This document shows, piece after piece, positions 1-61,464 of a DNA stretch of 61,464 nucleotides (positions are counted from its first letter, which is position 1; each line of letters opens with the position of its first letter). The notes below the pieces were generated by a model. The model was not told the DNA's origin. It worked only from the letters and a program-made list of their open reading frames with translations, and did not search any database. The position numbers were made by a program, and so were the translations under genes. Source of the DNA: Isosphaera sp. (GTDB taxonomy: Bacteria > Planctomycetota > Planctomycetia > Gemmatales > Gemmataceae); NCBI GenBank assembly GCA_013822345.1, contig PNKH01000038.1:1-61464 (forward strand), given 5' to 3'.

Positions 1-1216
<1,216 letters not shown>

Positions 1217-1227
1217 CGCTGCCCCCG

Positions 1228-2289
1228 TTACTCGGCCCTGAGCGACGCCATGTCGATCGAGAAGCGGTACTTTACGTCACTCTTGAGCATCCGCTCGTAA
1301 GCCTCGTTGATCTTCTGGATCGGGATCACCTCGACGTCGGAGGTGATGTTGTGCTGTCCGCAGAAGTCGAGCATCTCCTGCGTCTGCGCGATCCCGCCGA
1401 TCATCGACCCGCCGAGCGTCTTGTTCCCGAAGAACAGGGCGAACGCGGACACGGGCAGCGGCTTCTCCGGCGCGCCGACCAAGGTGAGGTTGCCGCCGGT
1501 CTTGACCAGGTTCAGGTACGCGTTGATGTCGTGGTCGGCCGACACGCAGTCCAGGATCATGTCGAAGGACCCGGCGTGCGTCTTCATCTCGTCGGCGTTC
1601 TTCGACACCACCACCTCGTCCGCGCCCAGCCGAAGCGCGTCTTCCGTCTTGCCCGGCGACGTGGTGAACACGACCACGCGGGCGCCCATCGCGTGGGCCA
1701 GCTTGACGCCCATGTGCCCGAGGCCGCCCAGGCCGACGACGCCCACCTTCTTCCCCGGCCCGACGCCGTTGCGCTTCAGCGGCGAGTAGGTGGTGATGCC
1801 GGCGCACAGCAGCGGGGCCGCGCCGGCGAGGTCGAGGTTGGCGGGGATGCGGAGGACCATGTCCTCCTCCACCACGACCGAGTCCGAGTACCCGCCGTAG
1901 GTGACCGGGGCCGTCCCGTGCCTGTCCGGGCTGTTGTAGGTGAAGGTGGCGTTGGGGCAGAACTGCTCCAGCCCGCCCTGGCAGTTCGGGCAGGTGTGGT
2001 CGGACCCGACCAGGCACCCGACCCCGACCACGTCGCCGGCCTTGAACTTCGTGACGCCGGAGCCCACCCGGGTGACCCGGCCGACGATCTCGTGCCCGGG
2101 GACGCACGGGTAAGCGGTCGGCATCACGCTGTGCCACTCGTCCCGGGCGGTGTGCAGGTCGGAGTGGCAGACGCCGCAGAACAGGATGTCGATCCGCACG
2201 TCCGTGTCGGTTACGTCCCGGCGGGGGATGGTCGTCCCGGCCAGTGCGGCCGTGGGACTGGTGCAGGCGTAGGCTTTGGCTTTGAACAT
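1228..2289 (-). CDS. Zinc-dependent NAD(P) alcohol dehydrogenase (YahK-like)
   Basis: 353-residue medium-chain dehydrogenase of the cinnamyl-alcohol/YahK group, predicted to interconvert aldehydes and primary alcohols with NADP(H). Catalytic zinc ligands are visible as Cys41 in CGVCHSDLH and His66 in GHE. The Rossmann glycine motif GLGGLGHMG lies at about 186-194. In the structural-zinc loop only three of the usual four cysteines are present (100, 103, 111); the first position is Asp97. Length matches the family. It precedes the RibD-like gene in the same direction by 11 bp and follows the SDR gene after 85 bp. Confidence 0.93.
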   Translation of the reverse strand: MFKAKAYACTSPTAALAGTTIPRRDVTDTDVRIDILFCGVCHSDLHTARDEWHSVMPTAYPCVPGHEIVGRVTRVGSGVTKFKAGDVVGVGCLVGSDHTCPNCQGGLEQFCPNATFTYNSPDRHGTAPVTYGGYSDSVVVEEDMVLRIPANLDLAGAAPLLCAGITTYSPLKRNGVGPGKKVGVVGLGGLGHMGVKLAHAMGARVVVFTTSPGKTEDALRLGADEVVVSKNADEMKTHAGSFDMILDCVSADHDINAYLNLVKTGGNLTLVGAPEKPLPVSAFALFFGNKTLGGSMIGGIAQTQEMLDFCGQHNITSDVEVIPIQKINEAYERMLKSDVKYRFSIDMASLRAE

Positions 2290-2374
2290 GAGCGTTAGGG
2301 TCTCCGTTGAGTGGGCGTGTCAGTGCACCGGGGCCCCGACGGCGCCCCTGGGTTCGCGACGGTTCCTGCTGCTG

Positions 2375-3145
2375 TCACTGGATCGTCTGGCCGCCGTCGG
2401 CGACCAGGGCGTGCCCGACGACGAACCCGGCCAAGGGCGAGCAGAGCCAGAGGACGGTGGCGGCGATCTCCTCGGGGGTGCCCATCCGCCCGATCGGCTC
2501 CTCCGCGACCACCTTGGCGCGGCCCCCGGCCGTGCCCCCGGTGAACCGGTCCATCATCGGGGTGGCGATGTACCCGGGGCAGACCGCGTTGACCCGGAGG
2601 TTCTGGGCGGCGTAGTCGAGGGCGGCCGCGCGGGTCAGACCGATCACCCCGTGCTTGGCGGCGGTGTACGCCGGGCTGCCCTTGATGCCGATCACCCCGG
2701 CCCCCGAGGACGTGTTCACGATCGCCCCGCCGCCCTGCCTCAGGATGAGCGGGATCTCGTGCTTCATGCACAGGAACACGCCGCGGAGGTTAACGTCGAT
2801 GATCCGCTCCCACTCGTCCTCGTCGTAGTCCGCGGTCGGGGCCGGCTTCTTCGGCTCGATGCCGGCGTTGTTGAACGCGAAGTCCAGCCGCCCGAACGCC
2901 TCGATCCCCTTCGCCAGGGCCGCCTTCACGTCCTCGCCCTTCGTCACGTCGCACCGCACGGCGATCGCCCGCCCGCCCTGCTCCTCGATCAGGCGGACCG
3001 TCTCCCGGCCCCCCGGCTCGGACACGTCGGCGGCCACCACGCTCGCCCCCTCGCGGGCGAACGCCAGCGCTGCGGCCCGCCCGATGCCGCTGCCGCCGCC
3101 GGTCACGAACGCCACCTTCCCGGCAAATCCGCTCTTCTCACTCAT
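2375..3145 (-). CDS. Short-chain dehydrogenase/reductase
   Basis: 256-residue classical SDR oxidoreductase. The cofactor motif TGGGSGIG is at 15-22, NNAG at 92-95, the catalytic Ser at 147 and YxxxK at 160-164, so the active site is intact. The D-V sequence after beta-2 (AADVSEP) favours NAD(H). The substrate cannot be read from sequence. The start ATG has a GGAG element 7 nt upstream. It belongs to the leftward redox cluster divergent from the AraC regulator. Confidence 0.93.
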   Translation of the reverse strand: MSEKSGFAGKVAFVTGGGSGIGRAAALAFAREGASVVAADVSEPGGRETVRLIEEQGGRAIAVRCDVTKGEDVKAALAKGIEAFGRLDFAFNNAGIEPKKPAPTADYDEDEWERIIDVNLRGVFLCMKHEIPLILRQGGGAIVNTSSGAGVIGIKGSPAYTAAKHGVIGLTRAAALDYAAQNLRVNAVCPGYIATPMMDRFTGGTAGGRAKVVAEEPIGRMGTPEEIAATVLWLCSPLAGFVVGHALVADGGQTIQ

Positions 3146-3237
3146 CGCTTGCTCCAGTTGTGAGTTCCCACTTCCAGGCAGTTGTTAGCACCGACGCGAC
3201 TCACGCCCGCGCCCGCCTGTCTGGACCGCCACGTCCG

Positions 3238-3711
3238 TCACTCCAGCCCGAACGTCACCTTCACACTGCCCGCGCCGACTGCGGCTTCCAGCCCCTCCGG
3301 GTCGTCGATCCTTCCGAGCCGCGTGTAGCGGTAGGTGGTCGGGAAGATCTTGTAGAAGAGGACCAGCGTGTCGACCTGCCACAGCATGAGGTCGCCGTTC
3401 TGGATTGTTCCGGGGTTCGCGGCGTCGGTCGGTAAGCGGGCGGGCAGCGCGGCGTACTTCTCGTTCCCGTTCAGCTCGGCCATGTCGACCGTTAGCGGGA
3501 GCATCGCTTTCAGTTTCGCCGCCGCCGGGTTGTCGTCGAGCGTGGCGGTGAACGCCTTGGAGCCGATCGTCACCTTCATTTTCTTGCTCACTGGTCGATC
3601 GGTCGCGGGTGGGGTCGGTTGCACGCGCGTGTCGCAGGACGAAAGCCCGACCAGCAGGCAGACCGTAAGGCGGGTGACGCGCCGCAACGCCCCGTTCGAG
3701 TGACTCGGCAT
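3238..3711 (-). CDS. Cyclophilin-like fold lipoprotein
   Basis: 157-residue protein with an N-terminal lipoprotein signal (hydrophobic stretch ending LVGLSSC at about residue 26), so it is probably exported and lipidated. The mature part ([15 protein letters not shown] to the C-terminal KVTFGLE) matches small bacterial cyclophilin-like fold proteins, which often sit beside aldo/keto reductase, SDR and AraC genes in soil bacteria. No catalytic role is established. A GGAG element lies about 9 nt before the ATG. Confidence 0.8.
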
Positions 3712-3747
3712 GGTCCAGATCTCCGTCCGTTTGAGCCTGGCGACGTC

Positions 3748-4296
3748 TCACCCCTTGTACTGCTCGTCGGTGACGTGCTCCATCCAGTCGACCACCTTGC
3801 CGTCGAGCTCTTCCTGAATCGCGATGTGCGTCATGGCGGTGGTCGGACCGGCCCCGTGCCAGTGCTTCTCGCCCGGCGGGAACCAGACCACGTCGCCGGG
3901 GCGGATCTCCTCGACCGGCCCGCCCGACCGCTGCACCCGGCCGACGCCGGACACGACGACCAGCGTCTGCCCGAGCGGGTGCGTGTGCCACGCCGTCCGC
4001 GCCCCCGGCTCGAACGTCACGCTGGCACCCGCGCCCCGGGCCGGGGCGGGCGCTTTGAACAGCGGGTCGATGCGGACGCTGCCGGTGAACCACTCCGCCG
4101 GCCCCTTACCGGACGGCTGCGACCCGGCTCGCTTGATCTCCATGGCAGACCCCTGTGGTACTTCGGTGTTCGTTCGCCGCCGGCACCCTGCTAGCGGCCA
4201 CGCGAGCACGGCCGCCCACGCGCCCGCCAGGAACGAGCGGCGTGCGGGGAGCGAGAGGTTCGCCGTGGCCCCGTCGGCAGTCACTGGTGTTTTCAT
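3748..4296 (-). CDS. Cupin-domain protein with Tat/lipoprotein-like signal
   Basis: Single-domain cupin of about 182 residues. The metal-binding motifs are visible as [15 protein letters not shown] (two His and a downstream Glu/Gln position) and PPGEKHWHG. The N-terminus carries a twin-Arg-like RRSFLAG followed by a hydrophobic run and LAGC, suggesting export and lipidation. I chose the ATG at 4296 because GGAGGG lies 7 nt upstream; an in-frame start at 4356 exists without such support and would place extra residues before the signal. Members of this type are annotated as quercetinase-like or carboxymuconolactone-linked cupins; the substrate is unknown. Confidence 0.85.
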
Positions 4297-4360
4297 AGCG
4301 CCCTCCGCGGTCGTAACCCCGGCACCAGCAGACGCAGTTGCCGGGCCGTGGACCAAACAT

Positions 4361-5461
4361 TCATTTCAGATTGCCCTGGAAGAAGGCCGTGAGCTTGTCG
4401 AACGGGATCAGCGTCACGCGGTCGTAGAGATCCACGTGCCCCGCGCCCTTCACCCACACGAGTTCCTTGGGCTCGGCGGCCCGCTTGTACGCGTCCTCGC
4501 TGAACTCCTTGGAGTGCGCCTGGTCGCCGGTGACGAACAGCAGCGGCCGCGGGGAGATGGTCTCGATGTCGTCGAACGGGTAGAAGTTCATGAACTTCAC
4601 GTTGCTCGACAGCGTCGGGTGCGTGGTCAGCTCCGGCGACGAGCCCTTCGGGGTGAACTCGCCCCGCGGGGTGCGGTAGAAGTCGTAGAACTCGCGCTGG
4701 ATCGGGTGCGTGTCCGCGGTCAACTCGTGCACGGTCCCGCCGGTGTACTTCGTCTTCCCGCCCTCGAACTCCGCGTACCGCTGCTCGGCCGCCTCCTCGA
4801 TCACCTTCTTCCGCTGCTCCAAGGTCAGGGACTTGTTGAGCGCGTGCCGGCTGGCGGCCCCCATGTCGTACATGCTGACCGTCGCGACCGCCCGGATGCG
4901 CGGGTCGATCTTGGCCGCGCTGATGACGAAGCTGCCGCTCCCGCAGATGCCGATGGCACCGATGCGATTCCGGTCGACGAACGGCCGGGTGCCGAGGTAA
5001 TCGACCGCGGCGCTGAACGTCTCGGCGTACACGTCCGGGGCGACGGCGTTCCGCGGCTCGCCCTCGCTCTCGCCCCAGAAGGACAGGTCGACGGACAGGG
5101 CGGCGAACCCCTGCTCGGCCATCTTCGTGGCGTACAGGTCCGCGCCCTGCTCCTTGACCGCCCCCATCGGGTGCCCGACGACGATCGCGGGGAGCTTCGC
5201 GTCCTTGTTCGCACCTTTCGGGAGGAAGAGGTGCCCGGCCACGGTCATCCGGTACTGGTTCTTGAACGTGACCTTCTCCTTGGTCACCTTGTCGCTCTTG
5301 TAGAAGTTGTCGGCTCCGTCTGGCACGGCGGGGGCTCCTTTCGTCGGTTGGCTGGCGGGCGATGGCGGTGGGGAGGCGGTTGCATCCGTGAACAGCATCG
5401 CGCAGACCGTCAGGGCTGCGGTGACGCCCAGCGGAATCTCGAACTTCGTTGCCGTCGTCAT
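4361..5461 (-). CDS. Secreted alpha/beta hydrolase (dienelactone-hydrolase-like)
   Basis: 366-residue alpha/beta hydrolase with an N-terminal signal peptide (hydrophobic residues about 8-30). The mature domain starts [20 protein letters not shown], followed by the oxyanion-region VVGHPMG, a nucleophile elbow reading GICGSGSF (Cys at the nucleophile position as in dienelactone hydrolases) and a late GAGHVDLYD supplying the catalytic His. Predicted to hydrolyse esters or lactones in the periplasm. The frame is open far upstream, but similarity begins at this ATG, which has AAAGGTG upstream. It is divergent from the AraC gene, with 219 bp between. Confidence 0.88.
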
Positions 5462-5680
5462 GTCGCACCTTTCGCGGGTGGTGAACCGTTCCGGCCGACC
5501 GGCTGTGACTGAGGGGCGGTCGGTCAACAAACGCATGGTAAGGGCCGTTGCCCGGCGGGCGGTATCACGATCCTCCCGGACTTTAGCCCGATCCTCCACG
5601 GCTTTGTCGGACCCCGTGCCCGTCGGGGTTCGGAGCGGGTAAACTGGAAGAGGAAGTGGAAAACAATTGGGGGGCCGCAC
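5462..5680. promoter_or_regulatory. Divergent promoter region of esterase and AraC gene
   Basis: Noncoding 219-bp gap between the leftward esterase (and probably the genes following it) and the rightward AraC regulator. AraC-family proteins usually act on the adjacent divergent promoter, so operators are expected here. No clear -35/-10 pair could be picked by eye. Confidence 0.4.
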
Positions 5681-6571
5681 GTGGCGACGAAAGACGTACC
5701 AGCACTGGCGGAAGCGGTCGAGCGGCACACCGGGGCCGACGGCGACTTTGAGACCGCGGTGCCGGGCCTCTGGCTGTACCGTTCCTCTACGCCCTCGGAG
5801 GAACACGCCGTCGTGTACGTGCCGTCCCTGTGCGTGGTGGCGCAGGGTGCAAAAGAAGTGGTCGTCGGGGGCGACACGTACCGCTACGACCCGGCCCAGT
5901 CGCTCCTCGTCTCGGTCGACATGCCGGCGCTGACCCGCGTGGCCGACGCCGCCCCCGGCCGACCGTGTTTGGCGGCACGCATCCCGATCGACCCGGCCGT
6001 CGTGGGCGAACTGCTCGCCGACGGCACGACGCACCCGCCCGGGCCGCCGACCCGGGGGATCGGGGTCATCGAGCTGGAGTCGCGCCTGCTCGACGCCGTC
6101 TGCCGGCTCCTGGAGCTGCTCGACACCCCGCACGAGATCGGCGCGATCGCCCCGCTCGTGTTGCGGGAGATCACCTTCCGCCTGCTCACCGGCCCGGAGG
6201 GGGCGCGGCTCCGGCAGATCGCGTCCGCGGGTGCGCCGGCCCAGCGGATCGCACGGGCCATCCGGTGGCTGCGCGATCACTTCGCCGAGCCGCTGAGCGT
6301 GGAGGAGCTGGCGAAGCACGTGGGCATGAGCCCGTCGGCGTTCCACCTGCACTTCAAGAGCGTCACCGCACTGAGCCCGCTCCAGTACCAGAAGCGGCTG
6401 CGGCTCCAGGAGGCCCGGCGGCTGATGGCGGCGGAGGGCCTCGACGCCGGAGAGACGGCGTTCCGCGTCGGGTACGAGAGCCCGTCACAGTTCGGCCGGG
6501 AGTACCTGCGGATGTTCGGCGCGTCGCCCAAGCGGGACGTGGCGACCCTCAAGGCCCAGCCGACGGCGTGA
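5681..6571 (+). CDS. AraC-family transcriptional regulator
   Basis: 296-residue regulator. Residues about 25-180 form the AraC N-terminal ligand-binding domain (PSLCVVAQGAKEVVVGG, YDPAQSLLVSVDMP), and about 200-290 the double helix-turn-helix (LSVEELAKHVGMSPSAFHLHFKSVT, then ETAFRVGYESPSQFGREYLRMFG). Start is GTG with a GGGG element 9 nt upstream. Divergent to the leftward redox cluster, whose aldehyde/ketone-reducing enzymes suggest control by a reactive carbonyl or aromatic compound; this is inference from context. Confidence 0.92.
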   Translation: MATKDVPALAEAVERHTGADGDFETAVPGLWLYRSSTPSEEHAVVYVPSLCVVAQGAKEVVVGGDTYRYDPAQSLLVSVDMPALTRVADAAPGRPCLAARIPIDPAVVGELLADGTTHPPGPPTRGIGVIELESRLLDAVCRLLELLDTPHEIGAIAPLVLREITFRLLTGPEGARLRQIASAGAPAQRIARAIRWLRDHFAEPLSVEELAKHVGMSPSAFHLHFKSVTALSPLQYQKRLRLQEARRLMAAEGLDAGETAFRVGYESPSQFGREYLRMFGASPKRDVATLKAQPTA

Positions 6572-6626
6572 TCTTCTCTGCGATCGGATCCCCGTGCGCG
6601 GATCGCCCCTGCGGCAGTCTGCCGCG

Positions 6627-7016
6627 GTGACCGACCGCACCGAGAGATCCACACCAACGGCACCTTCAACGACCAGACCGGGACCGGCGGCTGGACGGCG
6701 GTCGCCCGAACGTCGTCGGGGCACCAGGAGGGAACGTCGAGCTACGAGTTGGAGTTGCGGGCGCGGGTCGAGGCGGTGAAGAAGGCGGAAGGCTCCTGCG
6801 CGGTCGTTTCCGACCACCGAGGGGATCGGCGGGATCGCCCGGCGCGGCATGACTCCGCGGATGTGCAAGCCGCTCTGCGAGGAACTCTACGCGGCCGCGG
6901 CGGGCAAGGACGTGCAGTTCAATTGGCGGAAGCGCGATCAGTCGCTCGGGTCGCGTCTGGCCCACCAACGTGCACGGGAAGCGGCGCGGAGGCGATGGGA
7001 GCAGCGGTCGAGGTGA
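6627..7016 (+). pseudogene. RNase H family relic (frameshifted)
   Basis: Translation of the frame through 6644-6820 gives IHTNGTFNDQTGTGGWTAV followed by SSYELELRARVEAVKKA, the beginning of an RNase H fold (Asp-loop, glycine-rich turn, ELRA helix with the catalytic Glu). After a one-base insertion in the G4 run at 6821-6824 the frame continues as GIGGIARRGMTPRMCKPL to RDQSLGSRLAHQRAREAARR, ending at the TGA at 7014-7016. A GTG at 6627 is in yet another frame, implying a second shift near 6640. The first catalytic Asp position reads Asn. It is a decayed ribonuclease H gene with no intact product. Confidence 0.7.
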
Positions 7017-7131
7017 TCGACGCGCAACTATCGATCCTTTCACGGAACGTTTCCGCCACCAACTCTTCGACATCGATGCTACGTGCTGTTGCATCGTTCA
7101 CGGCGAACCGCGAATGGGTTTATTCATCGAG

Positions 7132-7160
7132 CTAGATAGCTCCCAGCAAATGCGGAAGTG
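7132..7160 (+). repeat. Left terminal inverted repeat of cassette
   Basis: 29-bp repeat pairing with 7643-7671 on the other strand, 28 of 29 identical. Confidence 0.85.
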
Positions 7161-7243
7161 TTGCTGGGGCCGTGGACTTGCGGAGGACCGTAGCCGAGCT
7201 TAGGTTGCCGACGGGGGTTCATCGAACGGCTGGGGGTTACCCG

Positions 7244-7630
7244 ATGGACAAGCGATTGGAGCGGAACAAGCAGGCGGTGATGGCGTTCTACGACCTGATG
7301 TTCAACCGGTGCCAGCCCGCCGAGGCGGTGGAGCGGTACGCCGGGGCGACCTACACCCAGCACAACCCGGTCGTGCCCGACGGGAGGGACGGGTTCGTCG
7401 CCTACTTCGAGCGGATGGCGAGGGAGTACCCGGGCAAGCGGGTCCGGTTCGTCCGTGCCATCGCCGAGGGCGATTACGTCGTCCTCCACACGCACCAGGT
7501 GTGGCCCGGCGGCCCCGACTGGGCGGGCATCGACATCTTCCGGCTCGACGAGGCCGGCAAGGTCGTCGAGCACTGGGACGTGTTGCAGACGGTGCCGGAA
7601 CAGGCGGCCAACAACAACGGCATGTTCTGA
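7244..7630 (+). CDS. SnoaL-like (NTF2 superfamily) protein
   Basis: 128-residue protein of the SnoaL-like/NTF2 fold, annotated in other genomes as predicted SnoaL-like aldol-condensation enzyme. Typical segments are [36 protein letters not shown] and the closing [13 protein letters not shown] chose the ATG at 7244 (MDKRLERNK), which has GGGGG upstream and begins at the normal N-terminus; an in-frame start at 7172 would begin close to the repeat. The gene is the sole cargo of the inverted-repeat cassette. The cellular substrate is unknown. Confidence 0.85.
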
Positions 7631-7642
7631 ACCGCCCGCCAC

Positions 7643-7671
7643 CACTTCCGCATCTGCTGGGAGCTATCTAG
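7643..7671 (-). repeat. Right terminal inverted repeat of cassette
   Basis: Inverted partner of 7132-7160; one mismatch in 29 bp. It starts 13 bp after the stop of the SnoaL-like gene. Confidence 0.85.
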
Positions 7672-7795
7672 ACCATCGGAAGGTCGCGCCTTCAGGAATA
7701 AACGATCGCCGCTCCTGCGAACCTGAACGCAGTCTTGGTAGTCTGAACCAAGACGCCCTGAACCCCAAGCAGTTGAGCCTCGTTCCTCACCAGCC

Positions 7796-10700
7796 ATGCG
7801 CCCCGATAACAAATACGACCGAATTCGTCGCGTGGAGAGTTCGCGGGCGCGCGTCCATCTGACGGCGGACCTCGGCTGGTTGGGCGGTTTTCCCGTTCGC
7901 CAGGTGCCGGAAGGAATCGTCTGGCGGCAATGCACTCCGGGCCAGAATCCACTCGGCACGGAAATCCTGGTGGATCGCGAAACAATCCGGCGCGCCGAGT
8001 TCACGCTCAACAGGCTTGAGCACGAGTACAGCCAGGTCCTTGCGGATGTGGTCCGTGAGTCCGCTCAGTGGGCCGGGCGCGTCCATCGCCTGCTCGAGCG
8101 TTTCAAGGCCGCCATCCACTCGGGCGAGCCGTTGCCGGCACGCCTCCCGGAAACGATCGACGCACAGCCCGCAAGCGTGCGGAACATGCGCCGCGACCTC
8201 TTGCGCCGGCATCCCGCCCTGGAACCGCTCGACGGTGCTTTTTCCTGGCGTCTCCATCTGGAGCCGTCGGCCGTCCGATCGACCGTGGTTTGGCTGGCCG
8301 GCAATGCCCGCGATATCCTTGGCCTGTTGGCAAACGACTCGTCGCTTCGCCCGGAGGAGAAATGGGCCTGGGCGATGTCGTTGTGGCACATGGCCCATCA
8401 ACACGGTGCGGAACGAACTGCCAGGCTGATCCGCTACCTGGGTGACCCCCGCTTATCCGAGACGCCATTTGCCCGAGACGAGTACACCCAGTTCTTGCAA
8501 CTCTGGGCGCGCCGGCTGAGCCGGTTCCAGCCGGACCAACAGCCCGATCCGATGCCGGAACTACCGACGGCCACGCTCGCCGATCAGGTCCACCGCGTGG
8601 CCATCTGGATTGCGCGGCAGCCGAAGGCAACGCAAGCGCAGGCGCTCGACTTGTTCAACCTGCTTGTCGACGACACATTGCTCGACGCCTGGCACACCTT
8701 CGCCGACCGCGTCGAAGCGGCCGTCGCGCTCGCCCGACGCATGACGGGCGCATCGACCGCCGGGCAATTCGAACCGCGGGCAACGAAAACTCATGCCGCG
8801 TTCTTCAACGACCTTGCTCGGAAGGAAGTGCCCGACGCTCGACTCCGGGAGTTGCCCGGCACGCTCGAATCGCTGTGCACGCCGGCCATGCGTCAGGTGC
8901 GCGAGGAACTGCTCCGGACGTTGCCGTGTATCCCGCCCGACAGTGGTGCCGAACGGGTGCGCCAGGATTTCTGCGACGCCGTTTTGGCTCGCGCGTCGTA
9001 CCTGCCGGGGCCCCGGGTCGCGACCGCCCTGGGCATGTTCCGCCAGTACCTGGCGGGCGGCGATGCGCACAAGCTCCTGGACCCGTGGCCGGGTAGCCGG
9101 TATCGGTTCTCGGCCATTTTTACCGCCGGCGACAACGGACCGGGGCACGCTCGGGGTTTCTTCGCCGCCCTGCGTTCGCTCATCGAACAGGACACGCGGC
9201 TCACTGCCGGGGATGTCGACAATGTCGAGAGCCTCGCCGATGAACTGCCGGATGTCACGGACGTGATCGCGTGTTTCCTGGCGCTGAAGGCTGCCGGGTT
9301 GGACAACCAGTCCGTCGCGTCGGACTCGATTCGATGTGCGTATCGCCTGCGCGGCCACGGTGTCGACTTCGGCGCGTGCGTCGTTGGTCTCGAAAAGATG
9401 GACACGGAATCGTCGGCGCCCGTCATTCGAATCGTGGACGCCTTGCACGCGGCCGGGCAACTCGGCATTGCCGCCCACCTGGTTCGGCACGGGGAGTATG
9501 GCCCGCTCATCGCGGCGGGCCGACGACTGGAGGTCCTTCGCGGCCTGATCGACCCGGGACCAGCGCCAGACGTTGCCGCCGTGCCGCAACCCGCACCCGA
9601 ATGGCTCCACCGCTACCCGCTCGCGCTGCACGAGGCACTCACGCGCCTGGCCGCCGTGACGGCCGACGCGGAGCCGGTCGCCCAGCGCGTGCTGGCAAAG
9701 GACTTGCCGCCGCCCGAGGCGGTCGCGAGCGAGATCGCGGCTCTGCAGGAGTTACTGCGGACCCGACCGGGCAACACGCATCTCGAAAGCCGCCTCGCGA
9801 ATCGCCTGGCGTGCCCATCGAGTGGATCGGCCATCTCGCCGGCACGACTGGACAATCTGCGGACCCGCCTCGAATTGAACGCGTCGCGTTTGTGGATTGA
9901 AAACTGGCTCCGGCAGACGGAAGAGCAAGTTCATGCGAAGTTACGCACACTGCTCGGCGGCGCGAACATTCCCGATTGGGTCTGGAATGAGGCCAACTTG
10001 CGTCTGGTGTCGGCCATCAGCACCCTCGAGGGGCGTGTTCGCGAACTGGGCTTACAGTTAATCCGACGCCGCTGCGGGCCCCCGCCCTGGGACTTTCACG
10101 CGGAGCCGGCCAACCAGGAATTTCTCGCGCGGCTCCGCGAACGCGGCGTCGATCCCGGTCCGCTGGTCGACCCCCCGGCGGACATTTCAATTGCGGATGC
10201 GAAGGGACGCCGCTACCAGTTGGGCTTCGAACGCGACCCCCTCGAAGTGCTGCGCATGGGCGAGCCGTTCGACACGTGCCTGAGTCCGGATGGCGGCAAT
10301 TTTTTCTCGGCGATCGTGAACGCGGTCGACATCAACAAGCGCGTGATCTACGCGCGAGACGCCGAAGGAACGATCGTCGGCCGCTGCCTGCTCGCGGTGA
10401 CCGATCTGGGCCGACTGCTGACCTTTCGCGTCTATAGCAACATCAAGGACCTCGACCTGCGGGCCGCCGTGAGCCGATTCGTTGACGCCCTGGCCCGGTC
10501 GATGGGAACGTACGTCGCCAAGCGCGGGACGGTGCCCACGCTCGTCGCCCCGAAATGGTACGACGACGGCCCGCAGGACTTGGGCTCACAGTTCGACTTC
10601 TTGACCCCGGGTTCGCCATTCCGCGAGGCGCTGGCCACGCTGCCGTTGCCCGACTTGCTGCCCGCCATTCGCGCTGCGTTCGCGCCGCTGCCGCCGGATG

Positions 10701-11140
10701 ACATGATGCTGGCGCTCGTGCTGGAGCTGGAGGAATTCGACCGACGACCCGAGCTGATCCTGCCGCTGATCCCCATGCTCGAGTCGGCACCGCACCTTCC
10801 CGAGACGCTCCGCTGGCGCGCCGCGGCGCGAGCGCACGAGGCGGGCCGTTCGGATTTCGCCGCCCGTGTGCTCAGCGGCCGCAAATTAACGCGCCTTGTG
10901 CAAGCGATCGAGCGCCACGGCGTCTGCCCGTGCTGCTCGGAGCCGGCCCTGCGGACCCTGGCCGAACTGGACCCGACGACCGCCCTGAGGGCGCTCCGAC
11001 TGACACGTGAGAAAGGCGTTCGCAGCGACGAAGCGGAAGACGACGGCCGGCGCCGCCACCTGCTCGCGGCGGCCCACAGCCGCCTGGGGCGCGATGCACT
11101 GGCGGGGCGCTTGCGTCGTTCCAAGGCGGACAGCGCCTAG
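7796..11140 (+). CDS. Large uncharacterised protein (1114 aa)
   Basis: Long intact frame with strong coding bias. The N-terminal two thirds are mainly alpha-helical, rich in Leu, Arg and Ala, without membrane segments or a signal peptide. Around residues 810-890 a distinct alpha/beta region reads FDTCLSPDGGNFFSAIVNAVDINKRV and IVGRCLLAVTDLGRLLTFRVY, with a conserved-looking Cys and a repeated N-K-R-V-x-Y-A-R-D strand. Near the C-terminus there is a CPCC pair. I have seen similar long proteins with this NAxDxNKRVxYARD segment in Gemmata-like genomes but know no function. No operon partner: the next gene is on the opposite strand. Confidence 0.8.
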   Translation: MRPDNKYDRIRRVESSRARVHLTADLGWLGGFPVRQVPEGIVWRQCTPGQNPLGTEILVDRETIRRAEFTLNRLEHEYSQVLADVVRESAQWAGRVHRLLERFKAAIHSGEPLPARLPETIDAQPASVRNMRRDLLRRHPALEPLDGAFSWRLHLEPSAVRSTVVWLAGNARDILGLLANDSSLRPEEKWAWAMSLWHMAHQHGAERTARLIRYLGDPRLSETPFARDEYTQFLQLWARRLSRFQPDQQPDPMPELPTATLADQVHRVAIWIARQPKATQAQALDLFNLLVDDTLLDAWHTFADRVEAAVALARRMTGASTAGQFEPRATKTHAAFFNDLARKEVPDARLRELPGTLESLCTPAMRQVREELLRTLPCIPPDSGAERVRQDFCDAVLARASYLPGPRVATALGMFRQYLAGGDAHKLLDPWPGSRYRFSAIFTAGDNGPGHARGFFAALRSLIEQDTRLTAGDVDNVESLADELPDVTDVIACFLALKAAGLDNQSVASDSIRCAYRLRGHGVDFGACVVGLEKMDTESSAPVIRIVDALHAAGQLGIAAHLVRHGEYGPLIAAGRRLEVLRGLIDPGPAPDVAAVPQPAPEWLHRYPLALHEALTRLAAVTADAEPVAQRVLAKDLPPPEAVASEIAALQELLRTRPGNTHLESRLANRLACPSSGSAISPARLDNLRTRLELNASRLWIENWLRQTEEQVHAKLRTLLGGANIPDWVWNEANLRLVSAISTLEGRVRELGLQLIRRRCGPPPWDFHAEPANQEFLARLRERGVDPGPLVDPPADISIADAKGRRYQLGFERDPLEVLRMGEPFDTCLSPDGGNFFSAIVNAVDINKRVIYARDAEGTIVGRCLLAVTDLGRLLTFRVYSNIKDLDLRAAVSRFVDALARSMGTYVAKRGTVPTLVAPKWYDDGPQDLGSQFDFLTPGSPFREALATLPLPDLLPAIRAAFAPLPPDDMMLALVLELEEFDRRPELILPLIPMLESAPHLPETLRWRAAARAHEAGRSDFAARVLSGRKLTRLVQAIERHGVCPCCSEPALRTLAELDPTTALRALRLTREKGVRSDEAEDDGRRRHLLAAAHSRLGRDALAGRLRRSKADSA

Positions 11141-11142
11141 GA

Positions 11143-11239
11143 GTGCATCCGCCAAGTCGCCGAGAAGTCATCGCCTCGGAAGGCGAAGAGCATCATTGAC
11201 TTGCGTCGAAGCGTTTGCCGCCACACTTGGCGGATGCAC
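11143..11239. repeat. 97-bp MITE-like inverted-repeat element
   Basis: Perfect 15-bp inverted repeats at 11143-11157 and 11225-11239 (outer sequence GTGCATCCGCCAAGT) bound a 67-bp interior. It begins 3 nt after the stop of the 1114-residue gene. The size and structure fit a miniature inverted-repeat element or a collapsed IS end pair; it could also serve as a bidirectional transcription barrier. No ORF inside. Confidence 0.55.
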
Positions 11240-11513
11240 CATTTAGTCACGAGACCAATTCTCGCAATTGCCCATACCACTTGGAGCCTCGCATTCCGTT
11301 CCGAACTGGCCCGATGACACGGTGACCAGCGCTGCAAAGTGGCGAGTCGGCAAACGTGAGGTGCGCGATTCAGCAAAGCGCCAACCGCATTGACTCTTCT
11401 TCGTGCGTGTAGCCCTCGTGATCGACACGGGCACGTAGTCCACAAAGAAAGCCGCTCTTCAGTCGTAGTTCTTGCCTGCTCGGGTCCGACACACCGAGAG
11501 GTCCTTCTCCCCC
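11240..11513. other. Intergenic region without recognised gene
   Basis: Convergent gap between the 1114-residue gene and the leftward DsbA-family gene, beyond the 97-bp element. Short frames on both strands show no recognisable family or ribosome binding site. Confidence 0.5.
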
Positions 11514-12191
11514 TCAACACCCCCGCTGCCCCGGCGCCCGGTCGAACTTGCACGCTTTGCATTCCCCGGCCGCGGTCGCCTGCTCGAACGCCGCCCGGAA
11601 CGGCTCCGGAGCTTGGGCGCCGGACAGGGCGATGGCATCGTTAATGACGAAGAACGGCACACCGGAGACGCCGAGCCGCTGGCCGGTCATCTCCCGTTCG
11701 CGGACCTCGGCCGCACCGCGGTCGCCCGCGAGCAGTTCGTCCACGTCAGCTCGACCGATCCCGCCCTCGACCGCCACTGCCGCAAGCACAGCACGGTCGG
11801 ACAAGTCTCGGCCTTCGGTGAAGTACGCCTTGAAGAGTGCCTCCACCACGGCGTCCTGCACGCCCTTCTCGTCTGCCAGCCAGATGAGCCGGTGCGCGTC
11901 GAACGTGTTCGGGGTGCGGGCCATCTTCTCGGCGTGGAACGCTAGGCCCTCGCCGGAGAACGCCCGGCCGACCTGAGCGTCCAGTTCGAGCGACCGCTCC
12001 CAGCTCCCGAACTTCTTGATCCGGTACGCCCGCCGCTCGGCACCCTCCGGAGGCATGCTCGGGTTCAATTCGAACGGGTGCCAGCGGACCGTCGCGGTCC
12101 GGCCCGTCAGCGCGATGCCCTTCTCCAGACGTCGCTTCCCGATGTAGCACCACGGGCAGATCACGTCCGAGTACACGTCGATGGTAATCAT
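11514..12191 (-). CDS. DsbA-family oxidoreductase (FrnE-like)
   Basis: 225-residue thioredoxin-fold protein of the DsbA/FrnE group. The active-site CPWC is at residues 12-15 directly after the first beta strand (MITIDVYSDVICPWCYIGK), the inserted helical domain follows, and the cis-Pro region reads GVSGVPFFVINDAIALSGAQ near residue 180. No signal peptide, so it is cytoplasmic, as for FrnE. Predicted thiol oxidoreductase or isomerase; some relatives act in polyketide biosynthesis. The isochorismatase-like gene lies upstream in the same direction. Confidence 0.92.
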   Translation of the reverse strand: MITIDVYSDVICPWCYIGKRRLEKGIALTGRTATVRWHPFELNPSMPPEGAERRAYRIKKFGSWERSLELDAQVGRAFSGEGLAFHAEKMARTPNTFDAHRLIWLADEKGVQDAVVEALFKAYFTEGRDLSDRAVLAAVAVEGGIGRADVDELLAGDRGAAEVREREMTGQRLGVSGVPFFVINDAIALSGAQAPEPFRAAFEQATAAGECKACKFDRAPGQRGC

Positions 12192-12215
12192 CGCTGTCTC
12201 CTCTCCCTGCCGCCG

Positions 12216-12776
12216 TTACGTGCTGGGTGCCGCCGCGAGGTATTCTTCCGTCGAGACCAGCTTGGCGTAGCCGAACTGGAGGGCGGCCATGAACGCGGCG
12301 TGCACTTGCGAGGCGGGGACGACCGCGCCCTCGAACTCCTGGTCGCGCGTGGCGCAGGCGTCGTGAACGACGACGCACTTATACCCGAGGTCGCTCGCGG
12401 CCCGCGTACCCGCGTCCACGCACATGTGGCTCATCGCCCCGCAGATCACCACCTCCTCGACTCCCTGCCGGTCCAGAATCTCCTTCAGGTCCGTCTCGCG
12501 GAACGAGTTGACGTGGTGCTTCAGGACGACGGGCTCGCCGTCGAGGCACTTCACCTTCGGGTGGATCTGCGCCCCGGCCGACCCGGGGGTGAAGAACGGG
12601 GAGTCGGCGGAGGGGAACTCGTGCCGCACGTGGACGACCAGATCGCCGACGACCCGTGCCTTCGCCAGCAACTTCGCCGCGTTGTCGGCGGCCACTTCGA
12701 TCCCGCTCAGCGTCCACTTCCCGCCGGGGAAGTAGTCGTTCTGGACGTCGATCAGAACCAGTGCTCGCTTCGGCAT
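12216..12776 (-). CDS. Isochorismatase-family cysteine hydrolase
   Basis: 186-residue cysteine hydrolase. LVLIDVQNDYFPGG near the N-terminus supplies the catalytic Asp, a Lys follows in the central VVLKHHVNSF region, and the nucleophile Cys sits in GAMSHMCVDAGTRAASDLGY. Family members hydrolyse isochorismate, nicotinamide or related amides; which one cannot be read here. I chose the ATG at 12776 (MPKRALV) with AGGAAAGG upstream rather than an in-frame start at 12827. Located 24 bp upstream of the DsbA-family gene and probably cotranscribed. Confidence 0.9.
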   Translation of the reverse strand: MPKRALVLIDVQNDYFPGGKWTLSGIEVAADNAAKLLAKARVVGDLVVHVRHEFPSADSPFFTPGSAGAQIHPKVKCLDGEPVVLKHHVNSFRETDLKEILDRQGVEEVVICGAMSHMCVDAGTRAASDLGYKCVVVHDACATRDQEFEGAVVPASQVHAAFMAALQFGYAKLVSTEEYLAAAPST

Positions 12777-12891
12777 GTTCGCCTTTCCTGCTGTGACGGC
12801 GGCTCGGACGTCTCGTGGGCCGGTCACGTGTAGCCCGTGTTTCGGACGCGAGTTATTATACTTCCATCACAATGCGCGGCCTACCGAGACG

Positions 12892-14000
12892 ATGATGGAC
12901 GCCCGACTCCGAACACTTCTGGCCGCTTTCGCCCGAGCCGGGGAGCCCGAGCCTGCCGACCTCGTTTCCGCGCTGCAGCGACTGCCGGAACCCGGTGCCC
13001 GGCCGTCACCATGGGGAGCCTGGACGCTGATCGGGCTGGCCCGTCACCGGGGGCGGCAACTCTGGGTCGCCGACATCATCCGCACCCGGCTGCGGGGCAC
13101 GCCGTCGGATCTCGCGGCCGTCGGAGCACTGGGGACCCCGAGGGCGTTCCGCAACTCGGGCCCGTGCCGGGGATGCCCGAGTGGGAGTACTACTTCCACG
13201 GGTGTGGGTGCTGCATTACCCACAAGGTCGACGGCGACCGGATCGGTGTCGACTTCTTCGGCGACGCAGCTGAGTACTTCGACAGCTACTTTTACAAGAA
13301 CTACCTCGACTCCCTCCGGTCGCCCGAGCCTCCCGAGCAACGGTTGCGGGAACTGCACCCGGCGGCCCGAGCCGTCACCCTCGCCATCGCCGACTGCTTA
13401 CGGCCGGGGCGTTGACGCCGCTGGAAGGCCGCGACTCCCACCCCTACCGCCTCGCCGATGAGGTAATTGCCGCACTCGACGCGATCGACACCTTCTGTTC
13501 CGCGTGGGCTGACGCGAGCCGACGCCTCTGGTTGGCGGCCTTGATCGGGGACTGGCTGGCGGCGGACGAGTGCGCCGCGGGGAGCCCGGAACTGACCGCC
13601 TTCACCGGCCCACGGGCCGAACGGTGCCGGGAGCTCTGGTGGCAGCGGCTGCGCCGGAATCTCGATGTGTCCTTCACGGGAGCCGACGCTCTGCAGGCGC
13701 TCGCCGACCTGAAGGCGCCGGACCTCGACCTGCGGTTGCAAGATGCTCTCGGTGGTCCGCCGAGCGGGACGATTTCGGCGGCCCTGGACGTGATCGGGGA
13801 AGCTGGACGAGCCCCGCTGGTGCGACCGCCTCTATGAGGTATTCTCCTGAGTCGATCCGGCGGCCCAAGCCCCGCAGCCGCACATCTGGATGACCGCGCT
13901 CAAGTTTCTGCTCCGCCACGGCCACCGCAAGGCGGAGATGATCGCCGCGTTGACCCGAGCCGACCGGACGGAAATCGGCGAGGCGGCCGATCGGCTCGAT
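12892..14000 (+). pseudogene. Multiply frameshifted uncharacterised gene
   Basis: Coding signal moves through all three frames on one strand. It starts MMDARLRTLLAAFARAGEP at 12892, shifts near 13125-13160 into MPEWEYYFHGCGCCITHKVD (about 13170-13400, resembling small immunity-like DUF6896 proteins), shifts again near 13410 into YRLADEVIAALDAIDTFCSA, and again near 13800 to end LYEVFS at the TGA at 13848-13850. The same frame past that TGA still reads IWMTALKFLLRHGHRKAEM up to about 14000, so that TGA may itself be a nonsense mutation. The 3' end abuts, in opposite orientation, the remnant of another broken gene. Confidence 0.6.
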
Positions 14001-14153
14001 CTTCCACTCTCGCCACTTCCACGAGTCGCTTTCCTTCGCGCATCGCTCGCCGTCGTACAGGCGTGGCAAGTGAAACAGCTCGCGCTTCTTCTTGATCAGC
14101 GTCTGCATGCTCATGCCCGGGTCGCACCAGGTCACGAACCCTTTGGTCGCGAT

Positions 14154-15612
14154 GTAACCGTTCATCTCCCAGACGAGGCGCGGCTGACTCGCGCTGATTT
14201 TGCTACGCTCACGGTATGGCCGCACCGGTTTGCCCAGGATGCCACGAGCGGGACGCCCGCATCGCCGAGTTGGAGGCGAGACTCCTCGCCCTCGAAGGGC
14301 AACTGCGTGACCTGACCGACCGGATCAACCCACCCCCGCCACGGACTCCGACCCCGCAACCGCCCGCACCCGGCAAGACGCCGACCGGCAAGAAGCCGGG
14401 TGGGCAGCCCGGCCACCCGCCCCACCCGAAGATCCACGTGCCCCCCGAACGGGTCGACGTGGTCGTCCCGTTCATTCCCGGCCGGTGCCGGTCCTGCCAG
14501 ACGCCACTGCCGCAGACGGCCGGTCCGGGCGACCCCGCCCCGACCCGGCACCAGGTGGCCGAGTTGCCCGCCGTGGCGGCCCAGATCACCGAGTACCAGG
14601 GCCACTACCGGACCTGCCCGTGCTGCGAGCAGGTGACCCACGCCCCGATCCCCGCCCACCTCCGCGCACACAGCGTCGGGCCGCAACTGGCGGCCACCCT
14701 GTCGTACCTCGCCGGGTGCCACGGCGTCAGTAAGCGGGGCGTCGAGGAGATCGCCGGGGCGGTGTTCGACGCCCCGGTCGGACTGGGGACGGTGGCCAAC
14801 CTGGAGCAGGAGATGAGCCGGGCGTTGATCTCGGCCCACCAGGAGGCCCGGGCCGCGATCGCCGCCGCGGCGGTCAAGCACGTCGATGAGACGGGGTGGA
14901 AGCAGGCCGGGAAGAAGCGGTGGCTGTGGGCCGCCGCGACGGCCCGGGTGGCGGCCTTCGTCATCCACCCCCGGCGGAACGTGGTGGCGCTGAAGCAACT
15001 CGTCGGGGAGAACACGACCGGGATCCTGTGTAGCGACCGGTGGTGCGTGTACGACGAGTGGCCGGTGCTGCGGCGGCAGGTGTGCTGGGCTCACTTGAAG
15101 CGGAACTGGGAGAAGCAGGCCGAGCGGGGCGGGAAGGCGGCGGTCGTCGGTCGGGCGTGCCTGGGCGTCGAGCGGCGGGCGTTCGAGTTGTGGTACCTGT
15201 TCCGGGGCGGGCGCTGCACCCGCGGGGAGATGGACGAGCGGATGGTGCCGCTGATCCTGGAGTTGTTGGAGGTCCTCCGGGCCGGTCGCCGCAGCCGCGA
15301 CCGCAAGCTGTCGCGCTTCTGCGCCCGGATCCTGGGCGTGTACGCGGCCCTGTGGACGTTCGTCGTGGCGGAGGGCGTGGAGCCGACGAACAACCACGCC
15401 GAGCGGGTGCAGCGGCGGGCGGTGCTGTGGCGGCGGCGTTCGTTCGGCTGCCACAGCGCGGCCGGGTGCCGGTTCGTGGAGCGGGTGCTGACGGCCGTGC
15501 AGACCCTGCGGCTTCAGAATCGCTCCGTGCTGGAGTTCCTGTACAAGACCGTCCAGGCGCATCGCGGTGGGCTCCAAGCCCCACGCCTGATCGAGGCCGG
15601 ATGAACGGTTAC
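14154..15612 (+). mobile_element. IS66-family insertion sequence, 1459 bp
   Basis: Ends are perfect 13-bp inverted repeats (GTAACCGTTCATC at 14154-14166 and its complement at 15600-15612); the GTAA end is typical of IS66. Flanking 8-bp direct repeats GTCGCGAT at 14146-14153 and 15613-15620 are the target duplication, whose length is also typical of IS66. The element carries only a tnpC-type transposase, without tnpA and tnpB, as in the short single-gene IS66 relatives. The intact repeats, duplication and transposase suggest recent insertion. Confidence 0.92.
14216..15604 (+). CDS. IS66-family transposase
   Basis: 462-residue DDE transposase. Order: N-terminal zinc-binding and coiled segment (CPGCHERDARIAELEARL), a Pro-rich linker with GKKPGGQPGHPPHP, a CRSCQ...CPCCEQ zinc motif near residues 90-135, then the DDE core with HVDETGWK (first Asp), CSDRWCVYDEWPV (second Asp) and EPTNNHAERVQRRAVLWRR (Glu region). 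All typical IS66 TnpC blocks are present and uninterrupted, so the protein is probably active. The stop is 8 bp inside the right end of the element. Confidence 0.95.
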   Translation: MAAPVCPGCHERDARIAELEARLLALEGQLRDLTDRINPPPPRTPTPQPPAPGKTPTGKKPGGQPGHPPHPKIHVPPERVDVVVPFIPGRCRSCQTPLPQTAGPGDPAPTRHQVAELPAVAAQITEYQGHYRTCPCCEQVTHAPIPAHLRAHSVGPQLAATLSYLAGCHGVSKRGVEEIAGAVFDAPVGLGTVANLEQEMSRALISAHQEARAAIAAAAVKHVDETGWKQAGKKRWLWAAATARVAAFVIHPRRNVVALKQLVGENTTGILCSDRWCVYDEWPVLRRQVCWAHLKRNWEKQAERGGKAAVVGRACLGVERRAFELWYLFRGGRCTRGEMDERMVPLILELLEVLRAGRRSRDRKLSRFCARILGVYAALWTFVVAEGVEPTNNHAERVQRRAVLWRRRSFGCHSAAGCRFVERVLTAVQTLRLQNRSVLEFLYKTVQAHRGGLQAPRLIEAG

Positions 15613-15743
15613 GTCGCGATCGGCGGGGGTGGCGGTTCGTACGGGCCGGGGAGCGAGAACATCGCGTGAACGTCTTGCGGGGAGAGGACGCCCTTCGGCA
15701 GCGGTTCCGCCTTGGGCTTCTTCGGGGTTCGCGTCTTCGCCAT

Positions 15744-16283
15744 GACAGGTCTCCGGTGGGTGAAATGAACCGGAGCGACAGTTCCACAGTTCCACCGGAG
15801 GCGCAACTACCCGCGAGCAATCTGTCAGCTTGGCACTAAGTGTGGCAGCCGCAGCCGATCTGACAGCCGTATGGGAGTGGCGGTATGTGTAGAGGGTGTG
15901 AAGACAAATCCGAAGTGCTTTGCCAAACGTAACTTACGAAAAATCCGCGGACGAGTGCCCAGAACGGCACCCGACGTGCGTATAATGGCCGCAACACGGT
16001 CTACCGCTTGCGCAGTATCCTTATTGGTACTACGGCAGAGATATAGGACGAGTTCATCGCGGCAACAATTAATTCCGCGAAACCGGCCCAATCGTGTTCC
16101 GGGGCACAGTTGCGCCCGCCCCGGCCGACGGCGTGACGGAGTACCCGACGAGCCCGGCCGCCCCACCTCTCAGGCGACCCGCCCGCCCCTCCCATTCACC
16201 CCGCCCAGTCTGCGAGTTCATCCGTAACGCCGGACCACGGGTCCGCGCGGCCAGCCGCTGTTGAGGCTCAGGGGACCCCGTTG
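15744..16283. other. 540-bp intergenic region
   Basis: No convincing gene. A TATAAT hexamer occurs at 15981-15986 on the plus strand, about 300 bp before the membrane-protein gene, but no good -35 stands 16-18 nt upstream. The last 120 bp are C-rich. The promoter of the rightward 16.3-19.2 kb genes must lie in this gap. Confidence 0.4.
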
Positions 16284-17105
16284 ATGACTTTCCCGTTCTC
16301 GCCCTACGACTTTTTCGGCTACTTGGTCGGTGGGTTCCTGGTCATCCTGTCGGTCGAGCGCGCGACAGGGGAACACTGGGTTTACGACCAAGATCTGAAG
16401 ATCACCACCGCCGCGTTCTGGGTCGGCGGCGCATACATCATCGGCCACATCGTCGCCAACATCTCCTCCTTCTTCATCGAGCACAAACTCGTCCGCGGCG
16501 TCATCGGCTGCCCCGAAGACCTGCTGTTCACCGACGAGCCGAAGGCACCGGACCGCCCGCCGCTGAAGGCGCGTCTGGGGATGAAGGATTGGTGGCTCAG
16601 TTGGTTCAACCCGCGGGCGTGGTACCGCTGGGCGTTTCCGGTCGGGTGGCGGCGCGGGGTGTTCCCGATCTACTTCAAGCCGCTGCCGAAGGAAACCCGC
16701 GAGCGCGTGATCAAGCGGTCGACCAAGGAGGGCTTCGACAAGCCCGGCCGCGCCCTGTTCTACCACTGCCACGCGATCGTCAAGCGGGACAAGACCGCGT
16801 TCGACAGGATGACGTCCTTCATCAACGTCTACGGGCTCTGCCGCAACGTCTGCATGGCCGGGCTGGTCGCCGCCGTGGCACTCGTCTGCGGGGCCTGCCA
16901 GGACCTGCGCGTGGTCGGGTGGCACATCGAGGGCGAGCCGAACCGGCCGCTGCTCTGGTGGGCGGCGGCCGCGGTCGCGGTGTCGGTCGGGATGCTGTAC
17001 CGCTACCTGAAGTTCTTCCGCCACTACACGTCGGAGATGTTCGTGTCCTTCGCCGAGCCGGGCGAACAGCCGAAGCCGGTCGCCGATCAACCCAAGCAAC
17101 CCTGA
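16284..17105 (+). CDS. Membrane protein of unknown function
   Basis: 273-residue protein. A hydrophobic N-terminal segment (FFGYLVGGFLVILSV) and another around 45-65 (AYIIGHIVANISSFF) are followed by a soluble basic middle region with several W/R-rich stretches, then two segments near 185-205 and 225-245. It is therefore probably an inner-membrane protein with four helices and a cytoplasmic loop. No family recognised. First of the rightward genes: 11 bp before the first metallo-beta-lactamase gene, so cotranscribed. The ATG at 16284 has AGGGGA upstream. Confidence 0.8.
   Translation: MTFPFSPYDFFGYLVGGFLVILSVERATGEHWVYDQDLKITTAAFWVGGAYIIGHIVANISSFFIEHKLVRGVIGCPEDLLFTDEPKAPDRPPLKARLGMKDWWLSWFNPRAWYRWAFPVGWRRGVFPIYFKPLPKETRERVIKRSTKEGFDKPGRALFYHCHAIVKRDKTAFDRMTSFINVYGLCRNVCMAGLVAAVALVCGACQDLRVVGWHIEGEPNRPLLWWAAAAVAVSVGMLYRYLKFFRHYTSEMFVSFAEPGEQPKPVADQPKQP
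17088..17100 (+). repeat. 13-bp direct repeat before MBL gene 1
   Basis: CAACCCAAGCAAC, repeated exactly at 18212-18224 before MBL gene 2. Each copy is followed within a few bases by a GAGG ribosome-binding element, as if the translation initiation region had been duplicated with the gene. Confidence 0.6.
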
Positions 17106-17116
17106 GGATTCTGTCG

Positions 17117-18154
17117 ATGCCGAGGGTCCATTTCCTGAACGTCAACGACGGCGATTGCTCGATCATCGAGCATCTCTCCGGTCACGTTACCGTGATTGAC
17201 GTAAGCGCCGCGAAGAAGCCCGCCGAGAAGGTCGCGGCCGCCACGGCCAATTACAGCATGCTGGAGTCCATCCTTAAGTCGTTCAGCGAGCACTCGAAGA
17301 CGGCCGGCGTGTACGGCAACTTCAACCGCAGCGAGTACCCCGATGACCCCATCGCGTACCTGAAGGACCGGGGCCTCACGTCCGTCTTCCGGTTCATCTC
17401 CACCCACCCGGACATGGACCACCTCGACGGCATCAAGCCGTTCTTCGAGGCGTTCAGCCCCACGAACTTTTGGGACACGGACAACACCAAGGAGCTGGGG
17501 GAGTTCACCGAAGGGCGGTACGACCCTGCCGACTGGGAGTTCTACACGTCCTTGCGGGACGGGAAACCGACGAACAACCCGAAGCGGTTGGTGCTGCATT
17601 CCGGCGCGGCGGGAAAGTACTTCAACCAGGACGAGAAGGGCGAGGGCGGCGGGGACGGCCTGCAGATCCTCGCCCCGACCCCGGAACTGGTGACGGCCGC
17701 GAACGAGGCGGGCGACTGGAATGATTCGTCGTACGTGGTGTTGTACAGGACGGGCAACAAGCGAATCCTCTTCAGCGGCGACTCCCACGACGAAACCTGG
17801 GAACACATCCTCGACAAGTGGGAGAAGCAGGTGACCGGCGTGGACGTGCTCATCGCGCCGCACCACGGACGGGACTCGGGTCGCGACTACGAGTTCCTGG
17901 ACATCGTGAAGCCGCGGCTGACGTTGTTCGGCAACGCCCCGTCCGAGCACCTGGCCTACGACGAGTGGAACAGCCGCGACCTGCTGTTCGTCACCAACAA
18001 CCAAGCGGGCACCGTCATCCTGAACGTCGCGGACAACAACCTCGACGTCTTCGTCAACCATAAGCCGTTCGCGGAGTCGTTCGTCAAGGACAGGGACTAC
18101 GAGACGTACTACGACGCGAACTCCCGGGGCTGGTTCATCGGCCGGCTGAAGTGA
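17117..18154 (+). CDS. Metallo-beta-lactamase-fold hydrolase 1 (ComEC/Rec2-like)
   Basis: 345-residue MBL-fold protein of the ComEC/Rec2-like subgroup. The metal motif HxDxDH is at 97-102 (STHPDMDHLDG), FSGDSHDE provides the next ligand region and IAPHHGRDSG the late His pair, so a two-metal phosphoesterase or nuclease site appears complete. No membrane segments, so it is a stand-alone hydrolase unlike ComEC itself. Start ATG follows a GAGG element. It lies between the membrane protein and a second, divergent MBL gene; such MBL proteins are frequent in defence and signalling islands, but the substrate is unknown. Confidence 0.88.
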   Translation: MPRVHFLNVNDGDCSIIEHLSGHVTVIDVSAAKKPAEKVAAATANYSMLESILKSFSEHSKTAGVYGNFNRSEYPDDPIAYLKDRGLTSVFRFISTHPDMDHLDGIKPFFEAFSPTNFWDTDNTKELGEFTEGRYDPADWEFYTSLRDGKPTNNPKRLVLHSGAAGKYFNQDEKGEGGGDGLQILAPTPELVTAANEAGDWNDSSYVVLYRTGNKRILFSGDSHDETWEHILDKWEKQVTGVDVLIAPHHGRDSGRDYEFLDIVKPRLTLFGNAPSEHLAYDEWNSRDLLFVTNNQAGTVILNVADNNLDVFVNHKPFAESFVKDRDYETYYDANSRGWFIGRLK

Positions 18155-18211
18155 ATCCCGCGATCAAGACGCTCCCGAGGACCGTGAGCGGGCCGAACAT
18201 GGCCCGCCCGC

Positions 18212-18224
18212 CAACCCAAGCAAC
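18212..18224 (+). repeat. 13-bp direct repeat before MBL gene 2
   Basis: Second copy of the block at 17088-17100; supports the ATG at 18244 as the start of MBL 2. Confidence 0.6.
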
Positions 18225-18243
18225 ACCGAGGCCCAAGACTGCG

Positions 18244-19209
18244 ATGCAAGGCTACCTCCAGAAGAAATTCACGCGGTTCCGTGCCTACCAGCTCGGCAAC
18301 GCCGGGTCGTCGTTCTCGTACTTCGACAGCAAGACGTTCACGCTGATCGAGGCGCGGCTCACGGACCTAAGTCGGCCCCACGTCGCCAAGGAAATGGAGA
18401 TCTGCAACGTCTCCCGCATCGGGTGTCTGCACATCACGAGCTGGGACACCGACCACAGCAAGGAGTCCGAACTCAAAGAGATTCTGGACACGTACTACCC
18501 GGAGAAGATCGAGTACCCCGGCTACGAGCCGAAGTCGGAGACCGCCATCAAGTGCCGCGATCTGATCATTGCCTACCGCAACAAGCTGAAGGCCATTAAC
18601 CGGCCGGCGGTGGTGCGGAGCATCGACCCCCCGTACGTCAAATCCCTGTCCCCGTCCGACCGCCTCGGGTACCGGGACGTCGTGTACCACCCGAAGTACC
18701 TGTCCGAGAAGTCGAACGACAACTCGACGGTCAAGCTGTTCCGCACCGGGTGCTTCAACGTCGCCAGCCTGGGGGACGTCGAGAACCCGATGATCGGGGC
18801 GTACCTACGGGGATGCCCGCTCTTCAAGAGCGAGGTGGACGTGCTGATTCTCGCGCACCACGGCGCCGACAACGGCTTCACGACGGGCAAGTTCCTGAAG
18901 GCCGTGAAGCCGAAGATGGCGATCTGCTCGTCGAACTACGACAACATGTACGACCACCCCCGTGACGAGATTCGCGAGTTGCTCTACGAGAACGACATTC
19001 CGCTGTACACGACCAAGACCGGCGACGTCGCGGTGCAATCAACCGGCATCCACACGCACGCCTTCAAGCTGATCAACCTCAAGGCGGATTCGACGGAAAT
19101 CTCCAGCGAAGAAGACTTCGTGTCGAAGAAGTCGGAGAAGTTGAGCCACAACCTGGACACGATCAAGAACAGGTACGCGCCTCACCGGTGGTGGCTGCCG
19201 AAGAGGTAA
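18244..19209 (+). CDS. Metallo-beta-lactamase-fold protein 2
   Basis: 321-residue protein of the same fold as its neighbour (FRAYQLGNAGSSFSYFDSK start, VLILAHHGADNGFTTGKFLK late motif). The first metal motif reads SWDTDH where the neighbour has HPDMDH, so the leading His is replaced by Ser66 and metal binding may be altered. Start choice is uncertain: a GTG at 18151 would overlap the previous stop (GTGA) but adds a Pro-rich tail without Shine-Dalgarno. The ATG at 18244 follows a CAACCCAAGCAAC...GAGG block repeated from upstream of MBL 1. The pair may form a heterodimer in which one member is regulatory. Confidence 0.82.
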   Translation: MQGYLQKKFTRFRAYQLGNAGSSFSYFDSKTFTLIEARLTDLSRPHVAKEMEICNVSRIGCLHITSWDTDHSKESELKEILDTYYPEKIEYPGYEPKSETAIKCRDLIIAYRNKLKAINRPAVVRSIDPPYVKSLSPSDRLGYRDVVYHPKYLSEKSNDNSTVKLFRTGCFNVASLGDVENPMIGAYLRGCPLFKSEVDVLILAHHGADNGFTTGKFLKAVKPKMAICSSNYDNMYDHPRDEIRELLYENDIPLYTTKTGDVAVQSTGIHTHAFKLINLKADSTEISSEEDFVSKKSEKLSHNLDTIKNRYAPHRWWLPKR

Positions 19210-19232
19210 TCTGACACGGCAACGTCCGAATC

Positions 19233-19517
19233 GTGGAGAACAGTTCGCCGATCTCGAGGCTCCCGATCGTCCGAGGGTCGGACACGGACGACAGCGCGTA
19301 CTCCATCCGTACCGCGTTGACGTACATCTTCGCCATCAGGGAGTTCCTCGTGGACAATTTTCAGATGGACTCCGAGATCGACAAGCGGTGGTCGGAGCTG
19401 GAGGCTTTGAACAAGATCAGAAACTGCCTCGCGCACGACCGGGGGATACTCGGGGAGCAACGCGCCGTCACAAGGGGTATACTGCTGGCCGACCTCAGTT
19501 CGGCAGGGCGGGCGTAG
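19233..19517 (+). CDS. Small HEPN-like protein or fragment
   Basis: 94-residue frame with a GTG start and no clear Shine-Dalgarno. The helical core reads YIFAIREFLVDNFQ, then WSELEALNKIRNCLAHDRG, containing R-x4-H (RNCLAH), the catalytic signature of HEPN ribonucleases. Codons upstream of the GTG, back to a TGA at 19212, remain protein-like, and the last 15 residues look non-native. This may therefore be the middle of a longer HEPN protein that was truncated on both sides. It sits 23 bp after MBL 2. Confidence 0.5.
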   Translation: MENSSPISRLPIVRGSDTDDSAYSIRTALTYIFAIREFLVDNFQMDSEIDKRWSELEALNKIRNCLAHDRGILGEQRAVTRGILLADLSSAGRA

Positions 19518-19576
19518 TGTTTCGCATCCGGCACGCGCGCTCCTTCGGGGCCGCCCCGGTTCGGAGGAACTATTGC

Positions 19577-20989
19577 GTGGGTGGACGTACCGACAGCGAC
19601 GGTGAGCCGCGCCTGTTCTTCACCTCCCCTTGGGATCCGGTGGTCGTGCGCCGCGGCGACGCGCTCGGGCTGCGTGGAATCGCGGACCAGTTCGCCGATG
19701 CCGTCGCGCCACATCTGAGTAACCGGGTGAGGGACGGGCGCTGGGTGACGATTTTGGCGTGGTGCCTCGCGCGCTCCCAGGAGGTCTTCCATGCCAGCGG
19801 AGGGCGCGGCGTTGCGAGCCGCACGCAACAACTCGAACGCTACGCGTGGTTGCGGCCGCTCGAACTGATGTGGGTGGCGCGCACGATCGCGCTCGCCGAC
19901 GACTGGCGCGACCGCTCCCTCCCCGGGCAGAGGAGCGTGCGCTACTGGTACCGGGCGCACGCGGACGACGGGCAGCCCGGCGAGTGGTTCGGGATGTCGG
20001 CGGACCAGTTCCGCGCCTACCGGCAGACCGGCGTGTACGGCGGGTACCGCGTCGCGTTCCGCAAGTGGCCGAACATGACGGTCCTGGGCGACGGGTGGAC
20101 GCCGGGAACGGCCGTGAACGAACTGGCGCGGTGGCTCGACGGCAGGCTCGGGGAGGCGAACGTGCCGTGGCCGCTCCACGTCGGCGATGGCGAAGACGAT
20201 AGCGTGTCCACGCGCAGCGCCAAGCTCGCCCGCGGTGAGGAACACCGGTGGTGGTTGCGGAAGTGGACGGCGTTCGACGAGGGCGGCCGTTCGGCCGACG
20301 CGGACACGCTGCCGCGCCGGAAGGGGGACGCGCGCGTGCTCGCGGAGGTCGATCTCCTCAAACCGCTCGTGTTCGGCGACGACGCGTTCGGGAAACGGCG
20401 GAGTGCGGTGGCCCGCGAGGTGGCGGCCGCGCCCGCGACGGATCACCCCGGAATCTGCGAACACCTCGGCAGCGCGTTCTCGAGCGATCCGACCATCTCC
20501 CTGTTGCCACGTTTCTCCCGGCTCGCCGATGCCGGGATGGCGGCCATGGACCTCGTCTCGGGGGCGCTGCGAGGAAACAGTCACGTGACGCTCGCCGATG
20601 TGGCGGCGCTGCCGGCCGCGGGCGCTGTGTGCGAGGAACTTGACGCCGCGGCCCGCGCGTGGCAGGCGGGGGCCGGAATGTCGATCCGGCACATCGAGAC
20701 CGCGCACCGCTTCGCCGGGGCGATCCCGGGCGCGCGACCGGCCGAGTGCCTGCGCGCGCTCCTTCAGCACCACGAGGTGTACGGCGGCGGGCTGCGCTGG
20801 TTCGTCCTGCGCGACAACCGGATCGAGCCACGGACGCCGCCGTACGGCGGCGGCTCGCGCTACCGGTTCCGCCTGTGGTCGCTGTGCCGCCTCGGCACGC
20901 AGTGCGGGGTCCTCTCCGCCATGCCGCCCGCGATCCGCAGTGAGGACGAATTCGATGACGGCGAACCTACGGAGGCCGCCAATGGGTGA
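19577..20989 (+). CDS. Uncharacterised protein of PLD/helicase cassette
   Basis: About 470 residues. The frame is open further upstream, but the GTG at 19577 has GGAGGA 8 nt before it and starts a plausible N-terminus (PRLFFTSPWDPVVVRRGDAL). The region GLRGIADQFADAVAPHLSN and RVRDGRWVTILAWCLARSQ, followed by ELMWVARTIAL, recalls the DUF6361-type proteins that accompany PLD-like and helicase genes in defence loci; this is a resemblance, not a firm assignment. No nuclease or ATPase motif. The 3' end overlaps the PLD gene by 8 bp, so the two are translationally coupled. Confidence 0.8.
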   Translation: MGGRTDSDGEPRLFFTSPWDPVVVRRGDALGLRGIADQFADAVAPHLSNRVRDGRWVTILAWCLARSQEVFHASGGRGVASRTQQLERYAWLRPLELMWVARTIALADDWRDRSLPGQRSVRYWYRAHADDGQPGEWFGMSADQFRAYRQTGVYGGYRVAFRKWPNMTVLGDGWTPGTAVNELARWLDGRLGEANVPWPLHVGDGEDDSVSTRSAKLARGEEHRWWLRKWTAFDEGGRSADADTLPRRKGDARVLAEVDLLKPLVFGDDAFGKRRSAVAREVAAAPATDHPGICEHLGSAFSSDPTISLLPRFSRLADAGMAAMDLVSGALRGNSHVTLADVAALPAAGAVCEELDAAARAWQAGAGMSIRHIETAHRFAGAIPGARPAECLRALLQHHEVYGGGLRWFVLRDNRIEPRTPPYGGGSRYRFRLWSLCRLGTQCGVLSAMPPAIRSEDEFDDGEPTEAANG

Positions 20990-22964
20990 CACCGGGTTCG
21001 GCTGGGCCCCGCTGCTCGACTCCGCCGCCCCCGACGGGTGCTGGCTGAAAGCCGCCCTGTTCACCACGTACGACCGCGCGGACGGGCACGTGCTCGCCGA
21101 GCACCTCTTGCCGCATCTGCTGAAACTGGGCCGCGAACCCGACGGCGACGGGGCAGAGCGGCAGTACTTTCTGCTCGAACTGGACCGGCGCCTCAAGCAA
21201 CTCCACGACAAACTCGTGGTGGTGTCATCCACGGCCCGCGAGGAGCCCGCCGACCCTGACGAGACCGCGGGCGACGCATACGGCTGGATCTGGCGGTCGA
21301 TCCGGCCGCTGACCGTCGGGAGCCGGCAGAGGGCCGTGCAGCACGCGAAGCTCTGGATGCTCCACTGGGGGGCCGAGGAACCGGACGGGGCCGAACGCCT
21401 CGAACTCGTGATCTCGTCGGCGAACCTGACCCGGTCCGCGTTCCGGGGGCAGTTGCAGGCGGCGTGGCGGGTGTGCCTCGAACTCCACGACCGGCCGTCG
21501 GAGGCGCGGCGCGCGGCGTGGGGCGTCCTGCCCGCGTTCCTGCGCGAGTTGTCCGCTTCTGCCGGGGCTCCGGCGCACCTCGACCCCTTCGTCGAGTTAC
21601 TCGCGCGGGCCGATCCCCCCGAAGGCGTCACCTTCGTTGCCAGCGTACCGGGGACGCACTCCCATCAGGTACTGCGGACGACCCCGTGGGGCGCGGCGGG
21701 CCTGCGCAAGATCGTCCCCCCGGGCCGGGCGTCGGTCCGCGTTTCGGTTCTCAGCCCCTTCCTCGGGACGTGGGACGCGGCCGGTCTTCGGGGGTGGTGC
21801 GAGAGGCTGGAGTCCGCGCCCGATCATTTTGAACTCGTCTGGATCGACAAGAACCATCCGTGGGCCCGGCCCGGTCGGTGGCTTGCTCCCAGGGAGACCC
21901 TCGAGGCCCTCGCCGGGGCGGGAGCGTCACTCCTCCGGCTCCGCTACGAGGCCGGCGCGTCCGAAGGGACCGACCTCTTCCACGAGGAGCACCGCCCGAC
22001 CGACGACCGCTGGAGTCACGCGAAGGTCTACGGCATTCGCCGGGGCACATCGCGCCGCGTGCTGGTGACCTCGGCCAACTTTAGCGCCGCCGCTTGGGGG
22101 CGGGCCACGCGCGACGGGCTCGTCATCGAGAACTTCGAACTGGGCGTGTGCGCCCAGGGAGGCACGTGGCCCTTCGGGAACCTCGAAGAGTTCGAGGACG
22201 TGACGACAGCGGCGTCTGTTACGGAACTGCCCGCACGCGGCTCGGTGCTGATCCAGTGGGCACGTGCGGTCTGGGACGGCGATGAGGTCGCCGTCGAGTG
22301 CCGCTGCGCGGGGGATCGGGACGTCGCCGGTTCCGTCCGCGGCGGAGACGCGTGGGTGCCCGTGAGCAACTGGACAATCTCCGGCGGCCCGGTCCACTCC
22401 GCCCGGGTCCCGTGGGCGGACGCGAAGACACCACCCGCCTTCGTTCAACTGACCTGTGACGACGAGACGGTGTGCGTGCCGATTTTCGACACCCGGCCGG
22501 CGCCCCAGCGTGAAACCGCCACCCCGCCGGAAGTGGACGGGAACGTCGTGCAGGCGATGCGCGACGAGCTGCTCTTCGAGCAGTACGGCGGCCGGGTCGC
22601 CGATGACGATCCGCTCACGGCCCCCGAAAGCGAGGAGCCGACGGGCGTGGGATCGGACCCAGACCCGGACTCGGAAGAGGAGTGTGAGGGTGGCGGACGC
22701 GCGGACAGTTACGCGGTCCCGGCGTTCGCACTGGCGCGGCGGCACCTCGCCGTGATCGACAACTGGTGGGTCCGGGTGACGGGCGCCGCGAAGCGCGGCG
22801 GGCAGTTCGAGCGGGACGTCCTGCGCCGGGACGGTGAGCTGCTGATCGAGGCGTTTCGGCGGCAGGCCGGACGGGACGCGCGGAAAGAATCGGCGCGGGC
22901 GCTGGGCGCCACCCTCGCTGTCGAGGAACTGACCGTTCGGCTCAAACACTTCCCGGAGGCGTGA
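20982..22964 (+). CDS. PLD/Tdp1-like phosphodiesterase-fold protein
   Basis: 660-residue protein with two phospholipase-D-type half-sites: QHAKLWML (H121, K123) followed by VISSANLTRSAF (N148), and SHAKVYGI (H346, K348) followed by VLVTSANFSAAAW. HxK with a downstream SAN, without the classical Asp, is the tyrosyl-DNA-phosphodiesterase-1 style of the superfamily, so the product probably acts on phosphodiester bonds in nucleic acid. An acidic linker (about 550-590) precedes a helical C-terminal domain. GGAGG stands before the ATG; overlaps both neighbours. Likely the nuclease effector of the cassette. Confidence 0.88.
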   Translation: MGDTGFGWAPLLDSAAPDGCWLKAALFTTYDRADGHVLAEHLLPHLLKLGREPDGDGAERQYFLLELDRRLKQLHDKLVVVSSTAREEPADPDETAGDAYGWIWRSIRPLTVGSRQRAVQHAKLWMLHWGAEEPDGAERLELVISSANLTRSAFRGQLQAAWRVCLELHDRPSEARRAAWGVLPAFLRELSASAGAPAHLDPFVELLARADPPEGVTFVASVPGTHSHQVLRTTPWGAAGLRKIVPPGRASVRVSVLSPFLGTWDAAGLRGWCERLESAPDHFELVWIDKNHPWARPGRWLAPRETLEALAGAGASLLRLRYEAGASEGTDLFHEEHRPTDDRWSHAKVYGIRRGTSRRVLVTSANFSAAAWGRATRDGLVIENFELGVCAQGGTWPFGNLEEFEDVTTAASVTELPARGSVLIQWARAVWDGDEVAVECRCAGDRDVAGSVRGGDAWVPVSNWTISGGPVHSARVPWADAKTPPAFVQLTCDDETVCVPIFDTRPAPQRETATPPEVDGNVVQAMRDELLFEQYGGRVADDDPLTAPESEEPTGVGSDPDPDSEEECEGGGRADSYAVPAFALARRHLAVIDNWWVRVTGAAKRGGQFERDVLRRDGELLIEAFRRQAGRDARKESARALGATLAVEELTVRLKHFPEA

Positions 22965-25072
22965 TGCTCGCGACCGAACCGCTCGGCCTCTCGGCCAACC
23001 AGTGGCAGTTCCTCTCGAAACCCGACGCGTACGTCGAGGCGAGCACCCGTTCCGGCCGCGAGCTCGTTCTCGAGAGTACGCGGCGGCAGTTCCTGACCGC
23101 GGCCGATATCCTCTCCCGCCTCAACGGGAGTAACGGAGCCGAGCGCCGCCGCGGACTGCTGCTCGCCGACGACGTGGGACTCGGCAAGACGACGGTGGCC
23201 GCGCTGGTCGCCTGGGTCGTCGCGTCCGCCGGTGAGCGGCGCGGGATCCGCATCCTCGCCCCCAACGACGTGATGGTGCGGCGCTGGGAGGAGGAACTTC
23301 TCTCCCACGTCGAGCCGCTCCAGAAGTGCGCGCAACATCTGGAGGTACGGGCCAACCTTGTGAAGGCCCGACGGCTCAATCGCCTCTCCGCGGGGACCAT
23401 CCAGGTCGTCAAGCACTCCTACGCGTCATCGGACTTCAATCTGGCCTGCGACCTCCTCGTCGTCGACGAGGCGCACCGCGCCAAGGGCGAGGGGACCGCG
23501 TTCAGCAGGGCCCTAAAGCGGCAGAAGAAGCACGCCCGGCGGGTGCTGATCCTCACGGCGACGCCGTTTAGCATCAGGCTCGAAGAGCTGATCCGCATGC
23601 TGACCCTGATCGGGGCCGAGTCGGCGGGCGGTGCGGTCCGAACGTTCAGTCGCGCCCTCGACGACCTGTACACGGGAAACACGACGCGGAAACAGGAAGA
23701 CGTGGCCACGCGCCTCGCCACGAAGGCCCGAGCGGCGGTCGAGGCGCTCGCCGGTTTCGTGATCCGGCACGGCATCGACGACCTGCCGGCGGAGCAGGCG
23801 TCGTTCGGCGCCCGGGCGGACTGGACCGTCCCGGTGCCCGCGGCGAACCTGCAGGAAGTGGAACTCATGGTGCGGATGGACCGGGCGCTCCGCGTGGCGC
23901 GGAGCGACGGGTCGGAGTCGCTGCGGGCGACGAACGATCCGCGGTTCCACGTCGGCTGGCGCCACTTCGATGAGGTGAGGGAGAAACTGAAGAGCCGAAC
24001 TCCGCAACTGGCCGAACCGGCGAGGGCCGTCGTGGAGGGCCAGCTCGCCGCGATGAGGCAGCTCCGCGCCAGGGTCGGGGTCCACTCCAAGATGGCCGCC
24101 ACCGGCGCGGTCGTCAAAACGGCGGTCGAGCGGGGGGACAAGGTGATCCTCTTCTGCCACCACCACGCGACGGCGCAGGAGCTGACCGTCCACCTGGCCT
24201 CGGTGTTGCCGAAGGTCACGCCGCCGAGTCGGCCGGGAGTACGCGACTGGCGAAAGGCCTGGGAGCGGATCCTCGCGCCTGCCGGGAGTCTGGACGAGGA
24301 GTCACTGCGCAACACGTTCATTGACTGGCTTTGTGGCGACCTGATCCGGGCGCGGACGGGGAACTGGTTCGGTGCCGCCGAGCTTGCGGGTGACGGGCTG
24401 GTGGCCGCGCTGGAGGCGACGCCCGCGCGCCACCGCTTGAACACGGAGACCATCGCCGCAGCCGCGCAGCGCCTCTACCGCACCCTGCTCGGTTCCAAGT
24501 CGAGCCGGGCGATCTTGCAGGCGGCGCTCGACCGGCCGGAGGTTCTGCCGGGGGGAGAGGGCGGTTCACTCGTACTGGGCGTTTGCGACCCGAGTGAGGC
24601 CGAGGCCGAGGAGTCGCTGTTCATCCACAACCAGCAGCCCGACACCGTGATCTCGGTGTTCAACAGCCCGTTCGGTCCGGACGTGCTGGTCGTCACCGAC
24701 AAGCTCTCGGAGGGCATCGACCTGCACCGCTACTGCCGGTGCCTGATCCACTACGAACTCGACCCCAGCCCGATCCGGACGGTCCAGCGGAACGGTCGCT
24801 TGCGCCGCGTCAGCAGCTGGGCCTCCATCATTCGAGAGCCTATCCTGTACGCCTACCCGGCCTTCCGCGGTACCCGGGATCACCGGCTCGTGCAGATCAT
24901 GAAGCAGCGCGTGGACAGTTTCTCTCTCCTCCTGGGCGGAGTGCAGGACTTTGAGATCGATGACGTCGGAGAGGCAGACGAGAAGTGGCGAAACGAGGTG
25001 GTCGCAACTGCCAAGGCTCGCTTGACCGAGGCGGGCGGACTGCTACGTGCAAAAGAACCGAAAGCACTGTAG
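22964..25072 (+). CDS. SF2 DEAD/DEAH-box helicase of defence cassette
   Basis: 702-residue SNF2/SF2-type helicase. Walker A GLGKTT at 72-77, DEAH at 168-171 (LLVVDEAHRAK), motif III TATP in LILTATPFS, and C-terminal motifs V/VI in DKLSEGIDLHRYCRCLIHYE and VQRNGRLRR. Between the RecA lobes there is a long insert (about 230-420). The start is taken at the ATG overlapping the PLD stop by 1 nt, with GGAGG 4 nt upstream; the GTG three bases earlier is too close to that element. Stand-alone helicases paired with PLD proteins are recurrent in anti-phage loci. Confidence 0.9.
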   Translation: MLATEPLGLSANQWQFLSKPDAYVEASTRSGRELVLESTRRQFLTAADILSRLNGSNGAERRRGLLLADDVGLGKTTVAALVAWVVASAGERRGIRILAPNDVMVRRWEEELLSHVEPLQKCAQHLEVRANLVKARRLNRLSAGTIQVVKHSYASSDFNLACDLLVVDEAHRAKGEGTAFSRALKRQKKHARRVLILTATPFSIRLEELIRMLTLIGAESAGGAVRTFSRALDDLYTGNTTRKQEDVATRLATKARAAVEALAGFVIRHGIDDLPAEQASFGARADWTVPVPAANLQEVELMVRMDRALRVARSDGSESLRATNDPRFHVGWRHFDEVREKLKSRTPQLAEPARAVVEGQLAAMRQLRARVGVHSKMAATGAVVKTAVERGDKVILFCHHHATAQELTVHLASVLPKVTPPSRPGVRDWRKAWERILAPAGSLDEESLRNTFIDWLCGDLIRARTGNWFGAAELAGDGLVAALEATPARHRLNTETIAAAAQRLYRTLLGSKSSRAILQAALDRPEVLPGGEGGSLVLGVCDPSEAEAEESLFIHNQQPDTVISVFNSPFGPDVLVVTDKLSEGIDLHRYCRCLIHYELDPSPIRTVQRNGRLRRVSSWASIIREPILYAYPAFRGTRDHRLVQIMKQRVDSFSLLLGGVQDFEIDDVGEADEKWRNEVVATAKARLTEAGGLLRAKEPKAL

Positions 25073-25298
25073 GCTGGCTCCGGCGAGTCTTCAGAGTGCC
25101 ACCCGCTCTCCTGCCCCCATCCGTGAGGTGGCGGCTGGAGTGACGGGACTGTGCTGCGGCAATCAGGAACTGACGCCAACATGCCATCACGTCGGTGAAC
25201 GTGCGGCAGTGATCGATGCCTATCCAGGGCGCCGTACGCTGCTGGCCACACGCGGTCTCGCCGCCTTCAGGGCATCGACCGCCGGAGGCCGCAAGGGC

Positions 25299-25331
25299 TG
25301 TGGCGGGCCGGGTGATAATCGACCCGCCACA
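25299..25331. terminator. Hairpin between convergent genes
   Basis: Perfect 9-bp stem (TGTGGCGGG at 25299-25307 with CCCGCCACA at 25323-25331) and a 15-nt loop, just after the stop of the leftward gene at 25340 and about 230 bp after the helicase stop. It has no T-run, so it is at most a Rho-independent-like or mRNA 3'-end structure serving both strands. Confidence 0.45.
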
Positions 25332-25339
25332 GCGTTCGG

Positions 25340-26071
25340 TCAACGCGCGTTGGGCCGCTCCGGCTGTGGGAGGAACCGTCGGATCTCGCCGGTGGCCCGC
25401 TGGTGGGCGAGAAGCATCTCGGCCACGAGCGCACGGAGTCGCGCGTTTTCGGCGGCGAGATCGACCCGTGGTTGCCCCGCCGACACCGCGTCTTCCGGGC
25501 CGTTCGACGGGGCCGGATCGACGCCGGCCTCCGTCAAAAGCCGTTCGAGTGCTGGGTCTACCGGTGGCAGTGGAAGGCCGTCGGTCCCGCGGTTGCCTGC
25601 CGCAAGCCAACTCGCCCACACGCGGCGGAACACCCACAGCGGGTGGTCCGCGTTGGGGCATAGTTCCAGTGTCCGCTGCAGGTCGATGTAGCCCGGGGTG
25701 CCGGCGAGCGTGGGGTCGCACGCCGCGACCCGGGCGAGCAGCTCCTCGGCCGAGTCGCGGAGCTCGGACGCGGCGATGTCCGACAGGTGGTAGTAGTCGA
25801 CCGCCTCGGCGTCGTCCTCGCGGAACTGGCGGACCAGTTCGGCGGCCCGGGCCAGCACCGCGCTCACCGCGCCGTGGCCGTCAGCGCCTTCGGCCGGGGG
25901 ATGGGTTCCCGCCGGGGATGGGAAGAACGCCAGGTCCTCGGCGCGATCCTCCCACTCCTCGAGAAAGGAATTGACCTCGGCCAAGAGTTCGGTGGAGTTG
26001 CGGGGTGCCGGGTCGCCCGGCAGGTCCGGTGTGTCGCCCGCGGTGGTTGCCGTCTCGTTGATCTCGTTCAT
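25340..26071 (-). CDS. Uncharacterised helical protein
   Basis: 243-residue acidic protein without signal peptide or membrane segments. An N-terminal low-complexity region is followed by a Glu-rich helix (AEVNSFLEEWEDRAEDLAFF), a central helical region (VLARAAELVRQFREDDAEAVDYY) and a C-terminal helix ending ARLRALVAEMLLAHQRATGEI that could form a coiled coil. The ATG at 26071 (MNEINETATT) is chosen over an upstream in-frame start at 26254 because the extension is Arg/Pro-rich and unlike protein. Function unknown; it closes the leftward accessory module. Confidence 0.7.
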   Translation of the reverse strand: MNEINETATTAGDTPDLPGDPAPRNSTELLAEVNSFLEEWEDRAEDLAFFPSPAGTHPPAEGADGHGAVSAVLARAAELVRQFREDDAEAVDYYHLSDIAASELRDSAEELLARVAACDPTLAGTPGYIDLQRTLELCPNADHPLWVFRRVWASWLAAGNRGTDGLPLPPVDPALERLLTEAGVDPAPSNGPEDAVSAGQPRVDLAAENARLRALVAEMLLAHQRATGEIRRFLPQPERPNAR

Positions 26072-26522
26072 GGTTCCGCTGCCTCGTGTGGTTTCGGGTC
26101 CGGGGGTCACGCCCCTCACTCGATACCCCGCCCGATGTTGCTGGGCGGAGCGCGGACGCCGAGCCGGAGCCGTCGCAGACGGGAACAAGGTGAAAGGGCG
26201 ATTCGGAAGAAAGGACGGCCGGCGGCGTATCGGCCCGGTGTTCGAGCTAACCAACGCGGTGGGAAGTGGGGCTGAGGATATGGCACGCTACAAACGGAGC
26301 GGATGACCTTCGAGAACGGGCGCGAGATGAGGACCGCGAGCCCGAGCAAGCCCAGTTGGCGCGTCAGGCGTGCGCCTGGGCGGGCTTCGGGCGCGACCGC
26401 CGACCGTTTGCCCGCCCGGAGGTCGCGCCTCCCATAAGCGCGTGTGAAGGATCGTCTGCTCCGTGCAGACATGCGGACCGTACCGGGGGCGGTTAAACCT
26501 ACGAAGTAGTCCGGCGGCCGAA

Positions 26523-27587
26523 TCACCCTCGCAACCAGTTGATGTACTCCTCCCCGAGCAGGAGCGTGAGTGCGGAGACCAGCCCGAGGAGGCCGCAGGC
26601 GAGCAGGATCCCGTTCTGGAACGGGGCGGCGAACTCGACCGCTGCGACCCACCCCGCCACGGCGAGTACCAGCCCGAGCGGGGCGAGGACGAATCGGATC
26701 AGCGCGGTGCCGGATTCGCCTCCGGACCGCGCGTACGCGGCCCCGCGCCTCGCCGGGGGCGGGCGGCTGTTGTCGAGGGCCGTGAACGGGTTCTCGGGGG
26801 CGCCGGGCGGCCGCGGCAGGCTGCACCCGGTATCGTGCTCGTCGGGAGCGGTCAGATCCGGAAAGCCGCCCCCGGCGGATTCGGGACGCGGGACGAAGGG
26901 GTCGCCCCGGATCGCCGCGAGGCGGGCCTGGAGCTCGTCGTTGCGGTACAGCGGGTGGGCGAGGACGGCCTCGAGGACGCCCAGTTCGGTGTCCTTCGAC
27001 GCGTCGTTGGGCCGCAGTAGCGCCTCTTCGTACAGCCACTCGTAGAAGCCGCAGCTCGCGGTGAACGCCCTCATCGCCGGCGTCCCGGTCGTCCGGTCGA
27101 GACCCAAGGGGGCCAGTTCGGCGGAAACTGCCACACCGGGCTCTACCCCCCGACGGACGTGGGCGACGCACAACCCGACGAACTGCTCGGCGTCGGCCCG
27201 CGCCTCGTCCGTGTACATCATCCCGTACCCGAGGGCGGCGAACTTGGCCCGCATCTTGGGGTTGTCGAGGTTCCCGAGCAGCTTCAGTTCACTGACCATC
27301 TTCCCGGAGCACTCCGGGCAGCGAACCGGTCCATCGACCTCGTAGTCGGCGACCGTTCGTTTCGCGTCGCACGTGGATCGGAGGCACACGAAATCTCTTC
27401 GCAGTGTGGTGACCCGGCGCTTACGCGGGGTGGTCGGTCGGACCGCAGCGGGGACGGGAGCCACGGGCGCGGGATGGGGGATCGAGAACGCCCGACCGCA
27501 GTGCGGGCAGTTGACCGTCGACCCGCGCTGCGAGACGTGGTAAGACACGCCCCCGTGGCAGTGGGGGCAGTGGATGACGCCGGTCAT
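26523..27587 (-). CDS. Zinc-ribbon membrane-anchored protein
   Basis: 354-residue protein. N-terminal zinc ribbon CPHCHGG...NCPHCGRAFSIP (residues 7-35), a second ribbon CLRSTCDAK...RCPECSGKM (about 68-97), a helical domain (about 120-230), a Pro-rich linker, and two hydrophobic C-terminal segments (VLAPLGLVLAVAGWVAAVEF and GILLACGLLGLVSALTLLLG). Such MJ0042-like zinc-ribbon starts are common in planctomycetes. Topology suggests a cytoplasmic zinc-binding head tethered to the membrane. GAGGTGA lies 4-10 nt before the ATG. Function unknown. Confidence 0.8.
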   Translation of the reverse strand: MTGVIHCPHCHGGVSYHVSQRGSTVNCPHCGRAFSIPHPAPVAPVPAAVRPTTPRKRRVTTLRRDFVCLRSTCDAKRTVADYEVDGPVRCPECSGKMVSELKLLGNLDNPKMRAKFAALGYGMMYTDEARADAEQFVGLCVAHVRRGVEPGVAVSAELAPLGLDRTTGTPAMRAFTASCGFYEWLYEEALLRPNDASKDTELGVLEAVLAHPLYRNDELQARLAAIRGDPFVPRPESAGGGFPDLTAPDEHDTGCSLPRPPGAPENPFTALDNSRPPPARRGAAYARSGGESGTALIRFVLAPLGLVLAVAGWVAAVEFAAPFQNGILLACGLLGLVSALTLLLGEEYINWLRG

Positions 27588-27772
27588 GAATCACCTCGTG
27601 ATCGTCTGCACCTGCATTGCCGCCGTCAACGGCCGCCTCCGGCGCCGCTGGTCGGTGGGCTCGCGGCAGCGCAGACTGACTTGGGGAAAGTAACACACTT
27701 CGTCTGTAGAAGAAACTCACTTCGTCTATGAACTGTTCCAGTCCGGGGGCCCCTCGCGTGAACTGAGGGCCT
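27588..27772. promoter_or_regulatory. Divergent region with direct-repeat operator candidate
   Basis: Between the leftward zinc-ribbon gene and the rightward XRE regulator. The decamer CACTTCGTCT occurs at 27696-27705 and again at 27718-27727, spaced by 22 bp (about two helical turns), ending 46 bp before the XRE start. This is the arrangement expected of an operator bound by two dimers of the adjacent regulator. Binding is inferred. Confidence 0.5.
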
Positions 27773-28144
27773 ATGCCGACCCGTTCGAAGAAGCGCCCGG
27801 AGATCGTCCGGCAGTTCGCCGCAAAGTTGAAGGAGCTGCGCGCCTCGCGCGGGATGACCCAGGCCGACCTGGCCCAGAAGGCCGACATCGCGCCGACCTA
27901 CGTGTCCGAGCTGGAGAACGCGGACTCGACGCCGGGCCTCGACCTGATCGGCCGCCTCGCCGGTGCCCTCGGCGTCGATCCGGCCGAGCTGCTCCCGGCG
28001 AAGGGGGCCGACCCGCTGCCCGCGCTGAAGGAGCAGGCCCGGAAGCTCGTCGAGAAGCTGATGACGAGCGGGGACAGGGAGACGTTCCTCAAGCTGAATC
28101 CGCTGCTGGCCCTCCTGGCGGAGGAGCGGTCCCGGCGCGGGTGA
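27773..28144 (+). CDS. XRE-family HTH regulator
   Basis: 123-residue protein. HTH_3 domain at about 15-70 (LRASRGMTQADLAQKADIAPTYVSELENADSTPG), followed by a helical tail (LKEQARKLVEKLMTS) for dimerisation. Probably a repressor of its own gene and of the divergent zinc-ribbon gene through the CACTTCGTCT repeats. Its 3' end overlaps the convergent small Myb-like gene by 56 bp. Confidence 0.9.
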   Translation: MPTRSKKRPEIVRQFAAKLKELRASRGMTQADLAQKADIAPTYVSELENADSTPGLDLIGRLAGALGVDPAELLPAKGADPLPALKEQARKLVEKLMTSGDRETFLKLNPLLALLAEERSRRG

Positions 28145-28337
28145 CGTCCGGGCGGGCGTGGGCACGGCCGGCCCGCGGCGCCTGGAGCCCCAGCCGGCGG
28201 GCGAAGCTGGTGACGGAGTCCACGGACCGGGCCAGTGCTCGCGCCACCCAGCGCCCGCCCCGGTCCCCGTAATGGCGGGAGAGCAGCTCGATCTCGGCCC
28301 TCGACCACACGCGCTCCCTCACGCCGCGGTTCCGCAT
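28089..28337 (-). CDS. Small Myb/SANT-like DNA-binding protein
   Basis: 82-residue protein starting MRNRGVRERVWSRAEIELLS with a helix-turn-helix-like block (WSRAEIELLSRHYGDRGGRW, VARALARSVDSVTSFARRLGL) as in SANT/Myb-type or GcrA-like DNA-binding domains, then a Pro/Ala-rich tail. GGAGA stands about 7 nt before the ATG. Its tail is antisense to the end of the XRE gene, a convergent overlap. DNA binding is inferred from the pattern. Confidence 0.6.
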   Translation of the reverse strand: MRNRGVRERVWSRAEIELLSRHYGDRGGRWVARALARSVDSVTSFARRLGLQAPRAGRAHARPDVTRAGTAPPPGGPAADSA

Positions 28338-28495
28338 CCCGGGTTCTCCGTCGCTTGTGGGGTGGGCGGGGCCGAAAACTCACTTCCCTCTCCGCTCCGC
28401 ATCGTGCGTTTTCTCTCCGCCCCTACGATTTTGCCCCGATGTCGTTCGGGTCCGTGAACTCATCGGCCGGCCTGCGGTTCCCGTCGTGGGACGGC

Positions 28496-29548
28496 TCAGA
28501 AGTACCCGAGGTGGAACGCGGGGCGGAGCCGCTCCGTCTTGGTGATGAAGTACCGCTGGAGGTGATTCAACCGCCGGCCCATGAGCCCGGCGACCACGAA
28601 CAGTTGCTCCCAGAACACGTGCCGCACGCGCGACGCGTACTCGGGTTTCACCAGCCGGAAGAACCCCTCGAAGGTCGCGTTCTCCGTCCCGAGCCGGGTC
28701 AGGTTGCACAGGTACGCGGCCGTGGTCGGGCCATCCAGCTTGGCCATGTACTCGGCGAACCGCAGGTTTCGGAACAACTGGTACGCGACCGGGTTCGCCG
28801 CCTCGACCTTCGCGTCGTCGAGCATCACCAGGGCCGGGTCGCGGTAGATCGACGTCAACTCGTCGAGCGTGAGCGACTGGGCGTCCTTCCGCGGCCCGCG
28901 GGCGTACACCGGGTTCGGGCTGGTGAACTTCGCCTCACAGAGCAACAGCCACTTCCCGGGCAGGTGCAACGCGATGTCGGGCTCGGTCGCCGGTCGCTTC
29001 ACCGGGAGGCGGGTCTCGAACCGCTCGCGGGCGGCGATGAGCAGGTCCCACGGCTCGAGGTCGTCGGTGAGTTCGATCCCCCAGAGGAACAGTCGCGGCT
29101 GCGTCGTGACCTCGGTCCCGGTGAGGAGGCTCGCCACCAGACCCAGGGCGCCGGCCTCCTGGAAGGAGCGGAACACGTTGTAGGTGATTGCGTCCTCGCC
29201 CCGCTCGTTCCCGAACCGGCCCGACTCGAACTTGAACGGGTGCTTCATGATCCCCCCGGCCAGCAGCTTCGGCGAGACGATGATGTTGCGCTTCGGGTCG
29301 CGGTACGAGTAGGTCCCGCTGGCGTGGCAGTGGATGCCGTGGTCGGGACAGAGTTCGCCGCCGAAGCCCCGGCTCGGCGGGAGCAGCATCCGCCGACAGC
29401 CGCGGACGAAGCAGCGGACGCGCTCGGGCATTCCGCGGTCGATCACGACTTGCGGGTCGACGTCGAACACGCCGTACGGGAGTGCGGAGAACAGCGGCGT
29501 CGGCGGGCTCGTCGGGAGCGGTGGTCCGGCGGGCGTCTTCTTCTTCAT
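28496..29548 (-). CDS. Zinc-finger PD-(D/E)xK nuclease-like protein
   Basis: 350-residue protein. A Pro-rich start is followed by a putative zinc site (C46, C51, C67, H70, H73/C74) and then a restriction-endonuclease-like core: ERGEDAITYNVFRSF gives an upstream acidic helix (E118, D119), EPDIALHLPGKWLLLCEAKF gives D191...E205-x-K207. This matches the PD-(D/E)xK arrangement. The C-terminal half is helical (AEYMAKLDGPTTAAYLCNLT, RHVFWEQLFVVAGLMGRRL). A role in DNA cleavage is therefore plausible but not assigned to a known family. Starts 45 nt downstream of a strong leader hairpin. Confidence 0.72.
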   Translation of the reverse strand: MKKKTPAGPPLPTSPPTPLFSALPYGVFDVDPQVVIDRGMPERVRCFVRGCRRMLLPPSRGFGGELCPDHGIHCHASGTYSYRDPKRNIIVSPKLLAGGIMKHPFKFESGRFGNERGEDAITYNVFRSFQEAGALGLVASLLTGTEVTTQPRLFLWGIELTDDLEPWDLLIAARERFETRLPVKRPATEPDIALHLPGKWLLLCEAKFTSPNPVYARGPRKDAQSLTLDELTSIYRDPALVMLDDAKVEAANPVAYQLFRNLRFAEYMAKLDGPTTAAYLCNLTRLGTENATFEGFFRLVKPEYASRVRHVFWEQLFVVAGLMGRRLNHLQRYFITKTERLRPAFHLGYF

Positions 29549-29842
29549 GTGTGACCTCTCGGTGGGGTGACGGAAACGGAACGAGCCCGGAACGTCCGGG
29601 CTCGGGGGCGGGGCGGCGGAATTCTCTCCCCCGCGTTTCCCTGGGGAAAAATGGGGCGGTGTGAGCCGGCGGGGCGGCGATCGCGTTTTTTGAACCTTCC
29701 GGGAGGGCGGATCGGAGACCCCGTGCGGCCGATCGGGCTCGTTGCCGCCCTCGTTTCGGGGGCACGCGAATCCGGCCGACTTGGTCTTCTCCATTGCACG
29801 GCGCCCCCGCCGGGTCGCGGCGGGGGCTCCAGCGTCCGTCCG
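29549..29842. other. Leader region with two strong hairpins
   Basis: 294 bp without a gene, between two leftward genes. At 29582-29604 a perfect 10-bp stem with a 3-nt loop (CGAGCCCGGA / TCCGGGCTCG). At 29803-29827 a perfect 9-bp stem (GCCCCCGCC / GGCGGGGGC) with a 7-nt loop, 16-40 nt after the stop of the 29843 gene. The latter fits a terminator or 3'-end stabiliser; the former lies in the 5' leader of the nuclease-like gene and could attenuate it. Confidence 0.5.
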
Positions 29843-30391
29843 TCAGGCGATGCCCAACTCCTCCAAGGAGAGGCCCTTCGTCTTGCCCTTCCGCTTCCCG
29901 CCGTCGTCGGCCGGCTTCGCGGGGGCGTCCTCGGTCATCAGCCGGAGGAAGATGCTGGTCTGCTCGGGCGGGATCGAGGTCGGCAGGTGCGCCGCGGCGG
30001 TGCCGTACCCGTGGGTCCAGTTGCAGCACAGCTCCTTCGCCAGCACCATCGAGAACTCCTCCGGGTGGTCGGGCGGGGCGTACGTCTCGCCGGGCCGGCG
30101 GAACGCCTTGACGTACTCGGCGTACACCTCCTCCGGCGTCACCGTCCGGTCCTTGCCGCGCTTCTTCAGCGCCTCGTTGATCTCGTCGGCCTTGTGCTTG
30201 AAGAACGCCTGCGGGTCCACCGGGACGACGCGCTTGCGGTCGTGGTGGTCCCCGCCGGAGATGTGGAAGAACCAGAGGCCGCCGTGGTCGAGGACCGGGG
30301 TGCCCTCGGCGTCGCGGACGGGGCTGCCGTGCGGGTCGGACTTGGCGATCTGGCACTGGCGGTTCAGGGTGCGGCTGCGGTACGACTTCAT
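29843..30391 (-). CDS. Uncharacterised protein of accessory module
   Basis: 182-residue soluble protein beginning MKSYRSRTLNRQCQIAKSD, with GGLWFFHISGGDHHDRKRVV near residue 40 and a charged C-terminus (DGGKRKGKTKGLSLEELGIA). No family recognised. The ATG at 30391 has GGAG 7 nt upstream; an in-frame ATG at 30415 is less well placed. It carries a 5' leader that is shared with the distant gene at 36529-36894. Confidence 0.72.
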   Translation of the reverse strand: MKSYRSRTLNRQCQIAKSDPHGSPVRDAEGTPVLDHGGLWFFHISGGDHHDRKRVVPVDPQAFFKHKADEINEALKKRGKDRTVTPEEVYAEYVKAFRRPGETYAPPDHPEEFSMVLAKELCCNWTHGYGTAAAHLPTSIPPEQTSIFLRLMTEDAPAKPADDGGKRKGKTKGLSLEELGIA

Positions 30392-30440
30392 CGCGGACTC
30401 CTGCAGGGTCAGCACGAGAGGGCGGCTGACTTCGCCCGTG

Positions 30441-30510
30441 TGGGTGCCGGCCCGTCGAGCGCGTTGCCCGCGGCCGGCACCCAGAAGACCCGCCCGAAAA
30501 AATTGCGGGT
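30441..30510 (-). promoter_or_regulatory. Conserved leader element, copy A
   Basis: Leader of the 29843-30391 gene. Contains CGAAAAAATT (plus-strand reading) at 30495-30504 and a perfect 11-bp stem, GGGTGCCGGCC at 30442-30452 with GGCCGGCACCC at 30472-30482. The block is recognisably repeated at 36914-36981 with the same order of elements and nearly the same spacing (54 versus 52 bp from TGGGTGCC to CGAAAAAATT). Promoter, operator or structured RNA are all possible. Confidence 0.5.
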
Positions 30511-30550
30511 AAGGCGGTATCGCGTCGGGGTCGCGGCAGGCCCCGTCCGA

Positions 30551-30937
30551 TCACCCGCAATCGCCACAGGAACCGCCCGCTTGCCACTGTGTGGGGTTGT
30601 CCCGTTGTTCTTCCAGGGCCGAGATGATGCCCCACAGCCGGGCTTCGGTGAGCGTCCATCCTTCGTCCGCGAACCCGCCGACGAGTTCGAACTTGAGCCG
30701 CTGGTAGACGAGCAGAGCCCGGTCGTCGTCCTTGAGGACATCGGCCGCGAGTGCGAGAGCGAGTTGGGCCGGCCCGCTGCCCGGGTACCCCCACTCGAAT
30801 CCGGTGGGCGAATGTGACCGCAGGTCGAGACGCGGGTTGAGTGGGCGGGGTGGTTTGTCCTTTTCGATGACGTTGACGACGGCATCGCCGTGTCCGTTGC
30901 CGTCGTGGTTGGTTCGGAATCCGACGTAGCTCTTCAT
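30551..30937 (-). CDS. DUF6166 family protein
   Basis: 128-residue protein of a small family common in Gemmata-type planctomycetes: MKSYVGFRTNHDGNGHGDAV, NPRLDLRSHSPTGFEWGYPG and SGPAQLALALAADVLKDDDR are characteristic. It ends in a Cys-rich GSCGDCG. Function unknown; often located in plasmid-like or accessory modules together with DUF6573 and DUF6744 proteins, as here. A 12-bp palindrome lies 22 bp before the ATG. Confidence 0.85.
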   Translation of the reverse strand: MKSYVGFRTNHDGNGHGDAVVNVIEKDKPPRPLNPRLDLRSHSPTGFEWGYPGSGPAQLALALAADVLKDDDRALLVYQRLKFELVGGFADEGWTLTEARLWGIISALEEQRDNPTQWQAGGSCGDCG

Positions 30938-30958
30938 GGCTGCTCCTTTCGTGGAAAG

Positions 30959-30970
30959 AGTTCGCGAACT
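30959..30970. promoter_or_regulatory. 12-bp palindrome upstream of DUF6166 gene
   Basis: AGTTCGCGAACT, a perfect palindrome 21-33 bp before the DUF6166 ATG, positioned as an operator for a dimeric regulator. The binder is unknown. Confidence 0.4.
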
Positions 30971-31131
30971 TCTCGGGGACGTGGACGCGGTGCTGCCGGG
31001 GTTCGCTGTGGGAACCCTGTGCGTGCCGCACGGAATCGTGACGAAGGTGTCGAGCCGAGGTGACGAACGTGGCTCAAACTTCTGGTGAACATCCCGCCGG
31101 TGTCGTGTCGCTTCGTGACGACTTCGCTCGA

Positions 31132-31506
31132 TCAGTCCTCGTCGGGAAGCAGCACGGTGATGACCGGTTCGCCTTCGTCCCCGGGGTGGCACAGGGCTTT
31201 CAGCTTCACCGGCCGTGGCCCGGTGTTGTCGTTGCGAATGAGGACGGTGTAGAGGAGGAAATCGCCCTCGGGCGAGCGGGCGATGGCGAACCGCAGCATC
31301 CACAGGACGTCCCAGGCCCGGCCGCGTTCGTCCTGGCCGATCACCCCGTCGGGAACGCGGATGTGTCGCTCAAAAACGGCGCGGGTCACCGCCGTCGGGT
31401 ACGTGATCCCCGCCTCCTTCGCGGTGGCGGTCACGTCCACCAGCACGCCGTCGGCAACGGCCTGGGCACGGGTGTACCGGTGGATCAGTTCGGCTTCCTC
31501 GAACAT
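31132..31506 (-). CDS. DUF6573 family protein
   Basis: 124-residue protein matching the DUF6573 pattern: LIHRYTRAQAVADGVLVDVT near the N-terminus, ITYPTAVTRAVFERHI, GRAWDVLWMLRFAIA and the terminal GDEGEPVITVLLPDED. Function unknown; occurs with plasmid, phage and accessory genes across bacteria. AGGAGGT directly precedes the ATG with good spacing. Confidence 0.87.
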   Translation of the reverse strand: MFEEAELIHRYTRAQAVADGVLVDVTATAKEAGITYPTAVTRAVFERHIRVPDGVIGQDERGRAWDVLWMLRFAIARSPEGDFLLYTVLIRNDNTGPRPVKLKALCHPGDEGEPVITVLLPDED

Positions 31507-31609
31507 GGCACCTCCTGGTTGTCGGGTGGTTCGTCGGCCGGGTTGTCGAGCAGGGCGATCGAACGGGTGTCGTCGCGACTGTCTTGAGGGGATTCGGCGT
31601 TCACGGCGT

Positions 31610-31999
31610 TCACTTCCCCCGCGGCGTAAAGATCGCCGAGAGCCCGACGCCCGGCGATTCCCACCCGTCCGAGACCGTCCCGATGTCCAGCCCGAAGGGG
31701 CTGAACGGGCCGACGATCACCCGCTTACTGGAAGGCAAGACGTCCAGGCACCGCCAGCGATCCATCTCGAATCGCCCGCCCGTGGCGAGGAAGTGCAGGA
31801 CCAGGAACGTCACGAGTTCCCGCGCGGCGGCGGGCGTGTCGGCGTTGGTGAGCCGCGCCTGCTGCTCGGCGAATGGCTTGGCGGGATCGATCCGGTGTTG
31901 TGCGGGTGGTGAAGGAACGTGAAGCGGCAGACGCGGAGTTGGGCGAACGAGGACGATGAACCGCCCTCGTCGCGCTGGAACCTTCGTTACTCGGATCAC
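31610..31999 (-). CDS. Small uncharacterised protein
   Basis: 129-residue frame with a GTG start at 31999 and no strong Shine-Dalgarno. Segments DTPAAARELVTFLVLHFLAT and MDRWRCLDVLPSSKRVIVGPF look protein-like. It starts 28 bp after the next upstream gene in the same direction. No family recognised; the N-terminal 40 residues are Pro/Arg-rich, so the real start may be further in. Confidence 0.55.
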   Translation of the reverse strand: MIRVTKVPARRGRFIVLVRPTPRLPLHVPSPPAQHRIDPAKPFAEQQARLTNADTPAAARELVTFLVLHFLATGGRFEMDRWRCLDVLPSSKRVIVGPFSPFGLDIGTVSDGWESPGVGLSAIFTPRGK

Positions 32000-32027
32000 T
32001 CGAATTCGTGGGCACGAAGGGGTGGCG

Positions 32028-32324
32028 TCAGTCGACTCGCCACCCGGCCCCGACGAGTTCTTCCGCGGTGTCGTACACCTCTCGCGGGAGTGCGAGGAGC
32101 TGCTCGACGGTGTCGGGCAGCACGAACAGGCACGTCAGAAAGACGGTCGCCGAGTAGCCGGTCCGATCGACCGCCCCTCGCGCGTCGAACAACATGCCCA
32201 ACTCGGTGCCGCCGGGGGTCCGGCGGACCAGGGGGAGAAACGGCCACGCCGGCCACAGGGCCGGCGTGGTGACGAACAGCAGTTGCCGGGCGTACTCCCC
32301 CGGCCGGAGCGTGGCGGTCGCCAT
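32028..32324 (-). CDS. Small uncharacterised protein
   Basis: 98-residue protein starting MATATLRPGEYARQLLFVTT, with a mildly hydrophobic centre (GYSATVFLTCLFVLPDTVEQ). AGGAGAA stands before the ATG. Part of the leftward DUF gene train. No family recognised. Confidence 0.65.
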   Translation of the reverse strand: MATATLRPGEYARQLLFVTTPALWPAWPFLPLVRRTPGGTELGMLFDARGAVDRTGYSATVFLTCLFVLPDTVEQLLALPREVYDTAEELVGAGWRVD

Positions 32325-32352
32325 CGTCGTTCTCCTCTCGTCGTGGGGTGAG

Positions 32353-33219
32353 TCAGACCAGTGCGGGGGTCGCGGCGAGTTCGGCCACTTTCGCCCGCAG
32401 CTCGTCCTGGGCGGCGGCCACCGCCCGGTCGAGCCGGGCCTTCTCCTCCGCGAGCAGTTCAGCGTACCCCTCGACCTTGAGGCGGGTGGCCCGGATCCGC
32501 TCGGCCGCCCGGCGCAACGTGTCCTCGCGCGTGTCCCGGCCGAACTGGGCCACCGCCTGGTGGTGCTCCTCGATCAGGGCGGCCAGCCCGCACGCCACCG
32601 CCTCCTTGACGCTCCGGTCACCGGCCGCGGTGCCGGCCGGGACCGGGAACCGGAGCAGTTGCCCGTTGAGGCGCCCCAGGAGCCCCTGCACCCGGTCCAC
32701 GAACGGGGCGTGACCGGCCGGGCAGAAGTACGCCCCGCCCTGCGGCCGGATCGGGAACAGGTCGGCGCTCCGCTCGAACAGCTTCTGCACCACCCGGGTC
32801 AGGTCCGCGCCGGTGCGGACGGCGATGCACCGGTCGAGTTCCTCCTGGGCGAGGGTGGCCAGGCCGGGCAGCTCGCAGGTCACTTTCCCGGTCTTCTTAT
32901 CGAGGGTGAGCATGGTCTCGAGCTCGTACTCGTACCGGTCGCCGTCGCGGCTCTCGGCGGTGAACTGGAACTCGACGCACGCGTCGTCCTCCGCCACCTG
33001 GCGAATGATCCGGGCGTCGGACAGCTTCTTGCAGGCGCGGGTGAACGCGTGGCGGGGCGCCAGCTCGCGGGCCACGGACTCGTCGAGGCCGGCGTCCGTC
33101 AGCGCGGCGATCAGGTCGGCGTGCCGGACGGTCGCGCCGCCGCAGGTCCAGGTGATGACCTCGCCGAGCAGCGGGGTGCCGGGGGCGACGGGGAAGCGGT
33201 CGGTCAGGGTCGCGGTCAC
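32353..33219 (-). CDS. DUF6744 family protein
   Basis: 288-residue protein resembling DUF6744: KKLSDARIIRQVAEDD, ERSADLFPIRPQGGAYFCPA, GLLGRLNGQLLRFPVPAGTA, then a long coiled-coil-like C-terminus (RIRATRLKVEGYAELLAEEK and following). GTG start with AAGGAG 5-6 nt upstream. Function unknown; it lies downstream of the MoxR/VWA pair and upstream of small DUF genes, and is probably cotranscribed with them. Confidence 0.78.
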   Translation of the reverse strand: MTATLTDRFPVAPGTPLLGEVITWTCGGATVRHADLIAALTDAGLDESVARELAPRHAFTRACKKLSDARIIRQVAEDDACVEFQFTAESRDGDRYEYELETMLTLDKKTGKVTCELPGLATLAQEELDRCIAVRTGADLTRVVQKLFERSADLFPIRPQGGAYFCPAGHAPFVDRVQGLLGRLNGQLLRFPVPAGTAAGDRSVKEAVACGLAALIEEHHQAVAQFGRDTREDTLRRAAERIRATRLKVEGYAELLAEEKARLDRAVAAAQDELRAKVAELAATPALV

Positions 33220-33252
33220 GGGGAACTCCTTCGCAACAGGGGTGAAACGAAC

Positions 33253-33299
33253 CGGCCCGGCACAACTCCTCCCACCTTGGGAGGGATCGCACCGGGCCG
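33253..33299 (-). other. Two-stem intercistronic RNA structure
   Basis: Between the VWA gene and the DUF6744 gene. Outer stem of 8 bp (CGGCCCGG at 33253-33260 with CCGGGCCG at 33292-33299) enclosing an inner 6-bp stem (CCTCCC at 33268-33273 with GGGAGG at 33279-33284). No T-run; probably an RNA-processing or partial termination signal that sets the ratio of the flanking products. Confidence 0.45.
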
Positions 33300-33318
33300 C
33301 GGGGTGACGGACGACGGA

Positions 33319-34689
33319 CTACAGGGACAGCACCCGCCCTGCCGCGTCGCCGGCGGGGTCGAGCGAGCGGACGGTGTGGACCTCGTCGCTCAGGTCCTTC
33401 AGGTCGCCGGCCGACGCGGCGAGTACGAGCGAGACGACGCGGGCCCGGGCCGACGCCTTCCACCGGAGGAACGCGTCCTTCAGTGGGGCGGGGACGCGCG
33501 CCTGGGCGTCGGTCACGAACACCACGTCCGTGATCCCGGGCGGGGCCCCGATCTCGCGGAACATGCGGGGCAGTTCCTTGACGGGCAGATCGAGGTCGGA
33601 CCCGCGGCCGATGAACGCCGCCAGCCAGTCGCACAGGGCCGATTCGTTCCAGCGCCCCGGCGGCAGCGCGAGGAGCCGCTCGCCGGAGTCGCCGCTGTAG
33701 GCGATCAGGCCGCACCACCGCCGCTGCGCGCGGGCGACCCAGGCGAGTGCGAGGGCCAGCGCCTTGGCGGTGTGGGCCTTCGGGCCCTCCATGCTCCCCG
33801 ACTCGTCCACGACGCAGACGACCGGCCCCTTGCCCGCGGGCCCGGTCGCGTGGTACTCCCGGCACAGCGCCTCGCGCTCGGCGATCCGCCGGAGCGTGTC
33901 CAGTTCCAGTTCGGGGACCGTGAGTTTGGCGAGTTCGACCGGGAGCAGGCGGCCGACGTCGCCGCCGGGTTCGACCCCGACCACGTCGTCCAGCCCGTGG
34001 GTGGCTTTCAGCCGCTGCTTCGACTGGGCCACTCGCCGGAACCGGCCGGCGAGGTCGCAAATGCGCCGCAACCCCGGGTCGTTGCGCACCCGCTTGAACA
34101 GCGCGGCGACGGCCCGCGGGTCGTTCGCGCCCGGCGATCCCGGGCCAATCCCGAGGGCGGACGCCGCCTCGTGGAGTTCGCCCACCTCTTTACCGGCCTC
34201 CGCGACCGCGCGGCCCACGGCCCGCAGGGTGGCCATCTCCCGGCCGGTCGGATCACCGGTGCTCGCCCCCTCGTCCCGCGCGAGTTTCGCGAACTGCTCG
34301 GCGAGGTGGACGGCGGCGATCGCGGCCGCGGTGTCGTCGAGCCGGGTGGCGGTGTGCAGCGAGCGGTAGTCGGGGGTGTCGAGCAGCTGCCCGATGTACT
34401 CCCGGCGGAGCGGGTCGGCGCACGCGCCGTCGAGGAGCCGCGGCTCGGGCTCGAAGGCGGCGGCGAAAAAGTCGGCGGCCGCGAACGCGTCGGTGCCGGC
34501 GGCCCGCAGCCGGTCGCTCTCGGCGGCGAGGTCGCGCCCCCGGCGCAGCCCCCACGCGTCCACGTCGAGGGCGGTCGGACTCGTCACGCCCGGCGGCTCC
34601 CGGTCCGGCGTGACGGGCGGCGGTTCGTCCGGGGGGCGGGGCGGCCTCGCGCCCAGGTCGAGCAGTTTCAATAGTTCGTCCGGATCCAT
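33319..34689 (-). CDS. VWA-domain protein (ViaA/CoxE-like partner of MoxR)
   Basis: 456-residue protein. The C-terminal von Willebrand A domain carries an intact MIDAS: VVCVVDESGSMEGPKAHTAK (DxSxS at 295-299), a Thr/Ser region in FIGRGSDLDLPV and the Asp in VVFVTDAQARVP. The N-terminal 280 residues are helical as in ViaA-type partners. With the AAA ATPase directly upstream it forms the MoxR/VWA pair typical of metal-dependent chaperone or remodelling systems. GGAGGA 4 nt before the ATG. The client is unknown; the DUF proteins of the same operon are candidates. Confidence 0.88.
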   Translation of the reverse strand: MDPDELLKLLDLGARPPRPPDEPPPVTPDREPPGVTSPTALDVDAWGLRRGRDLAAESDRLRAAGTDAFAAADFFAAAFEPEPRLLDGACADPLRREYIGQLLDTPDYRSLHTATRLDDTAAAIAAVHLAEQFAKLARDEGASTGDPTGREMATLRAVGRAVAEAGKEVGELHEAASALGIGPGSPGANDPRAVAALFKRVRNDPGLRRICDLAGRFRRVAQSKQRLKATHGLDDVVGVEPGGDVGRLLPVELAKLTVPELELDTLRRIAEREALCREYHATGPAGKGPVVCVVDESGSMEGPKAHTAKALALALAWVARAQRRWCGLIAYSGDSGERLLALPPGRWNESALCDWLAAFIGRGSDLDLPVKELPRMFREIGAPPGITDVVFVTDAQARVPAPLKDAFLRWKASARARVVSLVLAASAGDLKDLSDEVHTVRSLDPAGDAAGRVLSL

Positions 34690-34718
34690 GGGTCCTCCGC
34701 GGGTGTGTCGGAAAAGAA

Positions 34719-34763
34719 CGACCGGCGGCCGTCGATCCCCGATGGGTTGACGGCCGCCGGTCG
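34719..34763 (-). other. 15-bp perfect hairpin between ATPase and VWA genes
   Basis: CGACCGGCGGCCGTC at 34719-34733 pairs perfectly with 34749-34763 around a 15-nt loop. It lies in the 91-bp gap between the MoxR stop and the VWA start. No T-run follows, so partial termination or mRNA stabilisation is more likely than full termination. Confidence 0.5.
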
Positions 34764-34780
34764 CGTCGGGTGTGCGGCGC

Positions 34781-35911
34781 TCAGACCGCTTCGATGCTGG
34801 CGAGCTTGAGCTTCCGGAGCTGATCCTTCAGGTACGCTCGCGCCTTCTCCAGCCGACCGTTGCCGCGCAGGCCGGCGAGTTGCCGGTCGATCTCGGCAAG
34901 TTTCGCCGCCGCTTTCGCCGCGTCGGCGAGGTTGCGCACGTCGCACCCGGCGATGACCTGCTCGGTCTCAAGCAGGAGCTGCGTGACCCGCATCCCGACC
35001 GGGTTGGCGACCTTCGCGATCACCTGGGCGGCCTTCTGCGGCTGCTCGGCCGGGTCCTCCCACAGACAGTGCTGGGCTACCTCGAGATGTTCGGGCAGCA
35101 CCTCGTCGGCCCCGCACAGGTAGGCGAACGCCTGCACCACGCCGACGGTCTTGAACTGGCGCCGGTCGCCCGGCTGGATCCCCTCCTTCGCGAGTTCGCG
35201 GAGGATCGTCTCCAGCGCCTCCTTCGCCCCGGCCGACCACGGCAGCGCCAGGGCCGTGCGGCGTGCCGCTTCGACCTCGGCCGGGGTGATCGTGGTGGCG
35301 AGCCTCGGGGTGTGGTCGCGCGTCCAGAGGAGCTTCTGCCGCCCGGCCTGCGAGCGGATCGGGGCCACCGCCCGCCGCAGGGTGAACCGGTCGAACAGGG
35401 CCGACAGTTCCTTGCCGGTGTCGGGCGACGGCCACTCGTTCGAGGCGCCGACGCACAGTTTCAGCGGCACCTTCCGGACGACCCCGTCCCCGGCGTCGTA
35501 GACGCGCTCGTTCAGAATCTTCAGCAGGGTGTTGAGGATCGCGCTCGACGCCTTGAAGCACTCGTCCACGAAGGCGAAGTCGGCCTCCGGCAACTTGCCG
35601 GCCGTCACCCGGACGTAGCGGTCCTCCTTGAGGGCGGCGAGGCTGACCGGGCCGCACACCTCCTCGGGGGTGGTGAACTTCGTGAGCAGGATCGAGAACT
35701 TCGTGCCGCCGGTCCAGGCCAGCAGCGAGTCGAGCAGGAGCGACTTGCCGCAGCCGGGCGGGCCGACGAGCAAGACGTGCTCGTGGGCGACGAGGGCGGT
35801 GAGGGCGAGGTCCACCTCCTCGTCGCGCTCGATGAGGGCGGACGACAGCTCCTTGCGGGCCGCGGCGAACTTGTCGCACACGGGGTCACTCTCGGGACGG
35901 ACCAGTTTCAT
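34781..35911 (-). CDS. MoxR-family AAA+ ATPase (RavA-like)
   Basis: 376-residue AAA+ ATPase of the MoxR/RavA branch. Walker A GPPGCGKS at 50-57, Walker B FAFVDE around 113-117, sensor 1 in CVGASNEWPSPD and the arginine-finger region in LFDRFTLRR. A C-terminal helical extension (LEKARAYLKDQLRKLKLASI) could contact the VWA partner. GAGGAGA precedes the ATG. Its start overlaps the 3' end of the upstream gene by 26 bp, so translation is coupled. Confidence 0.92.
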   Translation of the reverse strand: MKLVRPESDPVCDKFAAARKELSSALIERDEEVDLALTALVAHEHVLLVGPPGCGKSLLLDSLLAWTGGTKFSILLTKFTTPEEVCGPVSLAALKEDRYVRVTAGKLPEADFAFVDECFKASSAILNTLLKILNERVYDAGDGVVRKVPLKLCVGASNEWPSPDTGKELSALFDRFTLRRAVAPIRSQAGRQKLLWTRDHTPRLATTITPAEVEAARRTALALPWSAGAKEALETILRELAKEGIQPGDRRQFKTVGVVQAFAYLCGADEVLPEHLEVAQHCLWEDPAEQPQKAAQVIAKVANPVGMRVTQLLLETEQVIAGCDVRNLADAAKAAAKLAEIDRQLAGLRGNGRLEKARAYLKDQLRKLKLASIEAV

Positions 35912-36503
35912 CTGAGGTCTCCTCGGGTTCGGGGCTCGGTGGTTCGGGATCGGGCACGATGTCGAACAGGGTGAGCTGTCGGGGCGGCCGCGGCAGGTCG
36001 AGGAACTCGCGCCCCTTCGCGGCGCGCCAGAACCGGCCGGGGTCGATCCGGAAGCAGAGGCGGATCATCCGCGTCTGGTCGGGCGTCAGGGTCTTTAGAA
36101 AGTCCGTCTTCGTCGAGCGGCTGGCCCGGGTGACGAGCGGGCGGTAGCCCCTGCCCAGGATCCGCTTGAGGGCCCGGCGCTGCTCGACCCGGCGGTTGTA
36201 CGGGCTCGCGGGCTTGTAGCAGTACAGGATGCGGTACGGGTGGACGGGGTCGTCGCGGGCGAGCGGGGCGACGCCGAGGAACCGCCCCCAGTTCTTGTGT
36301 TTGGCCGCGGAATGAGCTTCCCCGGTGGTGGCGATGACGGTGACGTACTCCCACTCGTTGCGGCAGACGGGGCACCGGCGCATCGCGTCCTCGGTCCAGA
36401 CGCGACCGAGTGCGGGGTCGGCCATGAAGTCGCGAATGTCGTCGTTGACCAGAGCGGCCGCCGCCAGTGACTGGCGGTCGGCGGGAATCGGTTCGGGTTT
36501 CAC
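35886..36503 (-). CDS. Uncharacterised protein upstream of MoxR
   Basis: 205-residue protein with a likely zinc site beginning RRCPVCRNEWEY, a central YRILYCYKPASPYNRRVEQR and a basic helix-rich region (RRALKRILGRGYRPLVTRAS), then an acidic Pro-rich tail. The GTG at 36503 has GGAGG 4 nt upstream; a TTG at 36542 is less likely. Overlaps the MoxR gene by 26 bp and the sigma-like gene lies just upstream, so all are in one transcript. No family recognised. Confidence 0.7.
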   Translation of the reverse strand: MKPEPIPADRQSLAAAALVNDDIRDFMADPALGRVWTEDAMRRCPVCRNEWEYVTVIATTGEAHSAAKHKNWGRFLGVAPLARDDPVHPYRILYCYKPASPYNRRVEQRRALKRILGRGYRPLVTRASRSTKTDFLKTLTPDQTRMIRLCFRIDPGRFWRAAKGREFLDLPRPPRQLTLFDIVPDPEPPSPEPEETSDETGPSRE

Positions 36504-36528
36504 GGTGCCTCCGGTGGGTACTGCCGGG

Positions 36529-36894
36529 TCAGCACGGCGCAACGGCGACGGTCCCGGCCGGGATCGCCGTGATGGTGAACCCGTGCTTCCGCTGGGCCCG
36601 CGCGGACATCACGTCGCGCGCGGACTCACCACCGGCCAGCCGCTGGCTCTTGCGGGCGTGCGCGACCGCGAGATCGGCCAGTTCCGGGGCGGTGACGGCG
36701 GGGCATCCCCCGCGCTCGATCGCCGCGAGGAACAACGCCCAGCTCGCGGCGACGATCTCCTGGGCGGAGTCGGCCCGACGGTGGGGGCAGCGGACGCGCC
36801 GGACGGCGGCCGCGGCGCGGCGCTCGACCTCGGGGACGAGGGTCAGGAACCGCTCGTGAAGTGCGTGAACGAACTCGGCTGTTGGTGCTTGCAT
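36529..36894 (-). CDS. Sigma-like/planctomycete AQRKHGF protein
   Basis: 121-residue protein. RFLTLVPEVERRAAAAVRRV and SAQEIVAASWALFLAAIERG resemble sigma-70 region-2 helices, and the C-terminal SARDVMSARAQRKHGFTITA is a hallmark of a large planctomycete family of ECF-sigma-related small proteins. It lacks region 4, so whether it still binds RNA polymerase is unknown. First gene of the leftward module, preceded by the second copy of the conserved leader. Confidence 0.7.
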   Translation of the reverse strand: MQAPTAEFVHALHERFLTLVPEVERRAAAAVRRVRCPHRRADSAQEIVAASWALFLAAIERGGCPAVTAPELADLAVAHARKSQRLAGGESARDVMSARAQRKHGFTITAIPAGTVAVAPC

Positions 36895-36913
36895 GGGATT
36901 CTCGCTGTGTAGA

Positions 36914-36981
36914 TGGGTGCCAGCGGCGAGCGCAGTTGCTCGACCGCCGGATGCGAGAACCCGGACGAAAAAATTTAGGCT
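36914..36981 (-). promoter_or_regulatory. Conserved leader element, copy B
   Basis: Upstream of the sigma-like gene. Shares with 30441-30510 the outer TGGGTGCC, the central GAGCGC-GTTGC core, an AGAA-ACCCG block (here GAGAACCCGG) and CGAAAAAATT (36966-36975). Sequence between the blocks diverges while order and spacing are kept, which suggests functional constraint. The T-run on the coding strand followed by GC-rich pairs could be an UP-element/promoter or the end of a hairpin. Confidence 0.5.
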
Positions 36982-37248
36982 GGCGAGGGCACCACGAGGC
37001 AGCTACGTACCCAGTGTTGGGACGCGCGGGAGGAGGCGGAATCGGTGTTGGGGGATGCTGCATCGGTAGGGCAGGTGTTTCCTGCGCCTGCATAGGAGAT
37101 CATGTGACTTACACCTGGTAATCAGCGGCGCGTCGGGATTCTTCCGCCGAGTTGGCGACTGACGGTTGCTAGAACGATAGAGGATTCGCCCGGTTCGTGT
37201 GGGGCGCCTCGTCATGTTGCCATCCGCTCTCCTGTCGCACATCATTGA
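36982..37248. other. Intergenic region at island boundary
   Basis: No recognisable gene. It separates the MoxR/VWA module from the Dpd-like operon and leads into an ISL3 transposase fragment. Confidence 0.4.
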
Positions 37249-37578
37249 AGCACCGCTCACGCGACCGATCTGCTCTCGGATCGCGTTCACAGCCACTACC
37301 GCCACGTTCTGGCCGATCTCCCGATCTGTGGGCGTCAACTCGCCCTCGTCTTGCACCTCCGCAAGTTCCTTCGCCCCAGCGGGGGTTGCCCGCGCCTCAT
37401 CTTCTGCGAACGTGTTCACGACCTGGCTCTGGCTCATGCCCGGTACACCACGCGGTTGGTTCATCTCCAACGCACGATCGGGCTGACCCTCGGTGGCGCA
37501 CCCGGCTCGCGACTGGCGGCGGAACTGGCCGTGCCGACCAGCGGCGACACGCTCCTGCGGCGTGCGAAGGCCAGCTAA
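37249..37578 (+). pseudogene. ISL3-family transposase fragment
   Basis: In one continuous frame the plus strand reads SDRVHSHYRHVLADLPICGR, LALVLHLRKFLRPSGGCPRL, IFCERVHDLALAHARYTTRL and TLGGAPGSRLAAELAVPTSG, ending DTLLRRAKAS at a TAA. These are the successive N-terminal blocks of ISL3 transposases (the DRVHSRYxRTLADLPWQG block, the Cys-containing zinc region, the GLxLGGxAGARLAxRLxxPxSxDTLLR block). The DDE catalytic half is missing and there is no start codon, so only a remnant of about 110 codons is left. It lies just past the 3' end of the giant helicase gene. Confidence 0.75.
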
Positions 37579-37689
37579 AGCGAAGGTTGCGCGCTACCGA
37601 CACAGACGAACTCGGCGCTCCCTCCCGGCTGCGCAGATGCCGAGACGGGAGCGTAATGAGCTGCTCGAAGTCCGTCGTGCCGCTGTTCA

Positions 37690-40600
37690 CTACACCGCGA
37701 TGGCTGGGCGACGAATCATCTCGAACGGGTTGAACGCTGTCGATGGAACTCCCGGGTACTGCGCGGTCAGGGCCACCAGCGCTGCCTGATACTCGGGGTG
37801 ATCGTCGCCCCAGAGGGGGTGACGCTCGACCAGTAGCCGGCGGCGGGTGGGTTGCGCGTGGTGCCGATAGTAAGCTCGCAACACCCCGGCGGCGACCGGA
37901 GGGCCGTAGCCAAGGCCGGTCATCGCAGCGGGGACCGACGCCCCGGGTAATGCGGGATCGACGAGGCGGCGCCACGGATTCTCGAAGCGGCCGAGCGGGG
38001 AATGGAGGTCGGGCGTGCGACCGAGGCGTGCGATGGCTGCCATGTCTAGAGCGAGACGCCAGTCGAGGAGGCCATGGTACGGGGTGTTGGCGAAGTCGCG
38101 GAGGCACAGGTTGCACGAGGTGTCGCACTCGTGGGCATGAGCGCCGAGCCAGTGGGCCGCGATCGAGTCTGCTTCGTCCGGATCGGTTTGAGCCAGCAAC
38201 CGGGTGAACTCCGCCGGACGGGCGAGGAACGTGCAGTAGCCCGCCCCGTTTTCCAACCGGTCGCACAGGAACGCCTGCCCGGCCGGTACCCGGAGCACTC
38301 CACCGTCCGGTCCGGGAATCTCGCGCGGCCACGTCCTGAACCCCGCTTCTAGTTCTTGCGGATCAACGTCGAGCAGTTCGGTGGCGGCGACCCGTAGCAT
38401 GAATGCGAATGAGTACCATGCCGCCCGCCCAACCGGTGTGTCCGGGCGAAGCCGCACGCCTCCGGGCAGAGTGTGCAGATCCACGATGAGACTGTCGGTA
38501 CGCCGACGGGCAAGGAGGGCCACACGGTACTCCGCCCCCACGCCACCCAGAAAGCCCGGGCGGTCCGCGGCGGGCAGGCCGATGTAGGCCCCTTGAATTG
38601 GTTGGTTGTCGTGCGTCAATTGCTGGAATAGGAATCCCTGTTCACCACCGTCATCGTTGAACGTGATGATTTCGCGCTGCGACAAGACACCAATCGTGGA
38701 GTTCGCGATGTGGTCCGGCGGGCGGTCGGGCGCGTATTCCTGGCTCAGGCTCGGGCGGCTGGTCCTTGAGCTATACTCGATCGAACCGTCATAATCCGCG
38801 GGGAGAAAGGTGGTAAAGAACCCGCGCGGCTCGCGGGCGTCGATCACCTGCATCTGAATCGCCTGGCAGACGGGACAAGCCTCCTCGGGCCGGGGCTGGG
38901 CTGACGGGACGAGGTTGTCCGGGCGCTGGTCGATCACGCGGCAGTTAAGACAGTACCGGACCGGGCGCGGGTTCGGGTCGGGCAGCGGGGGTGAGAAGCC
39001 GGGCTGGTACTGCACCTCGGTCCCCGCCGGGCGCGGGGCGAACACCCCGGCAGCGGTGTGGACGAGTTTGTCACGGACCAGTTCGGCGCCGGGCGCGAAC
39101 TGAGAGATCGCAATGTCTAAATCTCTGTCCACCGTACCGGACGGCGGCCACGGATACGGGCGTCTCGGCTGATTGGTGTACATGAGCCGCGTCCGGGTCG
39201 GGAAGCCGAACATCGGTAGCAGCCCCGCCGTCGCCAACCTCTCACTCAGGTGCTCTTGGGTGTACCGGTTGTCACCGGCCACGTCGGTGATTGCCGGGAC
39301 GAGATGAGCACGCAGGCGAGTGAGTTGCCCTTGGACGAATGCGTTCGCCCCGGGTTCGCCCTGCCGCCACGGCGTCTGAATTCGGAGGATGTCGATGACG
39401 CGGAGGATCGCGGCCTCGTTCGCAGTGTCGATGAGCCACGCCTGAACGGCGGCTTGCCGTGCAGGGAGGAGCCAATCGGTGTACGTGCCGAACTCTCCGT
39501 GGACGCTGTCAGTGGGCGCGTCGTCGCCTGCCGGGAAACAGGCGCGGAACGCCTGCCTGAGGACTTCTTTGTTAATGACCCGGAGGAGGATCGTCTCGCT
39601 CCGCGGATCGACGTAGGGTAGTGGCGGACGGTCTCCGGTGATCGCCTCGGGCCGCTGATAGTAGAAGTCGTCGTGGCTCCGACCCCGACAGAACGTCACC
39701 GCGAGCGCGAGGCCCGCCCCACGCCGTCCGGCCCGCCCGACGCGCTGCTGGTAGTTGAACCGGCGGGGCGGCATGTTCGCCATCATCACGGCCTGGAGAC
39801 CGCCGATGTCCACGCCGGCCTCCATCGTCGTCGTGACACTCAGGAGATCAACGCCGAGCGGTCGGGGCGCTTCGCCGTCGATGAACACTTCCTGGAACCA
39901 GCGCTGCCGGCGCGGGCGGTCGTCGGCGTCGGTCTGGCCCGTCAATTCCTCGCAGTGGAGCCGGAAGGAGCCACCCGAGCGTTCGGACAGGTACACATAG
40001 TAATCGAACGTGGTACGAGACTGGCTCGCGGCGAGTGGGCGGCCGCAGTCGGGGCACCGCCCAGCGGCCCTGTGAAAGTAGAAGGCGTTGCACCTCGGGC
40101 AGCGGAACCCCGGGCGGCTGTCCGTGCCAGCGATCATCGGCGGCGGTTCGCGTAGGAGCAGTCGCTGCGGATTCAGGTGGGCTCCGTACTGGGCGGTGGT
40201 CAGCAGGCCACCTTCGGTCAGCCGGTTCACGAGCGGCGCGATGATGTTCGCCTGGTCGAGTTGCAGCCATTCATTTAAGTAGCGGCGCACGTAGGCCGGG
40301 AGTTGGGCGTTATTACCTTCGCGGTAAAACTGCGAGAAGATGTGGGCACGCCGCATCCCGAGCAGCCGGATGACGGCGTGGATGATCTCGCGTTCCTGCT
40401 CGCTGTAGACGTCGGCGGTGTCGAACGTCACCAGCCCCTGGGCGAGGCCCTCGGCGGTACGCGCGCGGTGCGGAAAGAGCGCGTACATCACCTCGCCGAT
40501 CAGCCTCCCGTCGATCGCATCGAGCATTCGCCCGGCGGAGTCGGGGAGCGGCACGATGGGGACCGGGACATCCGGCCCCCAGTTGAACGCCTCGTGCCAA

Positions 40601-43536
40601 GGCTGGTAGCGGTTCTGGGCGTCCTGGAACCGGGCGACACGGCGGTCATGCCCGGCAGGGGGCATGCCGTGGCGGAGCAAGGCCGCGCCGATCTCCGCAG
40701 CGAGAGCGGGAAGCGGGACGAGTGCTGGGTACCGCCGCAGCAGGGTGACTACCTGCTGTCGCTGCGCCTGGTCGGCGGGCGGCATGCCGAACCCCATGTT
40801 CATCAGCTCCAGCGCCGTTGATGGATAGCGGTTCTGGAACTGGTTGGCGAGTGCCTGCTCGTCGGGCTGTAGTGGGGCGTCGAGCGCTTGCGCGAGCACG
40901 GGGTTGATGGCCGTGACCTGTTGGCGGAGCGCCGGTAGCACTGTCGCCCGCTGCCGCAGGAAGGCTTCGAGTTCACGCCAAGTGCGTCGGCGAACTTCCA
41001 GCAACAGCAGCCGTACCATGTCGCGGTAATGGTCCTGCTCCATCCCGGCGGCCAGGCGGGCCGCGTCCTGCCGGCTGTCCGAGAAGATCACCAGCTTTCG
41101 GCTCGGACGCCTCTCGGTGAATGCGGGCATCTCGCGCAGCGTGGCACTGGCGATCACCTGACAGGCACGCTGGAAGCCGGTACGGTGTTCGCGGAGCGGG
41201 CGCGGGACGCGGTCCCTGTTGCGGTAATCGACCCCACAGCACGGGCAGATGTTGGGCCAGGCGTCGGCGTCCGGGTGTTCGCCCGCGATCTGGAACAACC
41301 ACCCGTCCACGAGTTGCCCGTCCCCAGGCCCCGCAACCTGCGTGCTGATGCGCCCGGTCGTGACGTCGACGCGAGCTTGCCGCCACGACTTGGTCAGGCC
41401 TTCGTGCGTGTAGGTGTGCTGCTGGTTGTTGTTCAGCGGCACCGGGCCGCGATCCCACGGCGACGGCCAGAAAAAGGCGTACGTGCCGTGCCTCCGGGCG
41501 GAAGACTGGTCCGGCAGCGCGTCCAGGTCGGGCATGTCGGCGGTAAGGAACTGTTGCGCGGCGTTGCCCTGACCTGTGCGGCTTCGGTAGCCCCCGAGCA
41601 GAACGTCACCGCATACCTCGCACACGACCAGGTCGAGTACGCGGCTGCCGCAACCGCACGTGAGTTGGTGCGTGGCGTGGAGCGTGCCGATGCGGACCGC
41701 CTGTCCGGCGGTGCCCTCTGCATCACGCAAGTCGGTCCTTCGCCCGGGTGCCGTGCATTGTGGGTTACAGCACGCCCAGAGGTTTTGAAGGTTGTGCAGG
41801 AACAGGTGCCCGCGGACGGGCTGGGGCGATCCTCCGGTCGCTGGGTCCTGGCTCAGCGACAGCGCGAGGAGGTAGCCGCGCATCTCTTCCGACGTCTGAC
41901 CCCCCGGTCGAGGCACGTTCCCGAACAGCATCTCGTCCAATCGGCGGATGGGGGCAGCACGCGCCACCCGCTCGCCGCGTACCTGTTCGCTGTACGCGGC
42001 GCACGCATCGACCAGCGCGTGGTGCGCCCGCTGTTGGAGAAGGGCGTCGCCGAGACGGGTCCGTGGCGAGGTTTCCGTACCCGTGTAGCCCAGCGCGTCT
42101 GACAGGGCGGGTGCGGCGGCGATCACCACAGCGTCGTTGGGTTGCGGTGCCGTCATCGGGATGGCGTTCAGGATGTCCGGCTGGACGGCTCGCGCGAAGC
42201 GGGCGAACGCGGGCCCGAACGCGGACATCATCAGGCGTGGGGCGTCGGTCGGCAGTTCCTGGCGACCGTCAATGGGAGCACCGAATCGGTCCCGACCGAA
42301 GAACTCGCGGAGGTACTCGCGGGATTCGGGGCTTTCGTCGATGCTGGCTGTGGTCGTCAGGATGCCGAGCTGGGGGGAGTTGATGTCGAGCCCGAGGCGC
42401 TCGAACAGCAGACGGAGGATGTAGGAAACTTCCGTTCCCGGGGTTCCGCGATAGGAGTGAAGTTCGTCCACGACCAGGAAGAACCGCCGCTCCGGGCGGT
42501 CCGCCTGGCCGCGCCGGTACGGGTCGTTCGCGAGCCAGCGGCGGGTCGCTTCGAACATGTCCGATTCGAGGGACCGCATCAGCATGATGTTTAGCATGCT
42601 GTAATTGGTGATCAGGATGTCCGGCGGGGTCGACTGCATGTCCCACCGCGACCACATCTCGCCGCCGTTGGGCTGCTGGAAGTAGTAGCGCAGGTCCCGG
42701 CTGAGCTGCGGGTTGTCGGCGAGCTGCCGGTCGATCTGGCCGGATTCGGCAGCCATCTCCCGCAAGCGGATGCGGAGCCGTCGCAGCGCGTTGTCGTTCA
42801 CCCGCAGTCGGCCCGCGTCGTCCCGGATCATGTACCGGCCGGATACGGGCGTTTCTCCGGTGTACCGTCCGAACAGTATGCGGTTCCGGCCGCGGTAGCC
42901 GTCGAGCCAGTTGCGAACGGCCTCGCTGTCGAGCGTCTTGCGAAGCCGGCGGAGTTGGTCCTCAACCAAGGCGTTGAGCGGGTAGAGAACGATTGCCCGG
43001 ATCGCGTGTCGGTCGTTGGTCTGAGCCCACTGCGGCACCCGGGGACCGTCACCGGCGTACCAGTGCCTACTCGAGTCTGGCGCCGCCTGAGGTGCCCACC
43101 CAGCCGATTCACCGGCCAGTTGGGCCAACAGCGGGAGTAGGAAACACTCAGTCTTGCCTGACCCGGTGCCGGTGGTCACGACGATGTCGCTGCGATCAAC
43201 GATCGCGCGGCGCAAGGCTTCTACTTGGTGCCGGTAGAGCCGGACGTTGGCAGGGAACAACTCCCGGCCGAGGAACTCCAGGTCGCGGTACCCTGCCGGC
43301 AGTTGTCGGCTCGCCTCCGCGAGGGTCAGTGCACTCCGTTCATAAACGGTAATCGGTTCGAGCAGTGGTTCCTGTCCGAGAATGCCCGGCAGCGTGCCAC
43401 CGTCGCCCCCAGCCGTGCGAGCGAGGAGGTCTCCGCGCTCCAGGGCGAGTGCTTCCGAGCGCAGGGGGAAGGCGCTTTCCACGTACTGCTGGTAGATGTG
43501 CCGAATCCGTTTAGCACCGCCGATGAGATCAGACAT
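37690..43536 (-). CDS. Giant DEAD/DELH helicase with DUF1998-like C-terminus
   Basis: 1948-residue SF2 helicase. Residues about 95-130 carry the Q-like and Walker A motifs (YRHQVEALRRAIVDRS, TGTGSGKT at 122-129), about 350-360 the Walker B variant VVDELHSYRGTPG, and about 1240-1330 motifs V and VI (TTTMEAGVDIGGLQAV, QQRVGRAGRRGAG). Cysteine clusters CPRCNAFYFH...CPDCGRPL precede the second lobe, and HECDTSCNLCLRDFANTPYH near the C-terminus is the DUF1998/MrfA-type cysteine motif. Related to YprA/MrfA and DpdJ/DrmA-DrmB-like helicases but much longer. The ATG at 43536 overlaps the stop of the IS1380-split gene by 8 bp. Confidence 0.88.
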   Translation of the reverse strand: MSDLIGGAKRIRHIYQQYVESAFPLRSEALALERGDLLARTAGGDGGTLPGILGQEPLLEPITVYERSALTLAEASRQLPAGYRDLEFLGRELFPANVRLYRHQVEALRRAIVDRSDIVVTTGTGSGKTECFLLPLLAQLAGESAGWAPQAAPDSSRHWYAGDGPRVPQWAQTNDRHAIRAIVLYPLNALVEDQLRRLRKTLDSEAVRNWLDGYRGRNRILFGRYTGETPVSGRYMIRDDAGRLRVNDNALRRLRIRLREMAAESGQIDRQLADNPQLSRDLRYYFQQPNGGEMWSRWDMQSTPPDILITNYSMLNIMLMRSLESDMFEATRRWLANDPYRRGQADRPERRFFLVVDELHSYRGTPGTEVSYILRLLFERLGLDINSPQLGILTTTASIDESPESREYLREFFGRDRFGAPIDGRQELPTDAPRLMMSAFGPAFARFARAVQPDILNAIPMTAPQPNDAVVIAAAPALSDALGYTGTETSPRTRLGDALLQQRAHHALVDACAAYSEQVRGERVARAAPIRRLDEMLFGNVPRPGGQTSEEMRGYLLALSLSQDPATGGSPQPVRGHLFLHNLQNLWACCNPQCTAPGRRTDLRDAEGTAGQAVRIGTLHATHQLTCGCGSRVLDLVVCEVCGDVLLGGYRSRTGQGNAAQQFLTADMPDLDALPDQSSARRHGTYAFFWPSPWDRGPVPLNNNQQHTYTHEGLTKSWRQARVDVTTGRISTQVAGPGDGQLVDGWLFQIAGEHPDADAWPNICPCCGVDYRNRDRVPRPLREHRTGFQRACQVIASATLREMPAFTERRPSRKLVIFSDSRQDAARLAAGMEQDHYRDMVRLLLLEVRRRTWRELEAFLRQRATVLPALRQQVTAINPVLAQALDAPLQPDEQALANQFQNRYPSTALELMNMGFGMPPADQAQRQQVVTLLRRYPALVPLPALAAEIGAALLRHGMPPAGHDRRVARFQDAQNRYQPWHEAFNWGPDVPVPIVPLPDSAGRMLDAIDGRLIGEVMYALFPHRARTAEGLAQGLVTFDTADVYSEQEREIIHAVIRLLGMRRAHIFSQFYREGNNAQLPAYVRRYLNEWLQLDQANIIAPLVNRLTEGGLLTTAQYGAHLNPQRLLLREPPPMIAGTDSRPGFRCPRCNAFYFHRAAGRCPDCGRPLAASQSRTTFDYYVYLSERSGGSFRLHCEELTGQTDADDRPRRQRWFQEVFIDGEAPRPLGVDLLSVTTTMEAGVDIGGLQAVMMANMPPRRFNYQQRVGRAGRRGAGLALAVTFCRGRSHDDFYYQRPEAITGDRPPLPYVDPRSETILLRVINKEVLRQAFRACFPAGDDAPTDSVHGEFGTYTDWLLPARQAAVQAWLIDTANEAAILRVIDILRIQTPWRQGEPGANAFVQGQLTRLRAHLVPAITDVAGDNRYTQEHLSERLATAGLLPMFGFPTRTRLMYTNQPRRPYPWPPSGTVDRDLDIAISQFAPGAELVRDKLVHTAAGVFAPRPAGTEVQYQPGFSPPLPDPNPRPVRYCLNCRVIDQRPDNLVPSAQPRPEEACPVCQAIQMQVIDAREPRGFFTTFLPADYDGSIEYSSRTSRPSLSQEYAPDRPPDHIANSTIGVLSQREIITFNDDGGEQGFLFQQLTHDNQPIQGAYIGLPAADRPGFLGGVGAEYRVALLARRRTDSLIVDLHTLPGGVRLRPDTPVGRAAWYSFAFMLRVAATELLDVDPQELEAGFRTWPREIPGPDGGVLRVPAGQAFLCDRLENGAGYCTFLARPAEFTRLLAQTDPDEADSIAAHWLGAHAHECDTSCNLCLRDFANTPYHGLLDWRLALDMAAIARLGRTPDLHSPLGRFENPWRRLVDPALPGASVPAAMTGLGYGPPVAAGVLRAYYRHHAQPTRRRLLVERHPLWGDDHPEYQAALVALTAQYPGVPSTAFNPFEMIRRPAIAV

Positions 43537-43742
43537 GGGTAGGCGATTCCTCTCGGAAGTAAACACCGAGCTTCCGGGACAGCGTCCGGGCGATATCGGT
43601 GGGGACGTCAGGGTAGATCAGCAGCCCAGAGCCTCGGACGGGCAACAACCCGGAGCTGAGGACCAAGGCCCGCTCGTGGAGCGTCGGCCACCGGTGTTCG
43701 GACGGAATGGCAAGGCAAACCCTGTCGCCAAGGGGCGCTAGT

Positions 43743-45602
43743 CCTTAAACAAGCGAATCGAATCTGATCTCGATGGGACATCCGTGTTCAGAACCGTGCG
43801 AACGTGATCGCGGGACGGTGCCATCGGCGGCCCGTCTGTTGTGATCGCAGCTCTCGTTGTTCACGCTCACCTGCTTTCTGCGAACTCGCTCTCGGTGTCT
43901 TCACGGATCGGGACTTCCAGATCCCGACTTCGGTTCGTGGTTCTCACTGACGCAGCAGCGACACCAGACGAAAGAACGTCAGCAGGTGCGGGTTCCAGCC
44001 CAACACACGCAGCACCAGACGACGACCCGTCTTGATCACCTCACACGGGATCGTCACAAACGCACTCACGAATGCCTTGAACTCCAATCGCAGCACACGA
44101 CGTTTCTCCTCGCGGTGGTCTTCCTCCCAGCGACCCGACGACACCGGCAACAGCAATGCCCACCACGCCTTCAAGTTCCACGCCAGTGCTGTCATCACCA
44201 TCCAAGCCCCGTTGCTCTCCAATGTGTTCACCGGAGCTTGCAGCGCACCAACACCATCATGCAACTGGGCCAGCAAGTTCTCCTGGTTGCAACGATCGTT
44301 CGCCTCGAACACGATCTCCGCTGCCGTCGCTTTCCGATCGTTGGTGATGTAAAAGAAGTGACGCACCTCCGGGAAGAGTACCTGCTCTCCCTTCTCCTTC
44401 GAGATGTGTTTGCGGATCACAACCATGCGGTACGTGTTCGCACACGCACTCGGTCGATAATCGAACTCGGCCACCTCCTCCGACTTCAACCGCAGGACAT
44501 CGAACTTGCGTTCGCGGACGATCCGGTCTTTCACCTTGTCGGGACGCTGTCGAGGTTGCGTTTTCACTTCGTATCGGGCCGGGCGATCCAAAGGCTTCCA
44601 GGCCGTGGCAGGCAAGCCTTCCGCGAGATCCTTCATGTTCGGCATGGCATCGTAACCGAAGATGAAATACACGCCCGGCAACTCGTGCCAGCGGTCGAGG
44701 TGCTGAGTCTGGGAGAAGTCGGTGTCACCCCGCAGGACCGTGCGACGAAACCCAGATCGCAAGCACAGCCAGATCGCCTGATCGACCTGTCCGCTGGCTT
44801 GGTCATGTGAGGGACGGTTGCCCGAGCGATTCAACAGACGCAACACTTCGCCAGTCTCGGCCAAGCTGATGATGAGCGGGTGGTAGCCCCAGGTGCCGTC
44901 GTAAGCGATGTCCATGCCTGCCTTGCACTCACCGTTGGTTCCGACCAGTGTGCCGTCCATGTCGATGGTGGCCCGGTTGAAGAACGATCGGGGTTGCCTG
45001 GCCCAAACTTTGCGTCTGGTCTCGTCGATGGCGGTCTGGAGAGCGTCGATGTGCGTTTGGCGGAATCGTCGGCAGAAGTCGCCAGCGGTGGTGGGATCGG
45101 GGATGCGGCGTGCCCCGAGAGCATCGAGGAAGGCTTCATCGTTGCGGCGCAATTCGATGTCTTGAAGGCAGGTGCCGTGGCACAGTGCGTTGTACGCGAT
45201 GTTGAGGACGTGGTCGGACTCGTGATAGGGCAGATGAACTTTCAAGAGGTGAAGGCGTTGGTCGATCGCCTGTGGCAATCCGAGTTGGTGGGCGAGCATG
45301 TGGATGACCCCGATGCCGCCGTGAGCGATGGCTCGGCGCCGGTGCGAGACGTCGTAGTCAATGGGCCGAGCGGAGAGGACGGGTCGAAACGTGGCGGTGT
45401 CGCGTGTGTTGTCGAGTCGTCGCTGGATTCGGGACTTGCGTGTGCGGAACCAGGAGCGGAAAGTCGGTTTCACTCGAAATCCTTGGTTGGGTCTGGCGGT
45501 GTGGGATGCGTCTACATCCACAAACCCCAGAAACCGCTGAGGATTTCGAGCTTTTTTGGGATCACGTCAAAAGATCAGCCTGAGATCACGCTTGGTTTAG
45601 GG
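43743..45602 (-). mobile_element. IS1380-family insertion sequence, 1860 bp
   Basis: Ends are imperfect inverted repeats (CCTTAAACAAGCG at 43743 and, inverted at the right end, CCCTAAACCAAGCG). The flanking direct repeat CTAGT at 43738-43742 and 45603-45607 is the target duplication (possibly GCTAGT at the cost of one terminal base), within the size usual for IS1380. The single transposase gene is intact. The insertion is within a gene of the Dpd-like operon and in the same orientation as the operon. The disrupted frame is still perfectly rejoinable, indicating recent insertion. Confidence 0.9.
43944..45521 (-). CDS. IS1380-family transposase
   Basis: 525-residue DDE transposase: SHRRRAIAHGGIGVIHMLAH, LPYHESDHVLNIAYNALCHG, CLQDIELRRNDEAFLDALGA, then the catalytic ATIDMDGTLVGTNGECKAGM, VLRGDTDFSQTQHLDRWHEL and FEANDRCNQENLLAQLHDGV (Asp, Asp, Glu blocks). 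The order and length fit IS1380 (DDE with a long beta-strand insertion). GTG start at 45521; a later GTG is possible. No frameshift, so probably active. Confidence 0.93.
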   Translation of the reverse strand: MDVDASHTARPNQGFRVKPTFRSWFRTRKSRIQRRLDNTRDTATFRPVLSARPIDYDVSHRRRAIAHGGIGVIHMLAHQLGLPQAIDQRLHLLKVHLPYHESDHVLNIAYNALCHGTCLQDIELRRNDEAFLDALGARRIPDPTTAGDFCRRFRQTHIDALQTAIDETRRKVWARQPRSFFNRATIDMDGTLVGTNGECKAGMDIAYDGTWGYHPLIISLAETGEVLRLLNRSGNRPSHDQASGQVDQAIWLCLRSGFRRTVLRGDTDFSQTQHLDRWHELPGVYFIFGYDAMPNMKDLAEGLPATAWKPLDRPARYEVKTQPRQRPDKVKDRIVRERKFDVLRLKSEEVAEFDYRPSACANTYRMVVIRKHISKEKGEQVLFPEVRHFFYITNDRKATAAEIVFEANDRCNQENLLAQLHDGVGALQAPVNTLESNGAWMVMTALAWNLKAWWALLLPVSSGRWEEDHREEKRRVLRLEFKAFVSAFVTIPCEVIKTGRRLVLRVLGWNPHLLTFFRLVSLLRQ

Positions 45603-46755
45603 CTAGTCTCGCCTGCGGGCATCGCCCCAGTAGAGGGAGAGCCAGGAAGCGGAGCGTTTGCCAGTCGCCGCGGTAGATTTGATGGCCCGAAGGCCGGGTC
45701 GGGTCGATGTACGCCAGAACCATGCGGGGCGGGTTACTGTCGTACTCCAGCCTATAAAGGCCGGGCTGACCGATCACCCCGTCGAAGCGGAGACGCAGGT
45801 GCTGCGGCCCCGCTGGGAGGAATTGATTCCCGTCGAAGTAGAACGCGCGGTCCGGCGGCGGAAGGTGCGGCAGGGGTGGGAGCAGTTGGTCGAGTAGGTC
45901 GGTCGGCCTCGGTAGCAGCCGCGCCAGCCGTGTCGTCACGTCTCCGCCACAACTCAGATGGTTCCAGTCCGGCTGCGGACCGATAGGGCGAAGAGCCTGA
46001 CAGTCCGAACCATCCGGCATCTCCAGCGTCCACCGCGGTGGGCCGCTGCTGTCGGCCTGCGGTTCTTCGTTCACCCGCCACCCGCTCGGAATCTGTCCCC
46101 GCAGGGATTGCACGCGACCGCCGCACCATATGAGCCGGACCGGGGCAGAGGGCGACGCCACGATCACGGGCGGGGCCACCTGCCATCGCGTGCCGTCGTG
46201 TGATCGCTCGATATGGCCCAGAAGGAGCAAGTTCTGAAGGAGCGCCCGCGCCCGCTGCGGGTCCGCCGCCGCCCGAATTTGAACGGCGACCCGTGCAAAC
46301 ACTTCCCAGCGCCCCGAACCTGATGCGGTGAGCCACGCCAACAGTTCTGCTTGTCGCTGATCCGCGTGCTCGCTGCCGTGTGTCACAGGCAGAACATCGG
46401 GCAGCACGTCGAACGGTTCACCGACTTCGAGCGGCGCGTCGGGTCGTGCAATGGGGGGAGGAGGTGGATCGAATAGGCCCCCGGCTTGGCCCTCCGGAAA
46501 GACGGTGACTTTCTTGCCGCGTGTCCTGAGACCGAGCCTCCACCCGCGCTGGAAGATGCGCAATCCGACGCTATTCGCGGTGTGGGCGTCCGGGACGTCG
46601 AGCAGGACGCCAAGGTACTTGGTGCGCGGGGAGAACCGCCAGCGGACGACCTCAGAGTCGGTCGGCTGGATCGCGGTGCCCATGATGCAAAGCACCGTGC
46701 GCATGTCGGTGATCAGAAGTTCCTGGCAGGCGAAGAAGCACATGGGCGGCTCGGG

Positions 46756-48528
46756 TCACTGGGCGTTGGGAGAAGGCAGCCAGCCACCGATCAACTCGAA
46801 AGTTGCCGTCCGTGTGCTCATCGTCTCGTGTGGCGGGGTCGGGGTGAGGGCCGACCAAGCGGCGATCCGGAAGGCTCGCGTCGCAACAGGTTCGTCGTTC
46901 TCTGACACCTCGGTCGCGGTCACCGGGGGAACGGGACGCGGCCAGACTTCGATGAAGTAATCCCCGGTCAAGATGTCGCCAGGGAAGTTCAGAGGTTGAT
47001 TGACTCTCACGATCGCAGGGTTGACGGTGACGGAGCGGCCCCGCACCACACGCCAGACGGCATCATCCCCGAGCCCGCGTACCGTAACTTGGGGCGGCTG
47101 ACCGTACAGCCACACGTTCTCGTTAGGGATGCTCAAGCCACCGGAGAGGGAGATCGTAACCCGCGCCGCCCGTGGCGTGAGGGCGGCGAGGAGACGTCGG
47201 CACGTGACTGGGCACACCACCCCGACCCACTCACCCCCGTGTACCCGGAAATCCCCGTACTCGAGCCATTGCTCGCCTCCGAGTTCGAGTCGAGCCGGGG
47301 CGCTGAACTCCGCCAGCCCCATCCGGCAGAGGAGATCGAGCAGTGGCTGGTGAGACCGGTCCGCGAGGAGGGTGAACGGAACGCCCGGCTCCGGGTTTCC
47401 CCAACTCGCCACCTCGGACGAATACTCGACGTCGGGGTCGCCCACCAAAATCCAGAAATCGCGCCGTGGCAGTTCGAGCGTCTCGACGACCCCTGCGGCC
47501 CCCTCAAGTCGCCACACTTGCCGCGCGAGACTCGCCACCGGCGTCCTGAGCGGCTGGTACCACCCCGGCCTGTGGGGGCTGAGGGGTTCCGACGTTCCGT
47601 CCGCGTGGCGAACCTCCAGCGGGCACTCCTGCCAGTGGCGCGGCGTGCGTGGGTACACCCAGTAACGCACTTCGCCCGTGAGTTCTTCGGTGCGGTACAG
47701 ACCTGCTTGTATCCGCAGTGCATCCCCTGCGGACGTCTCCGTGCGCTGGTCCGTGACGGTCTGATGCACGGCAAATGCGGCGTCCGCTACGGCGTCGAAC
47801 AGCCGAGGATCGGTGGCCTCGCTATCGAGCCGAGACCGCAAGAAGCCGGGTGCTGCCTCCGCGAGTCCGGGCAACTCTAACGCGAGGCCTTCCCGGTCGA
47901 GTTCCCTCAACTCCGTCCAGCGAGACCGAAACAGGTCGGCCAACCCCTGACGGTCCACTTCACGCAAGATGGCCTGCGAGACCGGGTAGCGGATGCACCG
48001 CCACCCCCCACGCCCCGTCGCTGCGGTGGTGGCGAAACCGCGCGCGGCGAGCCACCAATTCCACTCCCGCCACAGTTCCTCATCGGGGTAATCGTCGCCG
48101 TCCTTCGGAAGGCCGAGTTGTTCCCGCCATTCGGGATTCTGGACCCTCGCGGGGCATATCCGGAACAGTTCGGCGAGGTGCCTGAAATACTCGAGGTTCG
48201 CCGTCGGGTCACTCATCCGGTGGGCGGCGAGAACCATCGCCGCGAGAAATCCTGCGGACCGCGGCAACCCATCAGCAAACGCGCCCAGAAAGCGGGACGG
48301 TCGGAGTCGCGTGCCGTCGCCGAGACCACCCTGTTCGCTCACGGCCTCAAGAAAGTCGTCGATCACCTCCGCCCTCGTCGCCGTGCCGCCCGCAAGAAAT
48401 CGTTGCCAGATCAGCTCAAGGGCGGATTCGTCGATGCTGAGGTAGATAGGCGACCCGCGGGCGCGGCCGGCGACGGTGTACCGCACGATGGCCGCGGACC
48501 AGTCGATGTATCTCGGGTGGTCATTCAT
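46756..48528 (-). CDS. Uncharacterised protein of Dpd-like operon
   Basis: 590-residue protein. N-terminal half helical (DDFLEAVSEQGGLGDGTRLR, GFLAAMVLAAHRMSDPTANL), a middle region rich in Trp/Tyr beta strands (YWVYPRTPRHWQECPLEVRH), and a C-terminal region that looks like an immunoglobulin-like or carbohydrate-binding beta sandwich (GDDAVWRVVRGRSVTVNPAI, LTGDYFIEVWPRPVPPVTAT). No catalytic motif or membrane segment. It is between the NERD-UvrD helicase (87-bp gap) and the IS-split gene (12-bp gap), so it belongs to the same transcript. Possibly a scaffold or target-recognition subunit; this is inference. Confidence 0.75.
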   Translation of the reverse strand: MNDHPRYIDWSAAIVRYTVAGRARGSPIYLSIDESALELIWQRFLAGGTATRAEVIDDFLEAVSEQGGLGDGTRLRPSRFLGAFADGLPRSAGFLAAMVLAAHRMSDPTANLEYFRHLAELFRICPARVQNPEWREQLGLPKDGDDYPDEELWREWNWWLAARGFATTAATGRGGWRCIRYPVSQAILREVDRQGLADLFRSRWTELRELDREGLALELPGLAEAAPGFLRSRLDSEATDPRLFDAVADAAFAVHQTVTDQRTETSAGDALRIQAGLYRTEELTGEVRYWVYPRTPRHWQECPLEVRHADGTSEPLSPHRPGWYQPLRTPVASLARQVWRLEGAAGVVETLELPRRDFWILVGDPDVEYSSEVASWGNPEPGVPFTLLADRSHQPLLDLLCRMGLAEFSAPARLELGGEQWLEYGDFRVHGGEWVGVVCPVTCRRLLAALTPRAARVTISLSGGLSIPNENVWLYGQPPQVTVRGLGDDAVWRVVRGRSVTVNPAIVRVNQPLNFPGDILTGDYFIEVWPRPVPPVTATEVSENDEPVATRAFRIAAWSALTPTPPHETMSTRTATFELIGGWLPSPNAQ

Positions 48529-48615
48529 GGGCGCGCCTGCGGCAGAACATAGTTGCGTCGGTTCAAAGGCGGATCACCAGTCAAGCTATCACCAATGCCT
48601 GATGATCGCAAACGA

Positions 48616-50616
48616 TCAGGCTACGTTCGGGTCTAAAGGCTGCGTGTTCGTAGCCACGCGACGCTCGACGAAGTCGGGAAACTGGTCCGCCAAGTGCCGG
48701 AGTGCGTCGAGCAGTGGGCCGGGGGTGTCGGATACCTGAAGCACGAGGGTGTCAATCGTCCGTGACAACGCGATCAACAGCCATCGGCCTGCGTACCTCG
48801 CCGGGGCGGCAGGATCGTCGGAGAGCGGAGTGTCGGGGCGAGCGGCGTTCGCACCTTCCGACAACTTGTAACGGTAGAATTCGTCGAACCCGAGCGCCAG
48901 CACGGTCCATCCTTCGAGACCGCGGCATGAGTCGTACTGGACCACCCGGAGCGACTGGGTTGATACGGGGTAGGTGCGCCGGACCGCCGGGTTCACGCCG
49001 TCCCACACGTCCTGCCCGACAGCGGCGAAGCGCTGGGCTGGCGTGGACCGCTTTTCGCCCTGGCTGTCGACGAAGGTCATTGCCGGTGGGACGCAGGCGA
49101 GCATGTCGATCGGCTGGTTGCCGGCGGTGGCGTTGTCGGCGAGCAGGCGGGTGTGCAGGTTCGGATCGGCGAAGTAGTCTCCTTCGAGGATGAGGACGCG
49201 GCCGCCCGTGGCCTGCTCTTCCGGCACGAAGGCCGCGCCGGGCGCATTGAGCAGGAACGCAAGTTCGTTCGCGAACCGAACGAGGTTCTGCTTCATCCGA
49301 AGGCAGTTGACGCGCTGGATCGTGACTCGGTTCGCGCGCGTGATCCCTTCTTGCCAATTGCAGGCCGATTGGGTGCGGACGAGTTGCTCCGGCCCTTCCG
49401 CCAGTACGGTCGCTGACGGCGGGAATAGTCGCCGAAGGAGGTCGCGCTCTGCGGGCGGCCAATCCTGCGCTTCATCAACGAAGACGTGGTCCCACGCGAT
49501 TTCCTCCGGGTAGCGGGCTTTGAGTTGCGCGTAGTCGGCGGCGGTGAGCGTACCTTGCGCGAAGTGCCCCGATATCTCGGTTACCATCGCGTCGTGCCGC
49601 TCGTCGGGCGGCACCTCCGGCAGGGACAGGCCGAGCAGGCCGAACAACGTCCCGAGATAACTGTGAATGGTGAGAACGCGGAGCGAAGGTCGGTCGGCGG
49701 CGTCGGCTACACCGAGCAGGGCGAGGAGCCGCTGGAGATCGGCGACCAAGGCCAGGTTGTACGTGAGCAGTAGGACACGGTCCCCCTGTTCGACCGCACG
49801 CCACGCGAGCTGCAACAGGAGCATGGTCTTGCCTGTGCCGCCTTGCCCGCGGAAGGCCACCTGCTTCCGGCCGACATCCTCGATCCACGCGTCAGCGACC
49901 GCGCGGCGCGTTATCAGGTCCATCCTCATCCTGTCGAGCCGAGTCGGCTCGATCAGTTGGGTGAGCCTCGCCACCACCCGGTCGAATTCCTTCGCGGCCC
50001 CGCCCGGCCAAGCCCGCAGAACCCAGCCGCCCGGTTCGCGCCAAGGCGGTGAAAGCTGTGCGACCACGTTCAGCATCAGTTCCCAATTCGGGTCCGCGCC
50101 GATCAAATTGTGCGGGCGGTTGGGAAGGTCCGCGCGGTCGATTTGCCGGAACCAGATGAGGTTGGTGACCCACGGAGGATCCCCCCTCCTGAGGCCCAGG
50201 TAGTTTCTCAGGGAGTGCAACTGTTGGTCGTTCTGGTCGGTAGCGGAACTCCACACCCCTTTGTATGTGACCTTGGCGTGCGTGCCCTCGAACCGCACCC
50301 CGCCCGGCTCATGGTCTTTTATTTCGATAACGAGGCACAGGGAATCGACGCGGACGTCGTCCGGGAGGTGGTGGCTTCCTCCGATGGCGAATTCAAGAAA
50401 CGGATGATAGATGCCGCGGTCCTCCGGAACAGAGGCGAGCAGCACGATGTCGAGGTCGCGGGCGCGGACCTGGTTGTAGCACTTCACTCCGGCTACGATT
50501 TCAAACTCGGCGCGCGGGTCCGTTTCGGCCCAAGGCCATTGTGCCACAATGATATCGCGGAGCTGCCGGGCCGCTTCGGCCTCGGCACCATCCACGCTTC
50601 CGTGTATTCGGATCAT
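48616..50616 (-). CDS. NERD-domain UvrD/SF1-like helicase
   Basis: 666-residue protein. N-terminal nuclease-related (NERD) region with ARDLDIVLLASV and LCLVIEIKDHEPGG, spaced as the D and E-x-K of a PD-(D/E)xK fold. Walker A FRGQGGTGKTMLLL with the Lys at 263, Walker B HVFVDEAQDWPPAERD, and UvrD C-terminal motifs near the end (RVVQYDSCRGLEGWTVLALG, GRWLLIALSRTIDTLVLQV). This nuclease-helicase architecture is common in restriction-like and anti-plasmid systems. Start ATG has GGGGCGA upstream; 32 bp after the ATPase gene. Probable effector of the operon. Confidence 0.87.
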   Translation of the reverse strand: MIRIHGSVDGAEAEAARQLRDIIVAQWPWAETDPRAEFEIVAGVKCYNQVRARDLDIVLLASVPEDRGIYHPFLEFAIGGSHHLPDDVRVDSLCLVIEIKDHEPGGVRFEGTHAKVTYKGVWSSATDQNDQQLHSLRNYLGLRRGDPPWVTNLIWFRQIDRADLPNRPHNLIGADPNWELMLNVVAQLSPPWREPGGWVLRAWPGGAAKEFDRVVARLTQLIEPTRLDRMRMDLITRRAVADAWIEDVGRKQVAFRGQGGTGKTMLLLQLAWRAVEQGDRVLLLTYNLALVADLQRLLALLGVADAADRPSLRVLTIHSYLGTLFGLLGLSLPEVPPDERHDAMVTEISGHFAQGTLTAADYAQLKARYPEEIAWDHVFVDEAQDWPPAERDLLRRLFPPSATVLAEGPEQLVRTQSACNWQEGITRANRVTIQRVNCLRMKQNLVRFANELAFLLNAPGAAFVPEEQATGGRVLILEGDYFADPNLHTRLLADNATAGNQPIDMLACVPPAMTFVDSQGEKRSTPAQRFAAVGQDVWDGVNPAVRRTYPVSTQSLRVVQYDSCRGLEGWTVLALGFDEFYRYKLSEGANAARPDTPLSDDPAAPARYAGRWLLIALSRTIDTLVLQVSDTPGPLLDALRHLADQFPDFVERRVATNTQPLDPNVA

Positions 50617-50648
50617 CTGGTCGCCCCGTGGAGTGGAACCCCAACGCC

Positions 50649-53600
50649 TCAGGCCTTGCGATCCTGTGTGGGGGCAGGTTTATCGGTCCACTCGACACGA
50701 ACCCTGATCTGACCGGTAGCTATCAACTCCGCTAAACCGGCGATATCGCCGGCGTGTTCCGGTCGGTCCAGCACGAATTCCCCACGCGACGCTGCGGCAG
50801 TCAGGAAGCCACGGCGCGCCGTGAGGAGCAGCTCACCCATGTGCGTCAAGGCAGCGAAGTTCGGGGACGGCTTGAGCGCCTCGACTGCGCGGGTCAACTG
50901 ATCGGCGACATCCGCCCACCGCTGAGACTTGCGGGTGGGGTGCTGCCACGGTTGCCCGGCCTTCGACCGGTCCGTGAGCCGCGTGCGGGCGGCAGCGAAG
51001 CAATCACTCGCCCACGCATAGAGTTTCTCGGAGTGCGGCTCGCCGTCGATCTCGGGTTGTGAGCCGGTCAGGAACTCGCCGAAACGTGAACGTAGGGTCT
51101 CGGCTTCGCGGAGATAGGCTCGCACTCGACTGAAAAGGATTCCGTGGGCTTGGCGCTCTACTTCCCCCAGTCGGGTTGCGACGTCCTGGTGGGCGAATAC
51201 CGGCTCCCAGCTCTCGGTGGCCAGTTGCTCACGCAGGTCGGCCATCATCTCGGCGATTGTCCGTGCGAGGCCCGGATCGGAGCCCCCGATCTTCGCCCCC
51301 ATCTCCTGGATGGCTGCGATTCGCTCGTTCAGCGCCTGCCACTGGCGGAGGTGTCCGGCTTGGGTCCGGAACTCAGCACACCTGGCACCCACCCCGTCCC
51401 AAACCCGCTCCAGCGCGGATGCGCGTTTCCGCCACGCAGCGACCCAGTCCTCTCGGTTCTCTGCGGCTTCGCCCAGTTCGGCTGTGATCTTGTCGAGTTC
51501 GCGGGTCAGAGACTTGAGGATTGCCTCCCGCGACCGAAGCAACAGTTTTCCGATGCCCCTGAGGTGGGTGCTGACACACGACTCAGCCCACTCGGTTGGT
51601 ACTATCTCAGCTTTGACCAATCCCGTCGAATCACGGAACTTTGTCTGACGAGCGGTGATTTCCCCGAGCACCCGCTGAACAGTCGTCGCGAGGCGTTCCT
51701 TGAGGACATCCGCGTATGCCCAGAGTGCGGGAGTGGCCTCGGATGCCGGTGCGGAAGGGATGTCCGAAACCCCGATCCGGCGGAGGCGCTCCAGCAGCGA
51801 TTCGATTTCGGCATTCGCCTCGTCTTGGCCGGCCCGTTCACGCCCGACGGGCCGCACACCCCCTGCGACGGCCGCGAGAAGCCCGCGATCCGTGAGCAGG
51901 CCCACGAGACTGTCGGCCTCGCTTGGCAGGTATCCGGCGTGGCGCATCACCTCATGGACCGCAGAGACTGGCACCGCCCGCTTGCGCCCGGCCTTGGTCA
52001 CGTACTCGTGAAGAATCGCCTCACCTGGGTGGCACGCGAAGTGGATCGAGAAGGAATCCGCAGTTCCGGCGGTCTCCACCAACGGCCCGAGCAGGCGTAG
52101 TTGGCTGTCCCAGGCCGCCACACTTTTCTGCTCGAATAGCGTCCGCGCCAACTCGGCCTTGGTGCCGGTGACCGCCACCTCACCCCGGCGCTGTACGTCC
52201 GTTAAGTAATTCAGCCGCAGGGCATTGCGGTAGGCCTTGAGCGGTTCGGTCCAGTTGTGGTGCTTGATCAGGGTGCGGTATCCGGGGGACTTCTTACGGC
52301 AGGCCGCCGTGAAAAGGGCTCGGACCAGCTCGGGTCCGCGCTGTTGGACACTCACCTTCGGCAGCAGGTTCACCATCCCCTGAAGGATTTCCCTCTCAAC
52401 GAACTCCATCGTGACATCGATGAAGGAAGCCGGTCCCGACGACGCTCCCGTATTTTCTGGCTCGGCGATCGACGACAGGTCGTGAATAGCGTTGATGACG
52501 GTGAGGGCCTTAAAGGGCTCCGGCTGGATGTACTTCTTAAACCGATCGAGTTCCGCCGGCACCACGCCCGCAAGTGGGCGGAGGAGCGGCATGGTGAAGG
52601 TCACTCGCGGCACCGGGTTCTGGAAGTCCGGAGTCGCTGACGCCTCCGCACCCAGTTCCCCCGCACAGGTGAAGGCGAGGGCGAGGTCCACATCCGCAGG
52701 CCAGTCCGTCGGGGCTGCTGGCCCGATCCACAGGGCCACATCGCGAGACGGGTAGTCTTCGTCGAACGTTCCTCGCAGGTACCGCCACCCCGTCAGTGCC
52801 GTCTCAACGTCGCCCGACGTTCGCTCCCAGTGCGCGTCGGACCCGGGTGCCTCCGGGAAAAGGCGGCTCCCGAGTACCCGCCACACCATGTCTGGGGCGT
52901 GGGCGAGGAGGGCGTCCAAGGCGGGGAGGGTTTCCCACGCCCGGGCTACCACCTGTTCCCAATCGATAACCGGCCGGCGGATCTGTTGAAGGCGCTCCAG
53001 TGCTAACCCGTCAGGGAGTTCGACGAGCAGGGGCGCGAACAGTTGCGAACGGACTTTTGCGAGCCGTGCGGCGGAACCGGCGGCTTCTTCGGCGACCGCC
53101 TTGGGGCATCCGCGGGGAAACGCCGCCAGCCTTCGGACGACCGCCACCCGAACGGGGTCCGCGCGGAGCCAGTCGTCCTTGAGGAGTTCGGTCAGGGTCC
53201 TCTGGACCTGCGCGCCCTCGCCGAAGTACCGCATGACGCCGCTCTGGACGTCGACAACGAGTTCGTCGAGGCCGTACGCGGTGTGACTTGAGCGGTAGTG
53301 CTCGATGGCACGGCAGAACACGTCCACTACCGTCCGGGGGCCGTTCGCAAGGTCCGGGCGCTCGACGAACTGACCGAGCGACAGCAGGACGTACGGGTCG
53401 ATGGCACCCGGGTCCGTAACGCGCCCGTCACCGGAAGTAAGCCGCCCCCAAAGCCAGGCAGGGAACTCACTGGTGTAGACGTCTGTGAGCTGGAGTGCGG
53501 GGCCACTTTCCCGAATTCGATGTAGCAGGTCCGCGGCCCATCGGGCGAGCCGGGCTTCTAGCATGGCGTCGAAGCAGACGATAACGCCGCAGGGGGATTG

Positions 53601-54311
53601 CTCCGTACGCATCCCCCACACGAACTCGCGGAACTGGGTGATCGCCCGCGTGTCGAGCGGCCCGAGGAGCTGCTGTAGTTCGTCCAGAATCAGCACCAGG
53701 CCGCCGGACACTTCGGCGACGATCTTTCCTAATTCGGACAGCAACTCGACCAGCCGGTGGCACTGGCTGTCGATGGCGATCTGTCCCGCACGCACCTTGT
53801 CCTGGAGCATGCGGCGAACGGTCCGACCGGGGATCTTGTACCGCTCCGCGTCGGTCTTGGCGGCATCGTCCAGCCCCCGGTCCCAGATGCGCCGCACGGC
53901 GCGCTCGATGCGGCCTGCGACCTTCGGGTGCTGGGCCGAAGCGATGGCGACGACGCCGCGGGCGAGTTCGTCGAAGTTGGAACACGACAAAGGGGGGATT
54001 GCTGTGAACCCCTCCTGCCGGGCGTGTCGCCACGCGGCGACGCCGGCCGCCGTTTTGCCGTACCCGTACGGGCCGGAGATGCTCGCCCAGCGGGTTCGGC
54101 CGGATCGGATGTGCGCCAGCAGCCCGTCGGTCAGCTCCTGGACGCGCGGGGACAACCACAGGCGGGTCGCCAGGAGGTCGTAGTGGCGCACGGTGCCGTC
54201 CGCGTCCAGGGCCGCCTTGTGACCGCTGACGGTGTCACAGACGGGCAAGAGGACGGGAGCCGCAGGGGCGACGGCACGCTGCCGCCGGCTACTGGGTGTC
54301 GAGTTGCCCAT
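50649..54311 (-). CDS. Large P-loop ATPase (DpdH-like)
   Basis: 1220-residue protein. Walker A SGPYGYGKTAAGVAAW at 79-94 and Walker B GLVLILDELQQLLGPL near 205 define an N-terminal STAND/ORC-like P-loop domain; the remaining 900 residues are helical with long coiled-coil regions in the C-terminal third (REAILKSLTRELDKITAELG, EAAENREDWVAAWRKRASAL). Size, ATPase position and gene neighbourhood (next to a DpdG-like protein and a DpdA-family enzyme) suggest DpdH, but the assignment is by context and overall architecture. The ATG at 54311 overlaps the upstream gene by 23 bp, which indicates translational coupling. Confidence 0.8.
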   Translation of the reverse strand: MGNSTPSSRRQRAVAPAAPVLLPVCDTVSGHKAALDADGTVRHYDLLATRLWLSPRVQELTDGLLAHIRSGRTRWASISGPYGYGKTAAGVAAWRHARQEGFTAIPPLSCSNFDELARGVVAIASAQHPKVAGRIERAVRRIWDRGLDDAAKTDAERYKIPGRTVRRMLQDKVRAGQIAIDSQCHRLVELLSELGKIVAEVSGGLVLILDELQQLLGPLDTRAITQFREFVWGMRTEQSPCGVIVCFDAMLEARLARWAADLLHRIRESGPALQLTDVYTSEFPAWLWGRLTSGDGRVTDPGAIDPYVLLSLGQFVERPDLANGPRTVVDVFCRAIEHYRSSHTAYGLDELVVDVQSGVMRYFGEGAQVQRTLTELLKDDWLRADPVRVAVVRRLAAFPRGCPKAVAEEAAGSAARLAKVRSQLFAPLLVELPDGLALERLQQIRRPVIDWEQVVARAWETLPALDALLAHAPDMVWRVLGSRLFPEAPGSDAHWERTSGDVETALTGWRYLRGTFDEDYPSRDVALWIGPAAPTDWPADVDLALAFTCAGELGAEASATPDFQNPVPRVTFTMPLLRPLAGVVPAELDRFKKYIQPEPFKALTVINAIHDLSSIAEPENTGASSGPASFIDVTMEFVEREILQGMVNLLPKVSVQQRGPELVRALFTAACRKKSPGYRTLIKHHNWTEPLKAYRNALRLNYLTDVQRRGEVAVTGTKAELARTLFEQKSVAAWDSQLRLLGPLVETAGTADSFSIHFACHPGEAILHEYVTKAGRKRAVPVSAVHEVMRHAGYLPSEADSLVGLLTDRGLLAAVAGGVRPVGRERAGQDEANAEIESLLERLRRIGVSDIPSAPASEATPALWAYADVLKERLATTVQRVLGEITARQTKFRDSTGLVKAEIVPTEWAESCVSTHLRGIGKLLLRSREAILKSLTRELDKITAELGEAAENREDWVAAWRKRASALERVWDGVGARCAEFRTQAGHLRQWQALNERIAAIQEMGAKIGGSDPGLARTIAEMMADLREQLATESWEPVFAHQDVATRLGEVERQAHGILFSRVRAYLREAETLRSRFGEFLTGSQPEIDGEPHSEKLYAWASDCFAAARTRLTDRSKAGQPWQHPTRKSQRWADVADQLTRAVEALKPSPNFAALTHMGELLLTARRGFLTAAASRGEFVLDRPEHAGDIAGLAELIATGQIRVRVEWTDKPAPTQDRKA

Positions 54312-55125
54312 GCACGATCCATTCGAGAAAGGGGTCCACAGAGGAGCGGTATGCGATCCGCTTCCCGTTACCGAGTAGATGGAACTCTGCCCCGGGGGCG
54401 AGCGATTCTTCGAGCACCCGCCGAAGCTCCGCCGGGGGAATGAGGAGAGCGTCGGCGAGCAGTTCTGCGGATTCGCCGGTAAGACTCGCTTCACCTTCAC
54501 CGTGGCGGCACAGCGCGGCCGCTTGGAACCGAACACAGGTGAGGCCGGGACTCGGGGTTGCTGGACTGTGGAGCCGACCCGTAATCGGTTCGAGAAGTGG
54601 CGGCGACTGGGCGCGGAGCCACGCGGTGACGCCGTTAACGCTCGACCGGCTGAACGAAACCCGTTCGGCGTTAAACCGCCCGGCCGCACCCGTCACGCTG
54701 AGGACCACCGCATCGGACTCGATACCGAGCGGCCCTGCCGTTCGGATCGCCCGGCAGACCTGTCGGTAGCTCCAAGCGGGCGTTGCAATGGCCGCCTGCC
54801 CGGACCAGAGCCACGTCCACGAGTAAAGGCAATGCACCCCGGCGAAAAAGCCCTGGGGGTAGCGCCCGGCTGACCCCGAAAGGGCGATTCCTGCGCCGCT
54901 GAGAGCCAGCTTGTTGCCAGCGATCCGCACCAGCCCGATCTCCTCCATCGAGCGGAGTAACTTGCGAAGGTCGGCCCGTTTGGCGAGCGGCGAAGCCAGT
55001 ACTTGAGCCGCTTTCTCAATCCTGTCCACCTCGACGCCTTCGGTCCCGAACGCGGCGAGCAACTGGAACGCCGCCCACCCGAGGTCCGGGGTGAAGTCGT
55101 GGCGTGTGTGAAAGGTGTGTTCCAC
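54289..55125 (-). CDS. Winged-helix-like protein (possible DpdG)
   Basis: 278-residue protein, GTG start 3 bp after the stop of the DpdA-family gene. N-terminal part reads as a winged helix (LGWAAFQLLAAFGTEGVEVD, LRKLLRSMEEIGLVRIAGNK), suggesting DNA binding; the C-terminal part is alpha/beta (PAELRRVLEESLAPGAEFHL, LGNGKRIAYRSSVDPFLEWI). In Dpd systems a protein of this size, DpdG, stands beside the DpdH ATPase, and this position is matched here. No catalytic motif. Confidence 0.7.
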   Translation of the reverse strand: MEHTFHTRHDFTPDLGWAAFQLLAAFGTEGVEVDRIEKAAQVLASPLAKRADLRKLLRSMEEIGLVRIAGNKLALSGAGIALSGSAGRYPQGFFAGVHCLYSWTWLWSGQAAIATPAWSYRQVCRAIRTAGPLGIESDAVVLSVTGAAGRFNAERVSFSRSSVNGVTAWLRAQSPPLLEPITGRLHSPATPSPGLTCVRFQAAALCRHGEGEASLTGESAELLADALLIPPAELRRVLEESLAPGAEFHLLGNGKRIAYRSSVDPFLEWIVHGQLDTQ

Positions 55126-55128
55126 GGC

Positions 55129-56571
55129 TTATTCCCCCACCGCAGTGGGGAGGGCCGCACCGTTGATCGAGTCCGACATCTCCTTGAAGACGATCGCGTT
55201 GTGCAGCATCCGCGCGTACCGGTCATCGCGGATCTGTGAGAAGTCCCGGCAGAACGGGCACTCGTGCCCGGTCTCGGCGCAGGCCGTATAGAACGCGGCC
55301 GCCGTTAACCCGGTGCCGCAACTCAGCGCTGACGCCCCGTGGGTGACGTTCCGGCGGGAGCGGAACGGGAGGTACACGTTCCCGTACCCGGCTGTCCGCA
55401 TCCACCCGGAGCTGTCGAAGCTGCTGGCCAGGTAATTCGGGAAATCGGCGAGCAGAGCGGGGGAGCTGACACCGAACAAGTGGAAATTGGTGAGGACGTC
55501 GGTCTCACCTCGGACGTAAGCACCAGCGAGGAGTTCACGGAGAAACTCCAGCCGCCCGGCCGCCTGGGCAGTGAGCAGGTTGATCTCCGAGTTCGTTCCC
55601 CCGGTGTCGAAACTGCCAAAACCGAGATGCGGAACGCCCGCGTCCTGGTAAGCCGTCAGGCACCTCTTGAGGTGGTCGGGCTGGTGCCCCTGAAGAACCC
55701 CGAGCGCTTTGGGCTGAAGCTCCGCGGGCATTCGGCGGAAGAACTTCACTCCCTCGGCTGCGGTCACGTGGACGCGCTCGTCCACTTCGGATGGGGTGTT
55801 CTTGGACGTGGGGACAAAGTCGGGAAGGACATAGGCGGCACCCCAGTCGTTGCTCTGGTAGTAGGCGAGCAGCTTGGGGAACAGTTCGTCGTAGGTCACT
55901 TTCCCCTGCTGGACGAAGAAGCCGCCGGAATCGAACATGACCTCGACACCCCACTCGTCGTGCAGATGTCGCACGTAGTGGTGGGTCCGGCTGTCGCAGA
56001 ACAAGGGGGTGAAGATGCACCGATCGAACGGACGCCCCTCACCGCCTTCCTCCTCCCAGAGGCGGATGAGGTTCTTCAAGTCGTTCGCTGCGTTCGAGAG
56101 CGCCGCGACGAACGTCATGGGCCGGAGTGGAAGAATCGGGACGTGCCACTCGATCAGCGGGCGAGCGCGACCCGGGTTCGTGCGGCGACTCGCTTGCGAG
56201 AAGCCGGCGGCGCGGTAGAACTCGTTGGCGGGCAATTCGGCCGGGCACGATAACCGAAGCAAGCGTATCCCGTCGGTCCGGCACACGTCCAAAACCGTAC
56301 GAATCAACCGTGCACCGACGCCACGTCGCCGGCAGGCGGGGTCAGTGGCAATTTCGTAGATGGTCGCGGCACGGTCGCGGCGCTTGTGAAAGCGGACGAA
56401 GCCGACAACGCGGGCACCGATCCGGGCGACCAGCAGTTCGCCTCGGTCACGGCTTTCGAGATAGGACTGCCGGGTGTGGAAGCCGAGTTCGTCGCGGTGC
56501 GAGTCCGCGAGACGCTTCACCGAATCTATAAGCCCGTCACTGTCGGCAGCGGCGATCTTTAAGGTCGACAT
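55129..56571 (-). CDS. GNAT acetyltransferase fused to DpdA-family transglycosylase
   Basis: 480-residue fusion. Residues 1-150 are a GNAT domain with the acetyl-CoA loop RRRGVGARL (81-89) and the later NEFYRAAGF motif. Residues about 150-480 match the DpdA branch of tRNA-guanine transglycosylases: MFDSGGFF with D214 (counterpart of the TGT DSGGFQ Asp), GVLQGHQPDHL (292-301), HLFGVSSPALL (364-374), the second catalytic Asp candidate D386 in SFDSSGWMRTAG, and zinc ligands C438, C441 and H457 (CPFC...MLHN). DpdA enzymes replace guanine in DNA with a preQ0-derived deazaguanine. First gene of the seven-gene leftward operon; the winged-helix gene follows after 3 bp. Confidence 0.88.
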   Translation of the reverse strand: MSTLKIAAADSDGLIDSVKRLADSHRDELGFHTRQSYLESRDRGELLVARIGARVVGFVRFHKRRDRAATIYEIATDPACRRRGVGARLIRTVLDVCRTDGIRLLRLSCPAELPANEFYRAAGFSQASRRTNPGRARPLIEWHVPILPLRPMTFVAALSNAANDLKNLIRLWEEEGGEGRPFDRCIFTPLFCDSRTHHYVRHLHDEWGVEVMFDSGGFFVQQGKVTYDELFPKLLAYYQSNDWGAAYVLPDFVPTSKNTPSEVDERVHVTAAEGVKFFRRMPAELQPKALGVLQGHQPDHLKRCLTAYQDAGVPHLGFGSFDTGGTNSEINLLTAQAAGRLEFLRELLAGAYVRGETDVLTNFHLFGVSSPALLADFPNYLASSFDSSGWMRTAGYGNVYLPFRSRRNVTHGASALSCGTGLTAAAFYTACAETGHECPFCRDFSQIRDDRYARMLHNAIVFKEMSDSINGAALPTAVGE

Positions 56572-56630
56572 AAACCGGTCCCGGCTTGTGGTGGTCGGTG
56601 ACCGGTGATCATCGCGTGATCCCCGGCGGA

Positions 56631-56900
56631 TTATGCGTGTACCCGATCAGCGGCAGTACGGCCTCCTGGCCCACTCTTGCCTCGTGGTGGCAACAAACTC
56701 GCTGGCTCAACACCCACGACCGAGGCAACCAGAAAGAGGGTGTGCAGTGCGATCTTTTGTCTGCCCTTCTCGATGTTGGTCACGCTCGTTCGGCTTAATT
56801 CCACCTGATCGGCGAGGGCATCCTGTGTGATCCCGGCCGCCTCTCGGGCCACTCGGACCAGCCGACCGACCTCGGCGTAAAACTCTTCGCGATCGTTCAA
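56631..56900 (-). CDS. XRE-family HTH regulator
   Basis: 89-residue HTH_3 protein (VGRLVRVAREAAGITQDALA, DQVELSRTSVTNIEKGRQKI), ending in an Arg/Gly-rich tail. The TTG at 56900 is preceded by a GGGGG run with good spacing; in-frame sequence continues upstream to a TTG at 57002 but overlaps another coding frame. It ends 59 bp before the DpdA-family gene in the same direction, so it may regulate, or be transcribed with, the Dpd-like operon. Confidence 0.72.
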   Translation of the reverse strand: MNDREEFYAEVGRLVRVAREAAGITQDALADQVELSRTSVTNIEKGRQKIALHTLFLVASVVGVEPASLLPPRGKSGPGGRTAADRVHA

Positions 56901-57186
56901 CGGCCTGCCCCCTAGGTATGTGGGTGGGGCGCGGGAATCGGTTTTGCCATACCTTACCCTCTCCAGTCGCCACGTCAACCACGCAAACGGTTTGTGCGGC
57001 AAACGTGGACCGGCCGTGCAGGATTTCCCGATAGAACTGGCCCACGCTGACCCTTTTCAGCGAGATCGAGCGGACACGGGTGGGTTGGCCGCGGGTCTGG
57101 AGGGAGCGGACTTCACGCACCCATGCAGCCGCGCCCGCTTGTTGCAGTTCAGGGACAGGCAGTTCCGACGCAGGCAGCACGTGCAT
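56707..57186 (-). CDS. Small gene overlapping the XRE gene (possibly frameshifted)
   Basis: The frame opens at the ATG at 57186, with a strong AGGAGGT 11 nt upstream, and reads MHVLPASELPVPELQQAGAA, then VRSISLKRVSVGQFYREILH and TVCVVDVATGEGKVWQNRFP to about 56905. Beyond that it is only a shadow of the XRE gene, giving an improbable Arg-rich end at 56707. A one-base shift before 56910 would end it at a TAG next to the XRE start. So this is either a gene with a long overlap or a frameshifted one. A toxin-first pair with the XRE gene as antitoxin is a possibility only. Confidence 0.42.
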   Translation of the reverse strand: MHVLPASELPVPELQQAGAAAWVREVRSLQTRGQPTRVRSISLKRVSVGQFYREILHGRSTFAAQTVCVVDVATGEGKVWQNRFPRPTHIPRGQAVERSRRVLRRGRSAGPSGPRGGRDHTGCPRRSGGIKPNERDQHREGQTKDRTAHPLSGCLGRGC

Positions 57187-57416
57187 TCCGTGACGCACCT
57201 CCTGTCTCCAGTTCAGCGCGATCGAGTCAGTAGCGCGATGTCAGTTGCCCGAACCAAAAGTCCCCTGCCGCTGCCTGCCTGCTCTGATGCCAGTTGTGTT
57301 GCAAGTAGAGCATCAAAAGAGACTTGCGTCGATTAATGCAGCGAAATTCGGCACTTTTGGCCTTCATTCTCGACGGCAGACCTTGACCTGACTGCCAGAA
57401 AAGTTATAGTTCTGTT
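57187..57416. promoter_or_regulatory. Divergent intergenic region
   Basis: 230 bp between the leftward XRE pair and the rightward toxin-like/HTH genes. More AT-rich than its surroundings towards 57320-57415, fitting divergent promoters; no exact boxes assigned. Confidence 0.35.
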
Positions 57417-57821
57417 ATGGGGCAGTCCGATACCACCCGACGAATTCGGATCTGCCGCCCTGCGTTCCAGGACCTGCACCATTTGGTGATGCCCCGACTG
57501 GCAGGCAGAGCCCAGCTTCGACGCCAAGCGATCAAGCTTCAGTTCTGGCAGCGATCCGACACGATGGTGGCTGACCTCGGGTGCCGTCGGCTAGCGGGCG
57601 AAACGCTGTACGCTCTTGATCTGACGGATGGTTACGGCTTGGCAGATGGATTTCAGATCATTTTCTGCGAAGTGCCGAACTCCGGTCTCGATGGAACGAT
57701 CTGTGTTTTGGCTGTGATGCGTGCCGATGAGCAACTGACGGCTACAACCCTCGAAGTCCTTCGGGGGCGCGAGCGGATCGCCCGCGAGCGGCTGTCGGTT
57801 GACTCGTATCCGGAACCGTAA
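57417..57821 (+). CDS. Small uncharacterised (toxin-like) protein
   Basis: 134-residue basic protein; ICRPAFQDLHHLVMPRLAGR and LYALDLTDGYGLADGFQIIF are followed by the strand-rich CVLAVMRADEQLTATTLEVL. The two-strand pattern and location 21 bp before an HTH gene resemble RelE/HigB-like toxin modules, but no diagnostic residues could be confirmed. Weak Shine-Dalgarno before the ATG. Confidence 0.55.
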   Translation: MGQSDTTRRIRICRPAFQDLHHLVMPRLAGRAQLRRQAIKLQFWQRSDTMVADLGCRRLAGETLYALDLTDGYGLADGFQIIFCEVPNSGLDGTICVLAVMRADEQLTATTLEVLRGRERIARERLSVDSYPEP

Positions 57822-57842
57822 CCGCCCGGATGGAGAATGACC

Positions 57843-58541
57843 ATGACTGAAACCTTCCTACTTAATGATCCTCAGGCGGTGACCCGGCTCGACTCCGTGG
57901 CGTGCATCTTCGCGTGGGCGCGGTCGATGCCCGTGCCGGATCGGAAGAGGTTTCTAGGTGCCTTGGTCGAGTGTAGCGATGAGGTGCAGCAGGTCGTCGT
58001 CTCGCTGCTCAGCATAGTGAAGGACCCAGACACCGCGCCGGCTGATCGGAATCGAGCGTTGATGACCATCGCTGACGCACTTGCCCTCAACCCGTGCGAA
58101 GAGGACGGGCAGTACGGCCAGGATTTGGTCGCGTCGGAGCCATACGGTGTAGCCAGAAGCGCATCGCTGGCGCGTGAAGTACGGAAGATGAACGCGCAGG
58201 AGCAAACGTTCGCCGAGCGACTCAAGGAGCTGATGGCCACGAAGCAGATATCCCAGCAGGAGCTCGCAGAGCGTGTCGGTTGTTCCCAGCCGGCAATCTC
58301 CCAGATGCTTACCCGCAAGTGCCGCCCTCAGAAGAAGACCATCCTGAGGCTGGCGGAGGCTCTCAGCGTGCTTCCCCGCGAACTCTGGCCCGACATCGAC
58401 GTGGCTGACATGCTCGATGCCGTCGCCAGCTTCCAGCAGGATGACTACACGATGACGGCTGCGGAGGCTACCGCGCTCGCCGATACGACTAAGAAAAATC
58501 GGCCCAAGATCCGGGCGAAGTCACTCCCGACCCGCCCATAA
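57843..58541 (+). CDS. HTH-domain protein (antitoxin-like)
   Basis: 232-residue protein. The N-terminal helical half (RLDSVACIFAWARSMPVPDR, KRFLGALVECSDEVQQVVVS) is followed by an XRE HTH at about 120-175 (LKELMATKQISQQELAERVG, CSQPAISQMLTRKCRPQKKT) and a Lys/Arg-rich tail. The ATG at 57843 is chosen over 57837 because GGAG ends 7 nt before it. The GNAT gene starts 12 bp downstream, a common arrangement for a DNA-binding antitoxin with its acetyltransferase partner. Confidence 0.82.
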   Translation: MTETFLLNDPQAVTRLDSVACIFAWARSMPVPDRKRFLGALVECSDEVQQVVVSLLSIVKDPDTAPADRNRALMTIADALALNPCEEDGQYGQDLVASEPYGVARSASLAREVRKMNAQEQTFAERLKELMATKQISQQELAERVGCSQPAISQMLTRKCRPQKKTILRLAEALSVLPRELWPDIDVADMLDAVASFQQDDYTMTAAEATALADTTKKNRPKIRAKSLPTRP

Positions 58542-58553
58542 TCAGGGGGGCGG

Positions 58554-59099
58554 ATGACGCCACATCCTCATCAACTGTACGCGATCCCGTTCACGGAAGC
58601 CGACCAAGAGCGCTTGGTCGGCTTTTCGTGTGGTGAGGCGTTGTGGTCACGGCACGTCGGCGAGTGGCTTCTCGGATCAGACGTGCTCGATTCGATGAAA
58701 AGAGGGACTCGCGTCTGGTTGTTCGAGACTGCGGCAAAGGAAGTCGTGGGGTTTGGCTCCCTCGGCACGTCGAAGTGGAACTGGCCCCCTCCCGACGGAG
58801 CGAAAGCGATGATCGCGTTGATCCCCATGCTGGGAATTGGGGAGCGGTTTCATGGACAACCACCGGACCCGGAGTGGCGGTATTCACGACAGATCATGGG
58901 GCATCTGATCGCTGAAGCACAGGAGCTGGCTCGCGTTGGACGGGAGGCTGAAGCTGATGAGCCGCAGTGGCTCGTGCTAATGGTACACCGCGAAAACGCG
59001 AGAGCTATTCAATACTACGAGCGATGCGGGTTCGAGTTGATTCCCTGCGTCGAGCGGCGAAACAACCACGTGGTGATGAAGCTTTGGATCGGCGAATAA
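58554..59099 (+). CDS. GNAT-family N-acetyltransferase
   Basis: 181-residue GNAT protein: AIPFTEADQERLVGFSCGEA at the start, VWLFETAAKEVVGFGSLGTS (strands 2-4), IALIPMLGIGERFHGQPP, SRQIMGHLIAEAQELAR (acetyl-CoA region, atypical) and VHRENARAIQYYERCGFELI (C-terminal strand motif). The N-terminus resembles GNAT toxins (tRNA acetylators of the TacT type). AGGGGG 5 nt before the ATG. Pairs with the HTH gene directly upstream. Confidence 0.82.
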   Translation: MTPHPHQLYAIPFTEADQERLVGFSCGEALWSRHVGEWLLGSDVLDSMKRGTRVWLFETAAKEVVGFGSLGTSKWNWPPPDGAKAMIALIPMLGIGERFHGQPPDPEWRYSRQIMGHLIAEAQELARVGREAEADEPQWLVLMVHRENARAIQYYERCGFELIPCVERRNNHVVMKLWIGE

Positions 59100-59524
59100 T
59101 GGCAAGGTCAGTCGTCCGCCATACGGGGCGGTGCCACGATGACGGAGGTGGAGGAGTGCCTCGCGAACCCGAAACTGGTGCCCCTCGGTGCGGTGAGTCG
59201 GGCTGGCAGGTGGTCGCGTACTTCAGCCAGATGACGTGACGACGGGCGATCGTGGTAGCGGCGGGCGGCTTCGGTCGTCCGCTGCTTTCGTTTGGTGAGT
59301 TCTCACGCCCCAACCCCGCGGGCAGAATGACGTGCGACGTCAGGACAGCTTTTGGATGAGCGGCTCCCCGGACACGGTGCGCCGCTGACTGGAACGGTTC
59401 GCGGCGGAGAACCAGCAGGTGATAAGGCCGCGCGGACCGCGATGCGGAAAGCGAGGTCCGCATGATCCGGACGTTCTACCCCGCTTCCCGTTGGCACGCT
59501 GCCGCGTGAAGTGGTCGTCATTGA
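59100..59524. other. 425-bp region without recognised gene
   Basis: Only short overlapping frames on both strands. A plus-strand piece ends GESGWQVVAYFSQMT at 59239 and may be the tail of a lost gene. No hairpin or repeat of note. Confidence 0.4.
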
Positions 59525-59896
59525 TCAGTCGATTGCGACCTCGACCAAGAAGTAGCGGGTGCGGTTGTCGACATCTTGGGGCACGGACTGGAACCGCGGA
59601 CGCACGTTGAGCTCGGTGTAGAACGGATCCGGTGTCTCGCCCTCGGCAACTTCGTGCTGCCGCCAGTGGCGGTTCGAAAGCGCGTCTTCCGGTTCCGGCG
59701 GGTAATCCGCGATCAGATCCTCGACGTACTCCGGTTCCTGCCCTTCGAAGCCGACGAGTTCAACCGACACACCGAAGTTGCCCCCGCCATCCACCACCGT
59801 CGCCAGCGCCAGCTCATCGGCTGGCTCTCCAGCCTCCACGCGCACCACCGCTTTTTTGAAGACACGGCCCTGGTGAAGCCAACGGTCGATTTTCAC
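59525..59896 (-). CDS. Small uncharacterised protein
   Basis: 123-residue acidic protein (VKIDRWLHQGRVFKKAVVRV, ELALATVVDGGGNFGVSVEL, ending YFLVEVAID), mostly beta, with no signal peptide. The GTG at 59896 has AAGGGGAA upstream; an in-frame GTG at 59968 would add an unlikely extension. No family recognised. Confidence 0.65.
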   Translation of the reverse strand: MKIDRWLHQGRVFKKAVVRVEAGEPADELALATVVDGGGNFGVSVELVGFEGQEPEYVEDLIADYPPEPEDALSNRHWRQHEVAEGETPDPFYTELNVRPRFQSVPQDVDNRTRYFLVEVAID

Positions 59897-60103
59897 GGGC
59901 GGTTCCCCTTCGTCGAAATCGGGATGAGCTGGCGTCAGCGAGCCGATCTGGCGGTTGGCCGCCACCACGACGGCCGCGGAGCGAGGTCGGCAGACCCAAA
60001 GAATACGCTAACTTTCCCCCGAAGCCGAGTCAAATTGCCATTCGAGGAGTTCTGCGCCAGTCACTCGCCTCGGGCCGCAAATCGTGGACGGCTCTCCGAG
60101 GGA

Positions 60104-60415
60104 GACGTCTGCGACCCGAGGGGCTGGGAGGTCGACGCCCTGTTCCGGCCGGAGTCGCGCGCGGCGTACCGGCGGCTGCTCGCCCAGGGGTGGACGGACG
60201 CGCTGCAGCACCTGAACCCGGGCGAGCAGGTCTTCACGTTCTGGGACTACACCAGCGGGGCGTTGCGGCGGAACGCCGGCTTGCGGATCGACCACCTGCT
60301 GCTCAACCCAGCCGCCGCTCGGCGACTGGCCGCGGCCGGGGTCGATCGGGACGTCCGCGGGTGGGAGAAGACGAGCGACCACGCGCCGACGTGGGTCGAA
60401 CTGCGTGGCGGGTAG
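60104..60415 (+). pseudogene. xthA: Exodeoxyribonuclease III fragment (5' truncated)
   Basis: The C-terminal 100 residues of an XthA-type exonuclease III are readable: VCDPRGWEVDALFRPESRAA, YRRLLAQGWTDALQHLNPGE, FTFWDYTSGALRRNAGLRID, HLLLNPAAARRLAAAGVDRD, and the active-site end RGWEKTSDHAPTWVEL with the catalytic Asp-His. The upstream frame is the antisense of the 59525-59896 gene and bears no exonuclease domain, so the N-terminal metal-binding residues are missing. Non-functional remnant. Confidence 0.75.
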
Positions 60416-60418
60416 GCG

Positions 60419-60592
60419 TCACAGGGGTGAGTTGGCGGAACCCGTTGGCGAGCACTTCGGGCAGTACCACGGCGCGGGTCCGAACACCGGCCGCGGGCTC
60501 CGCTTCCGGCACCGGGCACAGAGGTAGCGTTTGCCGCGCTCGGCGGTCTTCGGGCGGACCTTCTTCCCGCTTCTGTCGATTCTTTCACCCAT
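60419..60592 (-). CDS. Small zinc-ribbon protein
   Basis: 57-residue basic protein with two CxxC pairs (YLCARCRKRS and WYCPKCSPTG), as in zinc ribbons. The ATG at 60592 (MGERIDRSGKKVRPK) has GGGAG upstream. Function unknown. Confidence 0.6.
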   Translation of the reverse strand: MGERIDRSGKKVRPKTAERGKRYLCARCRKRSPRPVFGPAPWYCPKCSPTGSANSPL

Positions 60593-60730
60593 CACCGCTC
60601 CCTCGATCGGCTCGACCTCGCGCGTAAAATGGCGCATGAACGCGCTATTTTACCCCACGATCGACCCGGGTGAAGTCCCGGCCATCCCCGGCCCGCGGTA
60701 TCTGCCGGGATACGTCACCGAGGGCGAGAG

Positions 60731-61183
60731 TCAGGTGTACGTCCCGGTGGCTGGGTTGTAGACGCCCCCACCGTGGGGGCTCCACTGCGGGCCGATGAGG
60801 GCGCCGGGTGGGAGGCCCAGGTGGGTTTCCCACTCCTCGCGGGTCCTGTCCATGCGGACGCCCCCGGGGGTCAGGACGTAGTAGATATCTCCGGCCGGAG
60901 ATCTTCCGCCGGTCGAGTACGTAATGAGGTGGCGGAGGATCGCCTCCAGGCGGGGGGTCTCGGGCTGCGACGCGATCTTGATGTGCCTGAAACGGCTGTA
61001 CAAGTGGCTGTAGGTCACGCCGATGAGCTCGGCCCACTGCTGGAGGGTCTTGGCCAGACCGAACGCGGTGATTTCCGCCCGGTAAGGGCGGCGTGGAGCC
61101 AGTACGTTCACGAAGTCAGGGGCTGGCTCAGGGATTGGCTCGGTGCCGAGAATCTTGTTCAGGTCGAGAGTTACGGTTGACAT
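60731..61183 (-). CDS. Small protein with HTH-like segment
   Basis: 150-residue protein starting MSTVTLDLNKILGTEP, with AEITAFGLAKTLQQWAELIG and VTYSHLYSRFRHIKIASQPE reading like the helix-turn-helix of homing-endonuclease-associated or phage DNA-binding proteins. C-terminal half ends in a Gly-rich segment (GPQWSPHGGGVYNPATGTYT). AAGGAGAA precedes the ATG. Follows the next gene by 20 bp in the same direction. Confidence 0.65.
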   Translation of the reverse strand: MSTVTLDLNKILGTEPIPEPAPDFVNVLAPRRPYRAEITAFGLAKTLQQWAELIGVTYSHLYSRFRHIKIASQPETPRLEAILRHLITYSTGGRSPAGDIYYVLTPGGVRMDRTREEWETHLGLPPGALIGPQWSPHGGGVYNPATGTYT

Positions 61184-61203
61184 GGGGTTCTCCTTGTGTG
61201 TGG

Positions 61204-61464
61204 TTAAGTCTTCAAGAGGGCGAGGAAGAGCCGTCGCACCTCGCAGATGAGTGCTTTCTTTTCCTTCTCGTAGCACGGGACCGCGAAGTCATAATCATCC
61301 AGCCGGACGCACAGTTCGGTCAACTCGTCCGGAGACAGAGATTGGGCCAGGAAGGTCTTGGCGTGTCTCTGGATCCGAAACTCCATGACCTCTTGGGAGA
61401 CGCGGTCCTTCGGAACCTTGGCGAAGCGTCCGTATTGGGCGAGGTCTTGGAGTATGGTAATTCC
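61204..61464 (-). CDS. Uncharacterised protein, 5' end beyond window
   Basis: The leftward frame is open to the window edge (ITILQDLAQYGRFAKVPKDR, VSQEVMEFRIQRHAKTFLAQ, SLSPDELTELCVRLDDYDFA) and ends EVRRLFLALLKT. An internal ATG at 61386 with GAGG before it would give a 60-residue protein, but the upstream codons look coding as well. No family recognised. Confidence 0.55.
   Translation of the reverse strand, partial: GITILQDLAQYGRFAKVPKDRVSQEVMEFRIQRHAKTFLAQSLSPDELTELCVRLDDYDFAVPCYEKEKKALICEVRRLFLALLKT

Follow-up and report, generated by a model that had tools for sequence, protein, structure and literature searches.

The window examined here, a stretch of 61,464 nucleotides from Isosphaera sp. 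(contig PNKH01000038.1 of assembly GCA_013822345.1), carries a gene in which a GNAT acetyltransferase is joined to a domain resembling tRNA-guanine transglycosylase (TGT). Two questions are raised by this arrangement. First, on what substrate would such an enzyme act? Second, what would an acetyltransferase be doing on the same polypeptide?

Architecture, fold and active sites of the fusion protein

Residues 35–124 of the fusion protein score 59.7 bits with Pfam PF00583 (Acetyltransf_1), whose cut-off is 20.7, and RimI is the best GNAT family by profile (39.3 bits). In the C-terminal half, residues 249–394 give a weak match to the NCBIfam DpdA model NF041059 (E 2.9e-6, 26.4 bits), and residues 255–392 one to the PADLOC DpdA model (E 1.7e-5). 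NF041059 is matched at E 0.001 or better by 9 of 18 homologues, and the archaeosine tRNA TGT model TIGR00432 by four family members. Neither the window protein (at E 0.01) nor any other fused protein was picked up by the Pfam TGT model PF01702; four unfused relatives lie above its cut-off (32–37 bits versus 26.3). When PDB sequences were searched with a four-row profile of the TGT half (E up to 0.1), the only match was 7ui4 (E 3.1e-4), a structure of the DNA-guanine transglycosylase DpdA. A previous sequence-only reading had described the protein as a GNAT acetyltransferase fused to a DpdA-type transglycosylase. The fusion stands, as judged by the reading frame, the domains and the folds, but the term 'DpdA-type' is, by these scores, valid at the superfamily level only, since 26.4 bits is far under the DpdA equivalog cut-off of 200.

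The AlphaFold2 model of the fusion was built from 16 homologues and has a pLDDT of 88.1 and a pTM of 0.84. Structure prediction of both domains had been suggested by the earlier reading, and it bears the assignment out: residues 147–480 of the model superimpose on Zymomonas tRNA-guanine transglycosylase with a Z-score of 25.2 (291 residues, rmsd 2.9), and the GNAT half matches the Ard1 acetyltransferase with a TMt of 0.85 across 151 columns.

All 18 homologues in the alignment, from whose rows and counts the relative cut off at its contig start (L020) was excluded, have D214, D251, G295, G317–S320, H364, D386, H436, C438, C441 and H457 of the TGT half without change. When their profile was aligned with that of six tRNA TGTs, one of them encoded by the window genome itself, the alignment (probability 85%, E 5.9e-6) put D214 on the DSGG motif, D251 on the DEC motif, D386 on FDC and H436/C438/C441/H457 on the zinc site, with His replacing the first Cys. 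From the TGT literature we take D214 and D386 to be the two catalytic aspartates, D251 the base-recognition aspartate and the latter four residues the zinc ligands. The earlier claim of both catalytic aspartates and a zinc site thus agrees with the alignment. So does that of a complete acetyl-CoA loop: R81, G84 and G86 are present in the window protein, and across the 12 fused proteins the Q/RxxGxG loop is largely kept (G86 in 12, G84 in 11 and R/Q81 in 10), with departures in L009 at two positions and in L006 at one. The GNAT half has 25 columns invariant in all 12, among them G86, C109–P110 and Y119.

The operon headed by the fusion gene

The fusion gene heads an operon of SspB/SspC-like and Druantia IV genes (Table 1), a context which the earlier reading did not mention and which is more informative than the fusion itself.

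Table 1. Features of the operon and their positions in the window
Feature	Position	Strand	Remarks
XRE-type regulator	56631..57002	(-)	upstream of fusion, same strand; Pfam HTH_3 E 5.9e-11
GNAT-TGT fusion protein	55129..56571	(-)	single open 480-aa ORF, ATG start; predicted DNA-modifying enzyme
GNAT domain	56122..56571	(-)	residues ~1–150 (GNAT ends ~145–150); acetyl-CoA loop R81-x-x-G84-x-G86
DpdA/TGT-like transglycosylase domain	55129..56121	(-)	residues ~150–480; D214, D251, D386 and zinc ligands
Probable SspB-like-fold protein, 278 aa	54289..55125	(-)	GTG start; 3 nt downstream of fusion
SspC/BrxC-like ATPase	50649..54311	(-)	PADLOC SspC E 9.2e-6; open frame extends to 54689
NERD/UvrD-like nuclease-helicase	48616..50616	(-)	PADLOC NERD+UvrD E 1.4e-9
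DruF-like protein	46756..48528	(-)	PADLOC DruF E 2.2e-12
druL, interrupted	43529..46743	(-)	PADLOC DruL4 E 7.8e-8
IS1380-family insertion in druL	43742..45602	(-)	transposase 43944–45521; NCBIfam IS1380 E 1.2e-77
DruE, YprA-family helicase of Druantia, 1958 aa	37690..43566	(-)	PADLOC DruE4 1451 bits, DruE2 1403 bits

The AlphaFold2 model of the 278-aa protein (pLDDT 91.4) matches SspB (6lb9) with a Z-score of 14.1 over 251 residues (rmsd 4.0), followed by the BspD6I nickase (Z 9.3) and FokI (Z 7.5). The structure aligner comes with the warning that, for mostly helical models, a common arrangement can be enough to give a Z near 13–14. Foldseek gave no match at E 0.001, so that SspB comes from the second aligner only; the protein was assigned to no Pfam family, and Pfam DUF4007 gave no match in 15 of 15 members of its family. 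Because of the helical-model warning, and because neither Foldseek nor DUF4007 lends support, the predicted SspB-like fold is called probable only. By tblastn, homologues lie behind the TGT gene in the other fused loci; the family comprises a window-type and a cyanobacterial group, bridged by L011 and L019, which match both.

The ATPase probably starts at the ATG at 54311, since homology begins near residue 147 of the open frame. It resembles a BREX-type ATPase of Haloplanus (tblastn E 1.5e-47), which itself matches PF10923 (BrxC_BrxD). Every one of the 12 fused loci has a homologue downstream as well, in L013 a partial one and in L018 one split between two frames. Passages of PMC12839542 equate DUF4007 with SspB and BrxC with SspC. 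Homologues of the NERD/UvrD-like protein were found in L006 and L007, and behind DruE in the methyltransferase-type loci L051 and L053. The XRE-type regulator is a possible controller of the operon; it had no phmmer match (E 1e-5) among the relatives searched.

Homology to DruL of Oscillatoria falls in two frames, 45586–46755 and 43529–43744, on either side of the transposase. The ends of the inserted element, and CTAG repeats at 43738–43741 and 45603–45606, were read by eye, and the element has one match in the genome assembly. As the insertion splits druL, the window copy may be crippled. It is conceivable, though we rate it below an even chance, that this copy is a decaying remnant, a reading that concerns the window and not the family and is compatible with the main proposal given below. 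In keeping with it, the gene occurs in none of 18 other genomes of the genus; speaking against it, the rest of the operon has open frames that match their relatives at full length.

Relatives of the fusion and their link to Druantia

Besides the window, the TGT half has relatives at 18 distinct loci, namely on one viral-collection contig, two plasmids and 15 genome contigs. The search for the same fusion in other genomes, likewise suggested before, found it in four named phyla besides that of the window. The 12 fusions are those of the window, L006 (the viral-collection contig), L007 (Acidobacteria), L008 (Poribacteria), L009 (a proteobacterium) and seven Cyanobacteria (L004, L013, L014, L015, L016, L018 and L021). 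A GNAT is linked to the TGT in 16 of 18 loci, fused in 12 and as a separate gene in four. Three of the separate genes are chloroflexal (L010, L012, cut by the contig end, and L019) and by eye have the motif RHR(R/K)D..TTLY in common; the fourth, on a plasmid of the haloarchaeon Haloplanus, is without the subfamily motifs (by eye). No GNAT was seen in the locus of L011, a 7.3-kb contig, or of L017. The two outcomes that the sequence-only reading had reckoned with as damaging, that the GNAT half is an adjacent gene fused only here and that the acetyl-CoA site is not conserved, are at odds with the recurrence of the fusion, with the GNAT gene standing separately in four of the six unfused loci, and with the loop kept among fused homologues. 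A single origin of the fusion for the two fused clades has a p-AU of 0.051 with 18 rows and of 0.284 without two long branches. In the phylum of the window, one of 392 genomes has the GNAT-TGT, the window's own; a class sample of 397 gave four matches, a strong one in the genome of the window and three weak ones of 20–30 bits. The window genome also has 137 SBP_bac_10 matches against none in 14 control genomes; since this family is characteristic of planctomycetes, the result points to a planctomycete host.

DruE and the fused gene share a contig in 11 of the 12 fused loci, the gap being smallest in L009 (28 nt) and largest in the window (11.6 kb); the twelfth, L015, has only a 72-residue DruE piece, and DruE of L016 lies in two pieces with stops. 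On the contigs of the six unfused-TGT loci, two of which are short, DruE was not found; in the genome of L012, DruF-DruL-DruE lies on a different small contig. At E 1e-60, five of those 392 phylum genomes have DruE, one of them being that of the window.

What stands beside DruE in loci selected by DruE itself? Ten of 18 plasmid records with DruE were inspected (H13–H20 were left out), with flanks of 9–20 kb where the record allowed; the H9 stretch is truncated by the beginning of its record, and in H8, which lacks a gene table, the methyltransferase was called by phmmer. Five carry a DNA cytosine methyltransferase (Nostoc C052, Roseomonas, Alisedimentitalea, Rhizobium and, by similarity, Shinella), one the GNAT-TGT (Oscillatoria), and four neither modifier in the stretch (Calothrix, Deinococcus, Aphanizomenonaceae TIOX110 and Nostoc CENA543). 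The gene order in Nostoc C052 is dcm-druF-druL-druE, with DruF and DruL identified by similarity. The methyltransferase of Alisedimentitalea has an MvaI/BcnI endonuclease behind it and may for that reason be part of another system. For the phylum controls L037–L043, modification genes were sought with the neighbour-gene query set only.

A DruE tree was built with 8 of the 11 linked loci, those of L006, L013 and L016 being incomplete in the available pieces; its rows differ in letter make-up, and 11 of them, the window among these, are flagged. All 8 TGT-linked rows fall within one 11-row group with 100/100 support, which also holds Calothrix (L044), Deinococcus (L045) and L033; all 5 methyltransferase rows and 2 rows without an annotated modifier lie outside. 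L044 and L045 have no GNAT-TGT nearby although they are inside the group. The TGT-linked DruE rows as one clade are rejected (p 2.9e-44), and the GNAT-TGT module has therefore probably been lost or unlinked, at least in Calothrix.

The proposed DNA mark and competing explanations

We propose, with fair though not high confidence, a hybrid anti-phage system of Druantia IV type that resembles restriction-modification, with the fusion as the chemical subunit of its DNA self-marking module. The TGT domain would act like DpdA, exchanging guanine in DNA for a 7-deazaguanine from the cellular preQ0/preQ1 pathway. The SspB-like protein would select the site, and the SspC/BrxC-like ATPase would load or remodel the DNA as in Ssp phosphorothioation, with base exchange in the place of sulfur insertion. 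The GNAT would complete the mark by acylating the inserted or the free base, most likely at the primary amine of preQ1. DruE-DruF-DruL would then attack DNA lacking the mark, joined in part of the loci by the NERD/UvrD helicase, and the mark would protect from DruE. The parts of this proposal differ in strength. That a 7-deazaguanine mark is made in DNA is likely. That the GNAT acts on the base has, in our estimate, somewhat less than an even chance: acetylation of the base or its precursor, as envisaged by the earlier reading, is something we infer, and acylation of the inserted base is plausible but the weakest link of the model. In its most specific form, the proposal is that a bifunctional GNAT-TGT, steered by SspB/SspC-like proteins, places an acylated 7-deazaguanine such as N-acetyl-preQ1 into cellular DNA where DruE reads it, and that sister systems have exchanged the module for a cytosine methyltransferase; this full version we consider rather doubtful.

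Could the required deazaguanine be supplied? Of 16 whole genomes, 13 have a true QueC (>200 bits), among them that of the window, and QueF (>99 bits) occurs in the same set; both are missing from the assemblies of three Chloroflexi genomes. Since the neighbours of QueC in the window genome look housekeeping by eye, the supply there does not appear to be specific to the locus. In L007 a QueD frame, similar to other QueD frames, lies 37 nt upstream of the fusion, preceded by a decayed QueC piece with stops (G393:C11:615399-615539) and, by eye, an apparent decayed QueE start. Viral DNA is known to contain dPreQ1 with its aminomethyl group (stated in passages of PMC6884629), so an N-acyl-preQ1 would be chemically reasonable.

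The second question, that of the acetyltransferase, has another possible answer. The deazaguanine that the TGT places in DNA (preQ0 or preQ1) might stay unacylated, and the GNAT might serve as a safety switch or regulator by acetylating a protein (the ATPase, DruE or an effector). RimI and Ard1, the families that fit the GNAT best by profile and by fold, are protein N-acetyltransferases, and the 7-position of preQ0 carries no amine side group. In Haloplanus, QueC, QueE and QueD lie on the opposite strand, 1.0–4.0 kb from the TGT gene, and no QueF is annotated within the stretch read; with its GNAT lacking the subfamily motifs as well, acylated preQ1 could not be a general rule. This gives the explanation some weight, but it is the TGT itself to which the GNAT is fused or linked, across loci of two different effector sets, and we rate protein acetylation as less likely than not.

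The first question, that of the substrate, could be answered by RNA instead of DNA, if the TGT modified tRNA or phage RNA and sat in a defence island without functional coupling. Sequence cannot reveal nucleic-acid specificity, and the four unfused relatives passing the Pfam TGT cut-off, together with the four members matching TIGR00432, are consistent with an RNA substrate. However, a strong tRNA TGT match already exists in 16 of 16 whole genomes (in one as two pieces), DpdA is the closest solved relative by sequence, and the linked DNA-helicase and SspB/SspC-like families are kept across phyla. An RNA-directed enzyme is hence quite improbable.

Little probability is also left for the locus being a BREX-related capture (BRC) system in which PglZ and HerA were missed or replaced. 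In passages of PMC12839542, where BRC was described in 2026, 7-deazaguanine and acyl self-marks are proposed and the GNAT is already reported as 'occasionally fused' with the TGT. The two have in common a TGT and GNAT, a BrxC-like ATPase and a homologous protein of about 280 aa, and each has a small DNA-binding partner (DUF4007 in BRC, the probable SspB-like fold in the window). The same passages give BRC a PglZ, and HerA in all taxa. Neither was found at the window, where DruE, DruF and DruL are the partners in their place: the Haloplanus-type PglZ and HerA had no phmmer match (E 1e-5) in the window frames or the examined fused-locus stretches. Homologues of the two Haloplanus proteins (the PglZ-like query has a PADLOC E of 3.6e-6) occur in L005, L010 and L012 only, which are BRC-like for that reason. 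The word 'Druantia' is absent from the main text of PMC12839542. A fusion by chance or annotation, finally, is ruled out by the existence of 12 fused proteins.

The proposed self-marking system differs from other known systems as well. DruE, DruF and DruL are all present at the window, and DruM, which is a methyltransferase, and DruG gave no PADLOC match among the eight window proteins scanned. According to passages of PMC8565338 (PADLOC), Druantia type IV consists of DruE, DruF and DruL and is defined as lacking DruM and DruG; the window differs from it by joining GNAT-TGT, SspB-like and SspC-like genes to these three. With Dpd the window shares a TGT-fold enzyme with catalytic and zinc residues, but its TGT scores far under the equivalog cut-off and has a GNAT fused to it; in the eight proteins, DpdB, DpdC and other Dpd partners had no PADLOC match except for DruE cross-matching DpdJ and DpdF, and DpdJ is also a YprA-family helicase as described in parts of PMC12458937. 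Like Ssp or type 4 BREX phosphorothioation, the window has SspB-like and SspC/BrxC-like genes adjoining a modifying enzyme, but here this enzyme is a transglycosylase, and SspA and SspD had no PADLOC match among the eight. BRIGADE resembles it in combining a 7-deazaguanine gene cluster with a helicase of the ARMADA/Druantia clade, and differs in having been reported from halophilic archaea alone and in usually having two YprA helicases with PLD or PD-(D/E)xK nucleases (passages of PMC12458937).

We found no publication joining Druantia with a transglycosylase or DpdA in a search mostly outside subscription journals, and the Druantia-linked form of GNAT-TGT therefore appears new. The consulted passages of papers naming both Druantia and deazaguanine make no GNAT-TGT/Druantia link; those of PMC12904381 (2026) list methylation as a Druantia self-mark and name Dpd for deazaguanine marks in defence. 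If the proposal is true, it would provide a self-recognition mechanism for part of Druantia IV, by which a Druantia-type machine attacks only untagged invaders, and predict a new, perhaps acylated, DNA base. It would also suggest that SspB/SspC-like scaffolds carry interchangeable modifying enzymes, for sulfur insertion or base exchange.

The enzyme lies within a mobile gene cluster. The viral-collection (IMG/VR) contig, on which L003 and L006 are one, may be a cellular or mobile fragment. A phage origin was rejected: when 50,697 phage records were queried by tblastn with the TGT half, nothing was returned at 1e-5. The BFVD viral structure library holds two partial relatives, A0A823ABE2 (31% identity, 261 columns) and A0A831A9H8 (36%, 143 columns). 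Two named strains, Oscillatoria nigro-viridis PCC 7112 and Nostoc calcicola FACHB-3891, carry the locus, and both are presumably kept in culture collections.

Regulatory and mobile genes in the window

The XRE regulator that directly precedes the gene of the GNAT-TGT fusion (a GNAT domain joined to a DpdA-like transglycosylase) is a possible controller gene, by analogy with those of restriction-modification systems; no match to it was found in the relatives searched. The plus-strand XRE-type gene and the GNAT-like gene that follows it may form a toxin-antitoxin-like pair. The IS1380-family element that splits druL has one match in the genome assembly.

Regulatory and mobile features of the window
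Feature	Position	Remarks
IS66-family transposase frame	14216-15604	
IS1380-family element	43738-45606	inside druL; CTAG at each flank (by eye)
XRE regulator	56631-57002	same strand as the fusion, directly upstream
XRE-type gene, then GNAT-like gene (58554-59099)	57837-59099	plus strand

Druantia genes at other loci

In L051 and L053, two of the DruE loci with a DNA cytosine methyltransferase in place of the GNAT-TGT, a homologue of the NERD/UvrD-like gene (window 48616-50616) lies directly behind DruE, and this protein family may be a general Druantia partner. The Chloroflexi genome with an unfused TGT (L012) also carries, on a different 6-kb contig, DruF-DruL-DruE (L033), and the two may represent a single locus divided by assembly. 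The proteobacterial genome with a fused GNAT-TGT (L009) contains another DruE, more distantly related (41% identity; G395:C35:23524-28947), on a contig other than that of the fusion.

Further TGT-like and deazaguanine genes

An Acidobacterial TGT (L017, 10001-10918) is a long-branched member of this TGT family, and its 10-kb flanks matched none of the remaining system components. Additional TGT-like matches of 50-61 bits were found at G396:C23:17409-18476, G402:C144:48090-48713 and G394:C10:307660-308508, each in a genome that also has a tRNA TGT. Oscillatoria SIO1A7 has, on a separate contig (L024, G401:C118), an additional copy each of QueC and QueF close to frames resembling QueD and QueE, and these genes possibly constitute another deazaguanine system. 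Defence-linked TGT is already included in PADLOC, since the TGT of the Haloplanus plasmid (L005, 20055-21035) matches two of its models named TGT, PDLC00913 and PDLC00912.
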